Shown here: positions 1 through 62,268 of the stretch, one piece after another | Layout of the letters: each line of letters starts with the position of its first letter | How positions within the stretch are numbered: position 1 is the stretch's first letter | Assembly (NCBI GenBank): GCA_013285945.1 | Contig: JABDGP010000009.1 | Location: 1-62,268 of the forward strand | DNA: 62,268 nucleotides | Direction: 5' to 3' | Source of the DNA: Bacteroidota bacterium | Lineage (GTDB): Bacteria; Bacteroidota; Bacteroidia; Cytophagales; Cyclobacteriaceae | Notes under the pieces: generated by a model | What the model saw: only the letters and a program-made list of their open reading frames with translations | Database searches by the model: none | Told to the model about the DNA's origin: nothing | Translations under genes and position numbers: made by a program

Positions 1-1
1 G

Positions 2-166
2 CCTCTTGCTTTCTCAAGCGGTGCAGGCGCTGAGGCAAGAAAGACTATCGGCTGGACAGTGTTTGGCGGAATGCTTTCGGCGACCACGCTTGCAATTTTC
101 GTTGTTCCGGTCTTGTTCGTATTAATTACAAAAATTGCCAATAGAAAAAAATTAGCAGTTCAATAA
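2..166 (+). CDS. RND efflux transporter, C-terminal end (partial)
   Basis: The reading frame enters from outside the window and ends at a TAA, giving the last 54 residues of a protein. They contain the pattern SSGAGAEARKTIGW followed by VFGGMLSATTLAIFVVPVLF, which is the last transmembrane region of AcrB-type RND pumps (HAE family). The protein would be an inner-membrane proton-driven exporter working with a periplasmic adaptor and an outer-membrane channel. A second, complete RND system lies at 3720-9823 and is a separate locus. A strong terminator-like hairpin follows directly, so this is the last gene of its operon. The identity as an RND pump is fairly sure; the substrate cannot be told from the tail. 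Confidence 0.85.
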   Translation, partial: PLAFSSGAGAEARKTIGWTVFGGMLSATTLAIFVVPVLFVLITKIANRKKLAVQ

Positions 167-187
167 TTAAACTAAAATCACTTAGAG

Positions 188-220
188 AAAGAGGGCACTT
201 TTAACAGGTGTCCTCTTTTT
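188..220. terminator. Intrinsic terminator after the RND gene
   Basis: The arms 188-198 and 208-218 pair over 11 bp with one G-T wobble, the loop is nine bases, and a T run follows on the plus strand. It ends at the stop codon of the converging hydrolase gene, so it could serve both strands. Confidence 0.8.
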
Positions 221-999
221 CATTTTCGGGCATTCGAAAACATCCAGCTTAAGAAATCAGGTTCGGCAAAGGCATTGTCCCAACTATTGTGATTCACTCC
301 TGGGTACTCCGAATATTTTACCGAAGCTCCAATTGTCTTTAATTTCTCAACCATCTCTCGCGAATACTTCACATCGACCACTGCATCTACTGCTCCGTGA
401 AATACCCAGAAAGGAATTTTTACAACTCGTTTGTCATAACGTTTTACATCGCCACCACCACAAATAGGCATGGCGGCAGCAAACAGTTTTGGAAATTTAT
501 ATACAGCCTCGAATGTTCCCATCCCTCCCATCGAAAGGCCGGCGATATAAACTCTTTTCTTGTCAACGGCTTCTTCTTTAATTATTTTCTTTACAAGATC
601 AATGGTGCCTTGCAGGGGCGCTTTTAGTTCACGTGTGTAATTAAAATCGAAAACCAGCGGAGTCTTAGTCCTATCGACAGTTACGCTGCCCCAGGTGCTT
701 TCCGTAGCACACTGCGGAAACACAACTATGCAGGGAAATTTGCTTCTGGCTTCATCTGTGAGAAAGACCCTCGCTCCATGAGTCAGTTGTTTTTCGTTGT
801 CGTTTCCCCGTTCACCTGAGCCATGAAGAAAAAGTACAAGCGGATACTTCTTGTGCATGTCGTAATTCTCGGGGAAGAGAATCCGGTAAGGAACATTGCC
901 TTTGGGGCTTACAAATTCGTGTTTCTGATACAAGCTCAAGTCTTGCGCCACCGACATGCGACAGACAATCAAGAGAATGAAAAGGAGCATTTTTTTCAT
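220..999 (-). CDS. Secreted alpha/beta hydrolase (esterase / prolyl-oligopeptidase type)
   Basis: The protein has 259 residues if started at the ATG at 999, which begins MKKMLLFILLIV, a clear signal peptide ending near VAQ. An in-frame ATG at 1059 would put 20 residues before the signal peptide and overlap the upstream gene, so the internal start is preferred. The family signs are an oxyanion-type HGSGERG loop, the nucleophile elbow GLSMGG (Ser156), an Asp in HGAVDAVV (about residue 205) and a His in GVNHNSW (about 247), which together form a plausible Ser-Asp-His triad. This matches periplasmic PHB-depolymerase or esterase-like hydrolases of Bacteroidota. It lies 34 nt downstream of another alpha/beta hydrolase on the same strand and may be cotranscribed. 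The substrate is unknown. Confidence 0.8.
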   Translation of the reverse strand: MKKMLLFILLIVCRMSVAQDLSLYQKHEFVSPKGNVPYRILFPENYDMHKKYPLVLFLHGSGERGNDNEKQLTHGARVFLTDEARSKFPCIVVFPQCATESTWGSVTVDRTKTPLVFDFNYTRELKAPLQGTIDLVKKIIKEEAVDKKRVYIAGLSMGGMGTFEAVYKFPKLFAAAMPICGGGDVKRYDKRVVKIPFWVFHGAVDAVVDVKYSREMVEKLKTIGASVKYSEYPGVNHNSWDNAFAEPDFLSWMFSNARK

Positions 1000-1033
1000 A
1001 GCTGGTCTTTTGTTAGGTACAAATTTGAGTAGA

Positions 1034-1834
1034 TCAACCACTAACATGAATAAATTCAAGTGCCTTGTCGATCAAATTATTATGACTGGTTTCTATAATG
1101 TGAACTTGGTTTTGTTCAATATGTTTAGTTAAGGATTCTAAATCTTGTAAAGGAATAATCTTGTCATTTCGGCTAGCGATGACGATCAAAGTAATCTTAT
1201 TGGTCTTAGTCAAGGATATTATCTCGTTCATATCGAATTTAAGGTGACGAAAATAAACCCAAGAGCCATAAACACGATTTCTTTTTTCTTCCGTATCCAT
1301 TTGAGATTGCACAAAGGGAAGCAGTCTACTATCAGTCATCCTGAGAAACTTCACCATTTTCAACAATGCATTTAGTCTGTCGGGCTTGAGCACCATACTT
1401 TTAAATAGCGCTCGCATTGGTGCAGAACCCGTTGCCAGCGAATACCAAAAATTGACTCTGACTCCGTCGGGTGCAAGCAGCGTTACTTTTGTTACGCGGT
1501 CGGGAAATAATTCCAAAATCGCCAAAACGAACTTTGCGCCAATACTAAAGCCGGCTAGTTCGAAACGATCTATTTTTTCCTGTTTAAAGAATCGGGCCAT
1601 TATTTCCCTGCAGTCTTCTTTTTCAAAAGGCCGGTCGGTTGCCCATATACTCGATCCATGGAAGAACAAATCAAAAGAGAAAACAGTGTACTCCCTTCTC
1701 AAAGGCTCGAACCACGGTTGGAATGCGAGATGATCCTGCCCGAAACCATGGAAAAGCAAAATGGCTTTAGGTCCATTCCATTCTTTATAATAAGAAAGGT
1801 TGTTGTTGAGATAGGAGATTTTACCAGCGATCAT
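1034..1834 (-). CDS. Alpha/beta-fold hydrolase, cytoplasmic
   Basis: The protein has 266 residues and no signal peptide. The oxyanion segment HGFGQDH starts at residue 29, the nucleophile elbow is GFSIG with Ser97, and the likely triad partners are Asp224 (SRNDKIIP) and His251 (ETSHNN). This is the standard alpha/beta hydrolase order with a cap inserted between about residues 130 and 200. The fold includes esterases, lipases and C-C bond hydrolases, and nothing in the sequence fixes the substrate. It probably forms a two-gene unit with the secreted hydrolase downstream and is divergent from the ECF sigma gene at 1964. Confidence 0.75.
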   Translation of the reverse strand: MIAGKISYLNNNLSYYKEWNGPKAILLFHGFGQDHLAFQPWFEPLRREYTVFSFDLFFHGSSIWATDRPFEKEDCREIMARFFKQEKIDRFELAGFSIGAKFVLAILELFPDRVTKVTLLAPDGVRVNFWYSLATGSAPMRALFKSMVLKPDRLNALLKMVKFLRMTDSRLLPFVQSQMDTEEKRNRVYGSWVYFRHLKFDMNEIISLTKTNKITLIVIASRNDKIIPLQDLESLTKHIEQNQVHIIETSHNNLIDKALEFIHVSG

Positions 1835-1963
1835 CGGTTAATCAGGGTCAGAGCAATTTATAGAGATTCATCCAATACTGTTCATTTCAATAGAATGATC
1901 AACTTTACAGAAATTTAGATTCTTTTTAAAATAATTCTGCTCACTGCCCGTCTCTACAATCAA

Positions 1964-2539
1964 ATGAGCGGACGAATGGACTTAGCGATGTCACAAGTAC
2001 AGCAAAACACATTCCTGAAGGAAAAGGACAAGTTGCTTGGATTTATCCGGAGCCGCGTGTCATCGGTGGAAGAGGCGGAAGATATCCTTCAGGATGTGTT
2101 TTACCAATTTGTGGCAGGCTTTGAGGCAATTGAATCGATCGACCGGGCCACGTCATGGCTTTACAGCGTAGCGCGAAATAAAATAATTGATCGCTACAGG
2201 CGAGATGCCGTGCGACCGCAGCGTGCTGATTTTGAATTAATATCCGGAAAGGATGATGAAACTCCACTGACGCTGCAAGAGATTTTGCCTGACTTGGGCA
2301 GTAGTCCCGAGTCGACATTATTGCGCGAAGCTATTTGGGATGAAATCACCGACGCACTTGCAGAGTTGCCTGCCGACCAGCGTGAAATATTTATTCTTAA
2401 TGAAATTCAAGAAAAAGGTTTTCGTGAGATCGCCGAAGAGACCGGGGTTTCCATTAACACTTTGCTTTCGCGGAAGCGGTACGCAATCCAATCATTAAGA
2501 AAACGATTACAGAAATTTTACGATGATGTGACTAGTTGA
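1964..2539 (+). CDS. ECF-type RNA polymerase sigma factor
   Basis: The protein has 191 residues. Region 2 is recognisable in the segment with VEEAEDILQDVFYQF, which binds core polymerase and the -10 element, followed by WLYSVARNKIIDRYRR. Region 4 is the C-terminal helix-turn-helix around LPADQREIFILNEIQ and ETGVSINTLLSRKRYA, which reads the -35 element. There is no sigma-3 domain, as expected for extracytoplasmic-function sigma factors. In-frame ATG codons at 1976 and 1988 are alternative starts. The next gene codes for a small membrane protein rather than a recognisable zinc anti-sigma factor, so control may run through that partner. Confidence 0.9.
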   Translation: MSGRMDLAMSQVQQNTFLKEKDKLLGFIRSRVSSVEEAEDILQDVFYQFVAGFEAIESIDRATSWLYSVARNKIIDRYRRDAVRPQRADFELISGKDDETPLTLQEILPDLGSSPESTLLREAIWDEITDALAELPADQREIFILNEIQEKGFREIAEETGVSINTLLSRKRYAIQSLRKRLQKFYDDVTS

Positions 2540-2604
2540 TTTAGAACTATTGACTACTGACCATTAACTACTGATTATTAACGAATAACTATAACATTAA
2601 CAAT

Positions 2605-2955
2605 ATGAAAAGGGGAAACTGGATTGTGAAGATTGCGGCCTTTGTACTTGTAGCGATTGCGCTCATGGGCCTTGTGACTATGCTTTTATGGAACTGGCTT
2701 GTGCCTGATTTATTTCATGGCCCCGAACTTACGTTCTGGCAGGCGCTTGGCCTTCTGGCATTGACCAAAATTTTGTTCTGGACTTTCGGCAAAAAGCATC
2801 AAGGCCATGGCGGTCATTGGAGGCCATACTGGAAAGACAAATGGAACAATATGAACCCGGAAGACCGTGAGCGGTTTAAGCAAAAGATGAAGGACAAATG
2901 GTGCAACTGGGGCGAAAGCACTTCAACCAAAGATTCTGGCACTTCAATCGATTGA
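2605..2955 (+). CDS. Small two-pass membrane protein next to the ECF sigma gene
   Basis: The protein has 116 residues. Hydrophobic stretches at about residues 8-32 and 43-60 are likely membrane helices, and a His/Gly-rich linker (HQGHGGHW) and a charged, Trp-rich cytoplasmic tail (NPEDRERFKQKMKDKW) follow. I do not recognise a named family. It lies 65 nt after an ECF sigma factor in the same direction, a position often taken by anti-sigma factors or sigma targets. It lacks the usual HxxxCxxC zinc motif, so an anti-sigma role is only inferred from position. The His-rich linker could bind metal. Confidence 0.6.
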   Translation: MKRGNWIVKIAAFVLVAIALMGLVTMLLWNWLVPDLFHGPELTFWQALGLLALTKILFWTFGKKHQGHGGHWRPYWKDKWNNMNPEDRERFKQKMKDKWCNWGESTSTKDSGTSID

Positions 2956-3029
2956 AGCGCATTTCGGAGAAGAAATAGCAAAATAATTTGTCAAAAACGC
3001 CAACCATTGACTAAAAAAGGCGTTACAGG

Positions 3030-3071
3030 AAACTACGGAAACTTTTAAAATGAATTAAGTTTCCGTAGTTT
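3030..3071. promoter_or_regulatory. Palindromic operator for the TetR regulator
   Basis: Two perfect 15-bp arms, AAACTACGGAAACTT at 3030-3044 and its complement at 3057-3071, flank a 12-bp AT-rich spacer. The site ends 10 bp before the TetR start codon. The right arm overlaps a Bacteroidota -7 box (TAGTTTTG, 3066-3073), so a bound repressor would cover the promoter. Autoregulation is inferred from this arrangement. Confidence 0.75.
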
Positions 3072-3073
3072 TG
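3066..3073 (+). promoter_or_regulatory. -7 promoter box (TAnnTTTG) of the efflux operon
   Basis: TAGTTTTG matches the Bacteroidota primary-sigma -7 consensus TAnnTTTG. A convincing -33 TTTG is not present (the closest is TTTT at 3043-3046). The predicted transcript would begin only a few bases before the ATG at 3082, giving a nearly leaderless mRNA. Confidence 0.5.
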
Positions 3074-3081
3074 TGTCCACT

Positions 3082-3723
3082 ATGGAAGAATTAGACACCA
3101 AAGAGAAGATTTTGAAAGGGGCTGAGGCTCTTTTTACAAAATTCGGAATACGCAGCATTTCAATGGACGACATAGCGCACCACTTGTCTGTATCAAAGAA
3201 AACGCTGTACCAGCATTTTGCCGACAAAGACGAACTAGTGACCATGGTAATGCAAGCGCACATGGAATATCAGAAGAAAGTTTACGAGACTATTACGGAG
3301 CAATCTGAAAATGCGATCGACGAATTGCACAAAATAGGTGATTGTGTACGCAAGCATGTAGCTGAAAGTAATCCTTCTCTTCTGTTTGATATTCAGAAGT
3401 TTCATTCCAAAGCATGGAACGTTTGGGTGGACTTCAAAAATAGATACATCCGGTGCTCGGTGGCCCGCAACATTGAACAGGGAATCAAAGAAGGTTACTT
3501 CAGATCAGACATCAATGTTGAAATCTTTGCCTTGTTCCGGCTGGCTACTATAGAAATTGTACATGACGAAAAAATATTCCCGAAGGACAAATTCAATATG
3601 ACGGAGGTACACTCGCAGACATTTGAACATTTCGTTTACGGGCTGTGTACCGAAAAGGGAAAAAAGTTATATCAGAAATACAAAGAACACAACCAACAAC
3701 CACACTTAAATTCAGTTTTATGA
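3082..3723 (+). CDS. TetR/AcrR-family transcriptional repressor of the efflux operon
   Basis: The protein has 213 residues from the ATG at 3082. A GTG at 3073 is in frame but lies inside the -7 box, so the ATG is preferred. The N-terminal DNA-binding domain (about residues 8-55) shows the TetR pattern with SISMDDIAHHLSVS, then KKTLYQHFADKDEL. The C-terminal two-thirds is the helical ligand and dimer domain, rich in aromatic residues. The stop codon overlaps the ATG of the TolC-like gene (ATGA), so regulator and pump are translationally coupled. A palindrome immediately upstream is its likely operator. The natural inducer is unknown; TetR proteins in this position normally sense a substrate of the pump. 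Confidence 0.9.
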   Translation: MEELDTKEKILKGAEALFTKFGIRSISMDDIAHHLSVSKKTLYQHFADKDELVTMVMQAHMEYQKKVYETITEQSENAIDELHKIGDCVRKHVAESNPSLLFDIQKFHSKAWNVWVDFKNRYIRCSVARNIEQGIKEGYFRSDINVEIFALFRLATIEIVHDEKIFPKDKFNMTEVHSQTFEHFVYGLCTEKGKKLYQKYKEHNQQPHLNSVL

Positions 3724-5219
3724 AGTCAGTTTACAAGTTATTACTAGTCGTTCCCTGCTGGATGTTTGCAATGCAATCAGCAAAGGCACAGTCTCTGCAG
3801 AACACTCAAGGTCAGTCGTTCACATTGCAACAATGTATTGATTATGCTTTAGAAAACTCGATTGCTGCACAAAATTCGATCCTTGATCAAAAAATTGCGA
3901 CAGCAAGAGTTAAGGAGACTGTAGGTTTGGGTTTGCCTCAAATCAATGGAAATGTTTCGTTGACAAGCAACCCCATACTGCGCAGGTTTTTCGGACAGGT
4001 TCAAACCTTACAGGGTTTTGGCGGAGTTGATACCAAAACCCAGCAACCATTACTTCAAATTCCACATGCAAACGCAACAGATGTGGCGTCAGAGCAAAGT
4101 TTTTTCACATTGAAAAATAGCGGTGATGCTGGCCTTTCTGTTAATCAATTGATTTTTAACGGTTCCTATATTGTTGGACTGCAGGCTGCGCGGACATTTC
4201 AGGAAGTGGCAGTTAAAACAACCAATCAAACCAAGGAACAGATTATTCAATTAGTCACTAAAGCATATTATGCGGTTTTAATAAATAAAGAAAGAACTCA
4301 ATTATTTACAAGCAATATTGGGCGGGTTGATTCACTTCTGAAAAATACCACCGCATTAAATAAAAATGGGTTTGCTGAAAGCATTGATGTAGACAGGATT
4401 CAGGTAACGTTGAACAATCTTATTGTAGAGCGCGACAAGTTTTTGAATATGGATGAACTGAGCCTTGCTCTGCTTAAGTTTCAAATGAACTATCCTCAGG
4501 ATCAGCCCATCAATGTACTTGGAAGTATTCAGGACATGCAAGTAGCTGACTTGACAGATTATCCGAAGGATTGGGACTATAAAATCCGTCCGGATTACAA
4601 AGTTCTGGAAGCAAACAAGAGGCTTCAGGAATTGAATCTAAAAAATCAATATGCCAGCGCATTACCAGTTATTTCTGCTAACGCAAGTACAGGCATCTAT
4701 ACTCAAGCCGCAACTTTTGGTGGGCTATTTCGAAACAATACAACAGACGTCTCTGGAGCTACTCTTAATGGAGTTCCTGCTCAAGGGCTCGGTGGCAATA
4801 ATTGGTACAACTATCAAACTGTAGGTGTCACTATGAATATGCCCATTTTCACTGGTTTTCAAAGGTCATACAGAATTCAACAGGAAAAACTGAAGTTAAA
4901 TAAAATCGAAAACAACTTTAAGAGCTTGAAGCAGGGAATAGATCTTGAAGTTAAGCAGTCATCGATCAGTTTTGATAATGCTGTAAAAACATTGACCTCT
5001 CAAAAACAAAACATGGAACTCGCAAGCAAGGTTGCCAGAGTAACCAAAATTAAATATGAGCAGGGAATTGGGTCTAATCTCGAGGTAGTCGATGCCGAAA
5101 ATAGCCTCCGTCAGTCTCAGACCAATTACTATGGTGCTCTTTTTGATGCAATGGTTGCCAAAGTAGATTTGGATAAAGCCTACGGGCAGCTTTTGCCTAT
5201 GTACACAACAAAAAATTAA
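3720..5219 (+). CDS. TolC-family outer-membrane efflux channel
   Basis: The protein has 499 residues, with the start placed at the ATG overlapping the TetR stop, where a signal peptide begins (MKSVYKLLLVVP to about AKA). An upstream in-frame ATG at 3645 lies inside the TetR gene and would spoil the signal peptide. The N-terminal block FTLQQCIDYALENS is the hallmark of the outer membrane efflux protein family, and the sequence shows the expected two-fold repeat of long helices (around ALLKFQMNYP and again near the C-terminus, ENSLRQSQTNYYGALFDAMVAK). It would form a trimeric barrel and tunnel in the outer membrane and receive substrates from the adaptor and pump encoded next. Confidence 0.92.
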   Translation: MKSVYKLLLVVPCWMFAMQSAKAQSLQNTQGQSFTLQQCIDYALENSIAAQNSILDQKIATARVKETVGLGLPQINGNVSLTSNPILRRFFGQVQTLQGFGGVDTKTQQPLLQIPHANATDVASEQSFFTLKNSGDAGLSVNQLIFNGSYIVGLQAARTFQEVAVKTTNQTKEQIIQLVTKAYYAVLINKERTQLFTSNIGRVDSLLKNTTALNKNGFAESIDVDRIQVTLNNLIVERDKFLNMDELSLALLKFQMNYPQDQPINVLGSIQDMQVADLTDYPKDWDYKIRPDYKVLEANKRLQELNLKNQYASALPVISANASTGIYTQAATFGGLFRNNTTDVSGATLNGVPAQGLGGNNWYNYQTVGVTMNMPIFTGFQRSYRIQQEKLKLNKIENNFKSLKQGIDLEVKQSSISFDNAVKTLTSQKQNMELASKVARVTKIKYEQGIGSNLEVVDAENSLRQSQTNYYGALFDAMVAKVDLDKAYGQLLPMYTTKN

Positions 5220-5241
5220 ACAATCCCAACGATAACTATAC

Positions 5242-6375
5242 ATGAAATCAATACTCAACATCCGAAACACAAGTGCTGTAATTTTAGTGGCCATATTCGC
5301 CGCGTGCAGCAGTAAGCCTGAAAGTAAAACCACCCAGCTTGAAACAATGAAAAAAGAGCAAGCTGAGCTCTCAAGGAAAATTGAAAGCCTCGAAAAAGAA
5401 GTGGCCAAAGAAAATCCCGGAGCTGTAAAAAAAGAAAAGATGAAAGACGTGAACGTGGTTAGCCTTACTTCCCGCTCCTTCGATCATTACATACAAACTC
5501 AGGGCAGCATTGTAGCCATTGACAATATTCAAATGAGTGCCAAGAGTGCTGGCGTAGTAACATTTGTTTACACCCGCGAAGGTGAATCTGTTGGCCAGGG
5601 GCAGATCATGGCGCAAATCGACAACTCCTTGATTGCTCGTGGTATTGATGAATTGAAGGCAAACCTCAGTCTTGCTAACACCGTTTATGAACGTCAGAAG
5701 AATCTTTGGGAGCAGAAAATCGGAACTGAAATCCAATATCTGCAAGCGAAAAATAGCAAGGAAAGCCTCGAACGTAGATTAGCAACTTTGCAAGAGCAAA
5801 ATGAGATGACTAAAATTAAGGCTCCGATCAGTGGAACTATTGACGCAGTAAATATTAAAGTAGGTGAAAACGTAGCTCCGGGAATGCCGGTGTTCCGTCT
5901 GGTAAACACTAACAATCTGAAAGCCTCGGCCGCAATTTCAGAAGCTTTTGTTACCAATGTGCAAAAGGGTAATAAAGCCATTGTTACATTCCCTGACCTT
6001 GACAAGACCATAACTGCAAACGTTTCTTTTGTCGGGCGCAGCATCGATCCTCTTACTCGCTCATTCCCATTGGAAATAAAACTTCCTTCCGCTCAATTCC
6101 TTCGCCCTAACATGACCGCTGTTCTCCGAATTGTTTTCCGCACTGAGCCAAATGCACTTTGTGTACCGGTGAATGTAGTTCAAGAAATTAATGGTGAGAA
6201 AGTAGTTTACACAGCTGAATCAGACGGGAACAAGCTGGTAGCTCGCAAACACGTGGTTGAGGTGGATGGCGTTTATGGAAGCACCGCTCAAATCAAGAAA
6301 GGTTTGAAAATCGGTGATCAGATAATCACTGTCGGCTATCAGGGATTGAGCGATGGTGAGCTAATCAAATTGTAG
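5242..6375 (+). CDS. RND efflux periplasmic adaptor lipoprotein (membrane fusion protein)
   Basis: The protein has 377 residues. A lipoprotein signal ends in FAAC, giving acylation at Cys22. A short coiled coil follows directly (about residues 34-60, with MKKEQAELSRKIESLEKEV). A biotinyl-lipoyl-like half sits around VVTFVYTREGESVGQGQ, then an alpha-hairpin, the second lipoyl half around KAPISGTIDAVNIKVGENV, a beta-barrel and a membrane-proximal domain. This order is that of AcrA/MexA-type adaptors. The extra N-terminal coiled coil, placed between the lipid anchor and the first lipoyl half, is seen in many Bacteroidota adaptors. The gene lies 22 nt after the TolC-like gene and 43 nt before the pump. 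Confidence 0.92.
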   Translation: MKSILNIRNTSAVILVAIFAACSSKPESKTTQLETMKKEQAELSRKIESLEKEVAKENPGAVKKEKMKDVNVVSLTSRSFDHYIQTQGSIVAIDNIQMSAKSAGVVTFVYTREGESVGQGQIMAQIDNSLIARGIDELKANLSLANTVYERQKNLWEQKIGTEIQYLQAKNSKESLERRLATLQEQNEMTKIKAPISGTIDAVNIKVGENVAPGMPVFRLVNTNNLKASAAISEAFVTNVQKGNKAIVTFPDLDKTITANVSFVGRSIDPLTRSFPLEIKLPSAQFLRPNMTAVLRIVFRTEPNALCVPVNVVQEINGEKVVYTAESDGNKLVARKHVVEVDGVYGSTAQIKKGLKIGDQIITVGYQGLSDGELIKL

Positions 6376-6418
6376 TCTATAAATAAATGATAACGATTAA
6401 TCTATAAACGTCATCAAG

Positions 6419-9400
6419 ATGAAAGACATCGAAAAAGAATTTAAACCCACAAGTTGGGCCATCGACAATAAAGTGGCTATTTATGTAGCCGCTGTTATTA
6501 TCACTATCGCAGGGATCGTTACCTTCAACACCCTGCCGAAAGAAAGCTTCCCTGAAGTTGTGTTCCCACAGATTTATGTCTCTACTCCATATCCTGGCGC
6601 AGGCCCGAAAGACATTGAGAATCTGATCACCAAACAGTTGGAGAAACAGATGAAGTCAATCTCCGGTGTTAAGAAAATTACAAGTAACTCCGTGCAGGAT
6701 TTCTCTAATGTGATCATTGAGTTTAGAACTGATGTCTCCATACCCGAAGCAAAACGCGAAGTAAAAGATGCCGTGGATCGTGCCAAACCAGATCTCCCTA
6801 AAGATTTGCCAGACGATCCACAGGTTATTGACATCGACATTTCTGAATTTCCAATCATGTTCGTCAATCTCTCCGGTGATTATGATTTAAAGACACTGAA
6901 GCGCTATGCCGAATTAATGCAAGACAGAATTGAAACACTGAAGCAGATTCGCAGGGCTGATATTGTTGGGGCACTTGACCGTGAAATTCAAATCAATGTT
7001 GACTTGTACAAAGCAGCACTCGCCGGGGTAAGCATGAACGACATATTTACTTCAATTTCTGCTGAGAATGTGATTGTTCCAGGAGGCCAGCTTTCTGTAG
7101 GTGGAATGAAACGTTCACTTAGTGTACGCGGCGAATATTCCAGCGCAGAACAAATGGCAAATACTGTAATAGGATCTATCCGTGGAGGAAAAGTCTACCT
7201 GAAAGATATCGCAGAAGTGGTAGATACTCATAAGGAACAGGAAAGCTTTGCCCGTTTGGACAAAAAGAATGTGGTGACGCTGAATATTGTAAAGCGCAGT
7301 GGAGAAAACCTCATTCTCGCATCAGACGAAATCAACAAAATCATTGATGAATACAAAGCCAATGTTTTGCCGGAGGGTTTGGATGTAACAATTACAGCTG
7401 ATCAGTCCGAGAATACACGCACAACTATTGATGATCTTATCAATACCATTATCATCGGGTTTATACTGGTGACAATTATTTTGATGTTTTTCATGGGGGC
7501 GACAAATGCAATTTTTGTTGGCTTGTCTGTTCCACTTTCTAGCTTCATCGCTTTCTTGTTTTTCGGGCCTATTGGTTTTACGCTGAATATGATGACGCTG
7601 TTCTCATTTCTGCTTGCACTGGGCATTGTGGTAGATGATGCAATTGTGGTGATTGAAAACACCCATCGCGTGTTTGACAATGGCAAAGTACCAATTCGCA
7701 AAGCTGCAAAGATTGCGGCAGGTGAAGTTTTTCTTCCGGTATTCTCAGGCACAATGGTTGTATTGGCACCGTTCGTTCCCTTGGCATTCTGGCCAGGAGT
7801 CATTGGTAAGTTCATGATGTACCTTCCTATCACCTTGATTATCGCATTGCTTGCTTCGCTGGTGGTTGCTTATATTTTCAACCCTGTGTTTGCCGCGGAT
7901 TTCATGCACCCCCATACAGACCATGATGACGAGCACAAACCAAAATTTTCGAAAGGATTTAAAATATCTGCGGTTGGCTTTGGAGCATTTGCATTGGTGT
8001 CGTATATCATCGGTGCTATAGGATTAGGAAACTTTGCCATAACCATATTCCTGGTATATGCGCTTCACCATTTCTTCATCGAAAGTGTAATCAAAAAATT
8101 TCAAACCAAGGCTTGGCCCGCAGTTCAGGCGGGTTACAAAAGAATGGTAACCTGGTGCTTACATCGTTTCAGGCCATTGTGGATTGTGGCAGGCGTGATC
8201 TTACTTTTCTTTTTCTCTATTGTATTTACAGCCATACGTAAACCTCCGGTTGTATTTTTCCCTAAAGGAGATCCTAATTTTGTTTACACCTACATACGTA
8301 TGCCAATCGGAACAGATCAGCGAGTGACTGATTCAGTTACCAATGTGGTGGAAAATAAGATCATGGCCGTTTTAGGAAAGGACAATCCGATAGTAGAGTC
8401 AGTAATTTCTAATGTTGCCATCGGCGCATCTGAAGATCAGACTCAAAGTGGTGTAAGTCCGCACTTGGGAAAAGTAGGCGTAGCATTTGTAAAGTATGCT
8501 CTGCGCCATGGCCAATCAACTGCTGTTTTCATGGATAAAATCCGTGAGGCTACCAAAGGTATTGTGGGTGCTGAGATTTCTGTGGATCAGGAACAAGGTG
8601 GCCCTCCTACCGGCAAAGCCATAAACATTGAGATTGCTGCCGATGACTTTGATGTATTGGTAAATGCAGGAACGAAACTAAATCGTTACCTCGATTCTTT
8701 ACAGATTCCCGGTGTGGAGGAGTTGAAGTCAGATTTCCAGAGCGACAAACCTGAGATTGTAATTTCAATCGACCGCGAAAAATCGAATCGTGAAGGAATC
8801 TCAACTACTGATATTGGGCGTGCGCTGGGTACGGCAGTTTTTGGTGTGGAGGTTTCAAGGTTCCGCGATGAAAACGATGATTATCCAATCCAACTCAGAA
8901 TACTCGAACGTCAACGCAACGATGCAAATACCTTGTTGAGTTTACCAATTATTTTCCGCGACATGGCACATGGAGGCCTGGTACGACAAGTACCACTTTC
9001 ATCCGTTGCTACTGTCGAATATTCAAATAGCTACGCGGGGATCAAACGAATCAACCAGAAGCGCGTAATCACTTTGCAGTCAAATGTGCTTGGCGGATTC
9101 AATGAGAATGAGGTGGTTGCCCAAATTACTGAAAAAATAAAATCGTTCCCTGTAAGTGATGAGGTCTCTATTAAAATGACAGGTGCTCAGGAAGACCAGG
9201 CAGAAACATCAAGTTTTCTATTACTTGCTTTCGCTTTAGCATTCGGAATGATATTTATGATCCTGGTTCTTCAATTCAACTCGGTAAGCAAACCCCTGAT
9301 TATTATATCCGAAATCGGTTTTAGTTTCATTGGCGTTCTTATAGGTTTCTCTTTCTTCAAAATGGAAATTTCAATTGTTATGACGGGTATCGGTGTCATG

Positions 9401-9823
9401 GCTCTTGCCGGATTGGTGGTACGTAACGGAATCTTGCTGGTAGAATTTACCGATCTTCTCCGATCACAGGGAATTGAGTTGAAAGAAGCTATCACAGAAG
9501 CTGCCAAAACCAGGATGACTCCTGTAATGTTAACGACTACTGCAGCAAGTATCGGATTGATTCCGTTAGGCGTTGGGCTTAACATCGATTTTGTGAAATT
9601 ATTCACTGAATTGAATCCGCATATTTTCTTTGGTGGTGATAACGTTGCCTTCTGGGGGCCCTTGGCCTGGACTATGATCTTTGGCTTGACCTTCGGAACA
9701 TTCCTTACATTGGTGCTTGTCCCTGTGTTGTATCTTTTGGTGGCAAAATTGAAAGAACGTGTCTTCAAAATAAAACCAAAAATCGTCTCGCTGGACTCGG
9801 AACCTGCTGTAGCACTGAATTAA
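6419..9823 (+). CDS. RND-family efflux pump, inner-membrane permease
   Basis: The protein has 1134 residues, longer than the usual 1020-1050. It has the duplicated RND architecture: TM1 near residue 20, a large periplasmic loop with the FPEV/PGAGPKDIE porter motif, TM2-6 containing LALGIVVDDAIVVIEN, a second periplasmic loop, and TM8-12 with GVMALAGLVVRNGILLVEF. The intracellular region between about residues 497 and 520 is His/Asp-rich (HPHTDHDDEHKP), which is unusual and could bind metal. A further insertion follows with extra hydrophobic segments before the second half. The organisation with TetR, TolC and adaptor points to drug, detergent or lipid export; the substrate is not determinable. 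A strong terminator follows at 9837. Confidence 0.93.
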   Translation: MKDIEKEFKPTSWAIDNKVAIYVAAVIITIAGIVTFNTLPKESFPEVVFPQIYVSTPYPGAGPKDIENLITKQLEKQMKSISGVKKITSNSVQDFSNVIIEFRTDVSIPEAKREVKDAVDRAKPDLPKDLPDDPQVIDIDISEFPIMFVNLSGDYDLKTLKRYAELMQDRIETLKQIRRADIVGALDREIQINVDLYKAALAGVSMNDIFTSISAENVIVPGGQLSVGGMKRSLSVRGEYSSAEQMANTVIGSIRGGKVYLKDIAEVVDTHKEQESFARLDKKNVVTLNIVKRSGENLILASDEINKIIDEYKANVLPEGLDVTITADQSENTRTTIDDLINTIIIGFILVTIILMFFMGATNAIFVGLSVPLSSFIAFLFFGPIGFTLNMMTLFSFLLALGIVVDDAIVVIENTHRVFDNGKVPIRKAAKIAAGEVFLPVFSGTMVVLAPFVPLAFWPGVIGKFMMYLPITLIIALLASLVVAYIFNPVFAADFMHPHTDHDDEHKPKFSKGFKISAVGFGAFALVSYIIGAIGLGNFAITIFLVYALHHFFIESVIKKFQTKAWPAVQAGYKRMVTWCLHRFRPLWIVAGVILLFFFSIVFTAIRKPPVVFFPKGDPNFVYTYIRMPIGTDQRVTDSVTNVVENKIMAVLGKDNPIVESVISNVAIGASEDQTQSGVSPHLGKVGVAFVKYALRHGQSTAVFMDKIREATKGIVGAEISVDQEQGGPPTGKAINIEIAADDFDVLVNAGTKLNRYLDSLQIPGVEELKSDFQSDKPEIVISIDREKSNREGISTTDIGRALGTAVFGVEVSRFRDENDDYPIQLRILERQRNDANTLLSLPIIFRDMAHGGLVRQVPLSSVATVEYSNSYAGIKRINQKRVITLQSNVLGGFNENEVVAQITEKIKSFPVSDEVSIKMTGAQEDQAETSSFLLLAFALAFGMIFMILVLQFNSVSKPLIIISEIGFSFIGVLIGFSFFKMEISIVMTGIGVMALAGLVVRNGILLVEFTDLLRSQGIELKEAITEAAKTRMTPVMLTTTAASIGLIPLGVGLNIDFVKLFTELNPHIFFGGDNVAFWGPLAWTMIFGLTFGTFLTLVLVPVLYLLVAKLKERVFKIKPKIVSLDSEPAVALN

Positions 9824-9836
9824 AATAAATTTCTGC

Positions 9837-9874
9837 AGTGATCGTCTTGGTAATTCAAGACGATCACTTTTTTT
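9837..9874 (+). terminator. Strong intrinsic terminator of the efflux operon
   Basis: A perfect 13-bp stem (9837-9849 with 9856-9868), a six-base loop and a run of seven T (9868-9874). The T run touches the ATG at 9875 of the next gene. Confidence 0.92.
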
Positions 9875-11119
9875 ATGAATAGGATCATGGCCGTATTTAT
9901 TTTCATTCTTGTTTTCTTCCTGATTGATATCTATGTCTTTCAGGCCGTAATCAACGTTAGTAAAACTTGGTCACCGTTGTGGAAACAGGTATTTCGTTAT
10001 GGTTATTGGATCCCTACAGCCATTAGCATTCTGGGGCTGATTTGGTGGAGTTTCAGCGATCCGTATCGCGGCACAGATTATTTGCGCATTTATATTCTGG
10101 CTGGGTCTGCTATTTTATATATCTCCAAAATTTTTGCTGTTCTCTTTTTGTTTGTCGACGACCTGCAGCGCGGGGTTCGCTGGGTAGCAAAATATTTCTC
10201 AAAGAGCCCAAGCAACCTGCCCGGATCAGCTATTACGCGTTCCGAATTTCTTTCGCAAGCCGCACTGGTAGCTTCGGCAGTTCCTCTGGGTCTCTCTGTG
10301 TACGGAGTTATTTCAGGAGCCCATGACTATCGTGTAAAGCGCATCACGTTAACGCTTCCTAACCTTCCAAAATCCTTCGATGGAATTAAGATCGGCCAGG
10401 TATCGGATATTCATTCAGGGAGTTTCTGGAATAAGACTGCAGTAAAAGGCGGAGTAGAAATGATGATGAAGGAAAAACCGGATTTATTATTTTTTACCGG
10501 TGACTTGGTCAACAACGAATCCGCTGAGGTCAAAGACTACATTCCTATTTTTGAGAAGTTGAAGGCTCCTCTTGGTGTCTTTTCGATTACCGGAAACCAC
10601 GACTACGGAGATTATAGAGCGTGGCAAACACAGGAAGCTAAACGAAAGAATTTTTCTGATTTAATTAGTGCACATAAGCTGCTCGGCTACGACCTGCTGA
10701 TGAATGAACATCGCATGATTGAACAAAATGGCGACAAGCTTGCCATCATAGGAATAGAAAACTGGGGTGCCGGAAGGTTTTCAAAATACGGAAAACTGGA
10801 TGAGGCTTATGCCAACACCGATGAAGCAGTCACAAAAATTCTTCTCTCGCATGATCCAACCAGTTGGGATGCTATTGTAAGGCCGAATCATAAAGACATT
10901 GACCTCACATTATCAGGCCACACACATGGCTTTCAATTTGGTGTAGAGATTGGAGGTTTTCAATGGAGCCCTTGCCAGTATGTTTACAAGCAGTGGGCCG
11001 GGCTTTATCAGGAAGGAGAACAGTACTTGTATGTAAATCGCGGGTTTGGATACTTAGGTTATCCCGGAAGAATTGGAATGCCACCAGAATTGACAATCAT
11101 CGAATTGAAAAGAAGTTGA
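9875..11119 (+). CDS. Membrane-anchored metallophosphoesterase (YkuE/YaeI type)
   Basis: The protein has 414 residues. The N-terminal 150 residues are mostly hydrophobic with several membrane helices. The catalytic calcineurin-like domain begins near residue 165 and shows every metal motif in order: DIHSG, FTGDLVNN, TGNHDYGD, LLSHDP and SGHTHGFQFG. Members of this group act on phosphodiesters or lipid phosphates such as UDP-diacylglucosamine-like substrates; which one applies is not shown. ATGs at 9875 and 9887 are both possible. The first touches the terminator T run, so either the transcript is essentially leaderless or it begins within the terminator region. It converges with a small membrane gene on the other strand. 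Confidence 0.88.
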   Translation: MNRIMAVFIFILVFFLIDIYVFQAVINVSKTWSPLWKQVFRYGYWIPTAISILGLIWWSFSDPYRGTDYLRIYILAGSAILYISKIFAVLFLFVDDLQRGVRWVAKYFSKSPSNLPGSAITRSEFLSQAALVASAVPLGLSVYGVISGAHDYRVKRITLTLPNLPKSFDGIKIGQVSDIHSGSFWNKTAVKGGVEMMMKEKPDLLFFTGDLVNNESAEVKDYIPIFEKLKAPLGVFSITGNHDYGDYRAWQTQEAKRKNFSDLISAHKLLGYDLLMNEHRMIEQNGDKLAIIGIENWGAGRFSKYGKLDEAYANTDEAVTKILLSHDPTSWDAIVRPNHKDIDLTLSGHTHGFQFGVEIGGFQWSPCQYVYKQWAGLYQEGEQYLYVNRGFGYLGYPGRIGMPPELTIIELKRS

Positions 11120-11161
11120 TTATTCGTTAATCGCCTGAGTTGTATGACGATTAACGAATAA
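11120..11161. terminator. Perfect 14-bp inverted repeat between convergent genes
   Basis: Arms 11120-11133 and 11148-11161 are perfectly complementary with a 14-base loop. The repeat lies between the ends of two converging genes, so a bidirectional transcription stop is likely. There is no T run, so it is not a textbook intrinsic terminator. The right arm shares the 13-mer ATTAACGAATAAC with 2577-2589. Confidence 0.55.
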
Positions 11162-11172
11162 CCTCTAACCAC

Positions 11173-11514
11173 TTACTTCCTCTCCTTAGCTTTCTTCTCT
11201 TCAATTATATAAGCAATCCCCAGGCCGAGGCCACCAAAGATCAGCAGCATCGAAAAGTAGCCAACCTCTTCCATATCAAACGAGCGGTCAAGCCAATAGC
11301 CCATTAGCAAGCCCAAGCCCGCTCCCATCAGCAAGAGAGCGCCGCGCAAAGTACCAGCTGAGCTGCTTTCTCTTTTAAAAATGCCAGGGTCAAGACCTTT
11401 GTCGATAATAGCCATACGTTCCATGTTCTGAAACTTGCGTATGTAAATGATCACTATAATCGAACCGATGATCGAAATAATCGGGATCATAATCCCCATA
11501 ATTGCAACGTCCAT
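11173..11514 (-). CDS. Small membrane protein, DUF6249-like
   Basis: The protein has 113 residues. One membrane helix spans about residues 5-24, followed by a short charged segment with RKFQNMERMAIIDKG, two helices around GALLLMGAGLGLLMGYW and YFSMLLIFGGLGLGIAYII, and a Lys-rich C-terminus. The topology and the MERMAIIDKG signature are those of small Bacteroidota membrane proteins (DUF6249) often found beside ECF sigma factors. Here it is divergent from the sigma factor at 11634, and the two starts are 120 bp apart, so they may share control. Its function is unknown. Confidence 0.7.
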   Translation of the reverse strand: MDVAIMGIMIPIISIIGSIIVIIYIRKFQNMERMAIIDKGLDPGIFKRESSSAGTLRGALLLMGAGLGLLMGYWLDRSFDMEEVGYFSMLLIFGGLGLGIAYIIEEKKAKERK

Positions 11515-11633
11515 AGTTTTTTTTGTTTTAATCTGACCCTTTGACGCAGGCGTTTTGATCCAGGTTACAGGCTGGCTAAAAAATTATAGGTCTCTTTATG
11601 TAACTTGATATTTAAAGCAGGCGTCCAAGCACA

Positions 11634-12194
11634 GTGATCACAGTACAGGAGGAATATTCATTGATCGACCGCATCGTGGCGGGCGAAGAGGTTTTGTACG
11701 CAACTTTAGTGGACAAGTACAAAAGCTATGCTTACACTATCGCTCTTAAGATTGTCGAAAACAAACCCGAAGCGGAAGAAGTAGCTCAGGATGGGTTTAT
11801 TAAGGCGTTTCAGCATCTAAAGAAATTTAATCGCGAAGCAAAGTTCAGTACCTGGCTTTACAGGATAGTATTTAACACCGCCATCAGTTATAAAAGGAAA
11901 ACTAAACAGCCATTACAGAGCATCGAGAATAGCATCCTCGAATACACAGAACGAGCCGATCACGACCTGGAAAAAGATGACAAGCAGGTTTTTATAGCTC
12001 AGGCAATGGAAAAACTCTCTGAGGCTGATCGCCTGGCAGTTCAACTCTATTATATTAAAGAGTATTCGCTGGATGAAATAGCCGAATTGTCAGGGCAGAA
12101 TATCAACACATTGAAGGTACGCCTTCATCGGGCACGTCAGCGATTGGCCGACGAGCTAAAACGGATTTTGAAACACGAAGCTTTAACTTTGTAA
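11634..12194 (+). CDS. ECF-type RNA polymerase sigma factor
   Basis: The protein has 186 residues from a GTG start; no in-frame ATG lies before region 2. Region 2 is visible around NKPEAEEVAQDGFIKAFQHL and FSTWLYRIVFNTAISYKRK, and region 4 around LSEADRLAVQLYYIKEYSLDEIAEL with NTLKVRLHRARQRL. The next gene starts 2 nt after the stop and codes for a membrane-anchored protein of anti-sigma type, so this is a classic sigma/anti-sigma pair. The envelope signal it answers cannot be read from the sequence. Confidence 0.9.
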   Translation: MITVQEEYSLIDRIVAGEEVLYATLVDKYKSYAYTIALKIVENKPEAEEVAQDGFIKAFQHLKKFNREAKFSTWLYRIVFNTAISYKRKTKQPLQSIENSILEYTERADHDLEKDDKQVFIAQAMEKLSEADRLAVQLYYIKEYSLDEIAELSGQNINTLKVRLHRARQRLADELKRILKHEALTL

Positions 12195-12196
12195 TT

Positions 12197-12718
12197 ATGG
12201 AAAAGATCAACGATGACGAATTGCTCAATCTCCTCGATGGGATTGGCACAGAAGCCGAGATGGAAATATTGAAGAATAAACTCGCAAAAGATTCAGAAGC
12301 CATGAGACGACTGGAGGAGTTACAGACTATTCATGCTTTTCTGCAAAAGAAAAATACGCTCCTCACGCCTTCAAAGAATTTCACCGCCCGTGTAATGAGC
12401 CGCTTACATACACAGCCTGTACTTACTTTTTTCTCTCCAAAAAACGGACTATTACTACTGCTCGGATTAATTGTTGCCTCAGGACTGGCGCTAATGTTAC
12501 TCTCATCCGGTACTTTTGATCAACTCCACACATTTTTAAACGTAGGCACAATTCCGGTGAAAAATGACTTAATAAAAATCCCCTCTTCACTCCCGTTTGA
12601 TTTGAAATGGGCGGTAAAAGTATTTCTTATGATAAACCTCGTAATCGCCTTTGTACTTCTCGATCGCACAATCCTCCGGCCGATTTTTCAAAAAAGAAAC
12701 GAGCGATTCAGCTTATAA
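12197..12718 (+). CDS. Putative membrane anti-sigma factor
   Basis: The protein has 173 residues. An N-terminal acidic and charged cytoplasmic domain (MEKINDDELLNLLDG, then KNKLAKDSEAMRRLEEL) resembles anti-sigma domains but has no HxxxCxxC zinc motif. Two membrane helices follow at about residues 78-98 and 138-160, separated by a short periplasmic loop. It is the second gene of a two-gene unit with an ECF sigma factor, separated by 2 nt. The anti-sigma role rests on this position and topology. Confidence 0.7.
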   Translation: MEKINDDELLNLLDGIGTEAEMEILKNKLAKDSEAMRRLEELQTIHAFLQKKNTLLTPSKNFTARVMSRLHTQPVLTFFSPKNGLLLLLGLIVASGLALMLLSSGTFDQLHTFLNVGTIPVKNDLIKIPSSLPFDLKWAVKVFLMINLVIAFVLLDRTILRPIFQKRNERFSL

Positions 12719-12784
12719 AAATAATTTTATTGGTTTGCCTTTACCACAATAACCGTGCATCTTTCCCATACTATTGAATAGCTT

Positions 12785-13207
12785 ATGGGAAAAACAAAAA
12801 TCATTTTAGCGTGTCTGACCTTAGTGCTTACATCGTGTGGCAACCGGATCATTTATTATGGTCGCTCATACAATCCAACATACAACGTTGACATTTACTT
12901 CAGAGAAAATGACGTAGCCGAAGCCAATGAAATTATGGGCAAACTGGTGTATGAGGTATCGGCCAAAAAGCGGTCTGAGAAAGTCCAAAAGAAACTGATG
13001 AATGAGGGGAAACGCAAAGGCGCGGATGCAATTATCTTTGATGACATCACTCTGACAAACACAGGATCCAAAACCGGGGGAGCAGCTGCCGGAGCAGCCG
13101 GAAGCAGGGGTTTCTTAGGAATATTCGGATCTAAAACCCGATACCAAAAGGGTCAGCAGGTGAAGGGAACTCTTTTAAAGTATCGAAAAAATATTGGCGA
13201 CAACTAA
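12785..13207 (+). CDS. Small lipoprotein of unknown function
   Basis: The protein has 140 residues. The lipoprotein signal MGKTKIILACLTLVLTSC places the acylated Cys at residue 18. The mature part has a conserved-looking block FRENDVAEANEIMGKLVYEVSAKK, then KKGADAIIFDDI-like residues (KRKGADAIIFDDI), which resembles small envelope lipoproteins whose conserved core handles redox or stress but is not diagnostic. A Gly/Ala-rich turn (GGAAAGAAGSRGF) precedes a basic tail. An approximate -7 box (TACTATTG, one mismatch) lies just upstream, consistent with its own promoter. I do not recognise a defined family. Confidence 0.65.
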   Translation: MGKTKIILACLTLVLTSCGNRIIYYGRSYNPTYNVDIYFRENDVAEANEIMGKLVYEVSAKKRSEKVQKKLMNEGKRKGADAIIFDDITLTNTGSKTGGAAAGAAGSRGFLGIFGSKTRYQKGQQVKGTLLKYRKNIGDN

Positions 13208-13716
13208 AGCTTTCTCTTCATCAGCCAGTCCGTCTGTGGGTCATCGCCCATTTGAAAAATATGCTCTCCAAATCGTTCGAAACCCCACTTGGAATAAAAT
13301 TTCTGAGCCCTGAAATTCTTCTCCCAAACGCCAAGCCATATCCATTCTACATTTTTCTCCATGGCATAAGCAAGTGCCTGATCCATCAATAAGCGTGATG
13401 CGCTTCCTCCATGATAACTCCGGTGAATATAAAGTCGGTGCAATTCTACATTGTTCGTACCCAATTGTTGCTCCACTTCAGTGTTGAATCGCAGCCTGAG
13501 GAATCCTATAATTTTAAGGTCATCTAAAGCTACATAAAGAGCCGAATCGGGTTCGTGGAATTCAGCTTTGAACTTTTCGATGTTGTATGATTCATTGAAA
13601 AAAGCCTGCAAGTTGGCTTCTGTATTTTGGTCAGCAAAAGTATCAGTGTAAACTTCAATAGCCAGTTCTCGCACCGCAGATACCTCCTCGATTTTTGCTT
13701 TTCTTATCCTGATCAT
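13204..13716 (-). CDS. GNAT-family N-acetyltransferase
   Basis: The protein has 170 residues. The N-terminal IRKAKIEEVSAVREL and the acetyl-CoA segment LHRLYIHRSYHGGSASRLLMDQALAYA are GNAT motifs C and A, and WLGVWEKNFRAQKFYSKWGFERFG is motif B with the typical Tyr/Phe. The closest fit by eye is the diamine or small-molecule acetyltransferase group. The stop overlaps the end of the converging lipoprotein gene by 4 bp. The substrate is unknown. Confidence 0.85.
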   Translation of the reverse strand: MIRIRKAKIEEVSAVRELAIEVYTDTFADQNTEANLQAFFNESYNIEKFKAEFHEPDSALYVALDDLKIIGFLRLRFNTEVEQQLGTNNVELHRLYIHRSYHGGSASRLLMDQALAYAMEKNVEWIWLGVWEKNFRAQKFYSKWGFERFGEHIFQMGDDPQTDWLMKRKL

Positions 13717-13796
13717 AGAGACGAAAATAAAGAAAAGATCTGTTGATTTCTGTAAATTCGTTGACAGGTAGAATTGAAGCTAATGACTGGAAGCAT

Positions 13797-13830
13797 AAAA
13801 AGAAATGCCCTGCGTTTGCAAGGCATTTTG
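13797..13830 (-). terminator. Intrinsic terminator of the OmpH-like gene
   Basis: Arms 13803-13813 and 13818-13828 pair over 11 positions with one mismatch and a four-base loop. Read on the minus strand it is followed by a T-rich run (13797-13802), about 20 nt after the stop codon of the OmpH-like gene. Confidence 0.8.
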
Positions 13831-13850
13831 ATCTTTATCGAATTATGTAA

Positions 13851-14471
13851 TTACTTCTTCTTTGCAGCGGTTGTATCCGCCTTAGGTGCAGGACCCTGCT
13901 TTTCAACTTTGTAATCATCATTCAAACCTTTGATCACGTCTTGTGAAATATCAATACCTGGGCCGCCAAACAATACATCGCTGCTTGGATCAAATTTAAA
14001 CACCACCTGAAGTCCGCTTCCATCAGCATATTTCTTCAGAAAAGTAGTGATCCGGCCATACAATGCTTCGTTCATTTTGTTTTGGTCATTTACCAATTCT
14101 TGCTCAAGACTTTGTTGGTACAGTCTGAAGTTTTGTTGCTTCTTGCCAAGGTCTTCTTCCAAAGCCTTTGCCTGGCCGATGGTAAGGTTGCTTATATTAC
14201 GCTGATACGAAGCTATTTCATTTTGCAAACTTTGTCCGCGGTTTTGAAGATCTTGATCCAGCCTTTTGCTCTTCGCCTCCAGGATCGTTTTCATGTCTTT
14301 GAAATAGTCATAGTACTTCAAAACGCTGTCCGATTTAATGTAAGCGATTTTCAAATCCGAAGGCGCCGTAATGGTGGATACACTCCCCTTTTTGCCGGAG
14401 AAATGAAGGAAATATAAAATGCCGACGGCCACTATAAGTACTCCGTTAAGGACGAGGGAAATGTTTTTCAT
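13851..14471 (-). CDS. OmpH/Skp-family periplasmic chaperone
   Basis: The protein has 206 residues. An N-terminal membrane or signal segment (ISLVLNGVLIVAVGILYFLHF) is followed by KIAYIKSDSVLKYYDYF, the conserved start of OmpH/Skp proteins. A long coiled-coil arm spans about residues 62-135 (rich in K, E, Q), and a C-terminal strand contains DVLFGGPGIDIS. Skp-type chaperones form trimers that hold unfolded outer-membrane proteins. The uncleaved-looking N-terminus could leave this one membrane-anchored. The tail is basic and Ala-rich. Confidence 0.85.
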   Translation of the reverse strand: MKNISLVLNGVLIVAVGILYFLHFSGKKGSVSTITAPSDLKIAYIKSDSVLKYYDYFKDMKTILEAKSKRLDQDLQNRGQSLQNEIASYQRNISNLTIGQAKALEEDLGKKQQNFRLYQQSLEQELVNDQNKMNEALYGRITTFLKKYADGSGLQVVFKFDPSSDVLFGGPGIDISQDVIKGLNDDYKVEKQGPAPKADTTAAKKK

Positions 14472-14514
14472 TTGTTAAAAGGTTTTTAAGAGGCGCAAAT
14501 ATAGTAGGATTAAT

Positions 14515-15036
14515 CTATTCAGCCTTATCCTTAAACCATTCGGCATACATAGGATAATTGCGTGCTGTACGGGCAATCACTTCGGTCATCTCCGGCCCAA
14601 CATCTTTCACCCGTTTGGCGGGAGTGCCTGCATAAATGCTTCCTGGCTCTACCTTTGTGCCCGGCAAAACCACAGCTCCGGCAGCAATCACCGACCCCGC
14701 CCCGATTATTGCATCGTCCATGATAATTGCACCCATACCAATGAGTACATTATCTTCAACCCTACAACCATGAACGATCGCGCTGTGTGCAATAGAGACA
14801 TTACTGCCAATCACCGTTTTAGCATTTTGATATGTGCAATGAATAATCGCACCATCCTGAATATTGGTGTTGTTACCAATCGTGATCGAGTGCACATCAC
14901 CACGAACCACCGCATTGAACCATACTGTACAGTTGTCGCCCATCGTCACCTCGCCCACCACTGTACAGTTATCAGCCAAAAAACAATTCTTTCCGAATTG
15001 AGGAGAATGTCCGCGCACTGATTTAATTAAGGCCAT
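14515..15036 (-). CDS. Gamma-class carbonic anhydrase-like protein (YrdA/PaaY type)
   Basis: The protein has 173 residues from the ATG at 15036, which begins MALIKSVRGHSPQFG. The longer frame to 15099 adds a hydrophobic 21-residue extension atypical of the family. The body is a left-handed beta-helix of hexapeptide repeats. The three expected metal His are present: one in AIIHCTYQ and two in SIAHSAIVHGC, five residues apart as in the family. The Cam-specific catalytic loop is absent, as in the short YrdA-like members, so carbonic anhydrase activity is plausible but not certain. It lies 43 nt upstream of the OmpH-like gene on the same strand. Confidence 0.85.
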   Translation of the reverse strand: MALIKSVRGHSPQFGKNCFLADNCTVVGEVTMGDNCTVWFNAVVRGDVHSITIGNNTNIQDGAIIHCTYQNAKTVIGSNVSIAHSAIVHGCRVEDNVLIGMGAIIMDDAIIGAGSVIAAGAVVLPGTKVEPGSIYAGTPAKRVKDVGPEMTEVIARTARNYPMYAEWFKDKAE

Positions 15037-15099
15037 AGAAAAACTCAGGTTTAAAAGTAGAAAGTGTAGAAAGTTAAGAGTTTTTTCGCCTGAAGTCAT

Positions 15100-15225
15100 A
15101 GCCTCAAGCGAAGATCGGGCGGCCTGGCGCGAGGCGCGCCACCGGGCTATTCACTACAAGTCCGGCAACCCACAAACCACACACTTCGTGCTTTCCGTTT
15201 CTATCCCTGGCCGGTAGCATTTTCA
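15100..15225. repeat. GC-rich extragenic element with a perfect hairpin
   Basis: A perfect 7-bp stem with a three-base loop (15125-15131 with 15135-15141) is followed by GGGCTATTCACTACAAGTCC at 15144-15163 and by TTTCTATCCCTGGCC about 50 bp later. The composition is much richer in G and C than the flanks. The paired motifs resemble an extragenic repeat I recall from Cytophagales and Chitinophaga-like genomes, but only one copy is seen in this window. It encodes nothing. Confidence 0.45.
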
Positions 15226-15282
15226 ATATTTAAGTGCGGGCTGACAAAACACTTCTTCTATACTCGGTCCTGGTAGAGAATT

Positions 15283-17301
15283 TTATCGGATCACACTTAC
15301 CCATCCCCGATAATTATAGCTGCCTAGCTTAATTGAGTAATAGTAGGTACCCGAATCAACATCGCTGCCATCCCACCCCTGAGTGGGGCTTGTTGTTGTA
15401 AAGATTTCCCTGCCCCAGCGGTTAAGAATTGTCATCGTAAAAAGCTGTTTGCCATTATAAATGATATATTTTTTTCGAGAATTTACAGTAAATACCGTAA
15501 AAATACGGTTGAGGTTATCGTTATCCGCTGTAATCACGTTGGGAATGAATATCTCAATTCGTATCGGAATGTTTTGCGTACAGCTAGCCTGACATCCATT
15601 GATATCCGTGACTGTTAGGTGTGCAGTGAAATCTCCATCTTGAATGTATCCATGCAATACGCCAACACTAGTTTGATCTACTTGGTTGGTTATAAGTTTT
15701 GTGCCGTCGCCAAAATCGAAAGTATAGCCAAAAGGGGGAAAACCAGAATTAACTGACGTTGAAAAGCTCAGGGAATCTTGTGTTAATCCATAGGAAGGGA
15801 AAGTACAAGTTAGCACAGGGTTTGGAAATATGGTTACTACAACCTTCACCCTTGCACTCTCTATACCAGTTACTACATTCGCTACAAAATACGATGTTGT
15901 GGTTTGCAATTCGGGAGTAATGAATGGATTGCCTTGGTATAATAGGTTTCCCCCCGTTAGTGCATCATACCATCGGTAGAGAGTACCACCTGTTGCCGTT
16001 AATTTGACAGAGCCTTTCTCGCAAAGGGATGCATCATTGACAACCGGCAGAGGTTCAATTTGTATTGTGATGTTTTGTGAACAACTTGCCTGGCACCCGT
16101 TGATATCGGTGACCGTTGCTTGTGCAATAAAATTTCCATCCTTGGAATATGCGTGTAATACACCAACCCCGGTCTGACCTATGGGGCTGGCAGCAAGTTT
16201 TGTATCGTCGCCAAAATCGAAAGAATAGCTAAACGGGGAGGAACCAGAATTAACTGACGTTGAAAAGCTCAGGGAATCTTGTGTTAATCCATAGGAAGGG
16301 AAAGTACAAGTTAGCACAGGGTTTGGAAATATGGTTACTACAATTTTCACCCTTGCACTCTCTACACCGGTCACTACATTCGCTACAAAATAAGATGTTG
16401 TGGTTTGCAATTCAGGTGTAATGAATGGATTGCCTTGGTATAATAGATTTCCCCCAGTTAGTGCATCATACCACCGATAAAGCGTACCACCTGTTGCCGT
16501 TAATTTGACAGAACCTTTCCCGCAAAGGGATACATTATTGGCAGCAGGCGGAGGTGTAATAGGTACAGCGACTGAGCAGCCAAGACCGTTTTGAAAAAGG
16601 GACAAAACCTCTGGGGGAGTTAACGCCCGATTGTATATGGTGATGTCGTCGATCACCCCGTTAAAAGGCTGAATGTCACTTGCCCTTAGACCGATCAGTG
16701 CAACAGCTGCACTATTTTGGTAGTAATACGGCGGAGAACCTCCATTCGTGCCCGTTCCAGAATTTACTCCATTGATGTACATGATTTCTCCACTGTCGTC
16801 TCGGGTTAAAACTAGGTGATACCATGTATTTATCGATGGTAGAAAATTAGTCGTTATGGCAGTGGCTCCGGATTCATTAAACCCGCCCATTGTCCACCCT
16901 GTAAATGCAGCACCTCCATAATTGTTTGTCAGGGTAATACCGTGATGATACGGGTCACTGGTATTACCTACTGAAAAAACAGTTTCAGATGAATTAAATG
17001 AAGGAGCTACGGGCAAATAAGCCCAGGCTGAAACTGTAAAGTTTCTATTGGCCACTATTGGCGCTGATGGAATACTTATGAAGCTATTACTTCCATTAAA
17101 TTGATATGCACTATTTGCATTCCCAAACCGATCTTGAGTAAGGACAGCCCCATTAACGGTTCCATTATAATTATTCCCAGAGCCATCATAGGCGTTACCT
17201 GAAAAAGCATAACAGGCTACTAATCCATTTTGAAGGTTAACTTGAGCAATAGAATTGAAATAGCTGGTACTCAAAAAAAGGATAACTAAAATACGAGTCA
17301 T
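15283..17301 (-). CDS. Secreted LamG/Ig-like/PKD protein with gliding-motility-type C-terminus
   Basis: The protein has 672 residues from the ATG at 17301, which gives a clean signal peptide (MTRILVILFLSTSYF to about IAQ). An in-frame ATG at 17322 adds seven residues. Domains in order: a LamG/concanavalin-like domain (about residues 20-240, with FSGNAYDGSGNNYNGTVNG and GVIDDITIYNRALTPPEV), then two near-identical 167-residue modules, each an Ig-like strand set (SVKLTATGGTLYRWYDALTG) plus a PKD domain with (S/Y)FDFGD, and a C-terminal domain with ILNRWGREIF and WDGSDVDSGTYYY. That last domain is the gliding-motility-associated (type B) signal for the type IX secretion system. The protein is probably exported to the cell surface; the LamG part suggests glycan binding. 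Confidence 0.85.
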   Translation of the reverse strand: MTRILVILFLSTSYFNSIAQVNLQNGLVACYAFSGNAYDGSGNNYNGTVNGAVLTQDRFGNANSAYQFNGSNSFISIPSAPIVANRNFTVSAWAYLPVAPSFNSSETVFSVGNTSDPYHHGITLTNNYGGAAFTGWTMGGFNESGATAITTNFLPSINTWYHLVLTRDDSGEIMYINGVNSGTGTNGGSPPYYYQNSAAVALIGLRASDIQPFNGVIDDITIYNRALTPPEVLSLFQNGLGCSVAVPITPPPAANNVSLCGKGSVKLTATGGTLYRWYDALTGGNLLYQGNPFITPELQTTTSYFVANVVTGVESARVKIVVTIFPNPVLTCTFPSYGLTQDSLSFSTSVNSGSSPFSYSFDFGDDTKLAASPIGQTGVGVLHAYSKDGNFIAQATVTDINGCQASCSQNITIQIEPLPVVNDASLCEKGSVKLTATGGTLYRWYDALTGGNLLYQGNPFITPELQTTTSYFVANVVTGIESARVKVVVTIFPNPVLTCTFPSYGLTQDSLSFSTSVNSGFPPFGYTFDFGDGTKLITNQVDQTSVGVLHGYIQDGDFTAHLTVTDINGCQASCTQNIPIRIEIFIPNVITADNDNLNRIFTVFTVNSRKKYIIYNGKQLFTMTILNRWGREIFTTTSPTQGWDGSDVDSGTYYYSIKLGSYNYRGWVSVIR
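15562..16562. repeat. Tandem 501-bp direct repeat inside the LamG/PKD gene
   Basis: The blocks around 15751 and 16252 repeat with a spacing of 501 bp, exactly 167 codons. About 100 bp of each copy are identical or nearly so, and the rest is diverged but alignable. It keeps frame and duplicates one Ig-like plus PKD module. Confidence 0.85.
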
Positions 17302-17399
17302 TGGCGCCAAATGAGTAATCAAAATAAGGTCGCAAAATTATACGAATTATCTTTCCAATCCACCCCTGCCAATCTGTCACTAAAGACCAATTTTTTGTT

Positions 17400-17407
17400 T
17401 AAATTTG
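17400..17407 (+). promoter_or_regulatory. -7 promoter box (TAnnTTTG) upstream of miaB
   Basis: TAAATTTG matches the Bacteroidota -7 consensus and lies 20 bp before the miaB ATG, implying a leader of about 15 nt. No clear -33 TTTG is seen at the right distance. Confidence 0.5.
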
Positions 17408-17427
17408 TAGTCCGAAAATGATGGAAG

Positions 17428-18882
17428 ATGCAGAATTTGATCCCCGACCTGGATATTTTAGATAGAAACAAGGAACTCACGGAAGAAGTAAAAACCACTC
17501 CCGACTATAATTCCGGCAACAAAAGGAAGCTTTACATCGAAAGCTACGGCTGCGCGATGAATTTCTCTGACAGTGAGATCGTTGCATCAATTTTACATAG
17601 CGAAGGCTTTGATACCACATCCGATATCGCCCAAGCCGATATCGTCTTCTTAAATACGTGCTCTATTCGCGAGAAGGCTGAACAAACTGTTCGCAACCGC
17701 CTCAACCACATCAATGGTCACAAAAAAAGGAAGCCCGAAATGATTGTTGGTGTTCTTGGATGTATGGCCGAACGACTGAAAACAAAATTGCTGGAAGAAG
17801 AAAAAATCGTTGACCTCGTAGCAGGCCCTGATGCCTATCGAGATCTTCCGCAACTGATTTCGCAAGTTGACGATGGCGCCAAAGCCGTAAATACCTTTTT
17901 ATCCCGCGAAGAAACCTATGCAGACATCAGCCCAGTGAGGTTGAATTCAAATGGCGTCACTGCTTTTGTTTCGATAATGCGTGGCTGCGACAATATGTGT
18001 TCGTTTTGTGTTGTGCCATTCACGCGCGGGCGTGAGCGCAGCCGCGATCCTCATTCAATTGTGGCGGAGGCCAAAGATTTATTTGAAAAAGGATATCGCG
18101 AGGTGACTTTGCTTGGTCAGAATGTCGATTCGTATAAATGGAGTGAAGAAGAGAACAATAAGGCGCGTCTGGAGAAAAAGGAAGTAACCCAAATTGTAAA
18201 TTTTGCCCGGCTTTTGGAAATGGTGGCGCTAGTTCATCCCGATCTCCGGGTGCGCTTTTCTACCTCGCACCCCAAGGACATCACCGATGAAGTGCTTCAC
18301 ACGATGGCAAAGCATGAAAACATCTGCAAGAATATTCACCTGCCGGTGCAAAGCGGTAGCAGCAGGGTTTTAGAGTTAATGAATCGAGGTTATTCGCGCG
18401 AATGGTATTTGAGTCGGGTGAAAAGCATTCGCAACATTTTGGGAGAAGATTGCGGAATCACGTCAGATATGATTGCCGGTTTCTGTACTGAAACAGAAGA
18501 GGATCATAAGGAAACAGTTTCGATGATGCATGAGGTTCAGTACGATTACTCGTTCATGTTCTTCTATTCGGAAAGACCCGGAACCCTGGCGGCAAAAAAA
18601 TATACTGACGACATTTCGCTGGAGGTAAAAAAGAGGCGCCTTGATGAGATCATCAAAAAACAATCTGAGATTTCGTTGATCCGTTACGGTAAGGATGTAA
18701 ATAAAATTCACAAGGTCTTGATTGAGGGGACTTCGAGGCGCTCAGATGAATTCTTACAGGGAAGAAACTCGGCCAACAAAGTTGTAATCTTCCCAAAAGA
18801 GAATAAAATCAAAGGCGAATACGTCCATGTAATGGTGGAGAGCCGCTCGCAGGGTACTTTGTTTGGAAAGATAGTTGATTGA
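17428..18882 (+). CDS. miaB: tRNA-2-methylthio-N6-isopentenyladenosine synthase MiaB
   Basis: The protein has 484 residues. The N-terminal UPF0004 domain carries three cluster Cys in [24 protein letters not shown] and VLGCMAERL. The radical-SAM CxxxCxxC motif is in [18 protein letters not shown], and the C-terminal TRAM domain covers roughly the last 65 residues. Together these define a methylthiotransferase, and the sequence fits MiaB (tRNA A37) rather than RimO or MtaB. It is a radical-SAM enzyme with two 4Fe-4S clusters that adds a methylthio group to i6A37. The sigma-54 activator gene starts 2 nt after the stop, so it heads the run through secG. Confidence 0.95.
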
Positions 18883-18884
18883 TT

Positions 18885-20141
18885 ATGGCAGGAACAGAAA
18901 CAGAAATTCAAAATATTAAACAGCGGTTTGGTATCATTGGCAATGCGCCCATGCTCAACCATGCCGTGCGCGTGGCTATGCAAGTTGCACCAACCGATAT
19001 GTCGGTGTTGATCACGGGCGAAAGTGGAAGCGGCAAGGAATCATTTTCTAAGATTATCCATAGCCTGAGCCCGCGTAAACATGGCCAGTTTACAGCCATT
19101 AACTGCGGCTCAATCCCCGAAGGCACAATCGACTCTGAATTATTCGGACATGAAAAAGGCTCGTTTACCGGCGCCCACGAAGCACGCAAAGGTTATTTCG
19201 AAGTAACCAATGGCGGTACTATTTTCCTTGATGAGATCGGCGAAATGCCGTTAAGTACTCAAGCGCGATTACTTCGTGTTTTGGAATACGGTGAATTCAT
19301 CAAGGTTGGTTCTTCCAAGGTTTTAAAAACGGATGTGCGGGTGGTAGCTGCTACTAATGTAAATTTGTTGAACAAGGTTTCAGAAGGTCGCTTTCGCGAA
19401 GACCTTTACTATCGACTAAACTCGGTGCCGATTTATGTTCCGCCACTGCGCGAACGCGAGAAGGATGTAGAATTGCTGTTTAGAAAATTTGCCACTGACT
19501 TTGCCGAGAAGTATAAGGTGAAGCCGATCTCGCTCACCGAAGAAGCCAAGGTCATTTTATTGAAATACAGGTTCCCGGGCAATATTCGCCAATTGAAAAA
19601 TCTAGTCGAACAAATTTCAGTGCTTTCATCCGAGCATAAGGAAATCGATGCGCAAACACTAATCAATTACCTGCCTAAAGAATCAACCCTTCCGGCAGTT
19701 ATTAACGGCCAAAGCGGAAAAGATATGTCTGAAAGGGAAATTCTATATAAAGTCCTTTTCGATCTGAAGAAAGATGTAACGGAAGTTAAGAAAATGGTGC
19801 TTGAAATTCTTTCAGACCCGGCACAGGCACAGCAGATTCTTAAAAACAACACCCATTTATTCGAAGGCATTCACGAAACGAAAATTCAGCCCGACCAGCC
19901 TGTGATGCTCAACATCAACCCGGTACCAAATGCTGTGCATGGAACCGCTGATGATGAAGAGGTCCATGACATAGCCCACGAAGCTGAGGATGACTCACTA
20001 TCCATCCAAAAGAAAGAAAAAGAGCTGATTGTGCGGGCGCTGAGTAAAAACAGGAATAAGCGCAAATATGCGGCACGGGATTTGGGTATATCTGAACGCA
20101 CACTTTACCGAAAAATAAAAGAGTACGATTTGGAAAAGTAA
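18885..20141 (+). CDS. Sigma-54-dependent transcriptional activator (NtrC family, no receiver domain)
   Basis: The protein has 418 residues from the ATG at 18885; the TTG at 18879 overlaps miaB and is unlikely. The AAA+ domain occupies about residues 12-240, with Walker A GESGSGKES, the sigma-54 contact loop GSFTGA (a variant of GAFTGA), Walker B GGTIFLDEIGEM and the arginine-finger region REDLYYRL. A linker contains a coiled coil, and the C-terminal Fis-type helix-turn-helix is around NKRKYAARDLGISERTLYRKI. There is no REC, GAF or PAS domain, so its activity must be set by its amount, by a partner protein or by the linker. Its place in a miaB-lptE-secG run suggests a role in envelope homeostasis. 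Confidence 0.9.
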   Translation: MAGTETEIQNIKQRFGIIGNAPMLNHAVRVAMQVAPTDMSVLITGESGSGKESFSKIIHSLSPRKHGQFTAINCGSIPEGTIDSELFGHEKGSFTGAHEARKGYFEVTNGGTIFLDEIGEMPLSTQARLLRVLEYGEFIKVGSSKVLKTDVRVVAATNVNLLNKVSEGRFREDLYYRLNSVPIYVPPLREREKDVELLFRKFATDFAEKYKVKPISLTEEAKVILLKYRFPGNIRQLKNLVEQISVLSSEHKEIDAQTLINYLPKESTLPAVINGQSGKDMSEREILYKVLFDLKKDVTEVKKMVLEILSDPAQAQQILKNNTHLFEGIHETKIQPDQPVMLNINPVPNAVHGTADDEEVHDIAHEAEDDSLSIQKKEKELIVRALSKNRNKRKYAARDLGISERTLYRKIKEYDLEK

Positions 20142-20143
20142 GT

Positions 20144-20683
20144 ATGAAACGTAGTTCGTTCCTCATTTCATTGATTGCCGGCAGTTCTTTGTTGCTCCTA
20201 TCGGGCTGCCTGAAATATTCGCTTTCGGGTGCTTCCACCAATGCCAAGTCCATCCAGGTTGATCAGTTCTATAATAACACTGAACTTGGCCCGGCCAACT
20301 TAGGACAAACCGTAACCAACAGGGTAAAAGATTACTTTCAACAAAATTCAAGTTTACGCGTGGTACCTACCAATGGCGAACTTCAAATTGAGGGAACAAT
20401 TATCACCTACGCCACGGCACCGATTGCTCCACAGGCAAGCACTGGCACAGGTACAGCCGCAACTCCCAACTTTGGTGCCCAAACACGCCTCACTATTGCG
20501 ATGAGAGTTAATTACGTGGATGTAGCCGAGCCAAAGAATAGTTTTAAGGACCGGACTTTTAGCTTCTATGCTGACTTTAACAACGACACTGACAACTTTT
20601 TCTCAGTACAAGAAAGCCTTGAAAAGAAGATCTTTGATCAAATAATGATCGACATTTTCAACGCGACCATCGCCACCTGGTAG
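20144..20683 (+). CDS. lptE: LptE-like lipopolysaccharide-assembly lipoprotein
   Basis: The protein has 179 residues. The lipoprotein signal ends in LLSGC with acylation at Cys22, followed by LKYSLSGASTNAKSIQVDQFYN, the N-terminal pattern of LptE proteins in Bacteroidota. The rest is a small alpha/beta fold with GELQIEGTIITY and NYVDVAEPKNSFKD strands. LptE plugs the LptD barrel and helps insert lipopolysaccharide into the outer leaflet. It starts 2 nt after the sigma-54 activator. The assignment depends on N-terminal pattern, length and neighbours, as LptE sequences diverge strongly. Confidence 0.75.
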   Translation: MKRSSFLISLIAGSSLLLLSGCLKYSLSGASTNAKSIQVDQFYNNTELGPANLGQTVTNRVKDYFQQNSSLRVVPTNGELQIEGTIITYATAPIAPQASTGTGTAATPNFGAQTRLTIAMRVNYVDVAEPKNSFKDRTFSFYADFNNDTDNFFSVQESLEKKIFDQIMIDIFNATIATW

Positions 20684-20739
20684 TCTGTTGCTTCAACGCG
20701 GTTTTTGCTTTACATTTACTTTACTCCTAAAAAAACCGT

Positions 20740-21567
20740 GTGGAAAGGGATCAGTTTTATAATCTGTTGTGCAATTACACCTCACTTACCAAGGAGGAAG
20801 CAGAACAACTTGAGGCCCTGACAAAAGGATTTCCGTATAGCCAGGTGATTCACAATCTCGCAGCGCGCGCTGCACAAGATAACGGACTTCCTTCCAAAGA
20901 TAAATTGTTGCATACAAGTGCTATTTACAGCAGCGACCGAGCAGCATTAAAAGCCGTGATGACGGCCAGGCCAAAGGCACGGACAGAATATAAGGCTGCA
21001 ATTGCAGGGGCTGAAACTCTGGTCTCGATATCATCTGAAGAAACAACTGAACAATTACGGCAGGAACTGTATCATGACCTCGCAAGTTTGAAAGAGTCAA
21101 AGCGCTTATTTGAGTTGACGATCGAGCGACTCGAAAACGAAAGAGCTAAGCCACTACCCGACAGGAAAAAGGAGGAGCCTGAACCAATTCCTAATAAAAA
21201 GAAAGACGAGCCTGAACCAATTGTGGATGTTCCGGCAATGGATACCTTGATAGAAGAGATCAAATCAACGAAAAAAAAGATAAAGCCTGCAGGGGCAAAA
21301 CAGAAAGAGCAAATCGAAATTATCGATCAATTTATTAAGACACAACCTACCATATCACGCCCAAAAACGAACTCCTCCATCCCTGACAATGACCTCACCG
21401 AGCCGAGTACACATTTTGGTGAAAATATCGTTTCTGAAACTTTAGTGGAAATCCTGTTAAAACAAGGCAAAAAGGAAAAAGCTATTGAAGCTTTGAAAAA
21501 ACTGATTTGGAAGTTTCCACAGAAAAAGGCTTACTTTGCAGCCCAAATTGAAGATTTAAGAAAATAA
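20740..21567 (+). CDS. TPR-like protein of unknown function between lptE and secG
   Basis: The protein has 275 residues from a GTG start, the only start codon near the beginning of the frame. The N-terminal 90 residues are helical (YTSLTKEEAEQLEALTKGFPYSQVIHNLAAR). The centre is a charged Pro/Lys/Glu-rich linker with a repeated DEPEPI-like element, and the C-terminus has a single TPR-like hairpin (VEILLKQGKKEKAIEALKKLIWKFPQKKAYFA). There is no signal peptide, so it is probably cytoplasmic. The same kind of protein often sits before secG in Bacteroidota. Its function is unknown; a scaffolding role is inferred from the TPR. Confidence 0.7.
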   Translation: MERDQFYNLLCNYTSLTKEEAEQLEALTKGFPYSQVIHNLAARAAQDNGLPSKDKLLHTSAIYSSDRAALKAVMTARPKARTEYKAAIAGAETLVSISSEETTEQLRQELYHDLASLKESKRLFELTIERLENERAKPLPDRKKEEPEPIPNKKKDEPEPIVDVPAMDTLIEEIKSTKKKIKPAGAKQKEQIEIIDQFIKTQPTISRPKTNSSIPDNDLTEPSTHFGENIVSETLVEILLKQGKKEKAIEALKKLIWKFPQKKAYFAAQIEDLRK

Positions 21568-21569
21568 CC

Positions 21570-21908
21570 ATGTACGTTTTATTGATTAGCCTCGCCATCG
21601 TTAGCGCGATATTGTTAGTGTTAGTAGTTCTGGCACAAAATTCCAAAGGCGGAGGCCTCTCCAGCCAATTTGGTGGTTCTGGCGCAAGCAACCTGATAGG
21701 TGTAAAGAAGACCGGCGACGTGCTTGAGCGCCTCACTTGGGGTTTTGCCATTGCCATCATTGTATTTTCCCTGGCAACCAACTTCACCACTCCAAATACA
21801 GCTGCGCCTACAGATGAACTTCAGGAGCGCGCCAAAGAGCAACAGAATGCAGCACCAGCGCCTTCGTTGACCAAACCGGCAGCCAAACCTGACAGCACAA
21901 AGAAATAA
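21570..21908 (+). CDS. secG: Preprotein translocase subunit SecG
   Basis: The protein has 112 residues. Two membrane helices lie at about residues 2-22 and 53-72, separated by the SecG loop QNSKGGGLSSQFGGSGASNLIG. The Ala/Pro/Lys-rich tail after residue 80 is longer than in E. coli and typical of Bacteroidota. SecG assists SecYE in protein export. The gene begins 2 nt after the TPR-like gene and ends 9 nt before a converging gene. Confidence 0.93.
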   Translation: MYVLLISLAIVSAILLVLVVLAQNSKGGGLSSQFGGSGASNLIGVKKTGDVLERLTWGFAIAIIVFSLATNFTTPNTAAPTDELQERAKEQQNAAPAPSLTKPAAKPDSTKK

Positions 21909-21917
21909 ACTGAGCCT

Positions 21918-22634
21918 TTAGGCTGCTTTGGAAATCTCCTTTACCAATAACCGTTTGGCTATTGGCATTAGGGTTTGCATATAAGGAAACTTCAGCTTTG
22001 AAAGCACTAGGTACGCAGCCGGATTGGGTAATTCAGTGTGCTTTTTTATTAAAGTCATCTTAAGGTTTTCGTAGGTAAGTGCAAGATTCCGCGCACAGGT
22101 CTCAATAAATGTAGTCTGAATGCCACGCATTGGTTCATTGCTTTGCTCAAAAAAAGTAATCTGATAATGGTAAATGTTCGTTTCACTTTCCGGAGGCTGA
22201 GTAACAAATAAATAGCCCTCATTGGCATATAGGGAAGTCAAGCCGATGGGCGAAACCTCACATTTGGATTCTACATATTCATAAATGAAAGAACCTTCAT
22301 CAAGTGATGCCTTGAATTGCGGAAGAGCATACTCCATAATCGATTCGATCTCACGCATCACCATGTCGTCTTCTACCAGCTTTCTATAATTGATCTCCAG
22401 TCTTTTCAAATTCTCAATGGAAAGCTCCTTTGGAAAAGATTCGCCTAAGATTAATTTGTTTTCGCGAAGCGCTACAAGGTTGCGATAATGAAAAACCAAA
22501 TCAGAAAGAAACGGATAAAGTTCAACGCGATGAAAAGAGTCTTTCACCTTCCTGAAATAGGCGAGTAATACGTATTTCTTGTATTCAAAATCGATGAGCC
22601 CGTCGGTAAGCCAATTGTCTTTTAGATTTTCCAT
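21918..22634 (-). CDS. Conserved hypothetical protein, 238 residues
   Basis: I do not recognise the family. The protein is soluble, with no signal peptide or membrane helix. The sequence is rich in hydrophobic and charged residues in a helical pattern, starting MENLKDNWLTDGLIDFEYKKYVLLAYFRKV, with an acidic centre (VEDDMVMREIESIMEYA) and a C-terminal basic stretch (TLMPIAKRLLVKEIS). It converges with secG and is divergent from the M28 peptidase gene. Codon use looks like its neighbours. A conserved cytoplasmic protein of Bacteroidota is the most that can be said. Confidence 0.65.
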   Translation of the reverse strand: MENLKDNWLTDGLIDFEYKKYVLLAYFRKVKDSFHRVELYPFLSDLVFHYRNLVALRENKLILGESFPKELSIENLKRLEINYRKLVEDDMVMREIESIMEYALPQFKASLDEGSFIYEYVESKCEVSPIGLTSLYANEGYLFVTQPPESETNIYHYQITFFEQSNEPMRGIQTTFIETCARNLALTYENLKMTLIKKHTELPNPAAYLVLSKLKFPYMQTLMPIAKRLLVKEISKAA

Positions 22635-22790
22635 ACGCTGCAGAAGAATAGAACTATATAATTATACGTAAAAAACCAAAGCGAAGCCACTGTTTCACGC
22701 AAGCCTTCTAAAGTCATCTTTGTCCGTATATTCAATTTTTATTGATCATTCGAATAGCATTCGCTTTATTTAGCTCTACCAACCGAGACT

Positions 22791-25025
22791 ATGATGAAAA
22801 AAATTACTGTTGTTTTGTTCAGCCTCTGGACAACCTTGTCGTTTGCTCAGCAAAAAAGCCTGACCGGGTACACCAAAGAATCAGCCGATGCAGAGTTCAA
22901 ACTGGAAGAAAAGTTTGATGCCAATCTACAGGTCAAAAATATCGACGATTGGATTAAACATCTTTCAGCGCGTCCTCATCATGTTGGTTCGGCTTACGGA
23001 AAGCAAAATGCGGAGTTCATGCGCGACCTTTTGAAAAGCTGGGGCTATGATGCTTCGCTCGAAACGTACCAGGTCCTCTTCCCTACTCCAAAAGTGAGAT
23101 TGCTTGAACTGTTAAGCACCAAAAAATTTACAGCCAAACTAGAAGAACCCGAATTGAAGGAAGATGCAACCTCTGGTCAGAAGTCAGAACAATTGCCGGT
23201 CTATAATTGCTGGTCACCCGATGGTGATGTGACTGCAGAACTGGTTTTTGTTAACTACGGCATACCCGCCGACTATGAAGAACTGGCCAAGTACGGCATT
23301 GATGTAAAAGGAAAAATTGTGATCGCAAAATATGGTGGCTCATGGCGCGGTATCAAACCTAAAGTGGCTCAAGAACATGGTGCTGTCGGCTGTATCATCT
23401 ACTCCGATCCTGAAGAAGACGGCTACTATCAAGGCGATGTGTATCCCAAAGGTCCTTACAAGAATTCTAATGGCGCGCAGCGTGGCTCTGTTATGGACAT
23501 GCCGATATACGCGGGTGATCCGACGACTCCGGGTTTCGCCTCAACGGCCAATGCCAAAAGGATAGATCGTAGCCAAGCTGAGAGCTTACTAAAAATACCC
23601 GTCCTCCCTATTTCTTATGGAGATGCCCAGCCATTACTTGCATCACTTGGCGGGCCAGTAGCGCCAGACAGGTGGCGCGGCGCATTACCCATTACCTATC
23701 ACATTGGTCCAAGCACTGATAAAGTACACCTGAAATTACAATTCAATTGGGACATTAAACCGGCTTATGATGTGGTAGCAAAAATGACAGGGAGCGAGTA
23801 TCCGGATGAATGGGTGATCCGTGGCAATCACCATGATGCATGGGTAAATGGGGCCAGCGATCCCCTTAGCGGAATGGCTGCACTACTTGAAGAAGCACGA
23901 AGTGTTGCCGAGCTTACCAAAAGCGGATGGAAGCCAAAACGTACAATTATTTATTGTGGATGGGATGCGGAAGAACCGTCATTGATGGGGTCAACCGAGT
24001 GGGCCGAAGATCATGCCGATGAGCTTCAAAAGAAAACAGTGGCCTATATAAACAGCGACGGAAACGGTCGAGGCTTTTACTCTGCGCAAGGTTCGCATAC
24101 GCTGGAAACATTTATGAATGAGGTGAGTCGTGATGTCAAAGATCCTCAAACTGGCGTGAGTATAATGGAGCGAAAAAAATCTGCTGACGCAGCCAATGCA
24201 ACAACTGTAAAAGCTAAAAAAGATATTCTTGCTAAAAAAACGCTGGCACTCGGTGCTATGGGTTCTGGCTCGGATTATACTCCCTTCATCCAACATTTAG
24301 GTATCGCTTCTCTCAACATAGGTTTCGGTGGTGAAAATGGCGGAGGTGAGTATCACAGCATTTATGATTCGTATGATAACTTTAAAAGGTTCAAGGATCC
24401 AAAGTCAGAATACGGCATGGCATTAGCAAAAACTGCAGGTCGCGCTACATTACGTCTGGCTGATGCTGACGTACTGCCATTCGACTTCAAAGCATTCCAA
24501 AAGACAGTGGCCAATTACCTCACCGAAGTAACTACGTTGATTGACAATCTGCGAGAGACAACAGAAGTAGAAAATCAAATGCTGAAAGAAAATCGTTATG
24601 TACAGGCCTCGGACCCCACAAAAAGGTTCGTAGCACCTTCCCCTAAAGCAGAGGTGCCGTTTATCAATTTTTCAAGCCTACAAAATGTAGTGACCAAGTT
24701 AGAGAAGAGCACAGCTACCTTCAGTGATCTATACTCTTCTAATCAAAAGCCGAGTTCTAACATCGCTCAGTTGAATAATTTGCTATTCCAGTCAGAAAGA
24801 AAATTGATTGCTGATGGCTTGCCCCGCAGACCTTGGTACAAACACACTATTTATGCGCCTGGGTTTTATACAGGTTATGGAGTAAAGACCTTGCCTGGTG
24901 TACGCGAAGCTATTGAGCAACGGAATTTTGTTGAGGCACAGGAACAAATCGAAATTGTGGCAAAATCTCTTGAAGCCTTCAACCAGCAAGTTGAAGCGGC
25001 TAATAAAATTTTGATGATGAAGTGA
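22791..25025 (+). CDS. Secreted M28-family zinc metallopeptidase (glutamate carboxypeptidase II type)
   Basis: The protein has 744 residues with a signal peptide (MKKITVVLFSLWTTLSFAQ). An apical PA-like domain lies at about residues 130-300 (GIDVKGKIVIAKYGGSWRGIK). The peptidase domain follows with the metal ligands in GNHHDAWVNGASDPLSG and CGWDAEEPSLMGS, and a late His in GGGEYHSIYDSYD. A C-terminal helical transferrin-receptor-like dimerisation domain completes the order seen in glutamate carboxypeptidase II. It should remove C-terminal or acidic residues from peptides in the periplasm or outside. The exact specificity is not shown. Confidence 0.9.
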   Translation: MMKKITVVLFSLWTTLSFAQQKSLTGYTKESADAEFKLEEKFDANLQVKNIDDWIKHLSARPHHVGSAYGKQNAEFMRDLLKSWGYDASLETYQVLFPTPKVRLLELLSTKKFTAKLEEPELKEDATSGQKSEQLPVYNCWSPDGDVTAELVFVNYGIPADYEELAKYGIDVKGKIVIAKYGGSWRGIKPKVAQEHGAVGCIIYSDPEEDGYYQGDVYPKGPYKNSNGAQRGSVMDMPIYAGDPTTPGFASTANAKRIDRSQAESLLKIPVLPISYGDAQPLLASLGGPVAPDRWRGALPITYHIGPSTDKVHLKLQFNWDIKPAYDVVAKMTGSEYPDEWVIRGNHHDAWVNGASDPLSGMAALLEEARSVAELTKSGWKPKRTIIYCGWDAEEPSLMGSTEWAEDHADELQKKTVAYINSDGNGRGFYSAQGSHTLETFMNEVSRDVKDPQTGVSIMERKKSADAANATTVKAKKDILAKKTLALGAMGSGSDYTPFIQHLGIASLNIGFGGENGGGEYHSIYDSYDNFKRFKDPKSEYGMALAKTAGRATLRLADADVLPFDFKAFQKTVANYLTEVTTLIDNLRETTEVENQMLKENRYVQASDPTKRFVAPSPKAEVPFINFSSLQNVVTKLEKSTATFSDLYSSNQKPSSNIAQLNNLLFQSERKLIADGLPRRPWYKHTIYAPGFYTGYGVKTLPGVREAIEQRNFVEAQEQIEIVAKSLEAFNQQVEAANKILMMK

Positions 25026-25072
25026 TACGCAATAAAGTAGATTACACGTATTCGTGACTTAACAAAACAAGA

Positions 25073-25383
25073 ATGAAAAAATATGTCAGCTTCGGTTTAG
25101 TTTCCGTGACTCTGTTCATTATAATTTTCATTTTAATATTTGCCAAGGATAAAAAAAATGCAGCGACTGTCAAGGAAAACATAACTCAAATAAAATCAGG
25201 AATGTCAATTTTGGAGGTGAGAAAACTCTTAACAATCCTGACACTGTATATAATTATGACTCCACTGCGAGATACGGTTCAGGTGTAACTGTTATGAAGT
25301 ATTTTAAAGGATTAGGAACAAGTGACGTGGTGCACGTTCTGATTAGAAAGGACACTGTAGTGGAGGTAATTCAAAACGACTAA
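25073..25383 (+). pseudogene. Frameshifted small BamE/SmpA-like membrane or lipoprotein-like gene
   Basis: The frame opens with MKKYVSFGLVSVTLFIIIF, a membrane anchor, and reaches KSGMSILEVRK, the start of the SmpA/BamE-type repeat pattern GMSxxEVxKxL. It then ends early at 25288. Shifting by one base within AAAA at 25222-25225 continues the reading as TLNNPDTVYNYDSTARYGSG and later FKGLGTSDVVHVLIRKDT, ending with TAA at 25381-25383. One more A would restore a single gene of about 103 codons. It is therefore a decayed gene, an assembly error in a homopolymer or, less likely, a site of -1 frameshifting. The function is unknown. Confidence 0.75.
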
Positions 25384-25398
25384 ATAACGCGAAGCCCA

Positions 25399-25887
25399 TT
25401 ATTTAATCTTTTGTAATCGCTCTACCATTTCCAACACTGCCGGGCACACCAATGTATTCCTGGCCGTCAAATCCATGATTTGTACCATTTTCTTACGGTC
25501 AGTATGCGGATACTCCCGGCAAGCTTTGGGACGGGCTTCATAGATTGAACAATAATTATCCGCACCAAGAAAAGCGCATGGCGATGATTTTAGAACGTAA
25601 TCGTTGTCTTCGTCTACTCTCAAATACTTTTCAACGAAGTCTCCCGGCTTCATTCGCATAAATCTTGACGCACGATCAATATCCGTTTGGTAAAATATCG
25701 GACTGGTAGTTTTGCAACAATTGGCGCACGTCAAGCAATCTGTTTCAGCGAATACATCTTCGTGTACCTGATGAAAAGCATCATCCACTTTTCGGGAATC
25801 TTGTTTTTCGAGCCGCTGAAGGAATTTTTTATTTTCCTTCAATTTGTTTTTAGAAACTTCTTTGAAGCGATCTAAATCAATTTCCAT
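25399..25887 (-). CDS. YkgJ-family cysteine-cluster protein
   Basis: The protein has 162 residues. The metal-binding pattern CLTCANCC is followed by SPCAFLGADNYCSIYEARPKACREYP, the signature of the zinc- or iron-chelating CxxCxxCC family (UPF0153/YkgJ). The first 50 residues are basic and helical. These proteins are small and cytoplasmic and their biochemical role is not settled. The gene ends 16 nt after the frameshifted gene on the other strand and begins 11 nt downstream of ppc, so it may be in the ppc transcript. Confidence 0.85.
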   Translation of the reverse strand: MEIDLDRFKEVSKNKLKENKKFLQRLEKQDSRKVDDAFHQVHEDVFAETDCLTCANCCKTTSPIFYQTDIDRASRFMRMKPGDFVEKYLRVDEDNDYVLKSSPCAFLGADNYCSIYEARPKACREYPHTDRKKMVQIMDLTARNTLVCPAVLEMVERLQKIK

Positions 25888-25898
25888 CTCAGTAAACT

Positions 25899-28469
25899 CT
25901 AAGCAGAATTTCGGGCAGCATTGATAATACCAAACATGCAGCGGATAACAAGCTTTCGATAAAGCTGTTCATATTCCTTATCTCCTTCTTTGGGCATGCG
26001 AAGGCTCATCAGTGCAAATTGCTGGATTGCAACCAAGGGCAAAACTATTTTTTCGCGAAGCGTTACAGAATCCCGAATCATCGGGTTGTTTTCCATCAGA
26101 TGATCAAATCCAGATATCTTTAACACCATTTCATTCGACAACTTAAATTCTTCGTGCATTTTCCGCCATATGTCGCCAAATTCAGGATCGCTGCCTAAAT
26201 AGGCCGTTGGCTGAAAGTAGGTCTTTGTCAGCGACATCATGCTGTTACCAAGTAGTGTGCGGAAAAACAAAGAGTTGGAGTAGAGCGTCTTCAGTTTTTC
26301 TAGGTGGCCTTCATCTATAAATTTTTTAAGAGAATATCCAACTCCATAAAAACCCGGGATATTTTGCTTCATCATTGCCCATGAGCCTACAAAAGGAATC
26401 GCCCGCAGGTCTTCAAATTTCAGACCATCTGCCGAGTTTCTTTTCACTGGCCTTGAACCGATATTGGCATCGCCAAAAAAGGAAAGTGGCGTAACTCGCT
26501 CGAGGTAGGGAACAAATTTAGCATCATGTTTTAAATCCAGATACTTCCGATATCCTTCATCGGCCAATTCGTCTAATAACTTTTTGTCTTCCTCGCTCAA
26601 TTGGTTTTTCTTTCTCTTCGAGACCGTGTTATCCAAACCGGAAGAAAGAAGTTGTTCAAGATTATATCTACATGAAGCAGGCTTTCCAAAATTAGAGCTT
26701 ATGGTTTGACCCTGAATAGTAATTTGTACTTCTTCGTGCTCAATGGTATCGCCAAGCGAAGAATAAAAATCATGTGTATTGCCACCTCCACGAGCAGGAG
26801 GCCCCCCCCTTCCATCGAAGAATATCGCTTTCAGATGATGCTTGCGAGAAACAGTTGTAAGAGTTTCCTTGGCCCGAAATATGGACCAGTTAGCACGTAA
26901 ATAACCTCCGTCTTTAGTTCCATCCGAAAATCCAAGCATTATCGTTTGCCGATTGGCTCGTTTGTGAAGATGACTTCTGTAAGCTGGTATTGAATACAAC
27001 TCTTCCATAATGCCTGGCGCGTGGGCGAGATCATCAATAGTTTCGAACAACGGTACAACATCGATTTCGAGGCCGTTTGCTTTTCCAATCAGAAGCCGGG
27101 CCAAAGCAAAAATCTCGATAATATGCAGCGCGCTCTGACAGTTACTGATGATATAGCGATGACAACCAAGAGCACCATTTTCCTGCTGAATTGTCTCGAT
27201 TGCTTCTATACTTTGAATGGTTTCGTTTACAAGTGTATCGTCAAACTGGTGAGCTGATAGGTCGACCTTAAGGTTTAGTAAATAATCTATTTTATCCTTT
27301 ACAGAAAGTGCCTCAAATTCTTTTGAGTGTATAGAAAGCTTCTGTTTGGAAAGTGTTTCCAAAATCGAACTCCAAACAGCATCATGTTTACGGCTGTCTT
27401 GCCTTATATCTAGACTGGCAAAATGAAATCCGAATAATTTCACCTTCAGAATAAAGGAGTCGAGTAACTCCAGAAACAGGCCGTTGTGTTTATCCACCAA
27501 ATTGGTTCGCACTTCATTCAGCTCTAGCAAAAGCTCGTTCGGATTGGAATAGCTGTTTTCTTTTGCAGAGACCAGACTGAATATCTTCTGCTCAATATTT
27601 GCAATGAGTTTGAAAACGCCGTGAAATGTAAGTCTGCGCCTTAATAAACGGATATCTTTATAATAGCATTTCAGAATTGTGCTCTTCAGTCTCGCTGCTA
27701 CCTTCAGTGTGATATCGCTGGTAACAAAAGGGTTCCCGTCGCGGTCGCCTCCCGGCCAGAAGCCCACGACAATAAGTCGGTTATTTTTCCATTCATGTAA
27801 ATTCATCTGAAGCCCTTCGGCCATCGACTGAATAATATCTGATGCTGCGGAATAAAAGACGTTTTCCAAAAACCAGCACAGGCTTATCGCTTCCTCATAA
27901 GGCGACGGCTTGGTTTCATTGATAAAAGCTGTTTTACCCAACTGCCGCAATAACAAATTGATTTGCCGTAAATCATTCTCACGGATCGACTTCTCGAGAT
28001 CTGTCAATATCCCAAGTACATATCCAGGATAAAACTGAGTAGGGTGAGCAGTTAAAACCACTCTAAGACTGAATTCTTCTAGTCGTTTTTTAAGTTCTTC
28101 GGTCCTGTTTTCAAATTTTGAACGAAAAAGCAATGCAGAAGCAGTGCCGCTTCCATTCAGGTCATTAATCTGCTCGAAAGCGGCATCTTCAACTGAGTCG
28201 AACAGAGCCACTTGTCGTTCCACATATTGAATGAAGTTGAAAAGCATATCAAACTGTTCCTTGCGATTGATATGAGGTGCAAAATCATTAAAAAAATTGG
28301 CTATTATTTCTTTCGGAGATGTGCCCTGAACAAAATTCGTTTCGCACTCCTGCTGTAATAAAGGCAAAAGTGTTCCGGTACGCGATATGTTTTGAAATGG
28401 CAGGTTTAAAAATAAACTGTTATAGATGTGAAACCGGGAGCCTATTATTTCTTCGTACTTTAAATGCAT
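25899..28469 (-). CDS. ppc: Phosphoenolpyruvate carboxylase
   Basis: The protein has 856 residues, within the bacterial range. The catalytic His motif is VLTAHPTQ, the PEP/bicarbonate region is VGFWPGGDRDGNPFVT, and the glycine-rich catalytic loop is FDGRGGPPARGGG. The C-terminal SWAMMKQNIPGFYGVG and the end NAARNSA match the allosteric C-terminus of PEPC. The PPARGGG variant of the loop is the form I know from Bacteroidota. It makes oxaloacetate from PEP and bicarbonate for anaplerosis. It is transcribed away from the DUF4136 gene at 28564. Confidence 0.95.
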   Translation of the reverse strand: MHLKYEEIIGSRFHIYNSLFLNLPFQNISRTGTLLPLLQQECETNFVQGTSPKEIIANFFNDFAPHINRKEQFDMLFNFIQYVERQVALFDSVEDAAFEQINDLNGSGTASALLFRSKFENRTEELKKRLEEFSLRVVLTAHPTQFYPGYVLGILTDLEKSIRENDLRQINLLLRQLGKTAFINETKPSPYEEAISLCWFLENVFYSAASDIIQSMAEGLQMNLHEWKNNRLIVVGFWPGGDRDGNPFVTSDITLKVAARLKSTILKCYYKDIRLLRRRLTFHGVFKLIANIEQKIFSLVSAKENSYSNPNELLLELNEVRTNLVDKHNGLFLELLDSFILKVKLFGFHFASLDIRQDSRKHDAVWSSILETLSKQKLSIHSKEFEALSVKDKIDYLLNLKVDLSAHQFDDTLVNETIQSIEAIETIQQENGALGCHRYIISNCQSALHIIEIFALARLLIGKANGLEIDVVPLFETIDDLAHAPGIMEELYSIPAYRSHLHKRANRQTIMLGFSDGTKDGGYLRANWSIFRAKETLTTVSRKHHLKAIFFDGRGGPPARGGGNTHDFYSSLGDTIEHEEVQITIQGQTISSNFGKPASCRYNLEQLLSSGLDNTVSKRKKNQLSEEDKKLLDELADEGYRKYLDLKHDAKFVPYLERVTPLSFFGDANIGSRPVKRNSADGLKFEDLRAIPFVGSWAMMKQNIPGFYGVGYSLKKFIDEGHLEKLKTLYSNSLFFRTLLGNSMMSLTKTYFQPTAYLGSDPEFGDIWRKMHEEFKLSNEMVLKISGFDHLMENNPMIRDSVTLREKIVLPLVAIQQFALMSLRMPKEGDKEYEQLYRKLVIRCMFGIINAARNSA

Positions 28470-28563
28470 AAGTTTTCTATAGAATTAATGGGTTTAAAAC
28501 ACGTCTTTGTTCATTTGACCTAACCAATTAAAAGAGTTATCTTTTCAAACGCAACCACAAGTT

Positions 28564-29142
28564 ATGAAAAAACTATACCCCATCCTGATGTTGGTGTTGA
28601 CTTCGTGCCTTGGATACAAAGAATTACCGGTAGAGTACGACTATAGTTACAAAGGCAATTTTAAGAAATACCGGTCTTTTGATTTAATGAGACAGGTTGG
28701 AAAAAGTGACAGCACAATGACCAATGATGCTATTGAAAAATCAATTACAGCTCGTATGAAATTTTTGGGGTATAAAAAGACCACAAGTAAGCCACACCTT
28801 ATTATCGCTTACAAAATGTTTTATGACAGTTTGATATTCAACGGCTACATTCAGCCTGAAATTGAGCAGTGGGTTCATACTGGCAAAAAAGAGGACTTGA
28901 ACTATGACAAAAAGAGATATAATCTAAAGACCGGCACACTTCTGATTCAATTCTATGACAGACGCCAGAACCGCTCGGTGTGGCAGGGCTATGCCACGAT
29001 GCATTACGGAGGCATCGATTTTTCAAATAATCGTCATTTGCGTAACGCCGTAATCTCTATTCTGGACAAATACCGTTTCTGGGCTGACGGCTTCATTGAA
29101 CAACAACAAGCTTCCGCTACAGAAGAAATAGACAATCCATAA
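28564..29142 (+). CDS. DUF4136-family lipoprotein
   Basis: The protein has 192 residues. The lipoprotein signal is MKKLYPILMLVLTSC with acylation at Cys15. The mature protein starts VEYDYSYKGNFKKYRSFDL, the DUF4136 pattern of a phenylalanine/tyrosine-rich strand with YxSFD. It continues through ITARMKFLGYKKTTSKPHLIIAYK and a C-terminal RSVWQGYATMHYGG block. DUF4136 proteins are widespread envelope lipoproteins without known function. A -7-like box (TATCTTTT, imperfect) lies about 30 nt before the start. It is followed after 9 nt by the TrmH-type gene. Confidence 0.8.
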   Translation: MKKLYPILMLVLTSCLGYKELPVEYDYSYKGNFKKYRSFDLMRQVGKSDSTMTNDAIEKSITARMKFLGYKKTTSKPHLIIAYKMFYDSLIFNGYIQPEIEQWVHTGKKEDLNYDKKRYNLKTGTLLIQFYDRRQNRSVWQGYATMHYGGIDFSNNRHLRNAVISILDKYRFWADGFIEQQQASATEEIDNP

Positions 29143-29151
29143 TACGTTTCT

Positions 29152-29865
29152 GTGTCTGAAAAGAAAGAGGAGGCTGTTGAGTTAATGGTATCAAAGGATA
29201 AGTTACTCCTTAACCATCTTAGCCAGTACGTCAGCGATCACAAAAAAAGCTTTATCGAAAAAGTACTTGGCCAACGTACGCGCCATCTTACTTTGGTATT
29301 GGAAGATATTTATCAATCGCAGAACGCGAGTGCTGTTGTGCGCACATGCGAATGTCTGGGCTTGCAGGATATTCACATTATTGAAAGCGAAAGCAGTTAT
29401 TCTGTCAACAAACGAGTGTTGAAGGGTGCTAACAAGTGGATAGACCTGCACCGGTATAAGATGAAGGGGTTCAACAATACCGAAATCTGTTTTCGTAAGC
29501 TTCGAGATCTTGGGTACCAAATTTTAGCCACTGATCCTTCTCCTGACGGAATCCCATTAAATGAAATTCCGGTGGACAACAAGCTTGCAATTGTGATGGG
29601 TAATGAACTGCGTGGTACTTCTAAGTTTACGCTGGAAAACGCTGACCAAAAAATTTTCATTCCCATGCAGGGCTTCACAGAAAGCCTTAACATTTCTGTG
29701 AGTGCAGCTATTTGCCTTTACACTTTAACAACGAAATTACGACAATCGAGTGCCCCGTGGCAGCTCACTGAAGACGAAAGGTTGCAACTTCAATTGCAAT
29801 GGTTTCGAAAAATTATACGAAGATCGGATTTAATCGAGCGCGAATTTCTCCGTTCGATTGAGTAG
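29152..29865 (+). CDS. SpoU/TrmH-type tRNA (guanosine-2'-O-)-methyltransferase
   Basis: The protein has 237 residues from GTG at 29152; an ATG at 29185 would give 226. The SPOUT knot motifs are in order: QNASAVVRTCECLGLQ (motif 1), AIVMGNELRGTSK (motif 2) and IFIPMQGFTESLNISVSAAICLYTL (motif 3). The N-terminal extension and C-terminal helical tail (after residue 205) are as in TrmH, which methylates G18 of tRNA with AdoMet. Another SpoU substrate such as 23S rRNA cannot be excluded. Confidence 0.85.
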   Translation: MSEKKEEAVELMVSKDKLLLNHLSQYVSDHKKSFIEKVLGQRTRHLTLVLEDIYQSQNASAVVRTCECLGLQDIHIIESESSYSVNKRVLKGANKWIDLHRYKMKGFNNTEICFRKLRDLGYQILATDPSPDGIPLNEIPVDNKLAIVMGNELRGTSKFTLENADQKIFIPMQGFTESLNISVSAAICLYTLTTKLRQSSAPWQLTEDERLQLQLQWFRKIIRRSDLIEREFLRSIE

Positions 29866-29893
29866 CTTTGCCTAAGGCTTTAATCTAACAATC

Positions 29894-30541
29894 ATGACCT
29901 GGTGGCGGTGGGTGAGGATGATTTTTTTCTTGTCACTTTTAGTGACATCATTGCTGGTGCTTTGTACCAACATTTGGGTGGTAAAGAGTACTGAGAAAAA
30001 AGTACTATCTAACATTGACTCCTTATCCGGGCGTTCTGTAGCCTTAGTGCTAGGCACAAGCAAGAAATTAAGCAACGGTCAGTCCAATCCATATTTTGAA
30101 AACCGTATTAAGGCAGCAGCCAAACTTTACCTACAGGGCAAAGCGTCTCATTTCATATTAAGTGGTGATAATCGTTCAAAATATTATAACGAGCCACTCC
30201 AAATGAAAAAAATGCTGGTACAACTGGGCGTCCCTGATAGTTCTATTACACTTGACTATGCGGGCCTTCGCACTCTTGATTCCATTGTAAGAAGTAAAGA
30301 GATTTTCGGGCAGGATAAAATCATTATTATCACACAACCTTTTCATTGTTATAGGGCATTGTTTATCAGTCGGTACTACAAGATAGACGCAGTGGCACTG
30401 GCAGCACAAGAACCTGGCATCGAAACTTCATTCAAAGTATATCTTCGAGAGTATTTCGCCCGTACCAAGGCAGTAATCGATCTATACATACTCAATACTG
30501 CTCCCAAACATCTGGGTGAAAAAGAACCGCTGAGCATTTAG
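29894..30541 (+). CDS. SanA/ElyC/YdcF-family membrane protein (DUF218)
   Basis: The protein has 215 residues. A single N-terminal membrane helix at about residues 5-27 is followed by VALVLGTSKKLSNGQSNPYFENRI and HFILSGDNRSKYYNEP, the DUF218 motifs of SanA (the vancomycin-sensitivity protein of enteric bacteria), and later DKIIIITQPFHCYRALFI. The large domain faces the periplasm. The family supports the peptidoglycan barrier, but the reaction is unknown. It lies 28 nt after the TrmH-like gene and may be cotranscribed. Confidence 0.88.
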   Translation: MTWWRWVRMIFFLSLLVTSLLVLCTNIWVVKSTEKKVLSNIDSLSGRSVALVLGTSKKLSNGQSNPYFENRIKAAAKLYLQGKASHFILSGDNRSKYYNEPLQMKKMLVQLGVPDSSITLDYAGLRTLDSIVRSKEIFGQDKIIIITQPFHCYRALFISRYYKIDAVALAAQEPGIETSFKVYLREYFARTKAVIDLYILNTAPKHLGEKEPLSI

Positions 30542-30616
30542 ATCATTTTGATCAGGTTGAAAGTTATTTGTCAGTAAACATTAATTACAGTAGGTTTAAC
30601 TTTAAATAGTTGACCT

Positions 30617-31696
30617 ATGGCATTTATTGTTGACAGTGACATCACTCAGGCGAAAACAATTTCCACCGACTTCTATTTGAAAGAAGAGTTCTTTCACCAA
30701 GCAAAAGAAAAAATTTTTGCAGGCAGCTGGCAGTTTATTGGCGATACAGATCAGGTAAAAGATAAAGGGTGGGTCACTCCGGTGAACTTGCTTGAAAATT
30801 TTATTGATGAGCCTTTAGTCATTTCAAAAGATAAAAACGAAAAACTGCACTGCCTTTCTAATGTATGCACACACCGTGGCAATCTCATCGTGGAGGCTCC
30901 CTGCAAGCTCAACGACATTCGCTGCAAATACCATGGTCGCAGATTTCAGCTCGATGGTAAATTTCTTTCAATGCCTGAATTCAAAGAAGTCAAGAATTTT
31001 CCAACAGCAGCCGATGATCTCAGCGCACTACCGCTACATACCTGGGGTAAGTGGTTATTTACTTCGCTATCGTCAAAGACTAAAGCCGAAGATTTCATCG
31101 GGCCAATGGCGGAACGCGTGAGCTGGATGCCGCTACAAGATTTTGTTTTTCACCCAGAGCTTTCCAAGGACTATACTATTGATGCTCACTGGGCGCTATA
31201 CTGTGAGAATTATCTTGAAGGGTTTCATATTCCATTTGTTCATGCTGGGCTTAATTCGGTGATCGATTATGGAAATTATTCCGTAGAGCTCTTCAAGTAT
31301 TCGAATTTGCAGTTGGGGATTGCCAAAGAAGGTGAATTGGTTTTCGATTTACCTCCCTCCTCATCTGATTACGGCAAGCGGGTAGCAGGTTATTATTTTT
31401 GGGTATTTCCCAACATGATGTTTAATTTTTATCCTTGGGGATTATCCATCAACATTATCCGGCCGATAGGAATAAATAAAACAAAAGTCTCGTTTCTGTC
31501 TTACGTGCTTGACGAAAGTAAACTGCGGCAGGGTGCAGGTGCGGATCTTCATAAGGTTGAACTGGAAGACGAAGATGTGGTGCAGAATGTGCAGAAAGGA
31601 ATACGCTCGCGATTTTACACTCATGGCCGCTATTCCGTAACACGCGAGCAAGGCACACATCATTTCCATCGGTTGATTGCGGAGTTCATGAGCTAA
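30617..31696 (+). CDS. Rieske non-heme iron oxygenase, alpha-subunit-like
   Basis: The protein has 359 residues. The Rieske 2Fe-2S ligands are Cys84/His86 (NVCTHRGN) and Cys103/His106 (RCKYHGRRF). The mononuclear iron site is in the second half, with ENYLEGFHIPFVHAGL giving two His and a preceding acidic residue. The C-terminal part is the START-like (SRPBCC) fold. There is no separate beta subunit or reductase nearby, so this looks like a homotrimeric oxygenase of the choline/carnitine or aromatic demethylase type. The natural substrate is unknown. Confidence 0.9.
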   Translation: MAFIVDSDITQAKTISTDFYLKEEFFHQAKEKIFAGSWQFIGDTDQVKDKGWVTPVNLLENFIDEPLVISKDKNEKLHCLSNVCTHRGNLIVEAPCKLNDIRCKYHGRRFQLDGKFLSMPEFKEVKNFPTAADDLSALPLHTWGKWLFTSLSSKTKAEDFIGPMAERVSWMPLQDFVFHPELSKDYTIDAHWALYCENYLEGFHIPFVHAGLNSVIDYGNYSVELFKYSNLQLGIAKEGELVFDLPPSSSDYGKRVAGYYFWVFPNMMFNFYPWGLSINIIRPIGINKTKVSFLSYVLDESKLRQGAGADLHKVELEDEDVVQNVQKGIRSRFYTHGRYSVTREQGTHHFHRLIAEFMS

Positions 31697-31720
31697 TATA
31701 ATTTACACTTTATCAATTCA

Positions 31721-32158
31721 GTGGCAATGAAAAACAAACCCACGTTTTTACTCTTTGGCTTAATCCTGTTAACAAGTTGCAGCGTTACCACTGGAATCGT
31801 TCAGGGAACTCTATGTTATCCCTCCGAATATGTTCCGGCAATGAATGTTTACTTAAAAACTATCGGCTCTAATAAAATCTATCAATTAGCCAGTAAAGAA
31901 GATCAACGAGCATTCACGTTCAGAAAAATACCCGAAGGAAACTATGTTGCTTTCGCCTACACCATAGAGGCAACAGCGGTTGATCTTAATAATAAGACAT
32001 CAAAAGCTAAGGGTGGATTTACTCAGTTTGTTCCTTGTGGCCAGACCATAGCATGTAAGGACCATTCGCTTATCAGCTTCAAAGTAAAAAAAGGAAAAAC
32101 GACTAATGCCATCAGCATATGTGATTGGTATGGAGCCATTGTACCGGCCGAAAAATAA
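31721..32158 (+). CDS. Lipoprotein of unknown function
   Basis: The protein has 145 residues. The lipoprotein signal MAMKNKPTFLLFGLILLTSC ends at Cys20. The mature part has a transthyretin/carboxypeptidase-regulatory-like look (FTFRKIPEGNYVAFAYTIE) typical of small beta-sandwich domains, with two or three Cys that could pair (LCYPSEY, VPCGQTIACKD, ISICDWYG). It ends within the upstream region of the MFS gene. No catalytic motif is seen. It may be an envelope protein cotranscribed with the MFS transporter. Confidence 0.6.
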   Translation: MAMKNKPTFLLFGLILLTSCSVTTGIVQGTLCYPSEYVPAMNVYLKTIGSNKIYQLASKEDQRAFTFRKIPEGNYVAFAYTIEATAVDLNNKTSKAKGGFTQFVPCGQTIACKDHSLISFKVKKGKTTNAISICDWYGAIVPAEK

Positions 32159-32193
32159 AACTCTCATTTAAAAAACCGCGCTCGGTTAACTTC

Positions 32194-33348
32194 ATGAGAC
32201 GAGTTCTTCCAGTCATAGTTATATCGCAGTTTTGTTGTACGTCGTTGTGGTTTGCCGGAAACGCCATCATGCCAGACATCATTAAAAGCTTTCATCTTAA
32301 CCCGAGTTTTTTGGCGCATCTTACCAGTGCTGTCCAATTTGGATTTATAACGGGCACCTTTGTCTTTGCCTTATTAACTATAGCAGATCGCTTTTCACCT
32401 TCGCTGGTTTTCTTTATCTGTTCAATTCTGGCCGGAGCACTTAATCTCGGAATCGTTATTGACAATATTCATTCAACCCAGTTGCTCCTCTTTCGTTTTG
32501 CAACAGGATTCTTTCTCGCCGGAATATATCCAGTGGGAATGAAGATCGCATCTGACTACTATCAAAAGGGTCTTGGAAAGTCGCTTGGATTCCTTGTCGG
32601 CGCTTTGGTTATTGGAACAGCTTTTCCGCACTTATTAAAAAGTTTCGCAACGGGTTTTTCATGGAAGAAAGTAATCTTTGCAACATCAACTGTTTCGGCA
32701 CTTGGCGGATTGGCGATGCTATCATTTGTACCCGATGGCCCCTTTCGAAAACCAAGCCAACGACTAAATATTAATTCGTTCTTAAGCGGATTTGCCAGTA
32801 AGAATTTCCGTGCAGCATCATTCGGATATTTCGGTCACATGTGGGAGTTATATACATTTTGGGCGTTCGTTCCTGTTATGCTCACCACATACAAAACCCA
32901 TTTTCATCTAGCTGACTTAAATATCTCTCTGCTATCGTTTCTTATCATTGCTTCGGGCGGCTTCGCATGTGTCTTTAGCGGTTTAGTGTCACAATATTTT
33001 GGAGTAAAGCGCGTAGCCATGATATCGTTATTTCTATCGTGCTTATGCTGTTGTGTTTCTCCGTTGTTCCTGTTCATCAATTCCTTACAGGTACTCCTCG
33101 TCTTCTTGTTCTTTTGGGGATTAGTGGTTATTGCAGACTCTCCTCTCTTTTCAACATTAGTTGCGCAGAATGCACCGGAAGAATCAAGGGGTACATCGCT
33201 GACCATTGTTAACTGTATCGGGTTTTTGATTACGATTATGAGTATTCAATTCATAAATCTGTTGTCGGGAAGCATCAGCCCTCAATATGTTTATATGCTG
33301 TTGGCCGTAGGTCCTGTATTTGGACTTGTGGCATTGCTGAAGAATTAA
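32194..33348 (+). CDS. Major facilitator superfamily transporter
   Basis: The protein has 384 residues from the ATG at 32194. The frame is open to 32125, but that start would lie inside the lipoprotein gene and add a charged 23-residue extension without need. About 12 hydrophobic segments are visible. The loop between TM2 and TM3 carries ALLTIADRFSP, and RFATGFFLAGIYPVGMKI lies in TM4, in the place expected of MFS proteins. It is followed at close range by the TIM-barrel and GMC oxidoreductase genes, so uptake of a sugar or sugar acid is inferred. Confidence 0.85.
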   Translation: MRRVLPVIVISQFCCTSLWFAGNAIMPDIIKSFHLNPSFLAHLTSAVQFGFITGTFVFALLTIADRFSPSLVFFICSILAGALNLGIVIDNIHSTQLLLFRFATGFFLAGIYPVGMKIASDYYQKGLGKSLGFLVGALVIGTAFPHLLKSFATGFSWKKVIFATSTVSALGGLAMLSFVPDGPFRKPSQRLNINSFLSGFASKNFRAASFGYFGHMWELYTFWAFVPVMLTTYKTHFHLADLNISLLSFLIIASGGFACVFSGLVSQYFGVKRVAMISLFLSCLCCCVSPLFLFINSLQVLLVFLFFWGLVVIADSPLFSTLVAQNAPEESRGTSLTIVNCIGFLITIMSIQFINLLSGSISPQYVYMLLAVGPVFGLVALLKN

Positions 33349-33386
33349 GAACTTAAGCAGCAATTCCTCTCTCGACTATGACATAC

Positions 33387-34295
33387 ATGCAAAACCGAAG
33401 AGATTTTATACAAACGATAGCATCATTGCTGGCGGTATCAATTGGCGGTTCTGCTTTTGGCAGCGAAAAGAAAATCCCGCTTCTATCATTCTCTACACTC
33501 GGGTGTCCCGACTGGACATTTAATCAAATAGTCGACTTCGCAGTGCAGCACCACTATAATGGAATAGAAATAAGGGGGATCCTAAAACAACTCGATCTTA
33601 CTCAATGTGCTGAATTCAATAAACAAAATATACCCTCTACCCTGCAGTTGATAAAGGATAGAGATATTCGCATTGTTGATCTCGGGTCCTCTTGCACGCT
33701 TCATTTCCCTGAGTCCGCCGAAAGGCAAAAGAATCTTGATGAAGGGAAGCACTTCATTGATTTGGCGCACACCTTAAATTGTCCGTACATAAGGGTTTTC
33801 CCCAACAACTTTCCGAAGGGTCTGGAAAAAGACCAGACAATGGATCTGATTGCAAAAGGGTTACATGACCTCGCTGAGTATGCCAAAGGAAGTAACGTGA
33901 GTGTTTTGATTGAGTCACATGGTGATCTGCTTTTCATCGAGGATCTGGAAAAAATTATGAAAGCATCTGAACATGCAAATGCAGGGATGATCTGGGACGT
34001 AACTAACATGTGGATAAAGACAAAAGAGTCGCCTGCATTAGCCTACGAAAAATTGAAAAAATATATTCGACACACTCACATCAAGGATGCAAAACTGACA
34101 GGCGAAAAAATCCAATACGTCCGTTTAGGTCAGGGTGAAGTTCCCATCTTTGAAGCAATCGATGCACTATCAAAAGGCGGATATAAAGGCTATTATAGTT
34201 TTGAATGGGAGAAATTATGGCATCCGGAACTTGAAGCGCCGGAATTGGCAATCGCGGATTACGCGCAAGCGATGACGAAACACTTTAAAAATTAA
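33387..34295 (+). CDS. Sugar phosphate isomerase/epimerase-like TIM-barrel protein with Tat signal
   Basis: The protein has 302 residues from the ATG at 33387, which places NRRDFIQTIASLLAVSIGGSAFG directly at the N-terminus. The RRDF motif and hydrophobic stretch are a twin-arginine signal, so it should be exported folded. An upstream ATG at 33378 is in frame. The body is an AP-endonuclease-2-like TIM barrel with metal ligands suggested by the Glu in GIEIRG, VLIESHGD, GMIWDVTNMW, RHTHIKD and SFEWEKLW. Such exported barrels in Bacteroidota often act with GMC oxidoreductases in 3-keto-sugar metabolism. Confidence 0.85.
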   Translation: MQNRRDFIQTIASLLAVSIGGSAFGSEKKIPLLSFSTLGCPDWTFNQIVDFAVQHHYNGIEIRGILKQLDLTQCAEFNKQNIPSTLQLIKDRDIRIVDLGSSCTLHFPESAERQKNLDEGKHFIDLAHTLNCPYIRVFPNNFPKGLEKDQTMDLIAKGLHDLAEYAKGSNVSVLIESHGDLLFIEDLEKIMKASEHANAGMIWDVTNMWIKTKESPALAYEKLKKYIRHTHIKDAKLTGEKIQYVRLGQGEVPIFEAIDALSKGGYKGYYSFEWEKLWHPELEAPELAIADYAQAMTKHFKN

Positions 34296-34327
34296 AAAAC
34301 AGAAGTATTAGGCAATAGATAATAAGT

Positions 34328-36028
34328 ATGTCTTTAGATTCACTTAACATCAACACGGAAGCGAAAAAACAAAACACCTACGATGCAATCATTGTTGGGT
34401 CGGGTATTAGTGGTGGTTGGGCTGCCAAGGAATTATGCGAAAAAGGCCTGAAAGTATTAATGCTGGAACGCGGCTCAAATGTGGTTCATCCTGACTACCC
34501 AACAGCGACAAAGGACCCTTGGGAATTCAAATACAAATTTCATTTGACAAACGAGGATAAAGAAAAACACCCTATCCAAAGCAGGCATTGGTCGTTTCGC
34601 GAAGACAATAAGCATTTCTATATCAACGATCAGGAAAATCCCTACGATGAAACCAAACGATTCGACTGGATACGAGGTGATATTGTGGGTGGACGATCGC
34701 TGCTGTGGTCCAGAGCTTGTTACAGGTGGAGTGATCTCGATTTTGAGGCCAATGCAAAAGAAGGCATAGCCGTTGACTGGCCGATACGCTACAAAGACAT
34801 CGCTCCTTGGTATGACTACGTTGAATCTTTTATTGGCGTAAGCGGCCAACGGGAAGGTATTCCTCATTTACCTGACGGAAATTTTCTGCCTCCATATGAA
34901 ATGAATTGCGTAGAAAAGAATTTCAAGGAGAAGATAGAAAACCATTTCACCGGAAGGAAAGTAATTATGGGCCGAACGGCTAATCTAACACAACCGGTAA
35001 AGGGACGAGGCCAATGTCAGGCTCGTGATCTGTGTCACCGTGGTTGTCCTTATGGAGCGTATTTCAGCACCAATGCCAGCACATTGCCCGCTGCATTTGC
35101 AACCGATAATTTAACCTTGCGACCACATTCGTTGGTGAATAAAGTTATTTATGACGAACAAAAACAGAAAGCAACCGGAATAGAGATCATTGACACGGAA
35201 ACCAATAGCACCGTTGAGTTTTACTCAAAAATAATTTTTCTCAACGCCTCGACTGTCGGCACAGCTTTCTTATTATTAAACTCGGGTTCATCACGTTTTC
35301 CAAATGGGCTTGGCAATGGCAGCGATCAGGTCGGCCGTAATTTAATGGATCATCATAAAGGACTTTCGGCTATTGCCGATGTCGATGGTTTTGAAGATTC
35401 GTACTACTCAGGTCGCAGGCCAACAGGAATTTACATTCCACGATTCAGTAATCTAAATAAGAAAGATGCCGATTTTCTACGCGGTTATCATTTCGGAGGT
35501 GGCGCATGGAGAAGGAAACAGAATGATAGTAATGAAATTGGCGGACCGCTCAAAAAAGTGATGGCTAAACCGGGAGGCTGGCAGATGAGCCTGTACGCAT
35601 TCGGCGAATGCCTGCCGTACACCGACAATCGGATTACCTTAAATCCCAATAAAAAAGACAAATGGGGCCGACCGATTGTTGCCGTGAACTGCGAATTCAA
35701 AGAGAATGAACGTGCAATGAATAAAGACATCAGTAAGGTAGCCGGAGAGTTACTAGAGACAGCGGGCTTCAGGAACATTAACGTGCGTAACACCATTTCT
35801 TTTCCAGGTAATGCCAATCACGAAATGGGAATTGCCCGGATGGGAAAAGATCCTAAGACGTCGGTGTTGAATGCGTTCAATCAAATGCACGAAGTGAAAA
35901 ATGTTTTCATTACAGACGGATCTTGCATGACCTCCAGTTCGTGTGTTAATCCATCGCTCACCTACATGGCTCTTACCGCAAGGGCATGCGATTATGCTGT
36001 GAATGAAGTGAAGAAGTCGAATATTTAA
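34328..36028 (+). CDS. GMC-family FAD oxidoreductase
   Basis: The protein has 566 residues. The N-terminal FAD Rossmann motif is IIVGSGISGGWAAKEL. The centre includes a Cys-rich stretch (GQCQARDLCHRGCPYGAYF), and the C-terminal GMC domain has the catalytic His in NHEMGIARMG and the FAD-binding end NVFITDGSCM. There is no signal peptide, but partners in this class are often exported with a Tat-bearing subunit. GMC enzymes oxidise sugars, alcohols or glycosides, and this one fits the Bacteroidota type linked to sugar C2/C3 oxidation. It is last in the group with the MFS transporter and TIM-barrel gene. Confidence 0.9.
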   Translation: MSLDSLNINTEAKKQNTYDAIIVGSGISGGWAAKELCEKGLKVLMLERGSNVVHPDYPTATKDPWEFKYKFHLTNEDKEKHPIQSRHWSFREDNKHFYINDQENPYDETKRFDWIRGDIVGGRSLLWSRACYRWSDLDFEANAKEGIAVDWPIRYKDIAPWYDYVESFIGVSGQREGIPHLPDGNFLPPYEMNCVEKNFKEKIENHFTGRKVIMGRTANLTQPVKGRGQCQARDLCHRGCPYGAYFSTNASTLPAAFATDNLTLRPHSLVNKVIYDEQKQKATGIEIIDTETNSTVEFYSKIIFLNASTVGTAFLLLNSGSSRFPNGLGNGSDQVGRNLMDHHKGLSAIADVDGFEDSYYSGRRPTGIYIPRFSNLNKKDADFLRGYHFGGGAWRRKQNDSNEIGGPLKKVMAKPGGWQMSLYAFGECLPYTDNRITLNPNKKDKWGRPIVAVNCEFKENERAMNKDISKVAGELLETAGFRNINVRNTISFPGNANHEMGIARMGKDPKTSVLNAFNQMHEVKNVFITDGSCMTSSSCVNPSLTYMALTARACDYAVNEVKKSNI

Positions 36029-36147
36029 TCATCTCAGAGGCCGGCAACCGAAATTGAAGATTTAAATTGACTACACAGATGGAATCGCTGAAATTCATAA
36101 TACGCTGCGCAAAGGCTTAAGCATTACATTGACAAAATAATCGCTTC

Positions 36148-36546
36148 ATGAAAGCATCCGGCGGTAAACCGACTACTATTGACGAATACATTGCTGAGCA
36201 ATCAACATCAGTCAGGCCCATCATGAAAAAGCTCAGGGAAATTGTAAATAAAAATGCACCAGAGGCAGTGGAATTAATTAGTTATGGAATGCCAGCCTTC
36301 AAGTTTCATGGCATCCTCCTTTACTTTGCGGCATTTACCAATCACTACAGTCTTTTCGCCTTTCCCAACGCCATCATTGCATTTAAAGAAAAGCTCAAGG
36401 GTTATGAGCTAAGTAAAGGCACAATCAAATTCCCATTAAACAAACCTGTACCCGTAAGACTTATAACTGAAATCGTGAAATACAAGGTAAATGAAAACCT
36501 CCGTAAGCAGCTGGCTAAAGAATTGGCTAAAGCCAGAAAGAAATAA
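36148..36546 (+). CDS. DUF1801-family protein (YdhG/frataxin-like fold)
   Basis: The protein has 132 residues. The motifs TIDEYIAEQ, RPIMKKLREIVNKNAPEAVELISYGMPAFKFHG and the basic C-terminus place it in DUF1801 (YdhG), a small alpha/beta fold. Members have been called iron chaperones on weak grounds, and the biochemical role is not established. It ends 2 nt before the end of the converging GH13 gene. Confidence 0.8.
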   Translation: MKASGGKPTTIDEYIAEQSTSVRPIMKKLREIVNKNAPEAVELISYGMPAFKFHGILLYFAAFTNHYSLFAFPNAIIAFKEKLKGYELSKGTIKFPLNKPVPVRLITEIVKYKVNENLRKQLAKELAKARKK

Positions 36547-36548
36547 GG

Positions 36549-37910
36549 CTACTTACCTCCTTTCACAAACACGAGATATTGCCAAGGCGTAAGTTTCAAT
36601 GACTTCGCACCTAGTTCAAAAGTTTCTCCTGTAAAATAATCGGTGTAGCTGCCAGCGGTACTATTGTCCTTCAGCTTGAACTCTTGTGGCTTGTCCGAAA
36701 AATTCAGAATACCGATGACACTGTTGCTGCCTTTGGTCCGCTGAAAAGCATAAATGTTAGCGTCCTCGCCATTGATACGTACCGGCATAGCGCCATACTT
36801 ACCACACCAGAGCGCTTCATTATCGGCATGAAGAGAAACTAGTTTTTTATAGAAGGGCTGCATCTTCTTCGAATCACTCCAGTCGATGGTGTCTTTAGCA
36901 AAAAACTTCAAGCGTTTGCTCAGGCCAGCTTCCTGCCCGCTATATAACATTGGCATGCCATAAGCTGTAAATATGAAAGTGGCAAAGGTCTTTACACCTT
37001 CACCGTAACGTTCAAATTCAGTTCCAGCCCAGGAGTTTTCGTCATGATTAGTGATCATCGTCATACGCACCGGCCTGTGTCCGTATTCCTTTAAATCATT
37101 GTCAATCCACTTGGCAATATCATTAGCATTTGCTTTCCCTTTATACACGTCTTCTGTCACGTGGAGCAGTGGCCAGGCATAGGTCGCATCAAAAGTCAGG
37201 TGCATTCTCGCTCCATCCCATTCGGCCAGCCAGAAGATATCTTTAATCGGATCAATGGCATCGGTAGCCTCCTCCCAGAAGTACAAGGGAATTTCATGGC
37301 CGGCATGATCACACCTAAAACCATCGACATCAAAAGTAGTAATCCAGTATTTCATTGCATCGATCATCGCTGCCCGTGTGGCAGGATTGCGATGGTTCAA
37401 CAAGGCAATGTCTGTCCAGTCAGCTTCATAAACGATGTTGCCTTTGCCGTCCTGGGCATAATATTCAGGATGACTTGTAATCCAGGGATGATCCCAGGCA
37501 GTATGGTTGGGAACCCAATCCAGGATGAGGTACATGCCAAGCTCATGGGTTTTTGTAACGAGGTTCTTAAAATCTTCGTCCGTACCGAACTCAGGATTTA
37601 CTTTAGCATAATCCTGAATGGAATAATAACTTCCGAGTGGCTCTTTCCGGTTCTTCACACCGATTGGCTGAACCGGCATGATCCACAACATCTTCACTCC
37701 AAGATCCTTTAGTCGCGGCAGGTCTTTGACAAACGCATTGATCGTTCCTTCGGGCGTATGCTGCCGTATATTCACTTCATAAATCGTTCCATTAGCAATC
37801 TTCTCTGGAAAAGTCATAGTATTTGTGGGGGCTATATTTTGTTCAACCTTCTTCTGCTCGCAGGAAGCAAAAACAAGAAGAAGCGCGGGTATAATCAGGA
37901 TTCTGTTCAT
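36549..37910 (-). CDS. GH13-family alpha-amylase-like lipoprotein
   Basis: The protein has 453 residues. The lipoprotein signal ends in VFASC (Cys17), so it is anchored in the envelope. The catalytic barrel shows the GH13 motifs in order: DWVPNHTAWDH (region I), FDVDGFRCDHAG (nucleophile Asp in region II), FWLAEWD (acid/base Glu in region III) and ITNHDENSW (transition-state Asp in region IV). A C-terminal beta domain follows. It would hydrolyse alpha-1,4-glucans. No susC/susD or other starch genes lie beside it. Two bases separate its stop from the DUF1801 gene. Confidence 0.92.
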   Translation of the reverse strand: MNRILIIPALLLVFASCEQKKVEQNIAPTNTMTFPEKIANGTIYEVNIRQHTPEGTINAFVKDLPRLKDLGVKMLWIMPVQPIGVKNRKEPLGSYYSIQDYAKVNPEFGTDEDFKNLVTKTHELGMYLILDWVPNHTAWDHPWITSHPEYYAQDGKGNIVYEADWTDIALLNHRNPATRAAMIDAMKYWITTFDVDGFRCDHAGHEIPLYFWEEATDAIDPIKDIFWLAEWDGARMHLTFDATYAWPLLHVTEDVYKGKANANDIAKWIDNDLKEYGHRPVRMTMITNHDENSWAGTEFERYGEGVKTFATFIFTAYGMPMLYSGQEAGLSKRLKFFAKDTIDWSDSKKMQPFYKKLVSLHADNEALWCGKYGAMPVRINGEDANIYAFQRTKGSNSVIGILNFSDKPQEFKLKDNSTAGSYTDYFTGETFELGAKSLKLTPWQYLVFVKGGK

Positions 37911-38255
37911 AGCAGGAAATCAAAGAGTTAAGAAATTTTGATGTTGCAATAGACCAAGGTAATAGAAAAATCAAAAAAAATTTACAAATACTTGTGTATT
38001 TACTAACACGATCTATGAAATTGAATGTGAGGCCCTTGTGGCATTTGGGGCTTCATAATGCATAGGCCAAACGGGATGAACTTTCCTAATAAAATTGTGT
38101 TTGACGAAGTAGTGAAACCCGGACACTTTGTTTATGCGCATCGATCTTGCCACAGCAGAAGAACTGAGCCAGCCGTAGTAAGCAACACTGAATCGTTTGG
38201 AAGAGTATTTGAAAAAAATTAACTAGCCAAAATCTTAAACCCTAACCAATCAACT
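37911..38255. other. Intergenic region, 345 bp, with a degraded short frame
   Basis: No convincing gene is seen. One 48-codon frame (38076-38222) and an overlapping frame at 38134-38226 interrupted by tandem TAG TAA codons (38176-38181) are the only coding-like stretches. The latter reads MRIDLATAEEL before the stops and TLNRLEEYLKKI after them, which looks like a remnant of a small helical protein. It may carry the promoters of the GH13 and DoxX genes, but no clear -7 box was found. Confidence 0.4.
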
Positions 38256-38633
38256 ATGAAAATTGCAATCATTGTTATCCGTGTCTTAATGGGCCTTCTG
38301 TTCCTGATGTCATCCGTTATTTACCTTTTCAAGCTGGTGCCCATACCTGAACAAACCGGTAGCGTTAAAATTTTCAATGATGGGCTGAATGCTGTCATTT
38401 ATTTAATGCCTCTTGTAAAAGTAATAGAACTCATCTGTGCTATCGCTTTCATCTCTGGACGATATGTCACGCTGGCGTCGGTAGTTATATTTCCGATTGT
38501 GGTGAATATTTTTCTGTTTCATGCATTCATCTCTCACGAAGGCCTGCCCGCAGCCATCTTTGTGCTGTTGAGTACTTTATTTTTGGCATACACTAATCGG
38601 AAAAACTATACTTCCTTGTTTATCCCTAAATAG
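38256..38633 (+). CDS. DoxX-family membrane protein
   Basis: The protein has 125 residues with four predicted membrane helices starting at about residues 4, 47, 70 and 95. The N-terminal VIRVLMGLLFLMSSVIYLFKL and the central MPLVKVIELICAIAFISGRY are DoxX-like. Family members associate with redox enzymes or quinone pools, but no specific role can be given. It lies 7 nt before the VOC gene. Confidence 0.75.
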   Translation: MKIAIIVIRVLMGLLFLMSSVIYLFKLVPIPEQTGSVKIFNDGLNAVIYLMPLVKVIELICAIAFISGRYVTLASVVIFPIVVNIFLFHAFISHEGLPAAIFVLLSTLFLAYTNRKNYTSLFIPK

Positions 38634-38640
38634 ATAAGGT

Positions 38641-39114
38641 ATGCAAAAGATTACCACGTTCCTCACCTTCAGCGATCGCGCTGAAGAGGCGGCTAATTTT
38701 TACACCTCTATTTTTAAAAACTCAAGGATCATAAACGAGTCTCGCTATGGCGAAGCCGGGCCAATGTCCAAGGGCACATTCATGACCGCTACTATTCAGC
38801 TGGCGGGACAAGAATTAATGGTACTCAACGGCGGTCCTCACTTTAAATTTTCGGAAGGCATTTCGCTTTTCGTGAATTGTGAGACTCAAGAGGAAGTGGA
38901 TGGGCTCTGGGAGAAGCTTTCTGAGGGGGGCACGAAGTCAAGATGTGGATGGCTCAGAGACAAGTTTGGCGTCTCATGGCAAATCATTCCTACTGTGTTG
39001 GGTCAGATGCTTCGTGATAAAGATGCCGAGAAATCCAAGAGAGTGATGACAGCTATGCTTCAAATGAATAAGATTGACATAAAATTATTGAAGCAAGCCT
39101 ACGACCAAAAATAG
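38641..39114 (+). CDS. VOC-superfamily protein (PhnB-like)
   Basis: The protein has 157 residues. It starts QKITTFLTFSDRAEEAANFYTSIFKNSRI, has GPMSKGTFMTATIQLAGQELMVLNGGPHFKFSEGISLFVNCETQEEVD, and ends with GQMLRDKDAEKSKRVMTAMLQMNKID. This is the PhnB-type, 3-demethylubiquinone-like member of the vicinal-oxygen-chelate fold. Usually these bind a metal or small ligand as dimers; the reaction is unknown. Confidence 0.85.
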   Translation: MQKITTFLTFSDRAEEAANFYTSIFKNSRIINESRYGEAGPMSKGTFMTATIQLAGQELMVLNGGPHFKFSEGISLFVNCETQEEVDGLWEKLSEGGTKSRCGWLRDKFGVSWQIIPTVLGQMLRDKDAEKSKRVMTAMLQMNKIDIKLLKQAYDQK

Positions 39115-39188
39115 TCAGGGCAAGTGCTAGGCGTGATCTAATCGTCTGTTTGGATGTTCGGCAAAGTTCTCTAACTTTCTCCAATCGC

Positions 39189-40613
39189 ATGGCAGAAAAA
39201 TTAGAGCGCTCGTTCGGATTGTGGTCCACGGTTTCATTGGTAGTGGGCGGCATTATCGGCTCTGCAATTTTCATGAAGCCTGCGCTAATGGCTTCGCAGT
39301 TGGGATCACCAATCCTATTGCTGGCAGTTTGGGTACTTGCTGGCGGCATTACTTTTTTAGGTGCACTTACCAACTCGGAGGCAGCTGCCATGATGCCCGA
39401 AACCGGGGGACAGTATATTTTCTTTCAACGCATGTTTGGCGATTTCATCGCATTCATCTACGGATGGTCTGCCTTTGCCGTATTCAATACTGCTGGTGCG
39501 GCCTCTATCGCTTATGTTTTTTCAATCTATGCAGAATATTTTGTTCATCTGCCAAGGCTTCCAAAAGAAACGGAGCAACTGATCTATCTCCATATTCCAG
39601 GGATTGGTAAAATTTTTCCATTTGAAAACATCGGGGTCAAATCGTTGACCATCGTACTTGTATGGCTACTCACACTGGTCAATTACCGCAGCACCAAGTC
39701 GGGCGATAAGGTTCAGGTTTTCTTTTCTTTCTTAAAAGTTGCAGCTATTGTTTTGCTTGTAGGTGGAATTTTTCTTTTCGGGAAGGGATCCATCGCAAAC
39801 TTCAGCCACGCAACACCGCACTCTGGTTGGCCTTTGGTATTGGCTATTGCTGCTGCTACCTCCGGGGCCTTTTGGGGGTACGATGGTTGGAACAACATTA
39901 CGTTCATGGCTGGAGAAATAAAAGACCCTCAACGAAATCTCCCGCTTGGTTTGATGCTAGGCTTGCTTTCTGTGATTTCAATTTATTTTTTGCTCAATCT
40001 CGCTTATATCTATGTGCTGCCAATTGAATCAATAGCAACGTCTTCATTTGTCGGTTCCGATGCCGCTTCCAGCGCGTTTGGCTTCGGTGCCGGTGCTCTC
40101 ATCGCTTTGATGGTGATGATCTCTACCTTCGGATGTACCAACGGAAATATTCTGGCTACAGCACGAGTTACTTTTGCTATGGCTCAGGAAAAGAGATTCT
40201 TCTCCTCCATCGGGCAAGTTCATCCTCGTTTCAAAACACCAGGCAACGCTCTTCTCTTACACGGTGTATGGACATCGTTGCTGATCTTGAGCGGATCGTT
40301 TGACATGCTTACCGACATGCTGGTATTTGTAAGTTGGTTATTCTACGGGCTTGGCGCCGTAGGCGTAATGGTACTACGAAAGAAAATGCCCGATGCAGTC
40401 AGACCGTACAAAACGTGGGGCTATCCATGGGTCCCGCTCGCATTCATTGCTTTCACAATTCTATTTCTGGCTATTATCCTCTACAATGATGTGAAAAATT
40501 ATCTTGACGGCACATCTCCATTGATCAATTCACTTTTTGGAATGGTACTGGCCTCTTTGGGCATTCCTTTATATTTTTATTTTAAAAAGAAGTACAGCTC
40601 TATCAGCGCTTAA
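39189..40613 (+). CDS. APC-family amino-acid permease
   Basis: The protein has 474 residues from the ATG at 39189 (MAEKLERSFGLW). An ATG at 39150 would add 13 polar residues. About 12 membrane helices are visible. TM1 contains VVGGIIGSAIFMKP, the conserved unwound-helix motif GxxxGxGIF-like, and TM6 contains GAFWGYDGWNNITFMAGEIKDPQRNLP, typical of the LAT/APC branch. It should import or exchange an amino acid across the inner membrane. The DUF2279 gene follows after 11 nt. Confidence 0.9.
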   Translation: MAEKLERSFGLWSTVSLVVGGIIGSAIFMKPALMASQLGSPILLLAVWVLAGGITFLGALTNSEAAAMMPETGGQYIFFQRMFGDFIAFIYGWSAFAVFNTAGAASIAYVFSIYAEYFVHLPRLPKETEQLIYLHIPGIGKIFPFENIGVKSLTIVLVWLLTLVNYRSTKSGDKVQVFFSFLKVAAIVLLVGGIFLFGKGSIANFSHATPHSGWPLVLAIAAATSGAFWGYDGWNNITFMAGEIKDPQRNLPLGLMLGLLSVISIYFLLNLAYIYVLPIESIATSSFVGSDAASSAFGFGAGALIALMVMISTFGCTNGNILATARVTFAMAQEKRFFSSIGQVHPRFKTPGNALLLHGVWTSLLILSGSFDMLTDMLVFVSWLFYGLGAVGVMVLRKKMPDAVRPYKTWGYPWVPLAFIAFTILFLAIILYNDVKNYLDGTSPLINSLFGMVLASLGIPLYFYFKKKYSSISA

Positions 40614-40624
40614 ACCCTAAACAC

Positions 40625-41455
40625 TTGAAGGCGGCGTTCAGTAAAAGAAGTCTCGTAATCGTGTTTGCCGTTGTGTATGCACTGACACTGGTGTGGCTGT
40701 CATCCGTGTGGTACCAGGGATATATTGGCTTTCATTTCTTCAATGACCTGTTTGAATGGGAGTATTTGGATAAGCTCGGACATTTCTTTGCTTCGTTTCA
40801 TCTTGGTCTTTTCTTTTATAAAGTTTTGGGTAATTCCGAGAATCTGAACTCTTCGTTGCAAAAAAAATGGATCTGCTTTTCAGGGTTTATCCTGCTTCTT
40901 CCAATTGAAATTCTCGACGGCTTCTCATTAAACTACGGGGCATCACCTGCTGACTTATTGGCCAATGGATTGGGAAGCGTTTTTTGCTACCTGCATGTCT
41001 CCTTCAAGCTTATCTCAAATACACTCCCCAAATTTTCATTCCACACTACCGCATTTAGTATCATTCGGCCTGATCTCCTAGGTTCGTCTGTTTTTCAGCA
41101 AACCTTAAAAGATTATAATGGTCAGACATACTGGCTTTCAGTGGATCCCAATAAAATTTTGAATACTAAAATCCTACCAAGTTGGCTTCTGCTTTCAATC
41201 GGTTATGGAGCGGAGGGGTTGCTTGGCGGGCATGATAACGAGTGGCAAGCCAAGGATGGCAACGTGATTGATTACTCGAATGTGACCCGAACCAAAAGAG
41301 TCTTTATTTCTGTTGACATTAATGCTGATTACTTCCGCAGTAAAAACAAATGGTTCAATTATTTATTCGCGCCTTTCGTATTGATCAAGTTTCCGGCACC
41401 CGCCATTGAAATCAATTTTGAACGAGGTATTATCCTCCATCCAATTTATTTCTGA
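40625..41455 (+). CDS. DUF2279-family (YfiM-like) membrane-associated protein
   Basis: The protein has 276 residues from a TTG start; no ATG or GTG lies in frame before the first helix. A signal or membrane helix spans about residues 8-30, then DKLGHFFASFHLGLFFYKVL and DGFSLNYGASPADLLANGLGSVFCY, the DUF2279/VanZ-like blocks with conserved His, Ser and Asp in the membrane. The C-terminal half is a polar periplasmic domain. The last 10 bp overlap the end of the converging DedA gene. The function is unknown. Confidence 0.75.
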   Translation: MKAAFSKRSLVIVFAVVYALTLVWLSSVWYQGYIGFHFFNDLFEWEYLDKLGHFFASFHLGLFFYKVLGNSENLNSSLQKKWICFSGFILLLPIEILDGFSLNYGASPADLLANGLGSVFCYLHVSFKLISNTLPKFSFHTTAFSIIRPDLLGSSVFQQTLKDYNGQTYWLSVDPNKILNTKILPSWLLLSIGYGAEGLLGGHDNEWQAKDGNVIDYSNVTRTKRVFISVDINADYFRSKNKWFNYLFAPFVLIKFPAPAIEINFERGIILHPIYF

Positions 41456-42024
41456 GCAGCTTCTTCAGAGTTAACTTTCCTGGTGGTTATTCTATTAATT
41501 GTAAAGCCCAGCGTCAAACCTACGAGTGCAAAGCCAATCATTATAAAAATAAAATTCTCTTCAAATGATTTGGTCTGCAGGTTCAGCAACCGCCCTGTCC
41601 AGTAACCGGCGGTGCTCACCGTAGTCGCCCAGATCAAACCCGTAACTGTGCTATAAAAAAGATAGCTAATCGGCCGCAGTCCGCTCATGCCAATTACCAG
41701 AGGTATGATAATGCGGAAGCCATAAAGGAACCGGTAGCTAAAAAGAATCTGGAGTTTGTGATGATGAAAGAAGTCGGTGACCGGCTTAAACTTCGCTTGC
41801 AATTTTGGGCGCTTCGCAATGAAGACTTTCCCGTTCAGTCGGCCGATTAGAAAGTAAATCCAATCACTGATGAAAGAACCTGAAAACGCAGCCAGCACAG
41901 TCCAAGGGAATGCAAATAAGCCCTTATAAATCAATGAAGAAGCTGTAAGGATCGCTGTTTCACCCTCAAAAAAAGTACCTACCATCAGGGCTAAATACCC
42001 GAACTCATTAATAAATTTCTCCAT
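41446..42024 (-). CDS. DedA-family (SNARE-associated) membrane protein
   Basis: The protein has 192 residues with 4-5 hydrophobic segments. The family motifs FEGETAILTASSL, SGSFISDWIYFLIGRLNGK and FLYGFRIIIPLVIGMSG (the conserved Arg/Gly motif) are present. DedA proteins are involved in lipid carrier recycling (undecaprenyl-phosphate flipping) and membrane homeostasis. It is the last of four genes in the kds-like operon, 8 nt after the HAD gene. This ties it to surface polysaccharide or lipopolysaccharide synthesis. Confidence 0.88.
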   Translation of the reverse strand: MEKFINEFGYLALMVGTFFEGETAILTASSLIYKGLFAFPWTVLAAFSGSFISDWIYFLIGRLNGKVFIAKRPKLQAKFKPVTDFFHHHKLQILFSYRFLYGFRIIIPLVIGMSGLRPISYLFYSTVTGLIWATTVSTAGYWTGRLLNLQTKSFEENFIFIMIGFALVGLTLGFTINRITTRKVNSEEAAQK

Positions 42025-42032
42025 GATTTAAT

Positions 42033-42734
42033 TCAATTCCCCGATGCTTCCGTCACTTTTCCGTCTTTGTTGAGATATGATATGGTGTTCACCATTTTTC
42101 GCTCATTCAAATAGCGTTGATAGGCTTCATCGAAGTGACTTCGCTTGCGGACAGCTTCATCATATTCCTCGAGAGTGCCCAGCAACAATTCGCACACTTC
42201 ACGCACAGCATGAGCATCCGATGCAGTTATGTAATCGGCTAATTCATTCTTAATAGAATAGTTCTGAAACAAAGGAGAGGCCTGATGTTTCACTAAAAAC
42301 CGAAGGCCGCACTTTTCGGCAACACTCAGATCAAGCACATCGTCATAGACAAACGCAACTTCATGAGGCTGCAGGCTATTCTTCTTTAAAAAATGCTCAA
42401 ACGCAACCAATTTGTTAATGGACTTAAAATATACGGCATGAAAATGTTCGCGCTGAGCTAAATGTAAGGCTGCGGGGTTTTCCTCTCCGGTGATGACGAC
42501 CACGGAGGGCAGCGATCCGTGTTTCAGCCAATGACCAAACCGAAGCATGTTAGTACCCATAGAATCCACTTCACTGAAAGGGCTTCCACCTGCCGCGGTT
42601 TTCACGCCATCGTTGAAGACACCGTCCCAATCAAAGATGTAGGCTTTGATTTTAGAAAGCTTATCCTTGAATTCAGCAAAAGGGCGGCAAAATGTGCCGC
42701 CCAGTTCTGTAAATATTATTTCGGTATTATCCAT
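42033..42734 (-). CDS. KdsC-like HAD phosphatase
   Basis: The protein has 233 residues, about 50 longer than KdsC. Catalytic motif I is FDWDGVFNDG (Asp35, Asp37), motif II ITGEEN (Thr82), motif III Lys108 (SINKLVAFEHFL) and motif IV VYDDVLD (Asp131, Asp132). The alignment by eye with KDO-8-phosphate phosphatase is good through HAVREVCELLL. In KdsC motif IV reads IGDDLID; here Tyr130 replaces the Gly. There is an N-terminal extension of about 27 residues and a C-terminal tail of about 50. Its place after kdsA-like and transaldolase-CBS genes supports a 3-deoxy-ulosonate phosphate as substrate. Confidence 0.8.
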   Translation of the reverse strand: MDNTEIIFTELGGTFCRPFAEFKDKLSKIKAYIFDWDGVFNDGVKTAAGGSPFSEVDSMGTNMLRFGHWLKHGSLPSVVVITGEENPAALHLAQREHFHAVYFKSINKLVAFEHFLKKNSLQPHEVAFVYDDVLDLSVAEKCGLRFLVKHQASPLFQNYSIKNELADYITASDAHAVREVCELLLGTLEEYDEAVRKRSHFDEAYQRYLNERKMVNTISYLNKDGKVTEASGN

Positions 42735-42755
42735 TGCTACTTAGCCTATTGAAGG

Positions 42756-43769
42756 CTAGTCTACTTCCATATCCTGAATATCAAGCATGCCTGAAGGCTT
42801 GCCATTTTCAGTTACGAGGATGGTATCTACTTTAGATTTCTTAAAAATCTCAGACGCTTCATACAGCATTGCATTGGCATCAACTGAAACGGGAGGATTG
42901 TATTTAAAGTCTCCCATTTTTTGCGTCAACACATTCCTTCCGTCTTGTTGTATTTTTCTACGGAGTTCTCCGTCGGTGAATACACCCAGAGCACTACCAT
43001 CACCTTTTGTTACGGTTACCGCGCCAAATCCAAATTCAGTCATTTTTACAATGGCATCGGTAAGTGTAGCGTCAAAAGAAACAACCGGATTCACTTTATT
43101 GATAGCATCTTTCACTTTCACGGTCATCAGGCGGGTATGCTCCACAAATTGTTGTGTACCTAAAGAAGTGAAATTATTTTCTGTCAACACTTTCATCAGT
43201 TTCCAAGGAACTGTAATAGTGTGAACGCCAATATTGAGTGCATTGCGAACATGTTCTACGGTGCGAACGGACGAGAACATCACTTTGGTATCGTATCCGT
43301 AATGATCCACGGCAAACACACATTGCTCAACCAGGTCAAGCGCATCATGACCTTGATCCTGCAAGCGGCCTACCAGCGGGCAAACGTACGATGCGCCTGC
43401 TTGCATAGCCATATATGCCTGCTGCAAAGTATAAATCAAATGAACATTTACAAGCAGCCCTTCCCTTCTCAAAAGATTACAAGCTTTCACACCTTCCAGA
43501 GAAACAGGAATCTTGAAAACGGTCTTCTTAGGGTCAAGGCCCAACGCCAACTGGCGCTTCGCCTCTTTCAAAACATCTTCCGCCTTATCGCCAAGCGCTT
43601 CAATCTGAAGCACCGGGACAATTTTAGAAAGCTTTACGATAAGTCCATCAACATCGGTAACCCCGCCACGGTGCATAAATGTAGGCGTCGTAGTAAGGCC
43701 GTTGAGGAAGCCCAGTTGAAATGCGTCTTCAATTTCTTTGAGATCTGCAGAGTCTAAGTACAATTCCAT
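42756..43769 (-). CDS. Transaldolase-like protein fused to a CBS-domain pair
   Basis: The protein has 337 residues. Residues 1-215 are a small transaldolase/fructose-6-phosphate-aldolase barrel: MELYLD with Asp6, LTTTPT, catalytic Schiff-base Lys86 in FKIPVS, LIYTLQQAYMAMQAGASYV, and a C-terminal helix. Residues 219-337 are two CBS domains, with SFDATLTDAIVKMTEFGFGAV, GVFTDGELRR, PPVSVDANAMLYEASEIF and DTILVTENGKPSGM. The barrel matches E. coli FSA position for position but has Thr28 where Asn28 is expected and Leu132 where Tyr131 stands. The CBS pair resembles the one after the SIS domain of KdsD. It lies 29 nt after kdsA and 21 nt before the kdsC-like gene, so it takes the usual place of KdsD. 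Confidence 0.85.
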   Translation of the reverse strand: MELYLDSADLKEIEDAFQLGFLNGLTTTPTFMHRGGVTDVDGLIVKLSKIVPVLQIEALGDKAEDVLKEAKRQLALGLDPKKTVFKIPVSLEGVKACNLLRREGLLVNVHLIYTLQQAYMAMQAGASYVCPLVGRLQDQGHDALDLVEQCVFAVDHYGYDTKVMFSSVRTVEHVRNALNIGVHTITVPWKLMKVLTENNFTSLGTQQFVEHTRLMTVKVKDAINKVNPVVSFDATLTDAIVKMTEFGFGAVTVTKGDGSALGVFTDGELRRKIQQDGRNVLTQKMGDFKYNPPVSVDANAMLYEASEIFKKSKVDTILVTENGKPSGMLDIQDMEVD

Positions 43770-43798
43770 AAAATGTATTTCGGGTTAAATAAAAAATT

Positions 43799-44650
43799 CT
43801 ATTTCAAAACTGGAGTTTGTTCGCGGTATTTCACTTCAATCTGGTGGAGTTCAATCAATGGCTTCAAAAATTCTTCGAGGTCATACACGCACAATTGACT
43901 CGCCGCATCGCAAAGTGCCTTTTCTGGCTCCGGATGTGTTTCAATGAAAACGCCATCAACTCCCGAAGCAACTCCGGCACGCGAAAGAACTGGCAAAAAT
44001 TCACGAGCACCGCCTTTAGCATCCGCACTTGGAATTCCGTATTTCCGGATTGCATGAGTAACATCAAAGACTACCGGGTAACCGATCTTGCCCATGTGGT
44101 AAAAGCTACGCGGGTCAACGATAAGGTCGTTATAGCCAAAAGTATAGCCGCGCTCAGTGAGGATAATCTGGTCATTGCCTGCCTCCACACACTTGGTTAC
44201 AGGATGTTTCATATTGTCGGGGGCAAGAAACTGGCCATGCTTGATATTAATCACTCGTCCGGTCTTGGCTGCGGCTACCATCAACGAAGTTTGCATGCAG
44301 AGATAAGCCGGAATTTGTAACACATCTACTACAGATCCGGCAGCAGCAGCCTGGTCCGGATAGTGAATGTCGGTGAGCAGCGGAAAACCGAATTGTTCCT
44401 TGATCTTGGCCAGCATCTTCACACCCTTGTCTAGGCCCGGGCCATTGTAATACTTGAGACTGCTACGGTTATCCTTCTGGAATGACGACTTATAGATGAT
44501 CTTGATCTTCATCCGTTCCGAAACTTCTTTCAGTTTTTCGGCTGTGTCCATCATGATCTTTTCTTCTTCGATCACACACGGGCCTGAGATGAGGAAAAGC
44601 TCATCGGCACCGCACTCAATATTGCCTACACGAACTATTTTCTTATTCAT
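43799..44650 (-). CDS. kdsA: KdsA-like 3-deoxy-ulosonate-phosphate synthase
   Basis: The protein has 283 residues and is the first gene of the operon. The fold signatures of KDO-8-phosphate synthase are present: ISGPCVIE, SSFQKDNRSS, LTDIH, QIPAYLCMQTSLM, IKHGQFLAP and TERGYTFGYNDL. Cys25 places it in the metal-dependent class. Three conserved positions differ from the usual pattern: KDNRSS for KANRSS, CMQTSL for CRQTDL (Met119, Ser122) and KHGQF for KKGQF (His138). The enzyme should condense PEP with an aldose phosphate, but the substitutions may indicate a substrate other than arabinose 5-phosphate. Confidence 0.85.
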   Translation of the reverse strand: MNKKIVRVGNIECGADELFLISGPCVIEEEKIMMDTAEKLKEVSERMKIKIIYKSSFQKDNRSSLKYYNGPGLDKGVKMLAKIKEQFGFPLLTDIHYPDQAAAAGSVVDVLQIPAYLCMQTSLMVAAAKTGRVINIKHGQFLAPDNMKHPVTKCVEAGNDQIILTERGYTFGYNDLIVDPRSFYHMGKIGYPVVFDVTHAIRKYGIPSADAKGGAREFLPVLSRAGVASGVDGVFIETHPEPEKALCDAASQLCVYDLEEFLKPLIELHQIEVKYREQTPVLK

Positions 44651-44720
44651 AATGTCTACATTTAAACGGTTTGCAATTGATCAACCTAACGACCGAAAGG
44701 CAGATTTAATAAAAACTTAG

Positions 44721-44728
44721 CAAAGGTA
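44721..44728 (-). promoter_or_regulatory. -7 promoter box of the kds-like operon
   Basis: On the minus strand this reads TACCTTTG, matching TAnnTTTG. It lies 71 bp upstream of the kdsA start codon. The -33 region is AT-rich without a clear TTTG. It lies 25 bp from the divergent -7 box at 44754. Confidence 0.45.
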
Positions 44729-44761
44729 TTGACTTATTTAAAATTTTAACGCTTAATTTTG
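44729..44761 (+). promoter_or_regulatory. Divergent promoter of the arginine operon
   Basis: TTG at 44729-44731 and TAATTTTG at 44754-44761 fit the Bacteroidota -33 and -7 elements with a 25-bp start-to-start distance. Transcription would begin near 44768, leaving a leader of about 280 nt before the GNAT start at 45050. The promoter overlaps the upstream part of the divergent kds promoter. Confidence 0.5.
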
Positions 44762-44767
44762 CAGAAA

Positions 44768-45049
44768 CTAATTTAACCGAATGCCTTTTATCTAACGTAA
44801 AAACAACTAACGCGAATTGGAAAAAGAATTCAAATATCCCACGACCGGCCATTTCACCGCAGGTCTAAGCTTCAGCCACCAGGCGCTGAATAAATCCCAC
44901 CTTTCTGTTGTCAACACAGGCAGGCGTCCGCATTGGCGGATTAGAATCTGATACTACCTCCCTCTCAATGAGATAGCAGCGCAATACCAAGGGTATTTCG
45001 CCATTTGTGCTTTAAGGTATTTTACTCATCTATTAATGTAAGAACTATC
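44768..45049 (+). ncRNA. Long structured leader of the arginine operon
   Basis: About 280 nt without a normal gene. Several hairpins are visible: 44843-44846 with 44862-44865, 44871-44876 with 44885-44890 (TTCAGC/GCTGAA) and 44927-44931 with 44936-44940. A dyad, TGTTGTCAACA, lies at 44906-44916. A 44-codon frame (44817-44951, TTG start) crosses the same region and ends after RRPHWRIRI. A regulatory RNA or attenuator is possible; no known riboswitch class was recognised. Confidence 0.4.
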
Positions 45050-45784
45050 GTGGACAACAATATTATCGTGCGTGAGGCTACAGTTGCTGATGTACATTAT
45101 GCCGAAACCATCACCAACGAAATGGCAGAATCGGCCAAGGCCAGAGGTACAGGCATTGCAAAGCGTTCGCCCGAATACGTAAAAATGAAAATGGAAGAAG
45201 GCAAAGCTGTGATTGCCGTAACCCCAGTCGGGGAATGGGTCGGGTTTTGCTACATCGAGTCATGGGAACATGAAAAGTTTGTGGCCAACAGCGGGCTGAT
45301 TGTCTCGCCTGCTTTCCGCAAAAGCGGTGTGGCTACCCTTATCAAGCAGAAAGTATTCGCTCTCTCCCGAAAGAAATATCCCGACGCAAAGATATTCGGG
45401 CTCACTACCGGTCTAGCCGTAATGAAGATCAATTCGGACTTAGGCTACGAACCCGTAACTTATTCAGAATTAACTACCGATGAAGAATTTTGGAAAGGCT
45501 GCCAAAGCTGTGTTAACTATGAAATACTAAAAAGCAAGGAGCGCAAAAACTGCATGTGCACGGCCATGCTGTACGATCCGGTAGAAAAAGCCAAGGAGGC
45601 TGAACAAAAAAAACTACATCAAGTGGGGCCGGGCAATTTTTGGGGGCGAGACATGCGAAGCGACAACCGGCTGTTTGACCGCTGGGTTAAGTTTAAACAG
45701 TTCGTATTACTGAAAGGCTGGCGAAAGAAAGAAGATGAAGGCAGTCCGAGGAAACCTTCGCTGATGAGTTTGTTCTTCTGGTAA
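45050..45784 (+). CDS. GNAT acyltransferase heading the arginine operon, with a Cys4 motif
   Basis: The protein has 244 residues from GTG at 45050 (MDNNIIVREATVADV). An in-frame TTG at 45005 would add 15 unlikely residues. The GNAT domain covers about residues 5-140, with the acetyl-CoA loop VSPAFRKSGVATLIKQK and the motif B region IFGLTTGLAVMKINSDLGYEP. A Cys pattern C151-x2-C154-x13-C168-x-C170 follows and suggests a bound metal ion. Its place at the head of the operon argues for the N-acylglutamate synthase step, since the operon has no argA or argJ. Whether acetyl-CoA or succinyl-CoA is the donor is not shown. Confidence 0.8.
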   Translation: MDNNIIVREATVADVHYAETITNEMAESAKARGTGIAKRSPEYVKMKMEEGKAVIAVTPVGEWVGFCYIESWEHEKFVANSGLIVSPAFRKSGVATLIKQKVFALSRKKYPDAKIFGLTTGLAVMKINSDLGYEPVTYSELTTDEEFWKGCQSCVNYEILKSKERKNCMCTAMLYDPVEKAKEAEQKKLHQVGPGNFWGRDMRSDNRLFDRWVKFKQFVLLKGWRKKEDEGSPRKPSLMSLFFW

Positions 45785-45812
45785 TAGTCTAAAATATTTA
45801 TTCATACTTGAA

Positions 45813-47011
45813 ATGAAAAAAATTGTATTGGCTTCAGTGGCGGATTGGATACTTCGTATTGTGCTATCTACTTGTCGAAAGAGTTGGGCTATGAAGTCCA
45901 CACGATTACTGTGAACACCGGAGGCTTCAACGAAAGTGAAGTAAAGGAAATTGAAAAACGGGCGTTAAGCCTTGGTGTCAAATCACATACTACCGTAGAC
46001 GAAACAAAAAACTATTACGATAAGGTAATTCGATTTTTGGTGTTTGGTAATGTTCTTAAAAACGGAACGTATCCGTTAAGTGTGAGTGCCGAACGGATGT
46101 CGCAAGCGCTGGCTACCGCGAAGTATGCACAGCAAATCAATGCTCAGGCTGTGGCACATGGCAGTACCGGTGCTGGCAACGATCAGGTGCGATTCGATAT
46201 GGTCTTTCAAATTCTGGCACCGGGCTTAGAGATCATCACTCCTATCCGGGATAAAAAACTTAGCCGCGAAGAAGAAGTCGAATATTTAAAATCGAATGGA
46301 GTGGCCTTCAGTTCAGAAAAAGCTAAATACTCTATTAATAAAGGAATCTGGGGAACTTCGGTGGGCGGCAAGGAAACCTTAAACTCCCTCGGCATGTTGC
46401 CCGAGGAAGCTTGGCCGACACAAGTGACAAAAGGCGGAAGTGAAGAGATTAAGTTGGGCTTTGAAAAAGGTGAGTTGATTTCGGTAAATGGAAAAGGATT
46501 TTCGCACCCTACCGAGGCCATTCAGTTTCTGCAGTCCATCGCCGGGCATTATGGCATTGGCCGAGATATACATGTGGGTGATACTATTATTGGAATAAAA
46601 GGTAGGGTTGGATTTGAGGCGGCAGCCCCGGTGTTAATCATCAAGTCTCACCATGCACTTGAAAAACACGTGCTCACCAAATGGCAGCTCAGCTGGAAAG
46701 ACCAACTCGCTCAGTTCTATGGCAACTGGCTGCATGAGGGTCAATATCTTGATCCGGTGATGCGCAACATTGAAGCTTACCTGTCCGACTCCCAGCAAAA
46801 TGTAACGGGCGAAGTTTCCGTTACTCTATATCCGTATCGCTTTCAAATTAATGGAATTACATCTCCTTATGATTTGATGTCTGCAAAGTTTGGAAAGTAC
46901 GGAGAGATGAACCTGGGCTGGACAGGTGACGATGTAAAAGGGTTCACAAAAATTTTCGGCAATCAGGTGGCCATATATCATCAAGTGAAAGTTGAAGCGG
47001 AAAAAGGTTAG
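45813..47011 (+). pseudogene. argG: Argininosuccinate synthase, apparent 1-nt frameshift
   Basis: The natural ATG at 45813 opens MKKIVLA, then the frame breaks: the bases at 45831-45840 read GCT TCA GTG, whereas the other frame gives FSGGLDTSYCA, the ATP-pyrophosphatase P-loop that should follow. One T is missing in GCTTCAG relative to GCTTTCAG. The downstream frame then runs intact to 47011 with HGSTGAGNDQVRFD and all later argininosuccinate-synthase blocks; total length would be about 399 residues. The break is therefore either an assembly error or a real loss of function, since a start at TTG 45845 would lack the P-loop. The position after the GNAT gene and before argC is normal. Confidence 0.9.
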
Positions 47012-47035
47012 TCGTTATTAGTTAATCGTAAAACA

Positions 47036-48010
47036 ATGAGCAAAATAAAAGCAGGCATTATCGGAGCAGCTGGATATACTGGCGGAGAAACTATCCGCCT
47101 GTTGCTCAATCACCCGTCTGCTGAATTGATTTTTGCTCAAAGTCGAAGTCAGGCGGGCAAGCATGTGTCCGAGACGCATACAGATCTGGTTGGTGAAACT
47201 GATTTAAGATTCTCCGACTCTTTCGATAGGTCGGTTGATGTTCTTTTCCTTTGTCTTAGCCATGGCGAAAGTAAAAAGTGGCTGACGGACAATACCATTC
47301 CAACTCATACAAAAATCATAGATCTTGGAAATGATTTCAGATTAGGTGACAAGGTCGGTAGTCGGGAGTTTGTCTATGGTCTGCCTGAATTTCAAAAAGA
47401 AAAAATAAAAAGCGCCGGCAACGTTGCCAATCCAGGTTGCTTCGCTACAGCGATTCAGCTTGGGCTACTTCCATTAGCTGAAACTGGGGTTCTCAGTGAA
47501 GTTTACACAACCGGCATCACGGGATCTACCGGAGCGGGGCAAAAACTTCAGGAGACGACTCACTTCACGTGGCGCACAAACAATATCTCCGCATATAAAA
47601 CATTAACACATCAACACCTTGGCGAAATCAAGAGGACGTTGGCTTCGTTGCAGGCAGGTTTTAATGACTTCATAAATTTTATACCCTGGCGTGGCGATTT
47701 TACAAGAGGGATTTACGTGTCGTCAGTTGTGAAATGCAAGTTGAGTCTTGAAGAATTAAAAAATCTATATGGCAAGTTCTACTCGCAACATCCATTCACG
47801 CACACTTCAGCAACAATGATTGATCTGAAGCAAGTTGTGAATACCAACAAATGTTTACTTCATGTCGAAAAGATTGAAGATAAACTCGTCATTCATTCCG
47901 CGATGGATAATTTATTAAAAGGTGCTAGCGGTCAGGCGATTCAAAACATGAATTTAATGTTCGGTCTTGATGAAAGCGAAGGCCTGCGACTGAAAGCTAA
48001 TAGTTATTAA
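47036..48010 (+). CDS. argC: N-acyl-gamma-glutamyl-phosphate reductase
   Basis: The protein has 324 residues. The NAD(P)-binding start IKAGIIGAAGYTGGETIRLLLNHP and the catalytic Cys in ANPGCFATAIQLGLLPL, followed by ITGSTGAGQKLQETTHF and the HQHLGEIKR block, define ArgC. It reduces the acylglutamyl phosphate made by ArgB. The gene is 24 nt after argG and 9 nt before proC. Confidence 0.95.
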   Translation: MSKIKAGIIGAAGYTGGETIRLLLNHPSAELIFAQSRSQAGKHVSETHTDLVGETDLRFSDSFDRSVDVLFLCLSHGESKKWLTDNTIPTHTKIIDLGNDFRLGDKVGSREFVYGLPEFQKEKIKSAGNVANPGCFATAIQLGLLPLAETGVLSEVYTTGITGSTGAGQKLQETTHFTWRTNNISAYKTLTHQHLGEIKRTLASLQAGFNDFINFIPWRGDFTRGIYVSSVVKCKLSLEELKNLYGKFYSQHPFTHTSATMIDLKQVVNTNKCLLHVEKIEDKLVIHSAMDNLLKGASGQAIQNMNLMFGLDESEGLRLKANSY

Positions 48011-48019
48011 TTAAACAAA

Positions 48020-48826
48020 ATGGCAGAAACTAAAATAGCTATACTTGGCGGAGGTAATCTCGGCGTGGCCATTGCGCTGGGCGCGGCAAAAGGAAATGTT
48101 TCGAGTCCGAAAAACATTTCTATTACAAGAAGACATCTTTCCAAGATAGAACACCTCAAAAAAAATGGTTTTAAAGTTACTACCGAGAATATTGAAGCAG
48201 TCACGTCATCACGAATCATCATTTTGTGCGTTCAGCCCAAACAACTTCAGGGACTATTGCAAGAAATTGCTCCATCACTAAAAAAAGGCAAACATATTTT
48301 AGTCTCCACAATTACCGGAATTAGTACAGAGGAAATTTCTTCGCACATAAACAAAGAGATTCCGATAGTCAGAGCTATGCCAAATACCGCTATTGCAATC
48401 GGCTCATCGATGACTTGTATTTGCTCCAAAAACGCGAACGAAAAACAATTGAAAGAAATTCAAACTTTGTTTAACGCATTGGGCACCACTCTTGTCATTG
48501 AAGAGAGACTGATGAAAGCGGCCACCGTATTAGCGGCTAGTGGCATTGCTTTTTTTATGCGCTATATCAGAGCCGCAACTCAAGGCGGAATTCAGTTGGG
48601 CTTCGATTCTGAAGAGTCGCAACTTATTGCAGTTGAGACAGCTAAGGGAGCTGCCTCGCTCCTGTTGGGCAATCATTCACATCCCGAAATTGAAATCGAC
48701 AAAGTCACAACACCCGAAGGTTGCACCATTGCTGGATTAAACGAAATGGAGCATCAGGGATTAAGCTCAGCACTCATAAAAGGTATTATTACATCTTTCG
48801 AAAAAATCAATTCTATCAAAAAATGA
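48020..48826 (+). CDS. proC: Pyrroline-5-carboxylate reductase
   Basis: The protein has 268 residues. The Rossmann start IAILGGGNLGVAIALG, CVQPKQLQGLLQEI, RAMPNTAIAIGSSMT and TTPEGCTIAGLNEME are ProC motifs in order. It reduces pyrroline-5-carboxylate to proline. Its presence in the arginine operon couples proline and ornithine supply. The stop overlaps the argD start (ATGA). Confidence 0.93.
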   Translation: MAETKIAILGGGNLGVAIALGAAKGNVSSPKNISITRRHLSKIEHLKKNGFKVTTENIEAVTSSRIIILCVQPKQLQGLLQEIAPSLKKGKHILVSTITGISTEEISSHINKEIPIVRAMPNTAIAIGSSMTCICSKNANEKQLKEIQTLFNALGTTLVIEERLMKAATVLAASGIAFFMRYIRAATQGGIQLGFDSEESQLIAVETAKGAASLLLGNHSHPEIEIDKVTTPEGCTIAGLNEMEHQGLSSALIKGIITSFEKINSIKK

Positions 48827-49953
48827 AGCTCTTCGATGTCTACCCACTTTTTCCTATTGAACCAATAAAAGCTCAGGGCTCTTGGCTCTGGGACAAGCAG
48901 GGGAATAACTATCTTGATTTATATGGTGGTCACGCAGTGATCTCAATTGGCCATAACCATCCTCATTATGTCAGTGCAATAAAAAATCAATTGGATAAAA
49001 TCAGTTTCTACTCCAACAGTGTTCAAAATTCTTTGCAAGAAAGGTTAAGTGAAAAGCTAGGGCAGGTTTCTGGTTATCCTGATTATCAGTTATTCCTTTG
49101 CAACTCGGGAGCAGAGGCAAACGAGAATGCACTCAAGCTTGCCTCGTTTGTCAACGGAAGAAAAAAAGTAATCGCATTCAAAAAGTCATTTCATGGAAGA
49201 ACCTCCGGGGCTGTGGCTGCTACCGACAATCCAAAAATTGTAGCGCCATTTAATTCCGGACATGAAATCCAATTTCTTCCGCTAAATGATGAACAAGCAT
49301 TTAATCAATCTATAAACAATTCCGTTGCTGCAGTTATTATCGAAGGTATTCAGGGCGTGGGCGGCATTCAACTTCCAAGTGAATCATTTTTACAGTTGCT
49401 CTCTAAAAAATGTAAGGAAGTCGGTGCCTTGCTGATACTTGATGAAGTGCAATCGGGTTATGGACGAACGGGAAAATTTTTTGCGCATCAATTTGCAAGC
49501 ATCAAACCAGATTTGATTACCATCGCTAAAGGTATGGGCAATGGCTTTCCGGTAGGAGGAGTTTTAATTGAGCCATCGATAAAGCCATGGAGTGGAATGC
49601 TTGGGACCACGTTTGGCGGAAACTATCTTGCATGTGCTGCCTCACTGGCTGTGCTTGAGGTCATCGAAAAAGAAAATCTGATGGAGAATGCCGAGAAAAT
49701 CGGAAATTACCTGATGTCTCAAATCCAATCCGTTCCATCGGTTTTACAAGTGCGCGGACGTGGCTTAATGATTGGCTTCGATTTACCGGAAAGCCTGTCA
49801 GGTTTACGCCAAGAGCTTTTGTTCAAGCATCATATCTTCACCGGCGAAGCAAAACCAAATACTATTCGCTTACTGCCTTCGCTGGCGTTGAAAATTGAAG
49901 AAGCCGATTTATTGATGGAAGCATTGGCGTTCGAACTAAAAGCATTTGCCTGA
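48823..49953 (+). CDS. argD: N-acylornithine aminotransferase
   Basis: The protein has 376 residues from the ATG overlapping the proC stop. The frame is open further upstream, but that part is antisense-like and inside proC. The class III aminotransferase signs are NSGAEANENALKLA, the PLP-stacking region FHGRTSGA, LILDEVQSGYGRTGK and the Schiff-base Lys in TIAKGMGNGFPVGG. It transfers an amino group from glutamate to acylglutamate semialdehyde. Its stop overlaps the carbamoyltransferase start by one base (TGATG). Confidence 0.93.
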   Translation: MKLFDVYPLFPIEPIKAQGSWLWDKQGNNYLDLYGGHAVISIGHNHPHYVSAIKNQLDKISFYSNSVQNSLQERLSEKLGQVSGYPDYQLFLCNSGAEANENALKLASFVNGRKKVIAFKKSFHGRTSGAVAATDNPKIVAPFNSGHEIQFLPLNDEQAFNQSINNSVAAVIIEGIQGVGGIQLPSESFLQLLSKKCKEVGALLILDEVQSGYGRTGKFFAHQFASIKPDLITIAKGMGNGFPVGGVLIEPSIKPWSGMLGTTFGGNYLACAASLAVLEVIEKENLMENAEKIGNYLMSQIQSVPSVLQVRGRGLMIGFDLPESLSGLRQELLFKHHIFTGEAKPNTIRLLPSLALKIEEADLLMEALAFELKAFA

Positions 49954-50912
49954 TGAAGCAATTCCTATCCGTCAATGATGTGCCCAATATCAATGCGCTA
50001 GTTGACAAAGCGCTTGCCTATAAGATAAATCCATTGGCAGATCAGCATCTCGGGCAAAAGAAAAGAATGGGACTGCTGTTCTTAAATCCGAGTATGCGCA
50101 CACGTTTGAGCACACAAATTGCAGCACAAAATCTGGGCATGGAAGCTATTGTATTTAATGTTGGCCAGGATGGTTGGGCCCTGGAGTTTGAAGACGAAGC
50201 CATCATGAGTGGCAACACCGTGGAACACGTAAAAGATGCCGCCCCGATTTTAGGAAAATATTTTGATGTGCTGGGCGTTCGCACCTTTCCTACGTTACAA
50301 AATAAAGAAGAAGACTACAGTGAATTGTACGTCAACCAGTTTATAAAATATTCAGGCATTCCTGTTATAAGTCTGGAGAGCGCAACACTGCACCCGCTGC
50401 AAAGTCTTACCGATCTGATTACAATCACAGAAACATTTAAAGAAAAAAGAAAGCCAAGGATAGTGCTCACGTGGGCACCGCATGTAAAGGCCCTTCCGCA
50501 ATGCGTGGCCAATAGTTTTTCACAATGGGTGAATGCCTGGGGAAAAGCGGATTTTGTAATTACACATCCTGAAGATTATGAGCTTGACCCGAAGTTCACA
50601 AAAGGAGCATCGATTACTCATCATCAGGACGAGGCGCTTGAAAATGCAGACTTTGTTTATGTAAAAAACTGGAGCACGTACAATGATTATGGTAGAATTT
50701 ATTGCAACGACCCTCAGTGGATGCTCACCAACAAAAAATTGAAACCTACTAATAATGCTAAAATAATGCATTGCCTGCCTGTAAGAAGAAATGTGGAGCT
50801 AAGCGATGAAGTGCTTGACAACGCCCATAGTATAGTGACACAACAAGCAGCAAACCGGGTATGGGCTGCACAAGGAGTATTGAGCGAAGTATTAAATGGA
50901 TTGGGTAAATAA
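49953..50912 (+). CDS. argF': N-acylornithine carbamoyltransferase, predicted N-succinylornithine type
   Basis: The protein has 319 residues. The carbamoyl-phosphate loop is the altered SMRTRLS rather than STRTR, and MHCLPVRRNVELSDEV is at the C-terminus, both as in N-acetylornithine and N-succinylornithine transcarbamylases. The residue aligned with Glu92 of the Xanthomonas acetyl enzyme and Pro90 of the Bacteroides fragilis succinyl enzyme is Val90 here (SGNTVEHVKD). From what I recall of the published mutants, non-Glu residues at this position favour the succinylated substrate. The other arg genes around it support the acylated pathway. Confidence 0.9.
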   Translation: MKQFLSVNDVPNINALVDKALAYKINPLADQHLGQKKRMGLLFLNPSMRTRLSTQIAAQNLGMEAIVFNVGQDGWALEFEDEAIMSGNTVEHVKDAAPILGKYFDVLGVRTFPTLQNKEEDYSELYVNQFIKYSGIPVISLESATLHPLQSLTDLITITETFKEKRKPRIVLTWAPHVKALPQCVANSFSQWVNAWGKADFVITHPEDYELDPKFTKGASITHHQDEALENADFVYVKNWSTYNDYGRIYCNDPQWMLTNKKLKPTNNAKIMHCLPVRRNVELSDEVLDNAHSIVTQQAANRVWAAQGVLSEVLNGLGK

Positions 50913-50964
50913 AATGAGTATCAATTCTATTTAGACTTAGCCCATTGAATATCGATTGACAACT

Positions 50965-51756
50965 ATGAACAAACTATATATCATTAAAATAGGCGGCAAC
51001 GTACTCGATAATGAAAAAGCGTTAGCCGAGTTCCTCAAAAATTTTGCTTCTATACAAGCACCAAAAATCTTAGTTCACGGAGGCGGAAAAATTGCCACAG
51101 ATATCGGAAACCAATTGGGCATCGAGTCAAATTACATTGATGGAAGAAGGATCACGGACTCTCCGACCCGTGATTTGGTAACCATGGTTTACGGTGGCCT
51201 TCTGAATAAACAAATTACAGCTCAGCTTCAGTCTTTGCATTGCAACGCTATGGGCGTAACCGGCGCAGATGGAAATTTACTACGCGCCACCAAACGTCCC
51301 GTTACAAAAATTGATTACGGTTATGTGGGTGATATCACTCCCGAGAGTGTTAACTCTACTTTTCTTTATTTTCTATTAAAACAAAACATCACTCCAGTAT
51401 TCGCTTCACTCACACACGCCAACGGCGAAATCCTGAATACCAATGCCGATACAATAGCTTCAGTGCTGGCAATCTCGCTGAGCAAACATTTTGATACGCG
51501 ATTGATATTTTGCTTTGAGAAGAACGGAGTTTTGAAAAATGTAAATGATGAAAACTCTGTGATCAGCAATCTTACTAAAGAACTTTATGATAAACTTTTG
51601 AAGGAAGGCTCCTTTCACGATGGTATTTTGCCAAAGCTTGAAAATGCTTTTGCTGCAATTCAATCGGGAGTGAAAGAAGTTTTGATTGGAGAACACTCTC
51701 ACCTATTAGCAAATACCGGTTATGACACTCGCGGAACTTTGATTACGCTACAATGA
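50965..51756 (+). CDS. argB: N-acylglutamate kinase
   Basis: The protein has 263 residues from the ATG at 50965; TTG at 50956 is an alternative. The amino-acid kinase motifs are IIKIGGNVLDNEKA, LVHGGGKIATDIG, VTGADGNLL, TNADTIASVLA and FCFEKNGVLKN. It phosphorylates acylglutamate. The stop overlaps the argE start (ATGA). Confidence 0.92.
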   Translation: MNKLYIIKIGGNVLDNEKALAEFLKNFASIQAPKILVHGGGKIATDIGNQLGIESNYIDGRRITDSPTRDLVTMVYGGLLNKQITAQLQSLHCNAMGVTGADGNLLRATKRPVTKIDYGYVGDITPESVNSTFLYFLLKQNITPVFASLTHANGEILNTNADTIASVLAISLSKHFDTRLIFCFEKNGVLKNVNDENSVISNLTKELYDKLLKEGSFHDGILPKLENAFAAIQSGVKEVLIGEHSHLLANTGYDTRGTLITLQ

Positions 51757-52814
51757 AAGAGCACTTGCCCGGCATTGCGATTGATCTACTGCAGCAATTA
51801 ATTTCCATTCCGTCTTTTAGTAAGGAGGAAACGAAAACGGCATCATTGATTGAAGACTTTTTAGCTTACCACAATATTATAACGGTTCGTAAGGGCAACA
51901 ACGTCTGGTCGAAGAATCGGTTTTATGATCCTACAAAGCCGACAATACTTCTTAATTCACATCACGATACCGTAAAACCAAATCCTGCCTATACCCGAAA
52001 TCCATTTTCGGCAAATATTGAAGGCGGAAAACTATTTGGCCTGGGAAGCAACGATGCCGGCGGCGCATTAGTATCACTTCTTGTTACCTACTTCTATTTT
52101 TACGGAGAAAAGAATTTAAAGCATAATTTAATACTCTTGGCTTCGGCCGAAGAAGAAATATCGGGTACAGGTGGAGTTGAATTGGTTTGGAATGATTTAC
52201 CAAAGATTGATTGTGCCATTGTTGGCGAGCCGACATTGATGGAAATGGCAATCGCTGAAAAAGGTTTGTTGGTTTTGGATTGTATTGCTAAAGGAAAAGC
52301 TGGCCACGCTGCTCGCGAAGAAGGCGTGAATGCAATTTATGAAGCGTTGGATGACATTACATGGTTTGAAAGTTTTCAATTTCCAAGGATTTCCAAAACC
52401 CTCGGCAAAGTAAAAATGACCGTTACCATGATCAATGCAGGTCAGGCTCACAACCAAGTTCCACCGGAGTGTAAATTTACTGTTGATTGCCGGGTGACGG
52501 ATGCATATTCATTTGAGGAAATTCTCGAAGAAGTAAAAAGGAATGTGAAATGTGAAATCGTACCACGATCACTGCGTTTGCGTCCTTCAAGTATCGAAGA
52601 GACACATCCATTGGCGCTTGCCGGGAAAAAGCTTGGCTTGAATTTTTATGGTTCACCTACCACCTCAGATCAGGCATTGATTCCCGTTCCTTCAGTGAAA
52701 ATTGGACCTGGGGATTCAGCTCGCTCTCACAGTGCCGATGAATTTATTTATACATCTGAAATAGAAAAGGGAATAGATACCTATATTGATCTTCTGGAGG
52801 GAGTAATAAAATGA
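51753..52814 (+). CDS. argE: N-acylornithine deacylase, M20 peptidase family
   Basis: The protein has 353 residues. The M20 metal and catalytic motifs are [51 protein letters not shown] and [12 protein letters not shown] dimerisation domain lies in the middle. It would release ornithine or arginine precursor from the acylated intermediate. It is overlapped by nudK at its end. Confidence 0.92.
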
Positions 52815-53386
52815 ACGAAGGCGTTAAGGTTTTAAAAACAGAAATACTTTCCAACAATTGGTATGTACTAAAGAAAGTTACTTTCAACTTTCTTACCCGA
52901 AAAGGAAACTGGATTGAACAAAGTAGAGAAGCGTACGATCGCGGTAATGGTGCGACTATTCTATTATACAATAAAGAGACTGCCAATGTGATTTTAACTC
53001 GTCAATTCAGAATGCCCACGTTCATCAACGACAATCCCACCGGAATGCTAATAGAGGCTTGCGCCGGTTTGCTCGATCTTGATAACCCAGAAGATTGCAT
53101 CCGTCGCGAAACCGAAGAAGAAACTGGTTTTAAAATCAAAGAAGTAAAAAAGATATTCGAAGCTTACATGTCTCCTGGTTCTGTCACGGAGGTGTTGTAT
53201 TTTTTTATTGCTGAATACTCAAGGGATATGCAAATATCGGAAGGTGGAGGTGTGGATGACGATGAGAACATTGAAGTGTTGGAAGTACCTTTTTCGAATG
53301 CACTGAAGATGATTGAGACAGGCGAGATACGTGATGGCAAAACAATTATGCTGCTTCAGTATCTACAAATTCACAATATACTTTGA
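52811..53386 (+). CDS. nudK: NudK-type Nudix hydrolase (GDP-mannose pyrophosphatase-like)
   Basis: The protein has 191 residues and overlaps argE by 4 bp. The Nudix box ends [12 protein letters not shown]. The rest agrees closely with what I remember of E. coli Nud[56 protein letters not shown] and [17 protein letters not shown]. NudK cleaves GDP-mannose and related sugar nucleotides. Its presence in an arginine operon is odd; it may be a passenger or have a link I cannot see. Confidence 0.88.
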
Positions 53387-53423
53387 TGGCCACACAAATC
53401 TCACGCTTTGAATTAGAATCGAT

Positions 53424-54755
53424 ATGAAACTTTGGCAAAAAGAAAAAGATTCAGACAGCGCGGTAAACAAGTTCACCGTTGGCAACGACCGCAAAACAGA
53501 TCTCTATCTTGCTTCTGTTGATATACTTGGCTCGTTAGCTCATATCCATATGCTGGAGTCGGTGGGGTTGCTGGCAAAAGATGAGCTGAGTATCTTATCA
53601 CAAGAGCTTAAGTTGATCTATAGCGAAGTTGAAAAAGGCAATTTCATTATTGAAGATGGAGTGGAAGATATTCATTCGCAGATTGAAATTCTATTAACCA
53701 AAAAACTGGGTGACGTAGGAAAAAAAATTCACAGTGGCCGCAGTAGAAACGATCAGGTATTAGTTGACATCAAACTTTTTCTTCGAAATGAAATACAAAA
53801 CCTTACTGGCGAGGTAAAGTCTTTGTTTGATTTGCTTCAGTCAAAGAGTGAAGAACATAAGGAGAAACTTCTTCCTGGCTACACGCATCTGCAGCTTGCA
53901 ATGCCTTCGTCTTTCGGGCTTTGGTTTGGAGCCTATGCTGAAAGTTTGTCAGACGATCTGATTACACTTCAGGGTGCTTATCAAATTGTAAATAAAAACC
54001 CGTTAGGCTCCGCGGCAGGTTATGGCTCTTCCTTTCCGTTGAATAGAAAGATGACGACCGACTTACTTGGGTTTGATGATTTGAATTATAATGTGGTGTA
54101 TGCTCAAATGGGGCGTGGCAAAACCGAACGGATTGTTGTACAAGCCATCGGCAACCTGGGCGCGACGCTTTCTAAGCTGGCAATGGATGCGTGTCTATTT
54201 TTAAATCAAAACTTTGCATTCATTTCTTTTCCTGACGAGCTCACAACAGGTAGCAGCATAATGCCGCACAAAAAAAACCCCGATGTATTTGAGTTGATTC
54301 GTGCAAAATGTAATTCCCTTCAATCATTACCCAATGAAATCATCTTGCTGACCAACAATTTGCCATCAGGTTATCATCGCGATTTTCAGCTGCTTAAAGA
54401 AAAAGTGTTCCCTGCTTTCGAAACTTTAACCGATTGCCTGCAAATGGCTACGTTGATGTTGTCAAATATCAAAATAAAGGACCGCATTCTCGAAGACGAA
54501 AAATACAAGTACTTATTCAGTGTAGAGGAAGTTAATAAGCTTGTGCTGTCGGGAGTACCATTTCGCGATGCTTACAAGAAAATAGCGAACGACATTGAAA
54601 CGGGGAAGTTTACGTACTCACCTAAAGTCAACCACACCCACGAAGGAAGCATTGGCAACTTATGTAACGACAAAATCAGGGAGAGCTTTGATCAAATCCT
54701 TCACACATTCAATTTCGAAAGATCGAATAGTGCCGTTAAGAAATTACTCGATTAG
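53424..54755 (+). CDS. argH: Argininosuccinate lyase
   Basis: The protein has 443 residues. The fumarase/aspartase-superfamily signatures are EDIHSQIE, IHSGRSRNDQVLVDIKLFLR, YTHLQLAMPSSFGLW and the Ser-loop TTGSSIMPHKKNPDVFELIRAK. It is the last step to arginine and the last gene of the operon, 37 nt after nudK. Its stop directly abuts the end of the converging DUF2721 gene. Confidence 0.95.
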   Translation: MKLWQKEKDSDSAVNKFTVGNDRKTDLYLASVDILGSLAHIHMLESVGLLAKDELSILSQELKLIYSEVEKGNFIIEDGVEDIHSQIEILLTKKLGDVGKKIHSGRSRNDQVLVDIKLFLRNEIQNLTGEVKSLFDLLQSKSEEHKEKLLPGYTHLQLAMPSSFGLWFGAYAESLSDDLITLQGAYQIVNKNPLGSAAGYGSSFPLNRKMTTDLLGFDDLNYNVVYAQMGRGKTERIVVQAIGNLGATLSKLAMDACLFLNQNFAFISFPDELTTGSSIMPHKKNPDVFELIRAKCNSLQSLPNEIILLTNNLPSGYHRDFQLLKEKVFPAFETLTDCLQMATLMLSNIKIKDRILEDEKYKYLFSVEEVNKLVLSGVPFRDAYKKIANDIETGKFTYSPKVNHTHEGSIGNLCNDKIRESFDQILHTFNFERSNSAVKKLLD

Positions 54756-55151
54756 TCAGTGTTCCATATCTTTCAGCTCAATCTCAAGTGCACGTGTGCT
54801 GATGTAAATCTCATTCAGCGATAGTCCTAATGATAGCAAGAGGAAACCCAGACTCAGGCCAAAAGTTACAAAGGCCGGCACTTCATAGCCAAAATAAACG
54901 AGCAACATACAAAGCACACACAAAAAGAAACTAAGAATACCGGAAGCTTGCATTTGCTTAATCAATTCTAATCTGCGCTTCAGGTTTTTGATTTGCTCAT
55001 GGACGATTGCGCGCTCTTCAGGTACTTGCTTGTATTTGGTGTGCAGGTTTCTAATTAAAGTAGCCAATGCTAAAAAGCGATTAGTATATGCGAGCATCAG
55101 CAAAGTGATGGCAGGAAATAAAAGTGCAGGAGTATCGATGGCGAATGGCAT
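54756..55151 (-). CDS. DUF2721-family membrane protein
   Basis: The protein has 131 residues. A membrane segment near the N-terminus is followed by a basic helical stretch (NRFLALATLIRNLHTKYKQVPEERAI) and two more hydrophobic helices at about residues 73-93 and 95-118. The pattern is that of DUF2721. The function is unknown. It shares no bases with argH but touches it. Confidence 0.75.
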   Translation of the reverse strand: MPFAIDTPALLFPAITLLMLAYTNRFLALATLIRNLHTKYKQVPEERAIVHEQIKNLKRRLELIKQMQASGILSFFLCVLCMLLVYFGYEVPAFVTFGLSLGFLLLSLGLSLNEIYISTRALEIELKDMEH

Positions 55152-55203
55152 AACTGAATTTTGAATAGATTAAATTTACAGTCTAAAATTATCGAAACAT
55201 TTC

Positions 55204-56442
55204 ATGCAAGCACAAACTATTTTATTGGTTATCATCGGGATTGTTGTAGTAAGTTATCTCTTTGGTCAGTTTTTAGAGTACCTTAATTTACAAGCGCAGC
55301 GAAAGGAAATACCTGCGGAGATTGCCTCTTTTTACGACAAAGAAAAATATCTCAAGTCATTGGATTACCATCGGGAACAGACTTATTTCTCATTTATAAC
55401 CTCGGCATTCAGTCTTGGCCTTTCATTACTAATGCTCATGCTGGGTGGCTTTGGATGGTTGGATACCTTTCTCCGCGGCTTCATCACTTCAGAGATCCCG
55501 CTGGCATTGACATTCTTTGGAGTGCTCGCAATCACATCCGATTTAATTACAATTCCTTTTCAATGGTATTCAGTTTTTGTAATCGAGGAGAAATATGGAT
55601 TTAATAAAACCACTCCGAGAACCTTCATTGTTGACAAACTAAAAGGTTATTTGCTCGGAGCCATCATTGGCGGGCTCTTACTTTCGGCATTGATTTACCT
55701 GATCGGAAAGATCGGACCAAACTTCTGGGTCTGGTTCGGGATAATCGCTGCGGGGTTTATTCTGTTGGCTAACTTATTTTACACTTCATTAATTCTCCCT
55801 TTGTTTAACAAATTAACTCCGTTGCCTGAGGGTGAATTGAAAGACGCCATTCAAACCTTCGCGAAGAAGGTAAGTTTTCCACTGGACAATATTTTTGTAA
55901 TGGACGGCTCAAAGCGATCTAAAAAAGCAAATGCATTCTTTGCAGGAATCGGCAAGAAAAAGAAAATAGTATTGTTTGACACCCTGATCACCAATCATAC
56001 TTCAGAAGAGCTGGTAGCGGTACTTGCACACGAGGTGGGGCATTTTAAAAGGAAACATATCGTGTTTGGCTATGTGCTCTCAGTAATTCAAATCTTCTTC
56101 ACGTTGTGGGTTTTGTCATTGATGGTTTTCAATCAAAACGTTTCAATGGCACTTGGCGGAACTCAAACTGCCGTCCATCTCAACTTGATTGCGTTTACAA
56201 TTCTCTTCTCTCCTATCTCGGGTATCACCGGATTGCTGATGAGTATATACAGTCGCAGAAATGAATTTGAAGCAGACCGTTATGCCAAAGAAACATTTGA
56301 CGGAAATGCTCTGGCAAACGCCCTGAAAAAATTGTCAGTCGATTCGCTCAGTGACTTGTACCCGCACCCTGCCTACGTCTTCTTTCATTATTCGCATCCG
56401 CCATTACTAGCCAGGCTACAAGCTCTTAAAAAAAGTATTTAG
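55204..56442 (+). CDS. M48-family CAAX-type zinc metallopeptidase (Ste24-like)
   Basis: The protein has 412 residues and multiple membrane helices. The zinc motif is LAHEVGHFKRKH with its two His and catalytic Glu, and the third ligand region is NEFEADRYAKE. The N-terminal FYDKEKYLKSLDYHREQTYFSF is typical of Ste24-type enzymes. It should degrade or process membrane proteins. It is transcribed divergently from the DUF2721 gene, 52 bp apart. Confidence 0.9.
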   Translation: MQAQTILLVIIGIVVVSYLFGQFLEYLNLQAQRKEIPAEIASFYDKEKYLKSLDYHREQTYFSFITSAFSLGLSLLMLMLGGFGWLDTFLRGFITSEIPLALTFFGVLAITSDLITIPFQWYSVFVIEEKYGFNKTTPRTFIVDKLKGYLLGAIIGGLLLSALIYLIGKIGPNFWVWFGIIAAGFILLANLFYTSLILPLFNKLTPLPEGELKDAIQTFAKKVSFPLDNIFVMDGSKRSKKANAFFAGIGKKKKIVLFDTLITNHTSEELVAVLAHEVGHFKRKHIVFGYVLSVIQIFFTLWVLSLMVFNQNVSMALGGTQTAVHLNLIAFTILFSPISGITGLLMSIYSRRNEFEADRYAKETFDGNALANALKKLSVDSLSDLYPHPAYVFFHYSHPPLLARLQALKKSI

Positions 56443-56533
56443 CAACATCGACAAGAATCATCCAATTACTGGATCACATTGCCTTGCTGTAAAGTTATAC
56501 CAGTTGAGAGAAAGGGCTTCTTCAGTTTACACC

Positions 56534-59500
56534 TTAAAACTGCATCTTCAATCCTAGAATAAATGTTCTTGCCGGAGGATAACCTCCATAGTCAAATCCG
56601 CGTGACGCATTGCCCAGATTATGATTTACGTTGACAAGAGGATCGAGCCCGCTGTACTTTGTCAACAATAAGAGGTTCTGCCCCGTGATGGAAACACTGA
56701 GTGACTTTAATAAAGAATTTGATAGCGGGACGCGGTAAGAGATCGAAGTATAAGACAGTCGCACAAAATCACCTTTTTCAAGGTACTTGGAAGAAACAGC
56801 ATTCGGGTTACGTGGATTTTCAATTGAGTTCAATACAGCATACGTAACGTTATTGGCAGTTGCCAAACTTGACTTTGTCAGGAATGCATTTGTCGTGTTA
56901 TTGTAAACATAAAAACCCGTGGAGGAAGTGAGCAAAAAAGAGAGTTCTAAATTTTTGTAACTGAATTCATTTGAAAGACCACCGGAAAAAGTAGGAAGGG
57001 CCGATCCTAGAAGTTTGTTTTGGGCGTTGGAGGCATAGGTGTTAACACCGGAAGCATCGTAACCGGTAAACTGTGGCATACTCCAGGTAAACAGAGGATG
57101 CCCGTTCGTAATTATTTGGGCATAAGCTCCGGTGAGCCCCGGGCCAAAAACGGCACCAGTGGCTACTGGCACACCGAAATTCTTCACTTCGTTTTTATAA
57201 AACGTCATATTTAAGGAGCTGTTCCAGTAAAAATCGCCCTGTTTAACAGGTGTGCCGATAAGGACAACCTCTACACCCCTATTAACAACCGCGCCAGCGG
57301 AATTGGAGAGGAAGTTGGGGCCAGAACCAAATCCTCCGCCAGAAGAGTAATTAAGAATATGATCGCGAGTGTTATTAAAATATTCTATCGTGCCTCCGAT
57401 TCTGTTCGAGACTTTCCAATCCAAAGCAACTCCTATGGCTGTGGCTGTTTCAGGTTTTAAGCGTGAATTTCCGTTGTAAAAAATTGAAATCGGATTGCTA
57501 AAGCCATAAGGTGTCCAGAAACTGGTATATGTCTGCGTGGCATGAGGATCAAGACCTTCCTGACTTCCCAATTTACCATAGCTACCGCGCAGATCAAATT
57601 CAGTGAACCATTTGGCAAGGTTGTTACCAGCAAAAGTCTCCTTGTTTAGTTTCCACCGGCCAGTCAATCCATAATACAAACTATTCCGGTTTGAAGAGGC
57701 AAATTTGCTGGACTCGTCGTCGCGCAATATCCCCGTGATAAAGATTTTTTCCCTGAAACCATAACCAACCCTGGCAAAATAGGAAGTTAACTTTGTGGTC
57801 GAAGTGGTAGACGGATAGGCCGAAGTGATAATATTAAAATTGTCTATATCCTTAATGAATACATCGGTTGGAGTGGTAACAGGATTATTGAGACCCCATG
57901 CTAAGTTTCCATAACTATTTGATTTGAATTCCTGATAGTTATAACCGCCGTTGGCGCTGATGGCATGAGCTCTAAATACTCTGTCGAACGACAGCGTCAG
58001 CCCAAGCAATGAAGAAGTATTGGTTAAATATTGATAAACCGCCCTGCCATTCCCTGTGATTTGATTATTGTAAGCGAACCCGTTTATCACCGTGTTTCCC
58101 AAGCCCCAGTTCATAGGTATCCTTGGGTCTGCAAATGATTTTCTAAGCGAGTTGGAATTATTAATTCCCGAAGAAGCGGTAAGCGCAAGCCCATCAAGAA
58201 TCTCATATTTTAATGAAAGATTACCCATAATCCGGTTGACATTATCGTTGTCGGATAAATAAGCGAGCATGGCAGCAGGGTTTCTCCTTCCATCACCAGT
58301 ATCAAAAAATGTTCCGCCTGGTGAATAAACAGGTGCTGTTGGATTAAAATAGATTGCAGACTGAATCAAGCTTCCCTGGTAACCTGCATTGTCCGTTATG
58401 GGGGCATATTGATTTTTTACATTACCGACGGTACCCTGGGCATCGAATGAAAGTTTATCCTTAATTAAATATTTCGATAAATTAACCCGACCTGTAAGAC
58501 GTGTCAATCCCGAATTATTGACTACTCCCGGTTGATTTTCATAAGAACCGCTCACGCGCAATTTGGTCGTTGTGTTGGCCATACCCCAACCCAACTGGTA
58601 TCCGTTCACAAGGCTTGTTCTGAAAATCTGATTCTGCCAATCAGTGCTACTTCCCAGATTTATTGGCGGGGAAGACACATTTTGTTTTGCGATAGCCGGA
58701 GATACACCCGCGGCAATGCTGGCGTTTTCCACACCAGTCAGAAAATCGTTGGAGTTCAGCAGGTCATATCGCTTTGCAGGCTTTGAAAACCCAGCGTAGG
58801 TATTAAAGGTAAAGCCGCCTTTCCCTTTCTCACCAGATTTTGTAGTGACCAGGATCACACCATTGGCAGCGCGCATGCCATAGATCGCAGCTGCCGCATC
58901 CTTAAGAATTACGATGGAGGCAATATCGTCGGGGTTAAGAAAGAAAAGCGGGTTCTTTGGTGTTGATGTTCCTTCAACTCCACTCCGCGTGGGTGATGTT
59001 CCATTATTATCCATTGGCATACCATCAATGACATAAAGAGGTTCATTATTTCCTGGCAAAGGAGAGGAATACCCGCGTATGGCGATGCTGCTCGTTGCTC
59101 CCGGTTCACCCGATGATGGAGTAACTGTAACTCCGGCAATTTTCCCTGCAAATAGCTGCTCAGGCGTGGCAATGACACCCGGGTTAAAATTTTGACTTCC
59201 CAGGTTTACAACAGCACCAGTAAGTCTGGATTGAGAGACAACTCCATATCCAATTGCAACTGTAGGATCCTCTTCCAGCATCACTACTACTGAGGATTGC
59301 TTACCTAAACTTAACTCGCGGGTGGAATAACCTGGTGCTGAAAAGACCAAGATCCCACCATTGACTACAAAAGAGAAATGACCCAACGAGTTGGTTGTGG
59401 TGCGATTATAAGTTCCCTTTTCTTCGACATTTACGTCCTGAATAGGAATATCTCTGGCGGTGGTCACAACTCCAGTCACATTCTGCGCGCTTCCTTGAAA

Positions 59501-59539
59501 AGCTATTATGAAAAATAAAAAAGCAATCGATTTTATCAT
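56534..59539 (-). CDS. SusC/RagA-family TonB-linked outer-membrane receptor, without SusD
   Basis: The protein has 1001 residues. The signal peptide (MIKSIAFLFFIIAFQGSAQ) is followed by a carboxypeptidase-regulatory-like beta domain (about residues 20-92), the SusC plug (TPEQLFAGKIAGVTVTPSSGEPG, then SIAIRGYSS) and a long beta barrel that ends in the terminal Phe of LGLKMQF. The barrel has many aromatic strands as usual. There is no susD-type lipoprotein on either side within the window. The receptor may bind its ligand alone or pair with a SusD elsewhere. The ligand is unknown. Confidence 0.92.
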   Translation of the reverse strand: MIKSIAFLFFIIAFQGSAQNVTGVVTTARDIPIQDVNVEEKGTYNRTTTNSLGHFSFVVNGGILVFSAPGYSTRELSLGKQSSVVVMLEEDPTVAIGYGVVSQSRLTGAVVNLGSQNFNPGVIATPEQLFAGKIAGVTVTPSSGEPGATSSIAIRGYSSPLPGNNEPLYVIDGMPMDNNGTSPTRSGVEGTSTPKNPLFFLNPDDIASIVILKDAAAAIYGMRAANGVILVTTKSGEKGKGGFTFNTYAGFSKPAKRYDLLNSNDFLTGVENASIAAGVSPAIAKQNVSSPPINLGSSTDWQNQIFRTSLVNGYQLGWGMANTTTKLRVSGSYENQPGVVNNSGLTRLTGRVNLSKYLIKDKLSFDAQGTVGNVKNQYAPITDNAGYQGSLIQSAIYFNPTAPVYSPGGTFFDTGDGRRNPAAMLAYLSDNDNVNRIMGNLSLKYEILDGLALTASSGINNSNSLRKSFADPRIPMNWGLGNTVINGFAYNNQITGNGRAVYQYLTNTSSLLGLTLSFDRVFRAHAISANGGYNYQEFKSNSYGNLAWGLNNPVTTPTDVFIKDIDNFNIITSAYPSTTSTTKLTSYFARVGYGFREKIFITGILRDDESSKFASSNRNSLYYGLTGRWKLNKETFAGNNLAKWFTEFDLRGSYGKLGSQEGLDPHATQTYTSFWTPYGFSNPISIFYNGNSRLKPETATAIGVALDWKVSNRIGGTIEYFNNTRDHILNYSSGGGFGSGPNFLSNSAGAVVNRGVEVVLIGTPVKQGDFYWNSSLNMTFYKNEVKNFGVPVATGAVFGPGLTGAYAQIITNGHPLFTWSMPQFTGYDASGVNTYASNAQNKLLGSALPTFSGGLSNEFSYKNLELSFLLTSSTGFYVYNNTTNAFLTKSSLATANNVTYAVLNSIENPRNPNAVSSKYLEKGDFVRLSYTSISYRVPLSNSLLKSLSVSITGQNLLLLTKYSGLDPLVNVNHNLGNASRGFDYGGYPPARTFILGLKMQF

Positions 59540-59971
59540 ACCCTCGTATTAAAGCATTTCTATCTTAGTTTGACTCTTCTTACAAATCATTTCTTCAACT
59601 ATAACCTATTGGAGCTACATTGGGGCGTAAAAATAATATTCACGATTGATCTCGCAAGGACATCGTGGGCATTACTTAGTTGTTTGTGATTAGTTGTTGG
59701 TTTGGGGCAGTGTTACATAAAGATTGGTCCTCCGGTTCATTCCCCATCATGCTTTTTAGTACACGTTAGGCTTTGTAAGGCGTTTAAATCATTTATAACC
59801 CCCTCAAAAATAAGGAGGATGAGCATCTGCCCGTCCCCATTAGCTATTTTCTTATCATCTCCCTCGCAATCGCCTTCGACTCCCTTTCATTTACAAGTCA
59901 TCATACTTTTGAGTACAGTACCACATTCACCAACAACTGGCCGATACGGACAACTTTAGTCTCTCCATATA
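59540..59971. other. Intergenic region, 432 bp, no gene recognised
   Basis: No gene supported by motif or composition is seen. An 85-codon frame on the plus strand (59702-59959) has no recognisable features and an unlikely residue content. The region probably includes the promoter of the SusC gene. No clear terminator was found for the minus-strand gene ending at 59972. Confidence 0.4.
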
Positions 59972-60400
59972 TTAGTTATCCAGCCATTTGTATTTCTTTT
60001 TATTTAAATAAGGTAACGGATTTACTACAGTTAGACTGAAGCTCTCTCTATTTTTCAAAATCATTTCACCTTCCTTTACTGCTTCAAAAGATTTTTTAGG
60101 AACCGTGATTGTGAGCAAACTATCGCCTTCAAAAAAATAATAAGGTTGATATTGCATCCTGCTTAAATCTGGTTTTTCTGTTAATTCATTCAATCTTAAT
60201 TGCAACTGATATTCGTTTATATCGCAGTGTTCGCATAATTTTTTTTTTAATAACAAACCTTTGAATGAGATACCAACAATGAATTCTTTATGTAGATTGA
60301 AGTTTTCTTTAGTGTCTTTCTGAACACCTTCACCAAATTTTTTGATCTGGGAACATCCAAATACTGGTAATCCAATTAGAAACATTAATATATACTTCAT
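59972..60400 (-). CDS. Small lipoprotein downstream of the Rhs gene (possible immunity protein)
   Basis: The protein has 142 residues. The lipoprotein signal MKYILMFLIGLPVFGC gives acylation at Cys16. The mature part has a CEHCDINEY motif and a beta-rich second half with TVPKKSFEAVKEGEM. No family was recognised. It overlaps the preceding gene by 4 bp and is the third gene after an Rhs-core protein with a lipase-like C-terminus. Immunity genes are usually found in this place, so that role is suggested but not shown. Confidence 0.6.
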   Translation of the reverse strand: MKYILMFLIGLPVFGCSQIKKFGEGVQKDTKENFNLHKEFIVGISFKGLLLKKKLCEHCDINEYQLQLRLNELTEKPDLSRMQYQPYYFFEGDSLLTITVPKKSFEAVKEGEMILKNRESFSLTVVNPLPYLNKKKYKWLDN

Positions 60401-60735
60401 AGGCTCCCGATAAATTCATACGCGATTAGGCCACCTGCAAGCGCAGATAAAATTATCCCCATCCAAAACTGTAATGCAAAGCACGCAATTATTATCAGCA
60501 CTGGCAGTACAAAATAAGCAACATCTAATATTCGCGACCTTCGACTGACTGGTTTTAAAAGCCATAATCTTACAAGACCTAAAACAATAATCAGAGGTGC
60601 TATAACATACGCTATCATCAGTAATGGCAACGCATCAGCCGAAATGGTCGAATAAAAAATATCCCCTATGCTGTAATACAAAAATATCAATAGAACCAGA
60701 ATGAACCAGTAAAAAAATAACCTTGTCTTTTTCAT
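60397..60735 (-). CDS. Small membrane protein downstream of the Rhs gene (possible immunity protein)
   Basis: The protein has 112 residues from the ATG at 60735 (MKKTRLFFYWFILVLLIFLYY). An in-frame ATG at 60768 would add 11 residues and overlap the Rhs stop by 7 bp. Four hydrophobic segments are visible, with YVIAPLIIVLGLVRLWLL and ILDVAYFVLPVLIIIACFAL in the middle. No family was recognised. The location just after the Rhs protein makes an immunity role possible; a membrane-bound protein could protect against a lipase. Confidence 0.6.
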   Translation of the reverse strand: MKKTRLFFYWFILVLLIFLYYSIGDIFYSTISADALPLLMIAYVIAPLIIVLGLVRLWLLKPVSRRSRILDVAYFVLPVLIIIACFALQFWMGIILSALAGGLIAYEFIGSL

Positions 60736-60761
60736 TCGTAATAATTTAAGTTCAGATCTAC

Positions 60762-62267
60762 TCACCAACCAACCACTGGTGGCCCAGGCGCTCTCTTAAT
60801 TTTTTTCTTAGTCTTACCTGAAGTACCCCCGCTGTTACCGCCTTGGCTGTTCGCAAACTGACTCAATACCTCTTGCCAGTTTATATTTTCAAAATAGTGC
60901 TGCTGCGTTCCAAAGAAGCTTCCAATGCGATTGGTACTACCTGGGTTGCTTAATTGTATTTGATTTACGTTGCCCCCTACGAGGCCTCCATAACTACCCG
61001 AACCTGAAAGCGGGCCGGCAACGTTGTCTCCTTCTGTAAAGAAGTGGAGCATCATATCAATTCCAAAATTATCCCACGGATTTTCAGGATCATTAACCCC
61101 GTTAAATGCAGGGGTGTTGAAGTTGACAATGTTTACAGAGATATTATGCTTCTCAAAAAGTATCCGAGCAGCTTGTATGGCAACATTACCTCCGTGGCTA
61201 TGTCCAACCAATGTTATACCCTGTCCTTCTTGGCGGTGCTTCAGTATGTAGGAAACTAGTTGACGGGCTGCTGCTCCACGATCTTTCTCACTGTTGTTAA
61301 GCCAATTTCTTGCACCACCTCCCAAAACCCTTTGCATTGGGGTTGAGTTCGCAGCATCTTTGCTCCAGTTGAATCCCAAGTCTGCGGTTTGCTCGGTGCT
61401 AAAATAGGGTTTTAGTTCCCTCATGATAAAGTTTGCTACATCCTTCTTCCACATGGAATTGTCTTGGCCAGTCCCATGAATAAAGAAGGCTTCCAGTCCC
61501 TCCATCTCACGGTGAGCTGTAACTTTATTTTCACTGAACGCATACGGTGAGTTGTAGTAAAACGCATCCGACATCGGATCGATATTAAAGAACCTACCAA
61601 TATCAGGTTGATGGTTTCGATACCTGTATGAATCCCAATTCAAACCAAGATCATCGATGTGCTCCTGATTCTGGAACAGGTTAAGTTTATTGGGAACTGT
61701 ATTTTCTCTTTGGTACGAGTTAAAGGCGAGACCGAAGGGATAAAAATCCTCTTGTTGTACTACAGGTGATTTGATCTGCTGCACCGTGAAGTCATCAAAG
61801 TAAACTTCTATCGGTGATGTTGATTCATTTGATAAGTACGTATAAACATAGCCCGGCTGGTTGATGATTACTTGTGCAGTGAGTTGCTGGTGTGGCACAT
61901 TCGTGCCATCCTCTTTTGCTGCTGTGCTTACTTGTACATAGCCTCCGTTCACAAATACGAAGTTACGGTCAAACACGAGATAGTTCAAGTACGCCTTTGG
62001 CCCAGTGCCGGTGCTCCGGCCTTCGCCTGCTAAGCCGGTGTATGGAAATGGAGTTATTCCGTTCACCGAATAGTTCGGTCCGTCTATTACTGTGCCTGCA
62101 CTTGCTGTGCCTGCTATTATTTGTGCAAGGAATTGTGTGAGTGCTGCCGTGTTGTTGCTGTTTGCCGGGTCTACATATTTGGCATAGACTGTTAGGTTCA
62201 CAGTGTCGCCTGGCATTACGCTTATCGATCGTGCTATGCCTGTCTTTTCGTTTGCTGAGCCGCTGAG
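60762..62267 (-). CDS. Rhs-core protein with lipase-like C-terminal domain (5'-truncated)
   Basis: The frame enters from beyond the window; a start at 62216 is unlikely because the reading continues upstream (GSANEKTGIARSISV before the Met). About 500 residues are visible. The first part is a beta-rich domain, then the Rhs-associated core YRYRNHQPDIGRFFNIDPMSDAFYYNSPYAFSENKV ends the shell. The C-terminal part, after about residue 230 of the visible protein, is an alpha/beta hydrolase with FFIHGTGQDNS and the elbow LVGHSHGGN. The layout is that of polymorphic toxins whose variable tip is a lipase or esterase. The final tail is basic and Gly/Ser-rich. Confidence 0.85.
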   Translation of the reverse strand, partial: LSGSANEKTGIARSISVMPGDTVNLTVYAKYVDPANSNNTAALTQFLAQIIAGTASAGTVIDGPNYSVNGITPFPYTGLAGEGRSTGTGPKAYLNYLVFDRNFVFVNGGYVQVSTAAKEDGTNVPHQQLTAQVIINQPGYVYTYLSNESTSPIEVYFDDFTVQQIKSPVVQQEDFYPFGLAFNSYQRENTVPNKLNLFQNQEHIDDLGLNWDSYRYRNHQPDIGRFFNIDPMSDAFYYNSPYAFSENKVTAHREMEGLEAFFIHGTGQDNSMWKKDVANFIMRELKPYFSTEQTADLGFNWSKDAANSTPMQRVLGGGARNWLNNSEKDRGAAARQLVSYILKHRQEGQGITLVGHSHGGNVAIQAARILFEKHNISVNIVNFNTPAFNGVNDPENPWDNFGIDMMLHFFTEGDNVAGPLSGSGSYGGLVGGNVNQIQLSNPGSTNRIGSFFGTQQHYFENINWQEVLSQFANSQGGNSGGTSGKTKKKIKRAPGPPVVGW

Positions 62268-62268
62268 G

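Follow-up and report, generated by a model that had tools for sequence, protein, structure and literature searches.

Most Gram-negative bacteria depend on the Kdo pathway to make their outer membrane, and KdsD is regarded as the pathway's entry enzyme. The locus described here raises the question of what feeds this pathway when the place of KdsD in a kds-like gene run is occupied by a transaldolase-type barrel fused to a CBS pair. The window (the whole stretch of DNA analysed, 62,268 nucleotides from a bacterium of the family Cyclobacteriaceae) carries the run on its minus strand: kdsA (43799..44650, 283 aa, 3-deoxy-8-phosphooctulonate synthase of the 'type 2' subgroup), the transaldolase/FSA-CBS fusion (42756..43769, 337 aa, the proposed arabinose-5-phosphate-forming enzyme), a gene for a KdsC-like HAD phosphatase (42033..42734, 233 aa) and, as the last gene, one for a DedA/VTT-domain membrane protein (41446..42024, 192 aa). 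This order and the gaps of 29, 21 and 8 nt between the four genes had been reported in the first-pass annotation, and both were recovered from the coordinates; the span given there (42033-44650) takes in the first three genes, with DedA outside it. kdsA and the HAD gene are the only Kdo or 8-amino-Kdo genes in the window, with no kdnA or kdnB adjoining the fusion.

Barrel and CBS pair do lie in a single open frame, as had been noted. The Pfam search of the fusion returned TAL_FSA (PF00923, residues 3-204, 117.1 bits against a cut-off of 27) and two stretches of CBS (PF00571, 49.4 bits against 24) alone, with no SIS domain. The barrel (residues 1-212, 43134..43769) matches transaldolases in fold as well as in alignment, with D6, E57, K86, H110, R135 and R169 as its landmark residues. 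It shares fold, lysine, aspartate and phosphate-binding residues with FSA and the small transaldolases (E. coli FsaA; PDB 3r8r, 1vpx, 4xz9), and differs from FSA in scoring below the equivalog cut-off (TIGR00875, 153.8 against 245.95), in a changed donor pocket and in the added CBS pair. The latter (residues 214-334, 42768..43130) is the feature held in common with KdsD/KpsF/GutQ, whose CBS pair is likewise C-terminal and whose genes stand in the order kdsA-kdsD in three fetched loci (L135-L137). In contrast to these proteins, the fusion has an unrelated catalytic barrel, and their model TIGR00393 matched its CBS part alone (residues 214-327 on model positions 152-265; about 54.2-54.5 bits, cut-off 203.7). 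Among PDB entries, 4o9k, 3k2v and 3fna, from arabinose-5-phosphate isomerases, contain similar CBS pairs too. The claim that it is the same kind of CBS pair as in KdsD holds as a likeness, but not as a specific one, since the source genome also encodes a free-standing CBS protein of 142 aa, which reached 53.4 bits with TIGR00393. In a CBS tree the fusions formed one clade (98/100); with its single distant outgroup row, the tree gives no firm placing of this clade relative to KdsD.

The closest relatives in our sample are full-length fusions too (87, 80, 73 and 70% identity), so a chance open frame can be dismissed. An assembly or binning artefact was also considered and rejected, since this fusion recurs in many further genomes, among them that of an isolate, Chryseolinea serpens DSM 24574. 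No free-standing barrel of the fusion type was seen among seven matches (E <= 1e-75) in a draw of 392 genomes of the phylum, all of them being full length, and none of 72,556 plasmid records had one place covering 80% of the fusion protein.

As for the neighbouring gene products, KdsA passed the cut-offs of two equivalog models (NF003543, 352.6 against 242; TIGR01362, 334.5 against 314) and scored below that of a third (NF009109, 275.8 against 457). The HAD protein best resembles KdsC, at scores under the cut-offs (NF007019, 62.1 against 208, 5e-17; TIGR01670, 52.5 against 106.95), and has no Pfam family at E <= 0.01; we call its gene KdsC-like only, with Kdo-8-phosphate phosphatase as its presumed role. 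The DedA protein carries a VTT domain (PF09335, 51.7 bits).

The strongest pattern was obtained from gene content. In the first draw, comprising 148 genomes of the order, the fusion was present in 55 and KdsD in 71; the 55 include G051 and G082, in which a contig end truncates the fusion, and G136, in which it is split over two contigs. Among the 121 genomes with KdsA, 51 had the fusion only, 67 KdsD only, two both and one neither (Fisher 1.6e-30, kinship ignored). Counted by genera, 31 had the fusion without KdsD (30 the fusion alone, while g67 also includes a genome lacking both), 37 KdsD without the fusion, and g53 both; both states occur inside seven families. A second order (113 genomes) contained five fusion genomes, one of them again with a cut fusion (G565) and none of the five with KdsD, which was matched in 105 of the 113 (104 over cut-off); three genomes had neither, and no KdsA over cut-off was found in them. 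In the phylum draw of 392 genomes, the fusion appeared in seven (three already in the first draw), again without KdsD in any of them, while KdsD was matched in 275 (270 over cut-off). The limits for KdsD were E <= 1e-30 in the first draw and E <= 1e-40 in the phylum and second-order draws. Over the three draws KdsD was absent from 61 of 63 fusion genomes, as the first-pass annotation had led one to expect. Of the 53 genomes having both fusion and KdsA, 50 also gave a KdsB.

A normal kdsD together with a second kds set, which that annotation had named as speaking against its reading, was found only in G069 and G096, where fusion and KdsD coexist with two kdsA genes apiece, and not in the source genome (77.7% complete). 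At this completeness the test on the source genome leans on relatives: neither it nor its near-complete congeners G064 and G144 yielded a SIS-CBS protein, and the source genome gave no SIS-CBS match to TIGR00393. Its five SIS matches, considered as a possible hidden KdsD, all fall in other proteins, named by eye as GlmS-like (two matches in one protein), MurQ-like, GmhA-like and PGI/PMI-like (one each). KdsB was likewise not found in the source genome at 77.7% completeness and is present in both G064 and G144. Against the replacement of KdsD stand loci in which kdsA does not adjoin the fusion, the two genomes possessing both systems, and G133, which has kdsA with neither.

A search for further transaldolase-CBS fusions and their neighbours yielded many, accompanied by kdsA, kdsC-like and kdnA/kdnB genes. 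The typical cluster of relatives is kdnA-kdnB-kdsA-fusion-HAD, in some cases with kdsB and waaA. We inspected the best 80 of at least 549 named loci, a choice in which near relatives are over-represented. Of these 80, 64 had KdsA upstream, on the same strand and no more than three genes away, 59 had the HAD gene downstream at up to three genes, and 12 had neither nearby; KdnA and KdnB were on the strand of the fusion in 41, KdsB was present in 20 and WaaA in 11, and DedA stood beside the fusion in six, all near relatives. Among first-draw loci (best 30 of 55, up to 1.5 kb each side), KdsA was up to three genes upstream in 13, HAD downstream in 15 and neither in 12. Close relatives of the 8-amino-Kdo proteins KdnA and KdnB (PDB 5k8b, 5k8c) are encoded near the fusion in many genomes, though not in the window; those of Chryseolinea serpens scored 461 and 435 bits, and NCBIfam gave them no KdnA or KdnB name, its best matches being below cut-offs. 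G029 and G059 show a natural swap: their kdnA-kdnB-kdsA-HAD clusters lack the fusion, and a KdsD is encoded elsewhere in the genome. From the alternation, and from the Kdo and 8-amino-Kdo clusters that hold the fusions of relatives, the placing of the fusion in KdsD's stead gains strong support: it is a widespread, conserved family of Bacteroidota acting as a KdsD replacement. Alternation and gene company are also the grounds, and the only ones, on which arabinose 5-phosphate (A5P) is very probably its product.

How A5P would be made was approached through an alignment of TalB, FsaA, 21 hand-picked plain transaldolases of the same order and 112 fusions; the last include repeated entries (the window's own fusion appears as L012, and L023 and L038 recur as L139 and L141), and further ones may be one organism in two collections. 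D6, E57, K86, N108, R135, S167 and R169 are present in 112/112 fusions. The fusions keep the Schiff-base lysine, the acid/base residues and the phosphate-binding Arg/Ser, roles taken in part from PMC3962226. The donor pocket, as judged from the same alignment, is altered in all 112 compared with plain transaldolases: the sites of TalB N35 and S176 hold Thr and Cys in every fusion, against Asn and Ser in 21/21 plain transaldolases. The FsaA A129/TalB S176 site is described as controlling the preference for dihydroxyacetone, and TalB R181 as binding phosphate (PMC3962226). The same source states that Tyr131 makes FSA an aldolase rather than a transaldolase, F178Y being the counterpart change in TalB (PMC3962226). 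This position is Leu132 in 112/112 fusions, an observation against an aldolase. His110 is invariant in the fusions, with Thr there in 21/21 plain transaldolases; standing beside Lys86 and Glu57 it could serve an isomerase, which counts against an aldol route.

The retained catalytic set together with the altered donor pocket favours an aldol addition of glycolaldehyde to glyceraldehyde 3-phosphate. Glycolaldehyde would be held on Lys86 as an enamine, glyceraldehyde 3-phosphate would be the acceptor, its phosphate gripped by Arg135, Ser167 and Arg169, and A5P would form in the barrel, which the CBS pair probably regulates. KdsA would then convert A5P into Kdo-8-phosphate and the HAD phosphatase this into Kdo, followed by activation by KdsB. 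Such a route would represent a non-orthologous displacement of the isomerase KdsD in the Kdo pathway, leading in many relatives on to 8-amino-Kdo. We give a probability of about 0.53 to the reading that the fusion is the cell's A5P supplier, replacing KdsD, most likely by aldol addition. With A5P granted as the product, its formation by aldol addition and not by isomerisation seems rather probable. Glycolaldehyde is not an abundant metabolite, and the 19 neighbour proteins inspected included none that we recognised as forming it. The statement in the first-pass annotation that E. coli FSA makes A5P from these two substrates agrees with what is stated for FsaA (PMC9947464). The aldol route proposed there fits the conserved residues and the reported FsaA activity, while an isomerase on the same barrel stays a rival.

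This main rival, which we consider unlikely, would have the barrel convert ribulose 5-phosphate into A5P, the reaction of KdsD, with proton transfer by Glu57 and His110 and with Lys86 as a positive charge; triosephosphate isomerase, which uses a Lys-His-Glu set, is the model for it. The enzyme displaced is itself an isomerase, no new precursor would be required, His110 is fixed in the fusions at a site where plain transaldolases have Thr, and here too the five-carbon sugar phosphate offers nothing to fill the lost C1-hydroxymethyl pocket. However, the full aldolase set (D6, E57, K86, N108) is retained and, on chemical reasoning, isomerisation through a Schiff base puts the lysine on the wrong carbon, so that the invariant K86 would need re-use. 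The transaldolase/FSA family is not known to include an isomerase. A transaldolase route, in which a dihydroxyacetone unit is taken off an octulose 8-phosphate (from transketolase) and A5P released, would suit a transaldolase-family protein with its phosphate site kept, and a paper on octulose contains the words A5P, transaldolase and Kdo (PMC5854111); the Thr and Cys at the TalB N35 and S176 sites of all fusions speak against it, and we regard it as highly improbable.

It might also be asked whether A5P is supplied at all, as type-2 KdsA could use another aldose phosphate made by the barrel, or the fusion could merely regulate the cluster. When 13 type-1, three type-2 (with KdsD) and 76 further type-2 sequences were compared (repeats included, loci hand-picked), type 2 showed fixed changes where the 13 type-1 sequences are constant, e.g. 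R106M, K125H, Q188R and A47D, leaving room for another KdsA substrate. The same changes, though, occur in G029, G059 and G120, which have type-2 KdsA and KdsD without the fusion; the KdnA and KdnB relatives in the clusters are named in PDB for acting on Kdo, KdsB accompanies nearly all pairs of fusion and KdsA (see above), and a protein with regulation as its sole role would hardly retain the complete catalytic set, all of which makes this reading improbable. That an ordinary transaldolase was placed in the operon by chance agrees with the family membership and is barely credible otherwise: a plain transaldolase (C74, 219 aa) is encoded separately in the source genome, plain transaldolases have a different donor pocket, and the alternation with KdsD would be left unexplained.

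No earlier description of a transaldolase-CBS replacement of KdsD was found among the open-licence papers that were searched. An A5P aldolase with extremely high affinity for glycolaldehyde is named in one of them as a target to identify or construct (PMC9947464). Returning to the aldol reading, the chances are about even that the fusion is a dedicated A5P aldolase, by which some Bacteroidota would build their inner-core sugar Kdo, and 8-amino-Kdo, out of glycolaldehyde and glyceraldehyde 3-phosphate, with no isomerisation of ribulose 5-phosphate. If so, these organisms would need a constant source, still unrecognised, of glycolaldehyde or of some compound yielding the same two-carbon enamine, and the reaction would be a natural step of two-carbon assimilation; if the isomerase reading holds, it would be a new isomerase on a transaldolase barrel. 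Either way, the enzyme in use in many Bacteroidota genomes seems to be unrelated to KdsD, and models based on gene content would wrongly call their Kdo pathway broken.

On the minus strand of the window, KdsA (43799..44650), the fusion (42756..43769), a KdsC-like HAD protein (42033..42734) and DedA (41446..42024) are encoded in succession with gaps of 29, 21 and 8 nt, the order and spacing described in the first-pass annotation being confirmed by the window annotation. In the 337-aa fusion protein, a TAL_FSA domain spanning residues 3-204 is followed, in a single frame, by a CBS pair. KdsA scored above the cut-off in two curated equivalog models; the HAD protein was nearest to KdsC, yet remained below the KdsC cut-offs. 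The genome holding the window (contig C9) comprises 2.93 Mb in 130 contigs and is 77.7% complete. Adjoining the kds-like genes is an arginine gene run (45005-54755, plus strand) in the order 259-aa ORF, argG, argC, proC, argD, carbamoyltransferase, argB, ArgE/DapE deacylase and argH. In NCBIfam, proC, argB and argH exceeded the cut-off, argG and ArgE/DapE fell below it, and the 259-aa GNAT-acetyltransferase-like ORF had no match at 1e-15; this ORF, argC, argD and the carbamoyltransferase were named by eye. The window also contains a phosphoenolpyruvate carboxylase gene (25902-28469, minus strand; PF00311, 488 bits) and encodes a large protein (15286-17322, minus strand) that carries a CHU_C type IX secretion signal in addition to laminin-G-like, PKD and Ig-like domains.

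Among 148 genomes of the same order, the fusion was present in 55 (including two copies cut at contig ends and one split across two contigs), and 49 of these genomes were at least 90% complete. The other full-length fusions shared 57-87% identity with the window protein; the remaining matches listed were plain transaldolases of 30-38% identity. KdsD was found in 71 of the 148 genomes (TIGR00393, all above cut-off), KdsA in 121 (E <= 1e-40) and KdsB in 132 (E <= 1e-20). The KdsA genomes carried the fusion only (51), KdsD only (67), both (2) or neither (1), the last being G133, a 550-contig assembly from a genus whose other two genomes carry the fusion. The 27 genomes lacking KdsA contained the fusion (G082, 75% complete, and G110, 72% complete), KdsD (G011 and G107), KdsB only (13) or none of the four (10). 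The 13 KdsB-only genomes, with no KdsA, KdsD or fusion match at the limits used, were G007, G026, G042, G071, G084, G098, G112, G125 and G137 of family f8 (1.1-1.6 Mb), and G009, G013, G033 and G044.

At genus level, 31 genera had the fusion without KdsD, 37 had KdsD without the fusion, and one (g53) had both. Seven families held both states, so the alternation does not trace to a single split passed on to all. A phylum-wide draw of 392 genomes yielded the fusion in seven, none with KdsD, against 275 genomes with a KdsD match (270 above cut-off). Similarly, in the order of genome G500, five of 113 genomes carried the fusion and none of these KdsD, which was matched in 105 (104 above cut-off). 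The three genomes with neither (G212, G566 and G591) gave weak KdsA-model matches (at most 138 bits versus a cut-off of 314), a level that DAHP synthases would give. All eight fusion genomes outside the first order had KdsA above cut-off, about 0.6 kb or less from the fusion. The first-pass annotation had asked whether fusion genomes lack KdsD and had placed the fusion in its stead; with 61 of 63 distinct fusion genomes (55 + 4 + 4) free of KdsD, genomics strongly supports this placement. We consider the fusion, with a probability of nearly 0.9, to be the supplier of arabinose 5-phosphate (A5P) that replaces KdsD.

A scan of a species-level genome collection returned at least 549 fusion relatives. 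Titles of the best 80 of these were Bacteroidota or subgroups (including Cytophagales, Flammeovirgaceae, Chitinophagaceae and Flavipsychrobacter), save two entries titled Saccharibacteria (an assembly) and Azovibrio (a MAG), both attributed to errors of binning or naming. Also among the 80 is the isolate Chryseolinea serpens DSM 24574 (L070), with a fusion of 80% identity. No plasmid record covered 80% of the fusion protein at one place, and no earlier description was seen in searches of open-licence papers, screened by listing and start of abstract.

In 64 of the loci of these best 80 relatives (up to 5 kb per side), KdsA lay on the same strand no more than three genes upstream, and in 43 it was the immediate neighbour; the HAD gene lay within three genes downstream in 59. 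Both were present in 55 loci and neither in 12. The link was weaker in the 30 first-draw loci (at most 1.5 kb per side): KdsA lay within three genes upstream in 13 of them and HAD downstream in 15, 10 loci having both and 12 neither. In three KdsD loci (L135-L137) the order is kdsA-kdsD, so that KdsD takes the place occupied elsewhere by the fusion. The two genomes with both systems (G069 and G096; L138, L139, L140 and L141) contain two kdsA genes each, one adjoining the fusion and the other sharing a contig with KdsD.

The KdsA proteins of fusion loci form a distinct group, type 2, set apart from 13 type-1 sequences by fixed substitutions (A47D, F103Y, R106M, K125H, Q188R, P190Y and S232C, Aquifex numbering); in this subgroup, to which the window KdsA (43799-44650) and its relatives belong, R106M, K125H and Q188R fall at sites constant in type-1 KdsA. 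C11, N48, R49, D81, H83, Q99 and H185 are retained across all three KdsA groups. These differences call for caution about the substrate. Type-2 KdsA of three KdsD genomes (G029, G059 and G120) has the identical set, and the pairing of the same KdsA type with either the fusion or KdsD points to A5P as their common product. G029 and G059 (L151 and L152) harbour kdnA-kdnB-kdsA-HAD clusters without the fusion, with kdsB next or close by as in fusion genomes and KdsD elsewhere in the genome; these clusters represent natural controls.

The CBS pair of the fusion had been described as the same kind as that of KdsD, rightly so, as its closest relatives in NCBIfam and the PDB are of KpsF/KdsD type. With the KpsF model, however, a CBS protein of 142 aa that stands alone in this genome scored nearly as high as the fusion (53.4 versus 54.5 bits). 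In a tree of 20 fusion and 18 KdsD CBS pairs (repeats included), the fusion pairs formed a single clade (98/100) whose origin, in KdsD or elsewhere, the tree did not resolve.

As for the chemistry, the fusion might form A5P by isomerisation, the route best supported by metabolic economy, or by aldol addition, the route best supported by the residues of the barrel. When 112 fusions and 21 plain transaldolases from this order were aligned with E. coli TalB and FsaA, all 112 fusions kept D6, E57, K86, N108, R135, S167 and R169 (TalB D17, E96, K132, N154, R181, S226 and R228). In contrast to all 21 plain transaldolases, the fusions have T28 (plain Asn), Q55 (Ser), A58 (Val), H110 (Thr), C130 (Ser), L132 (Phe), Q137 (Asp) and S166 (Ala); F165 replaces Ala (20/21) or Ser (1/21). 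According to PMC3962226, the site of C130 (FsaA A129, TalB S176) governs dihydroxyacetone preference, TalB R181 binds the acceptor phosphate, and Phe to Tyr at TalB 178 turns the transaldolase into an aldolase. FsaA A129S is about 20-fold more efficient on fructose 6-phosphate (PMC7767278), and E. coli FsaA is reported to give A5P as its sole product when supplied with glycolaldehyde and glyceraldehyde 3-phosphate (PMC9947464, citing earlier work). In A5P, the C1 aldehyde would occupy the C2 site of fructose 6-phosphate, with the phosphate position unchanged and no hydroxymethyl to bind; such placement fits a pocket in which the groups that bind dihydroxyacetone are lost and those that bind the phosphate retained. 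Structural matches to the predicted fusion (mean pLDDT 86.9, pTM 0.68) were transaldolases from Thermotoga, Thermoplasma, Thermus and Bacillus.

Finally, the loci of the best 80 of at least 549 relatives often contained genes related to those of the 8-amino-Kdo enzymes, KdnA in 43 and KdnB in 42, both on the strand of the fusion in 41; KdsB was present in 20 and WaaA in 11. The C. serpens KdnA-like protein best matched 8-amino-3,8-dideoxy-manno-octulosonate transaminase (PDB 5k8b, 461 bits) and its KdnB-like protein 3-deoxy-manno-octulosonate 8-oxidase (PDB 5k8c, 435 bits); their NCBIfam matches were below cut-off and none was so named. KdsB was above the NCBIfam cut-off, and WaaA was the best match by name, below cut-off. 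The lipopolysaccharide of such Bacteroidota may commonly contain 8-amino-Kdo.
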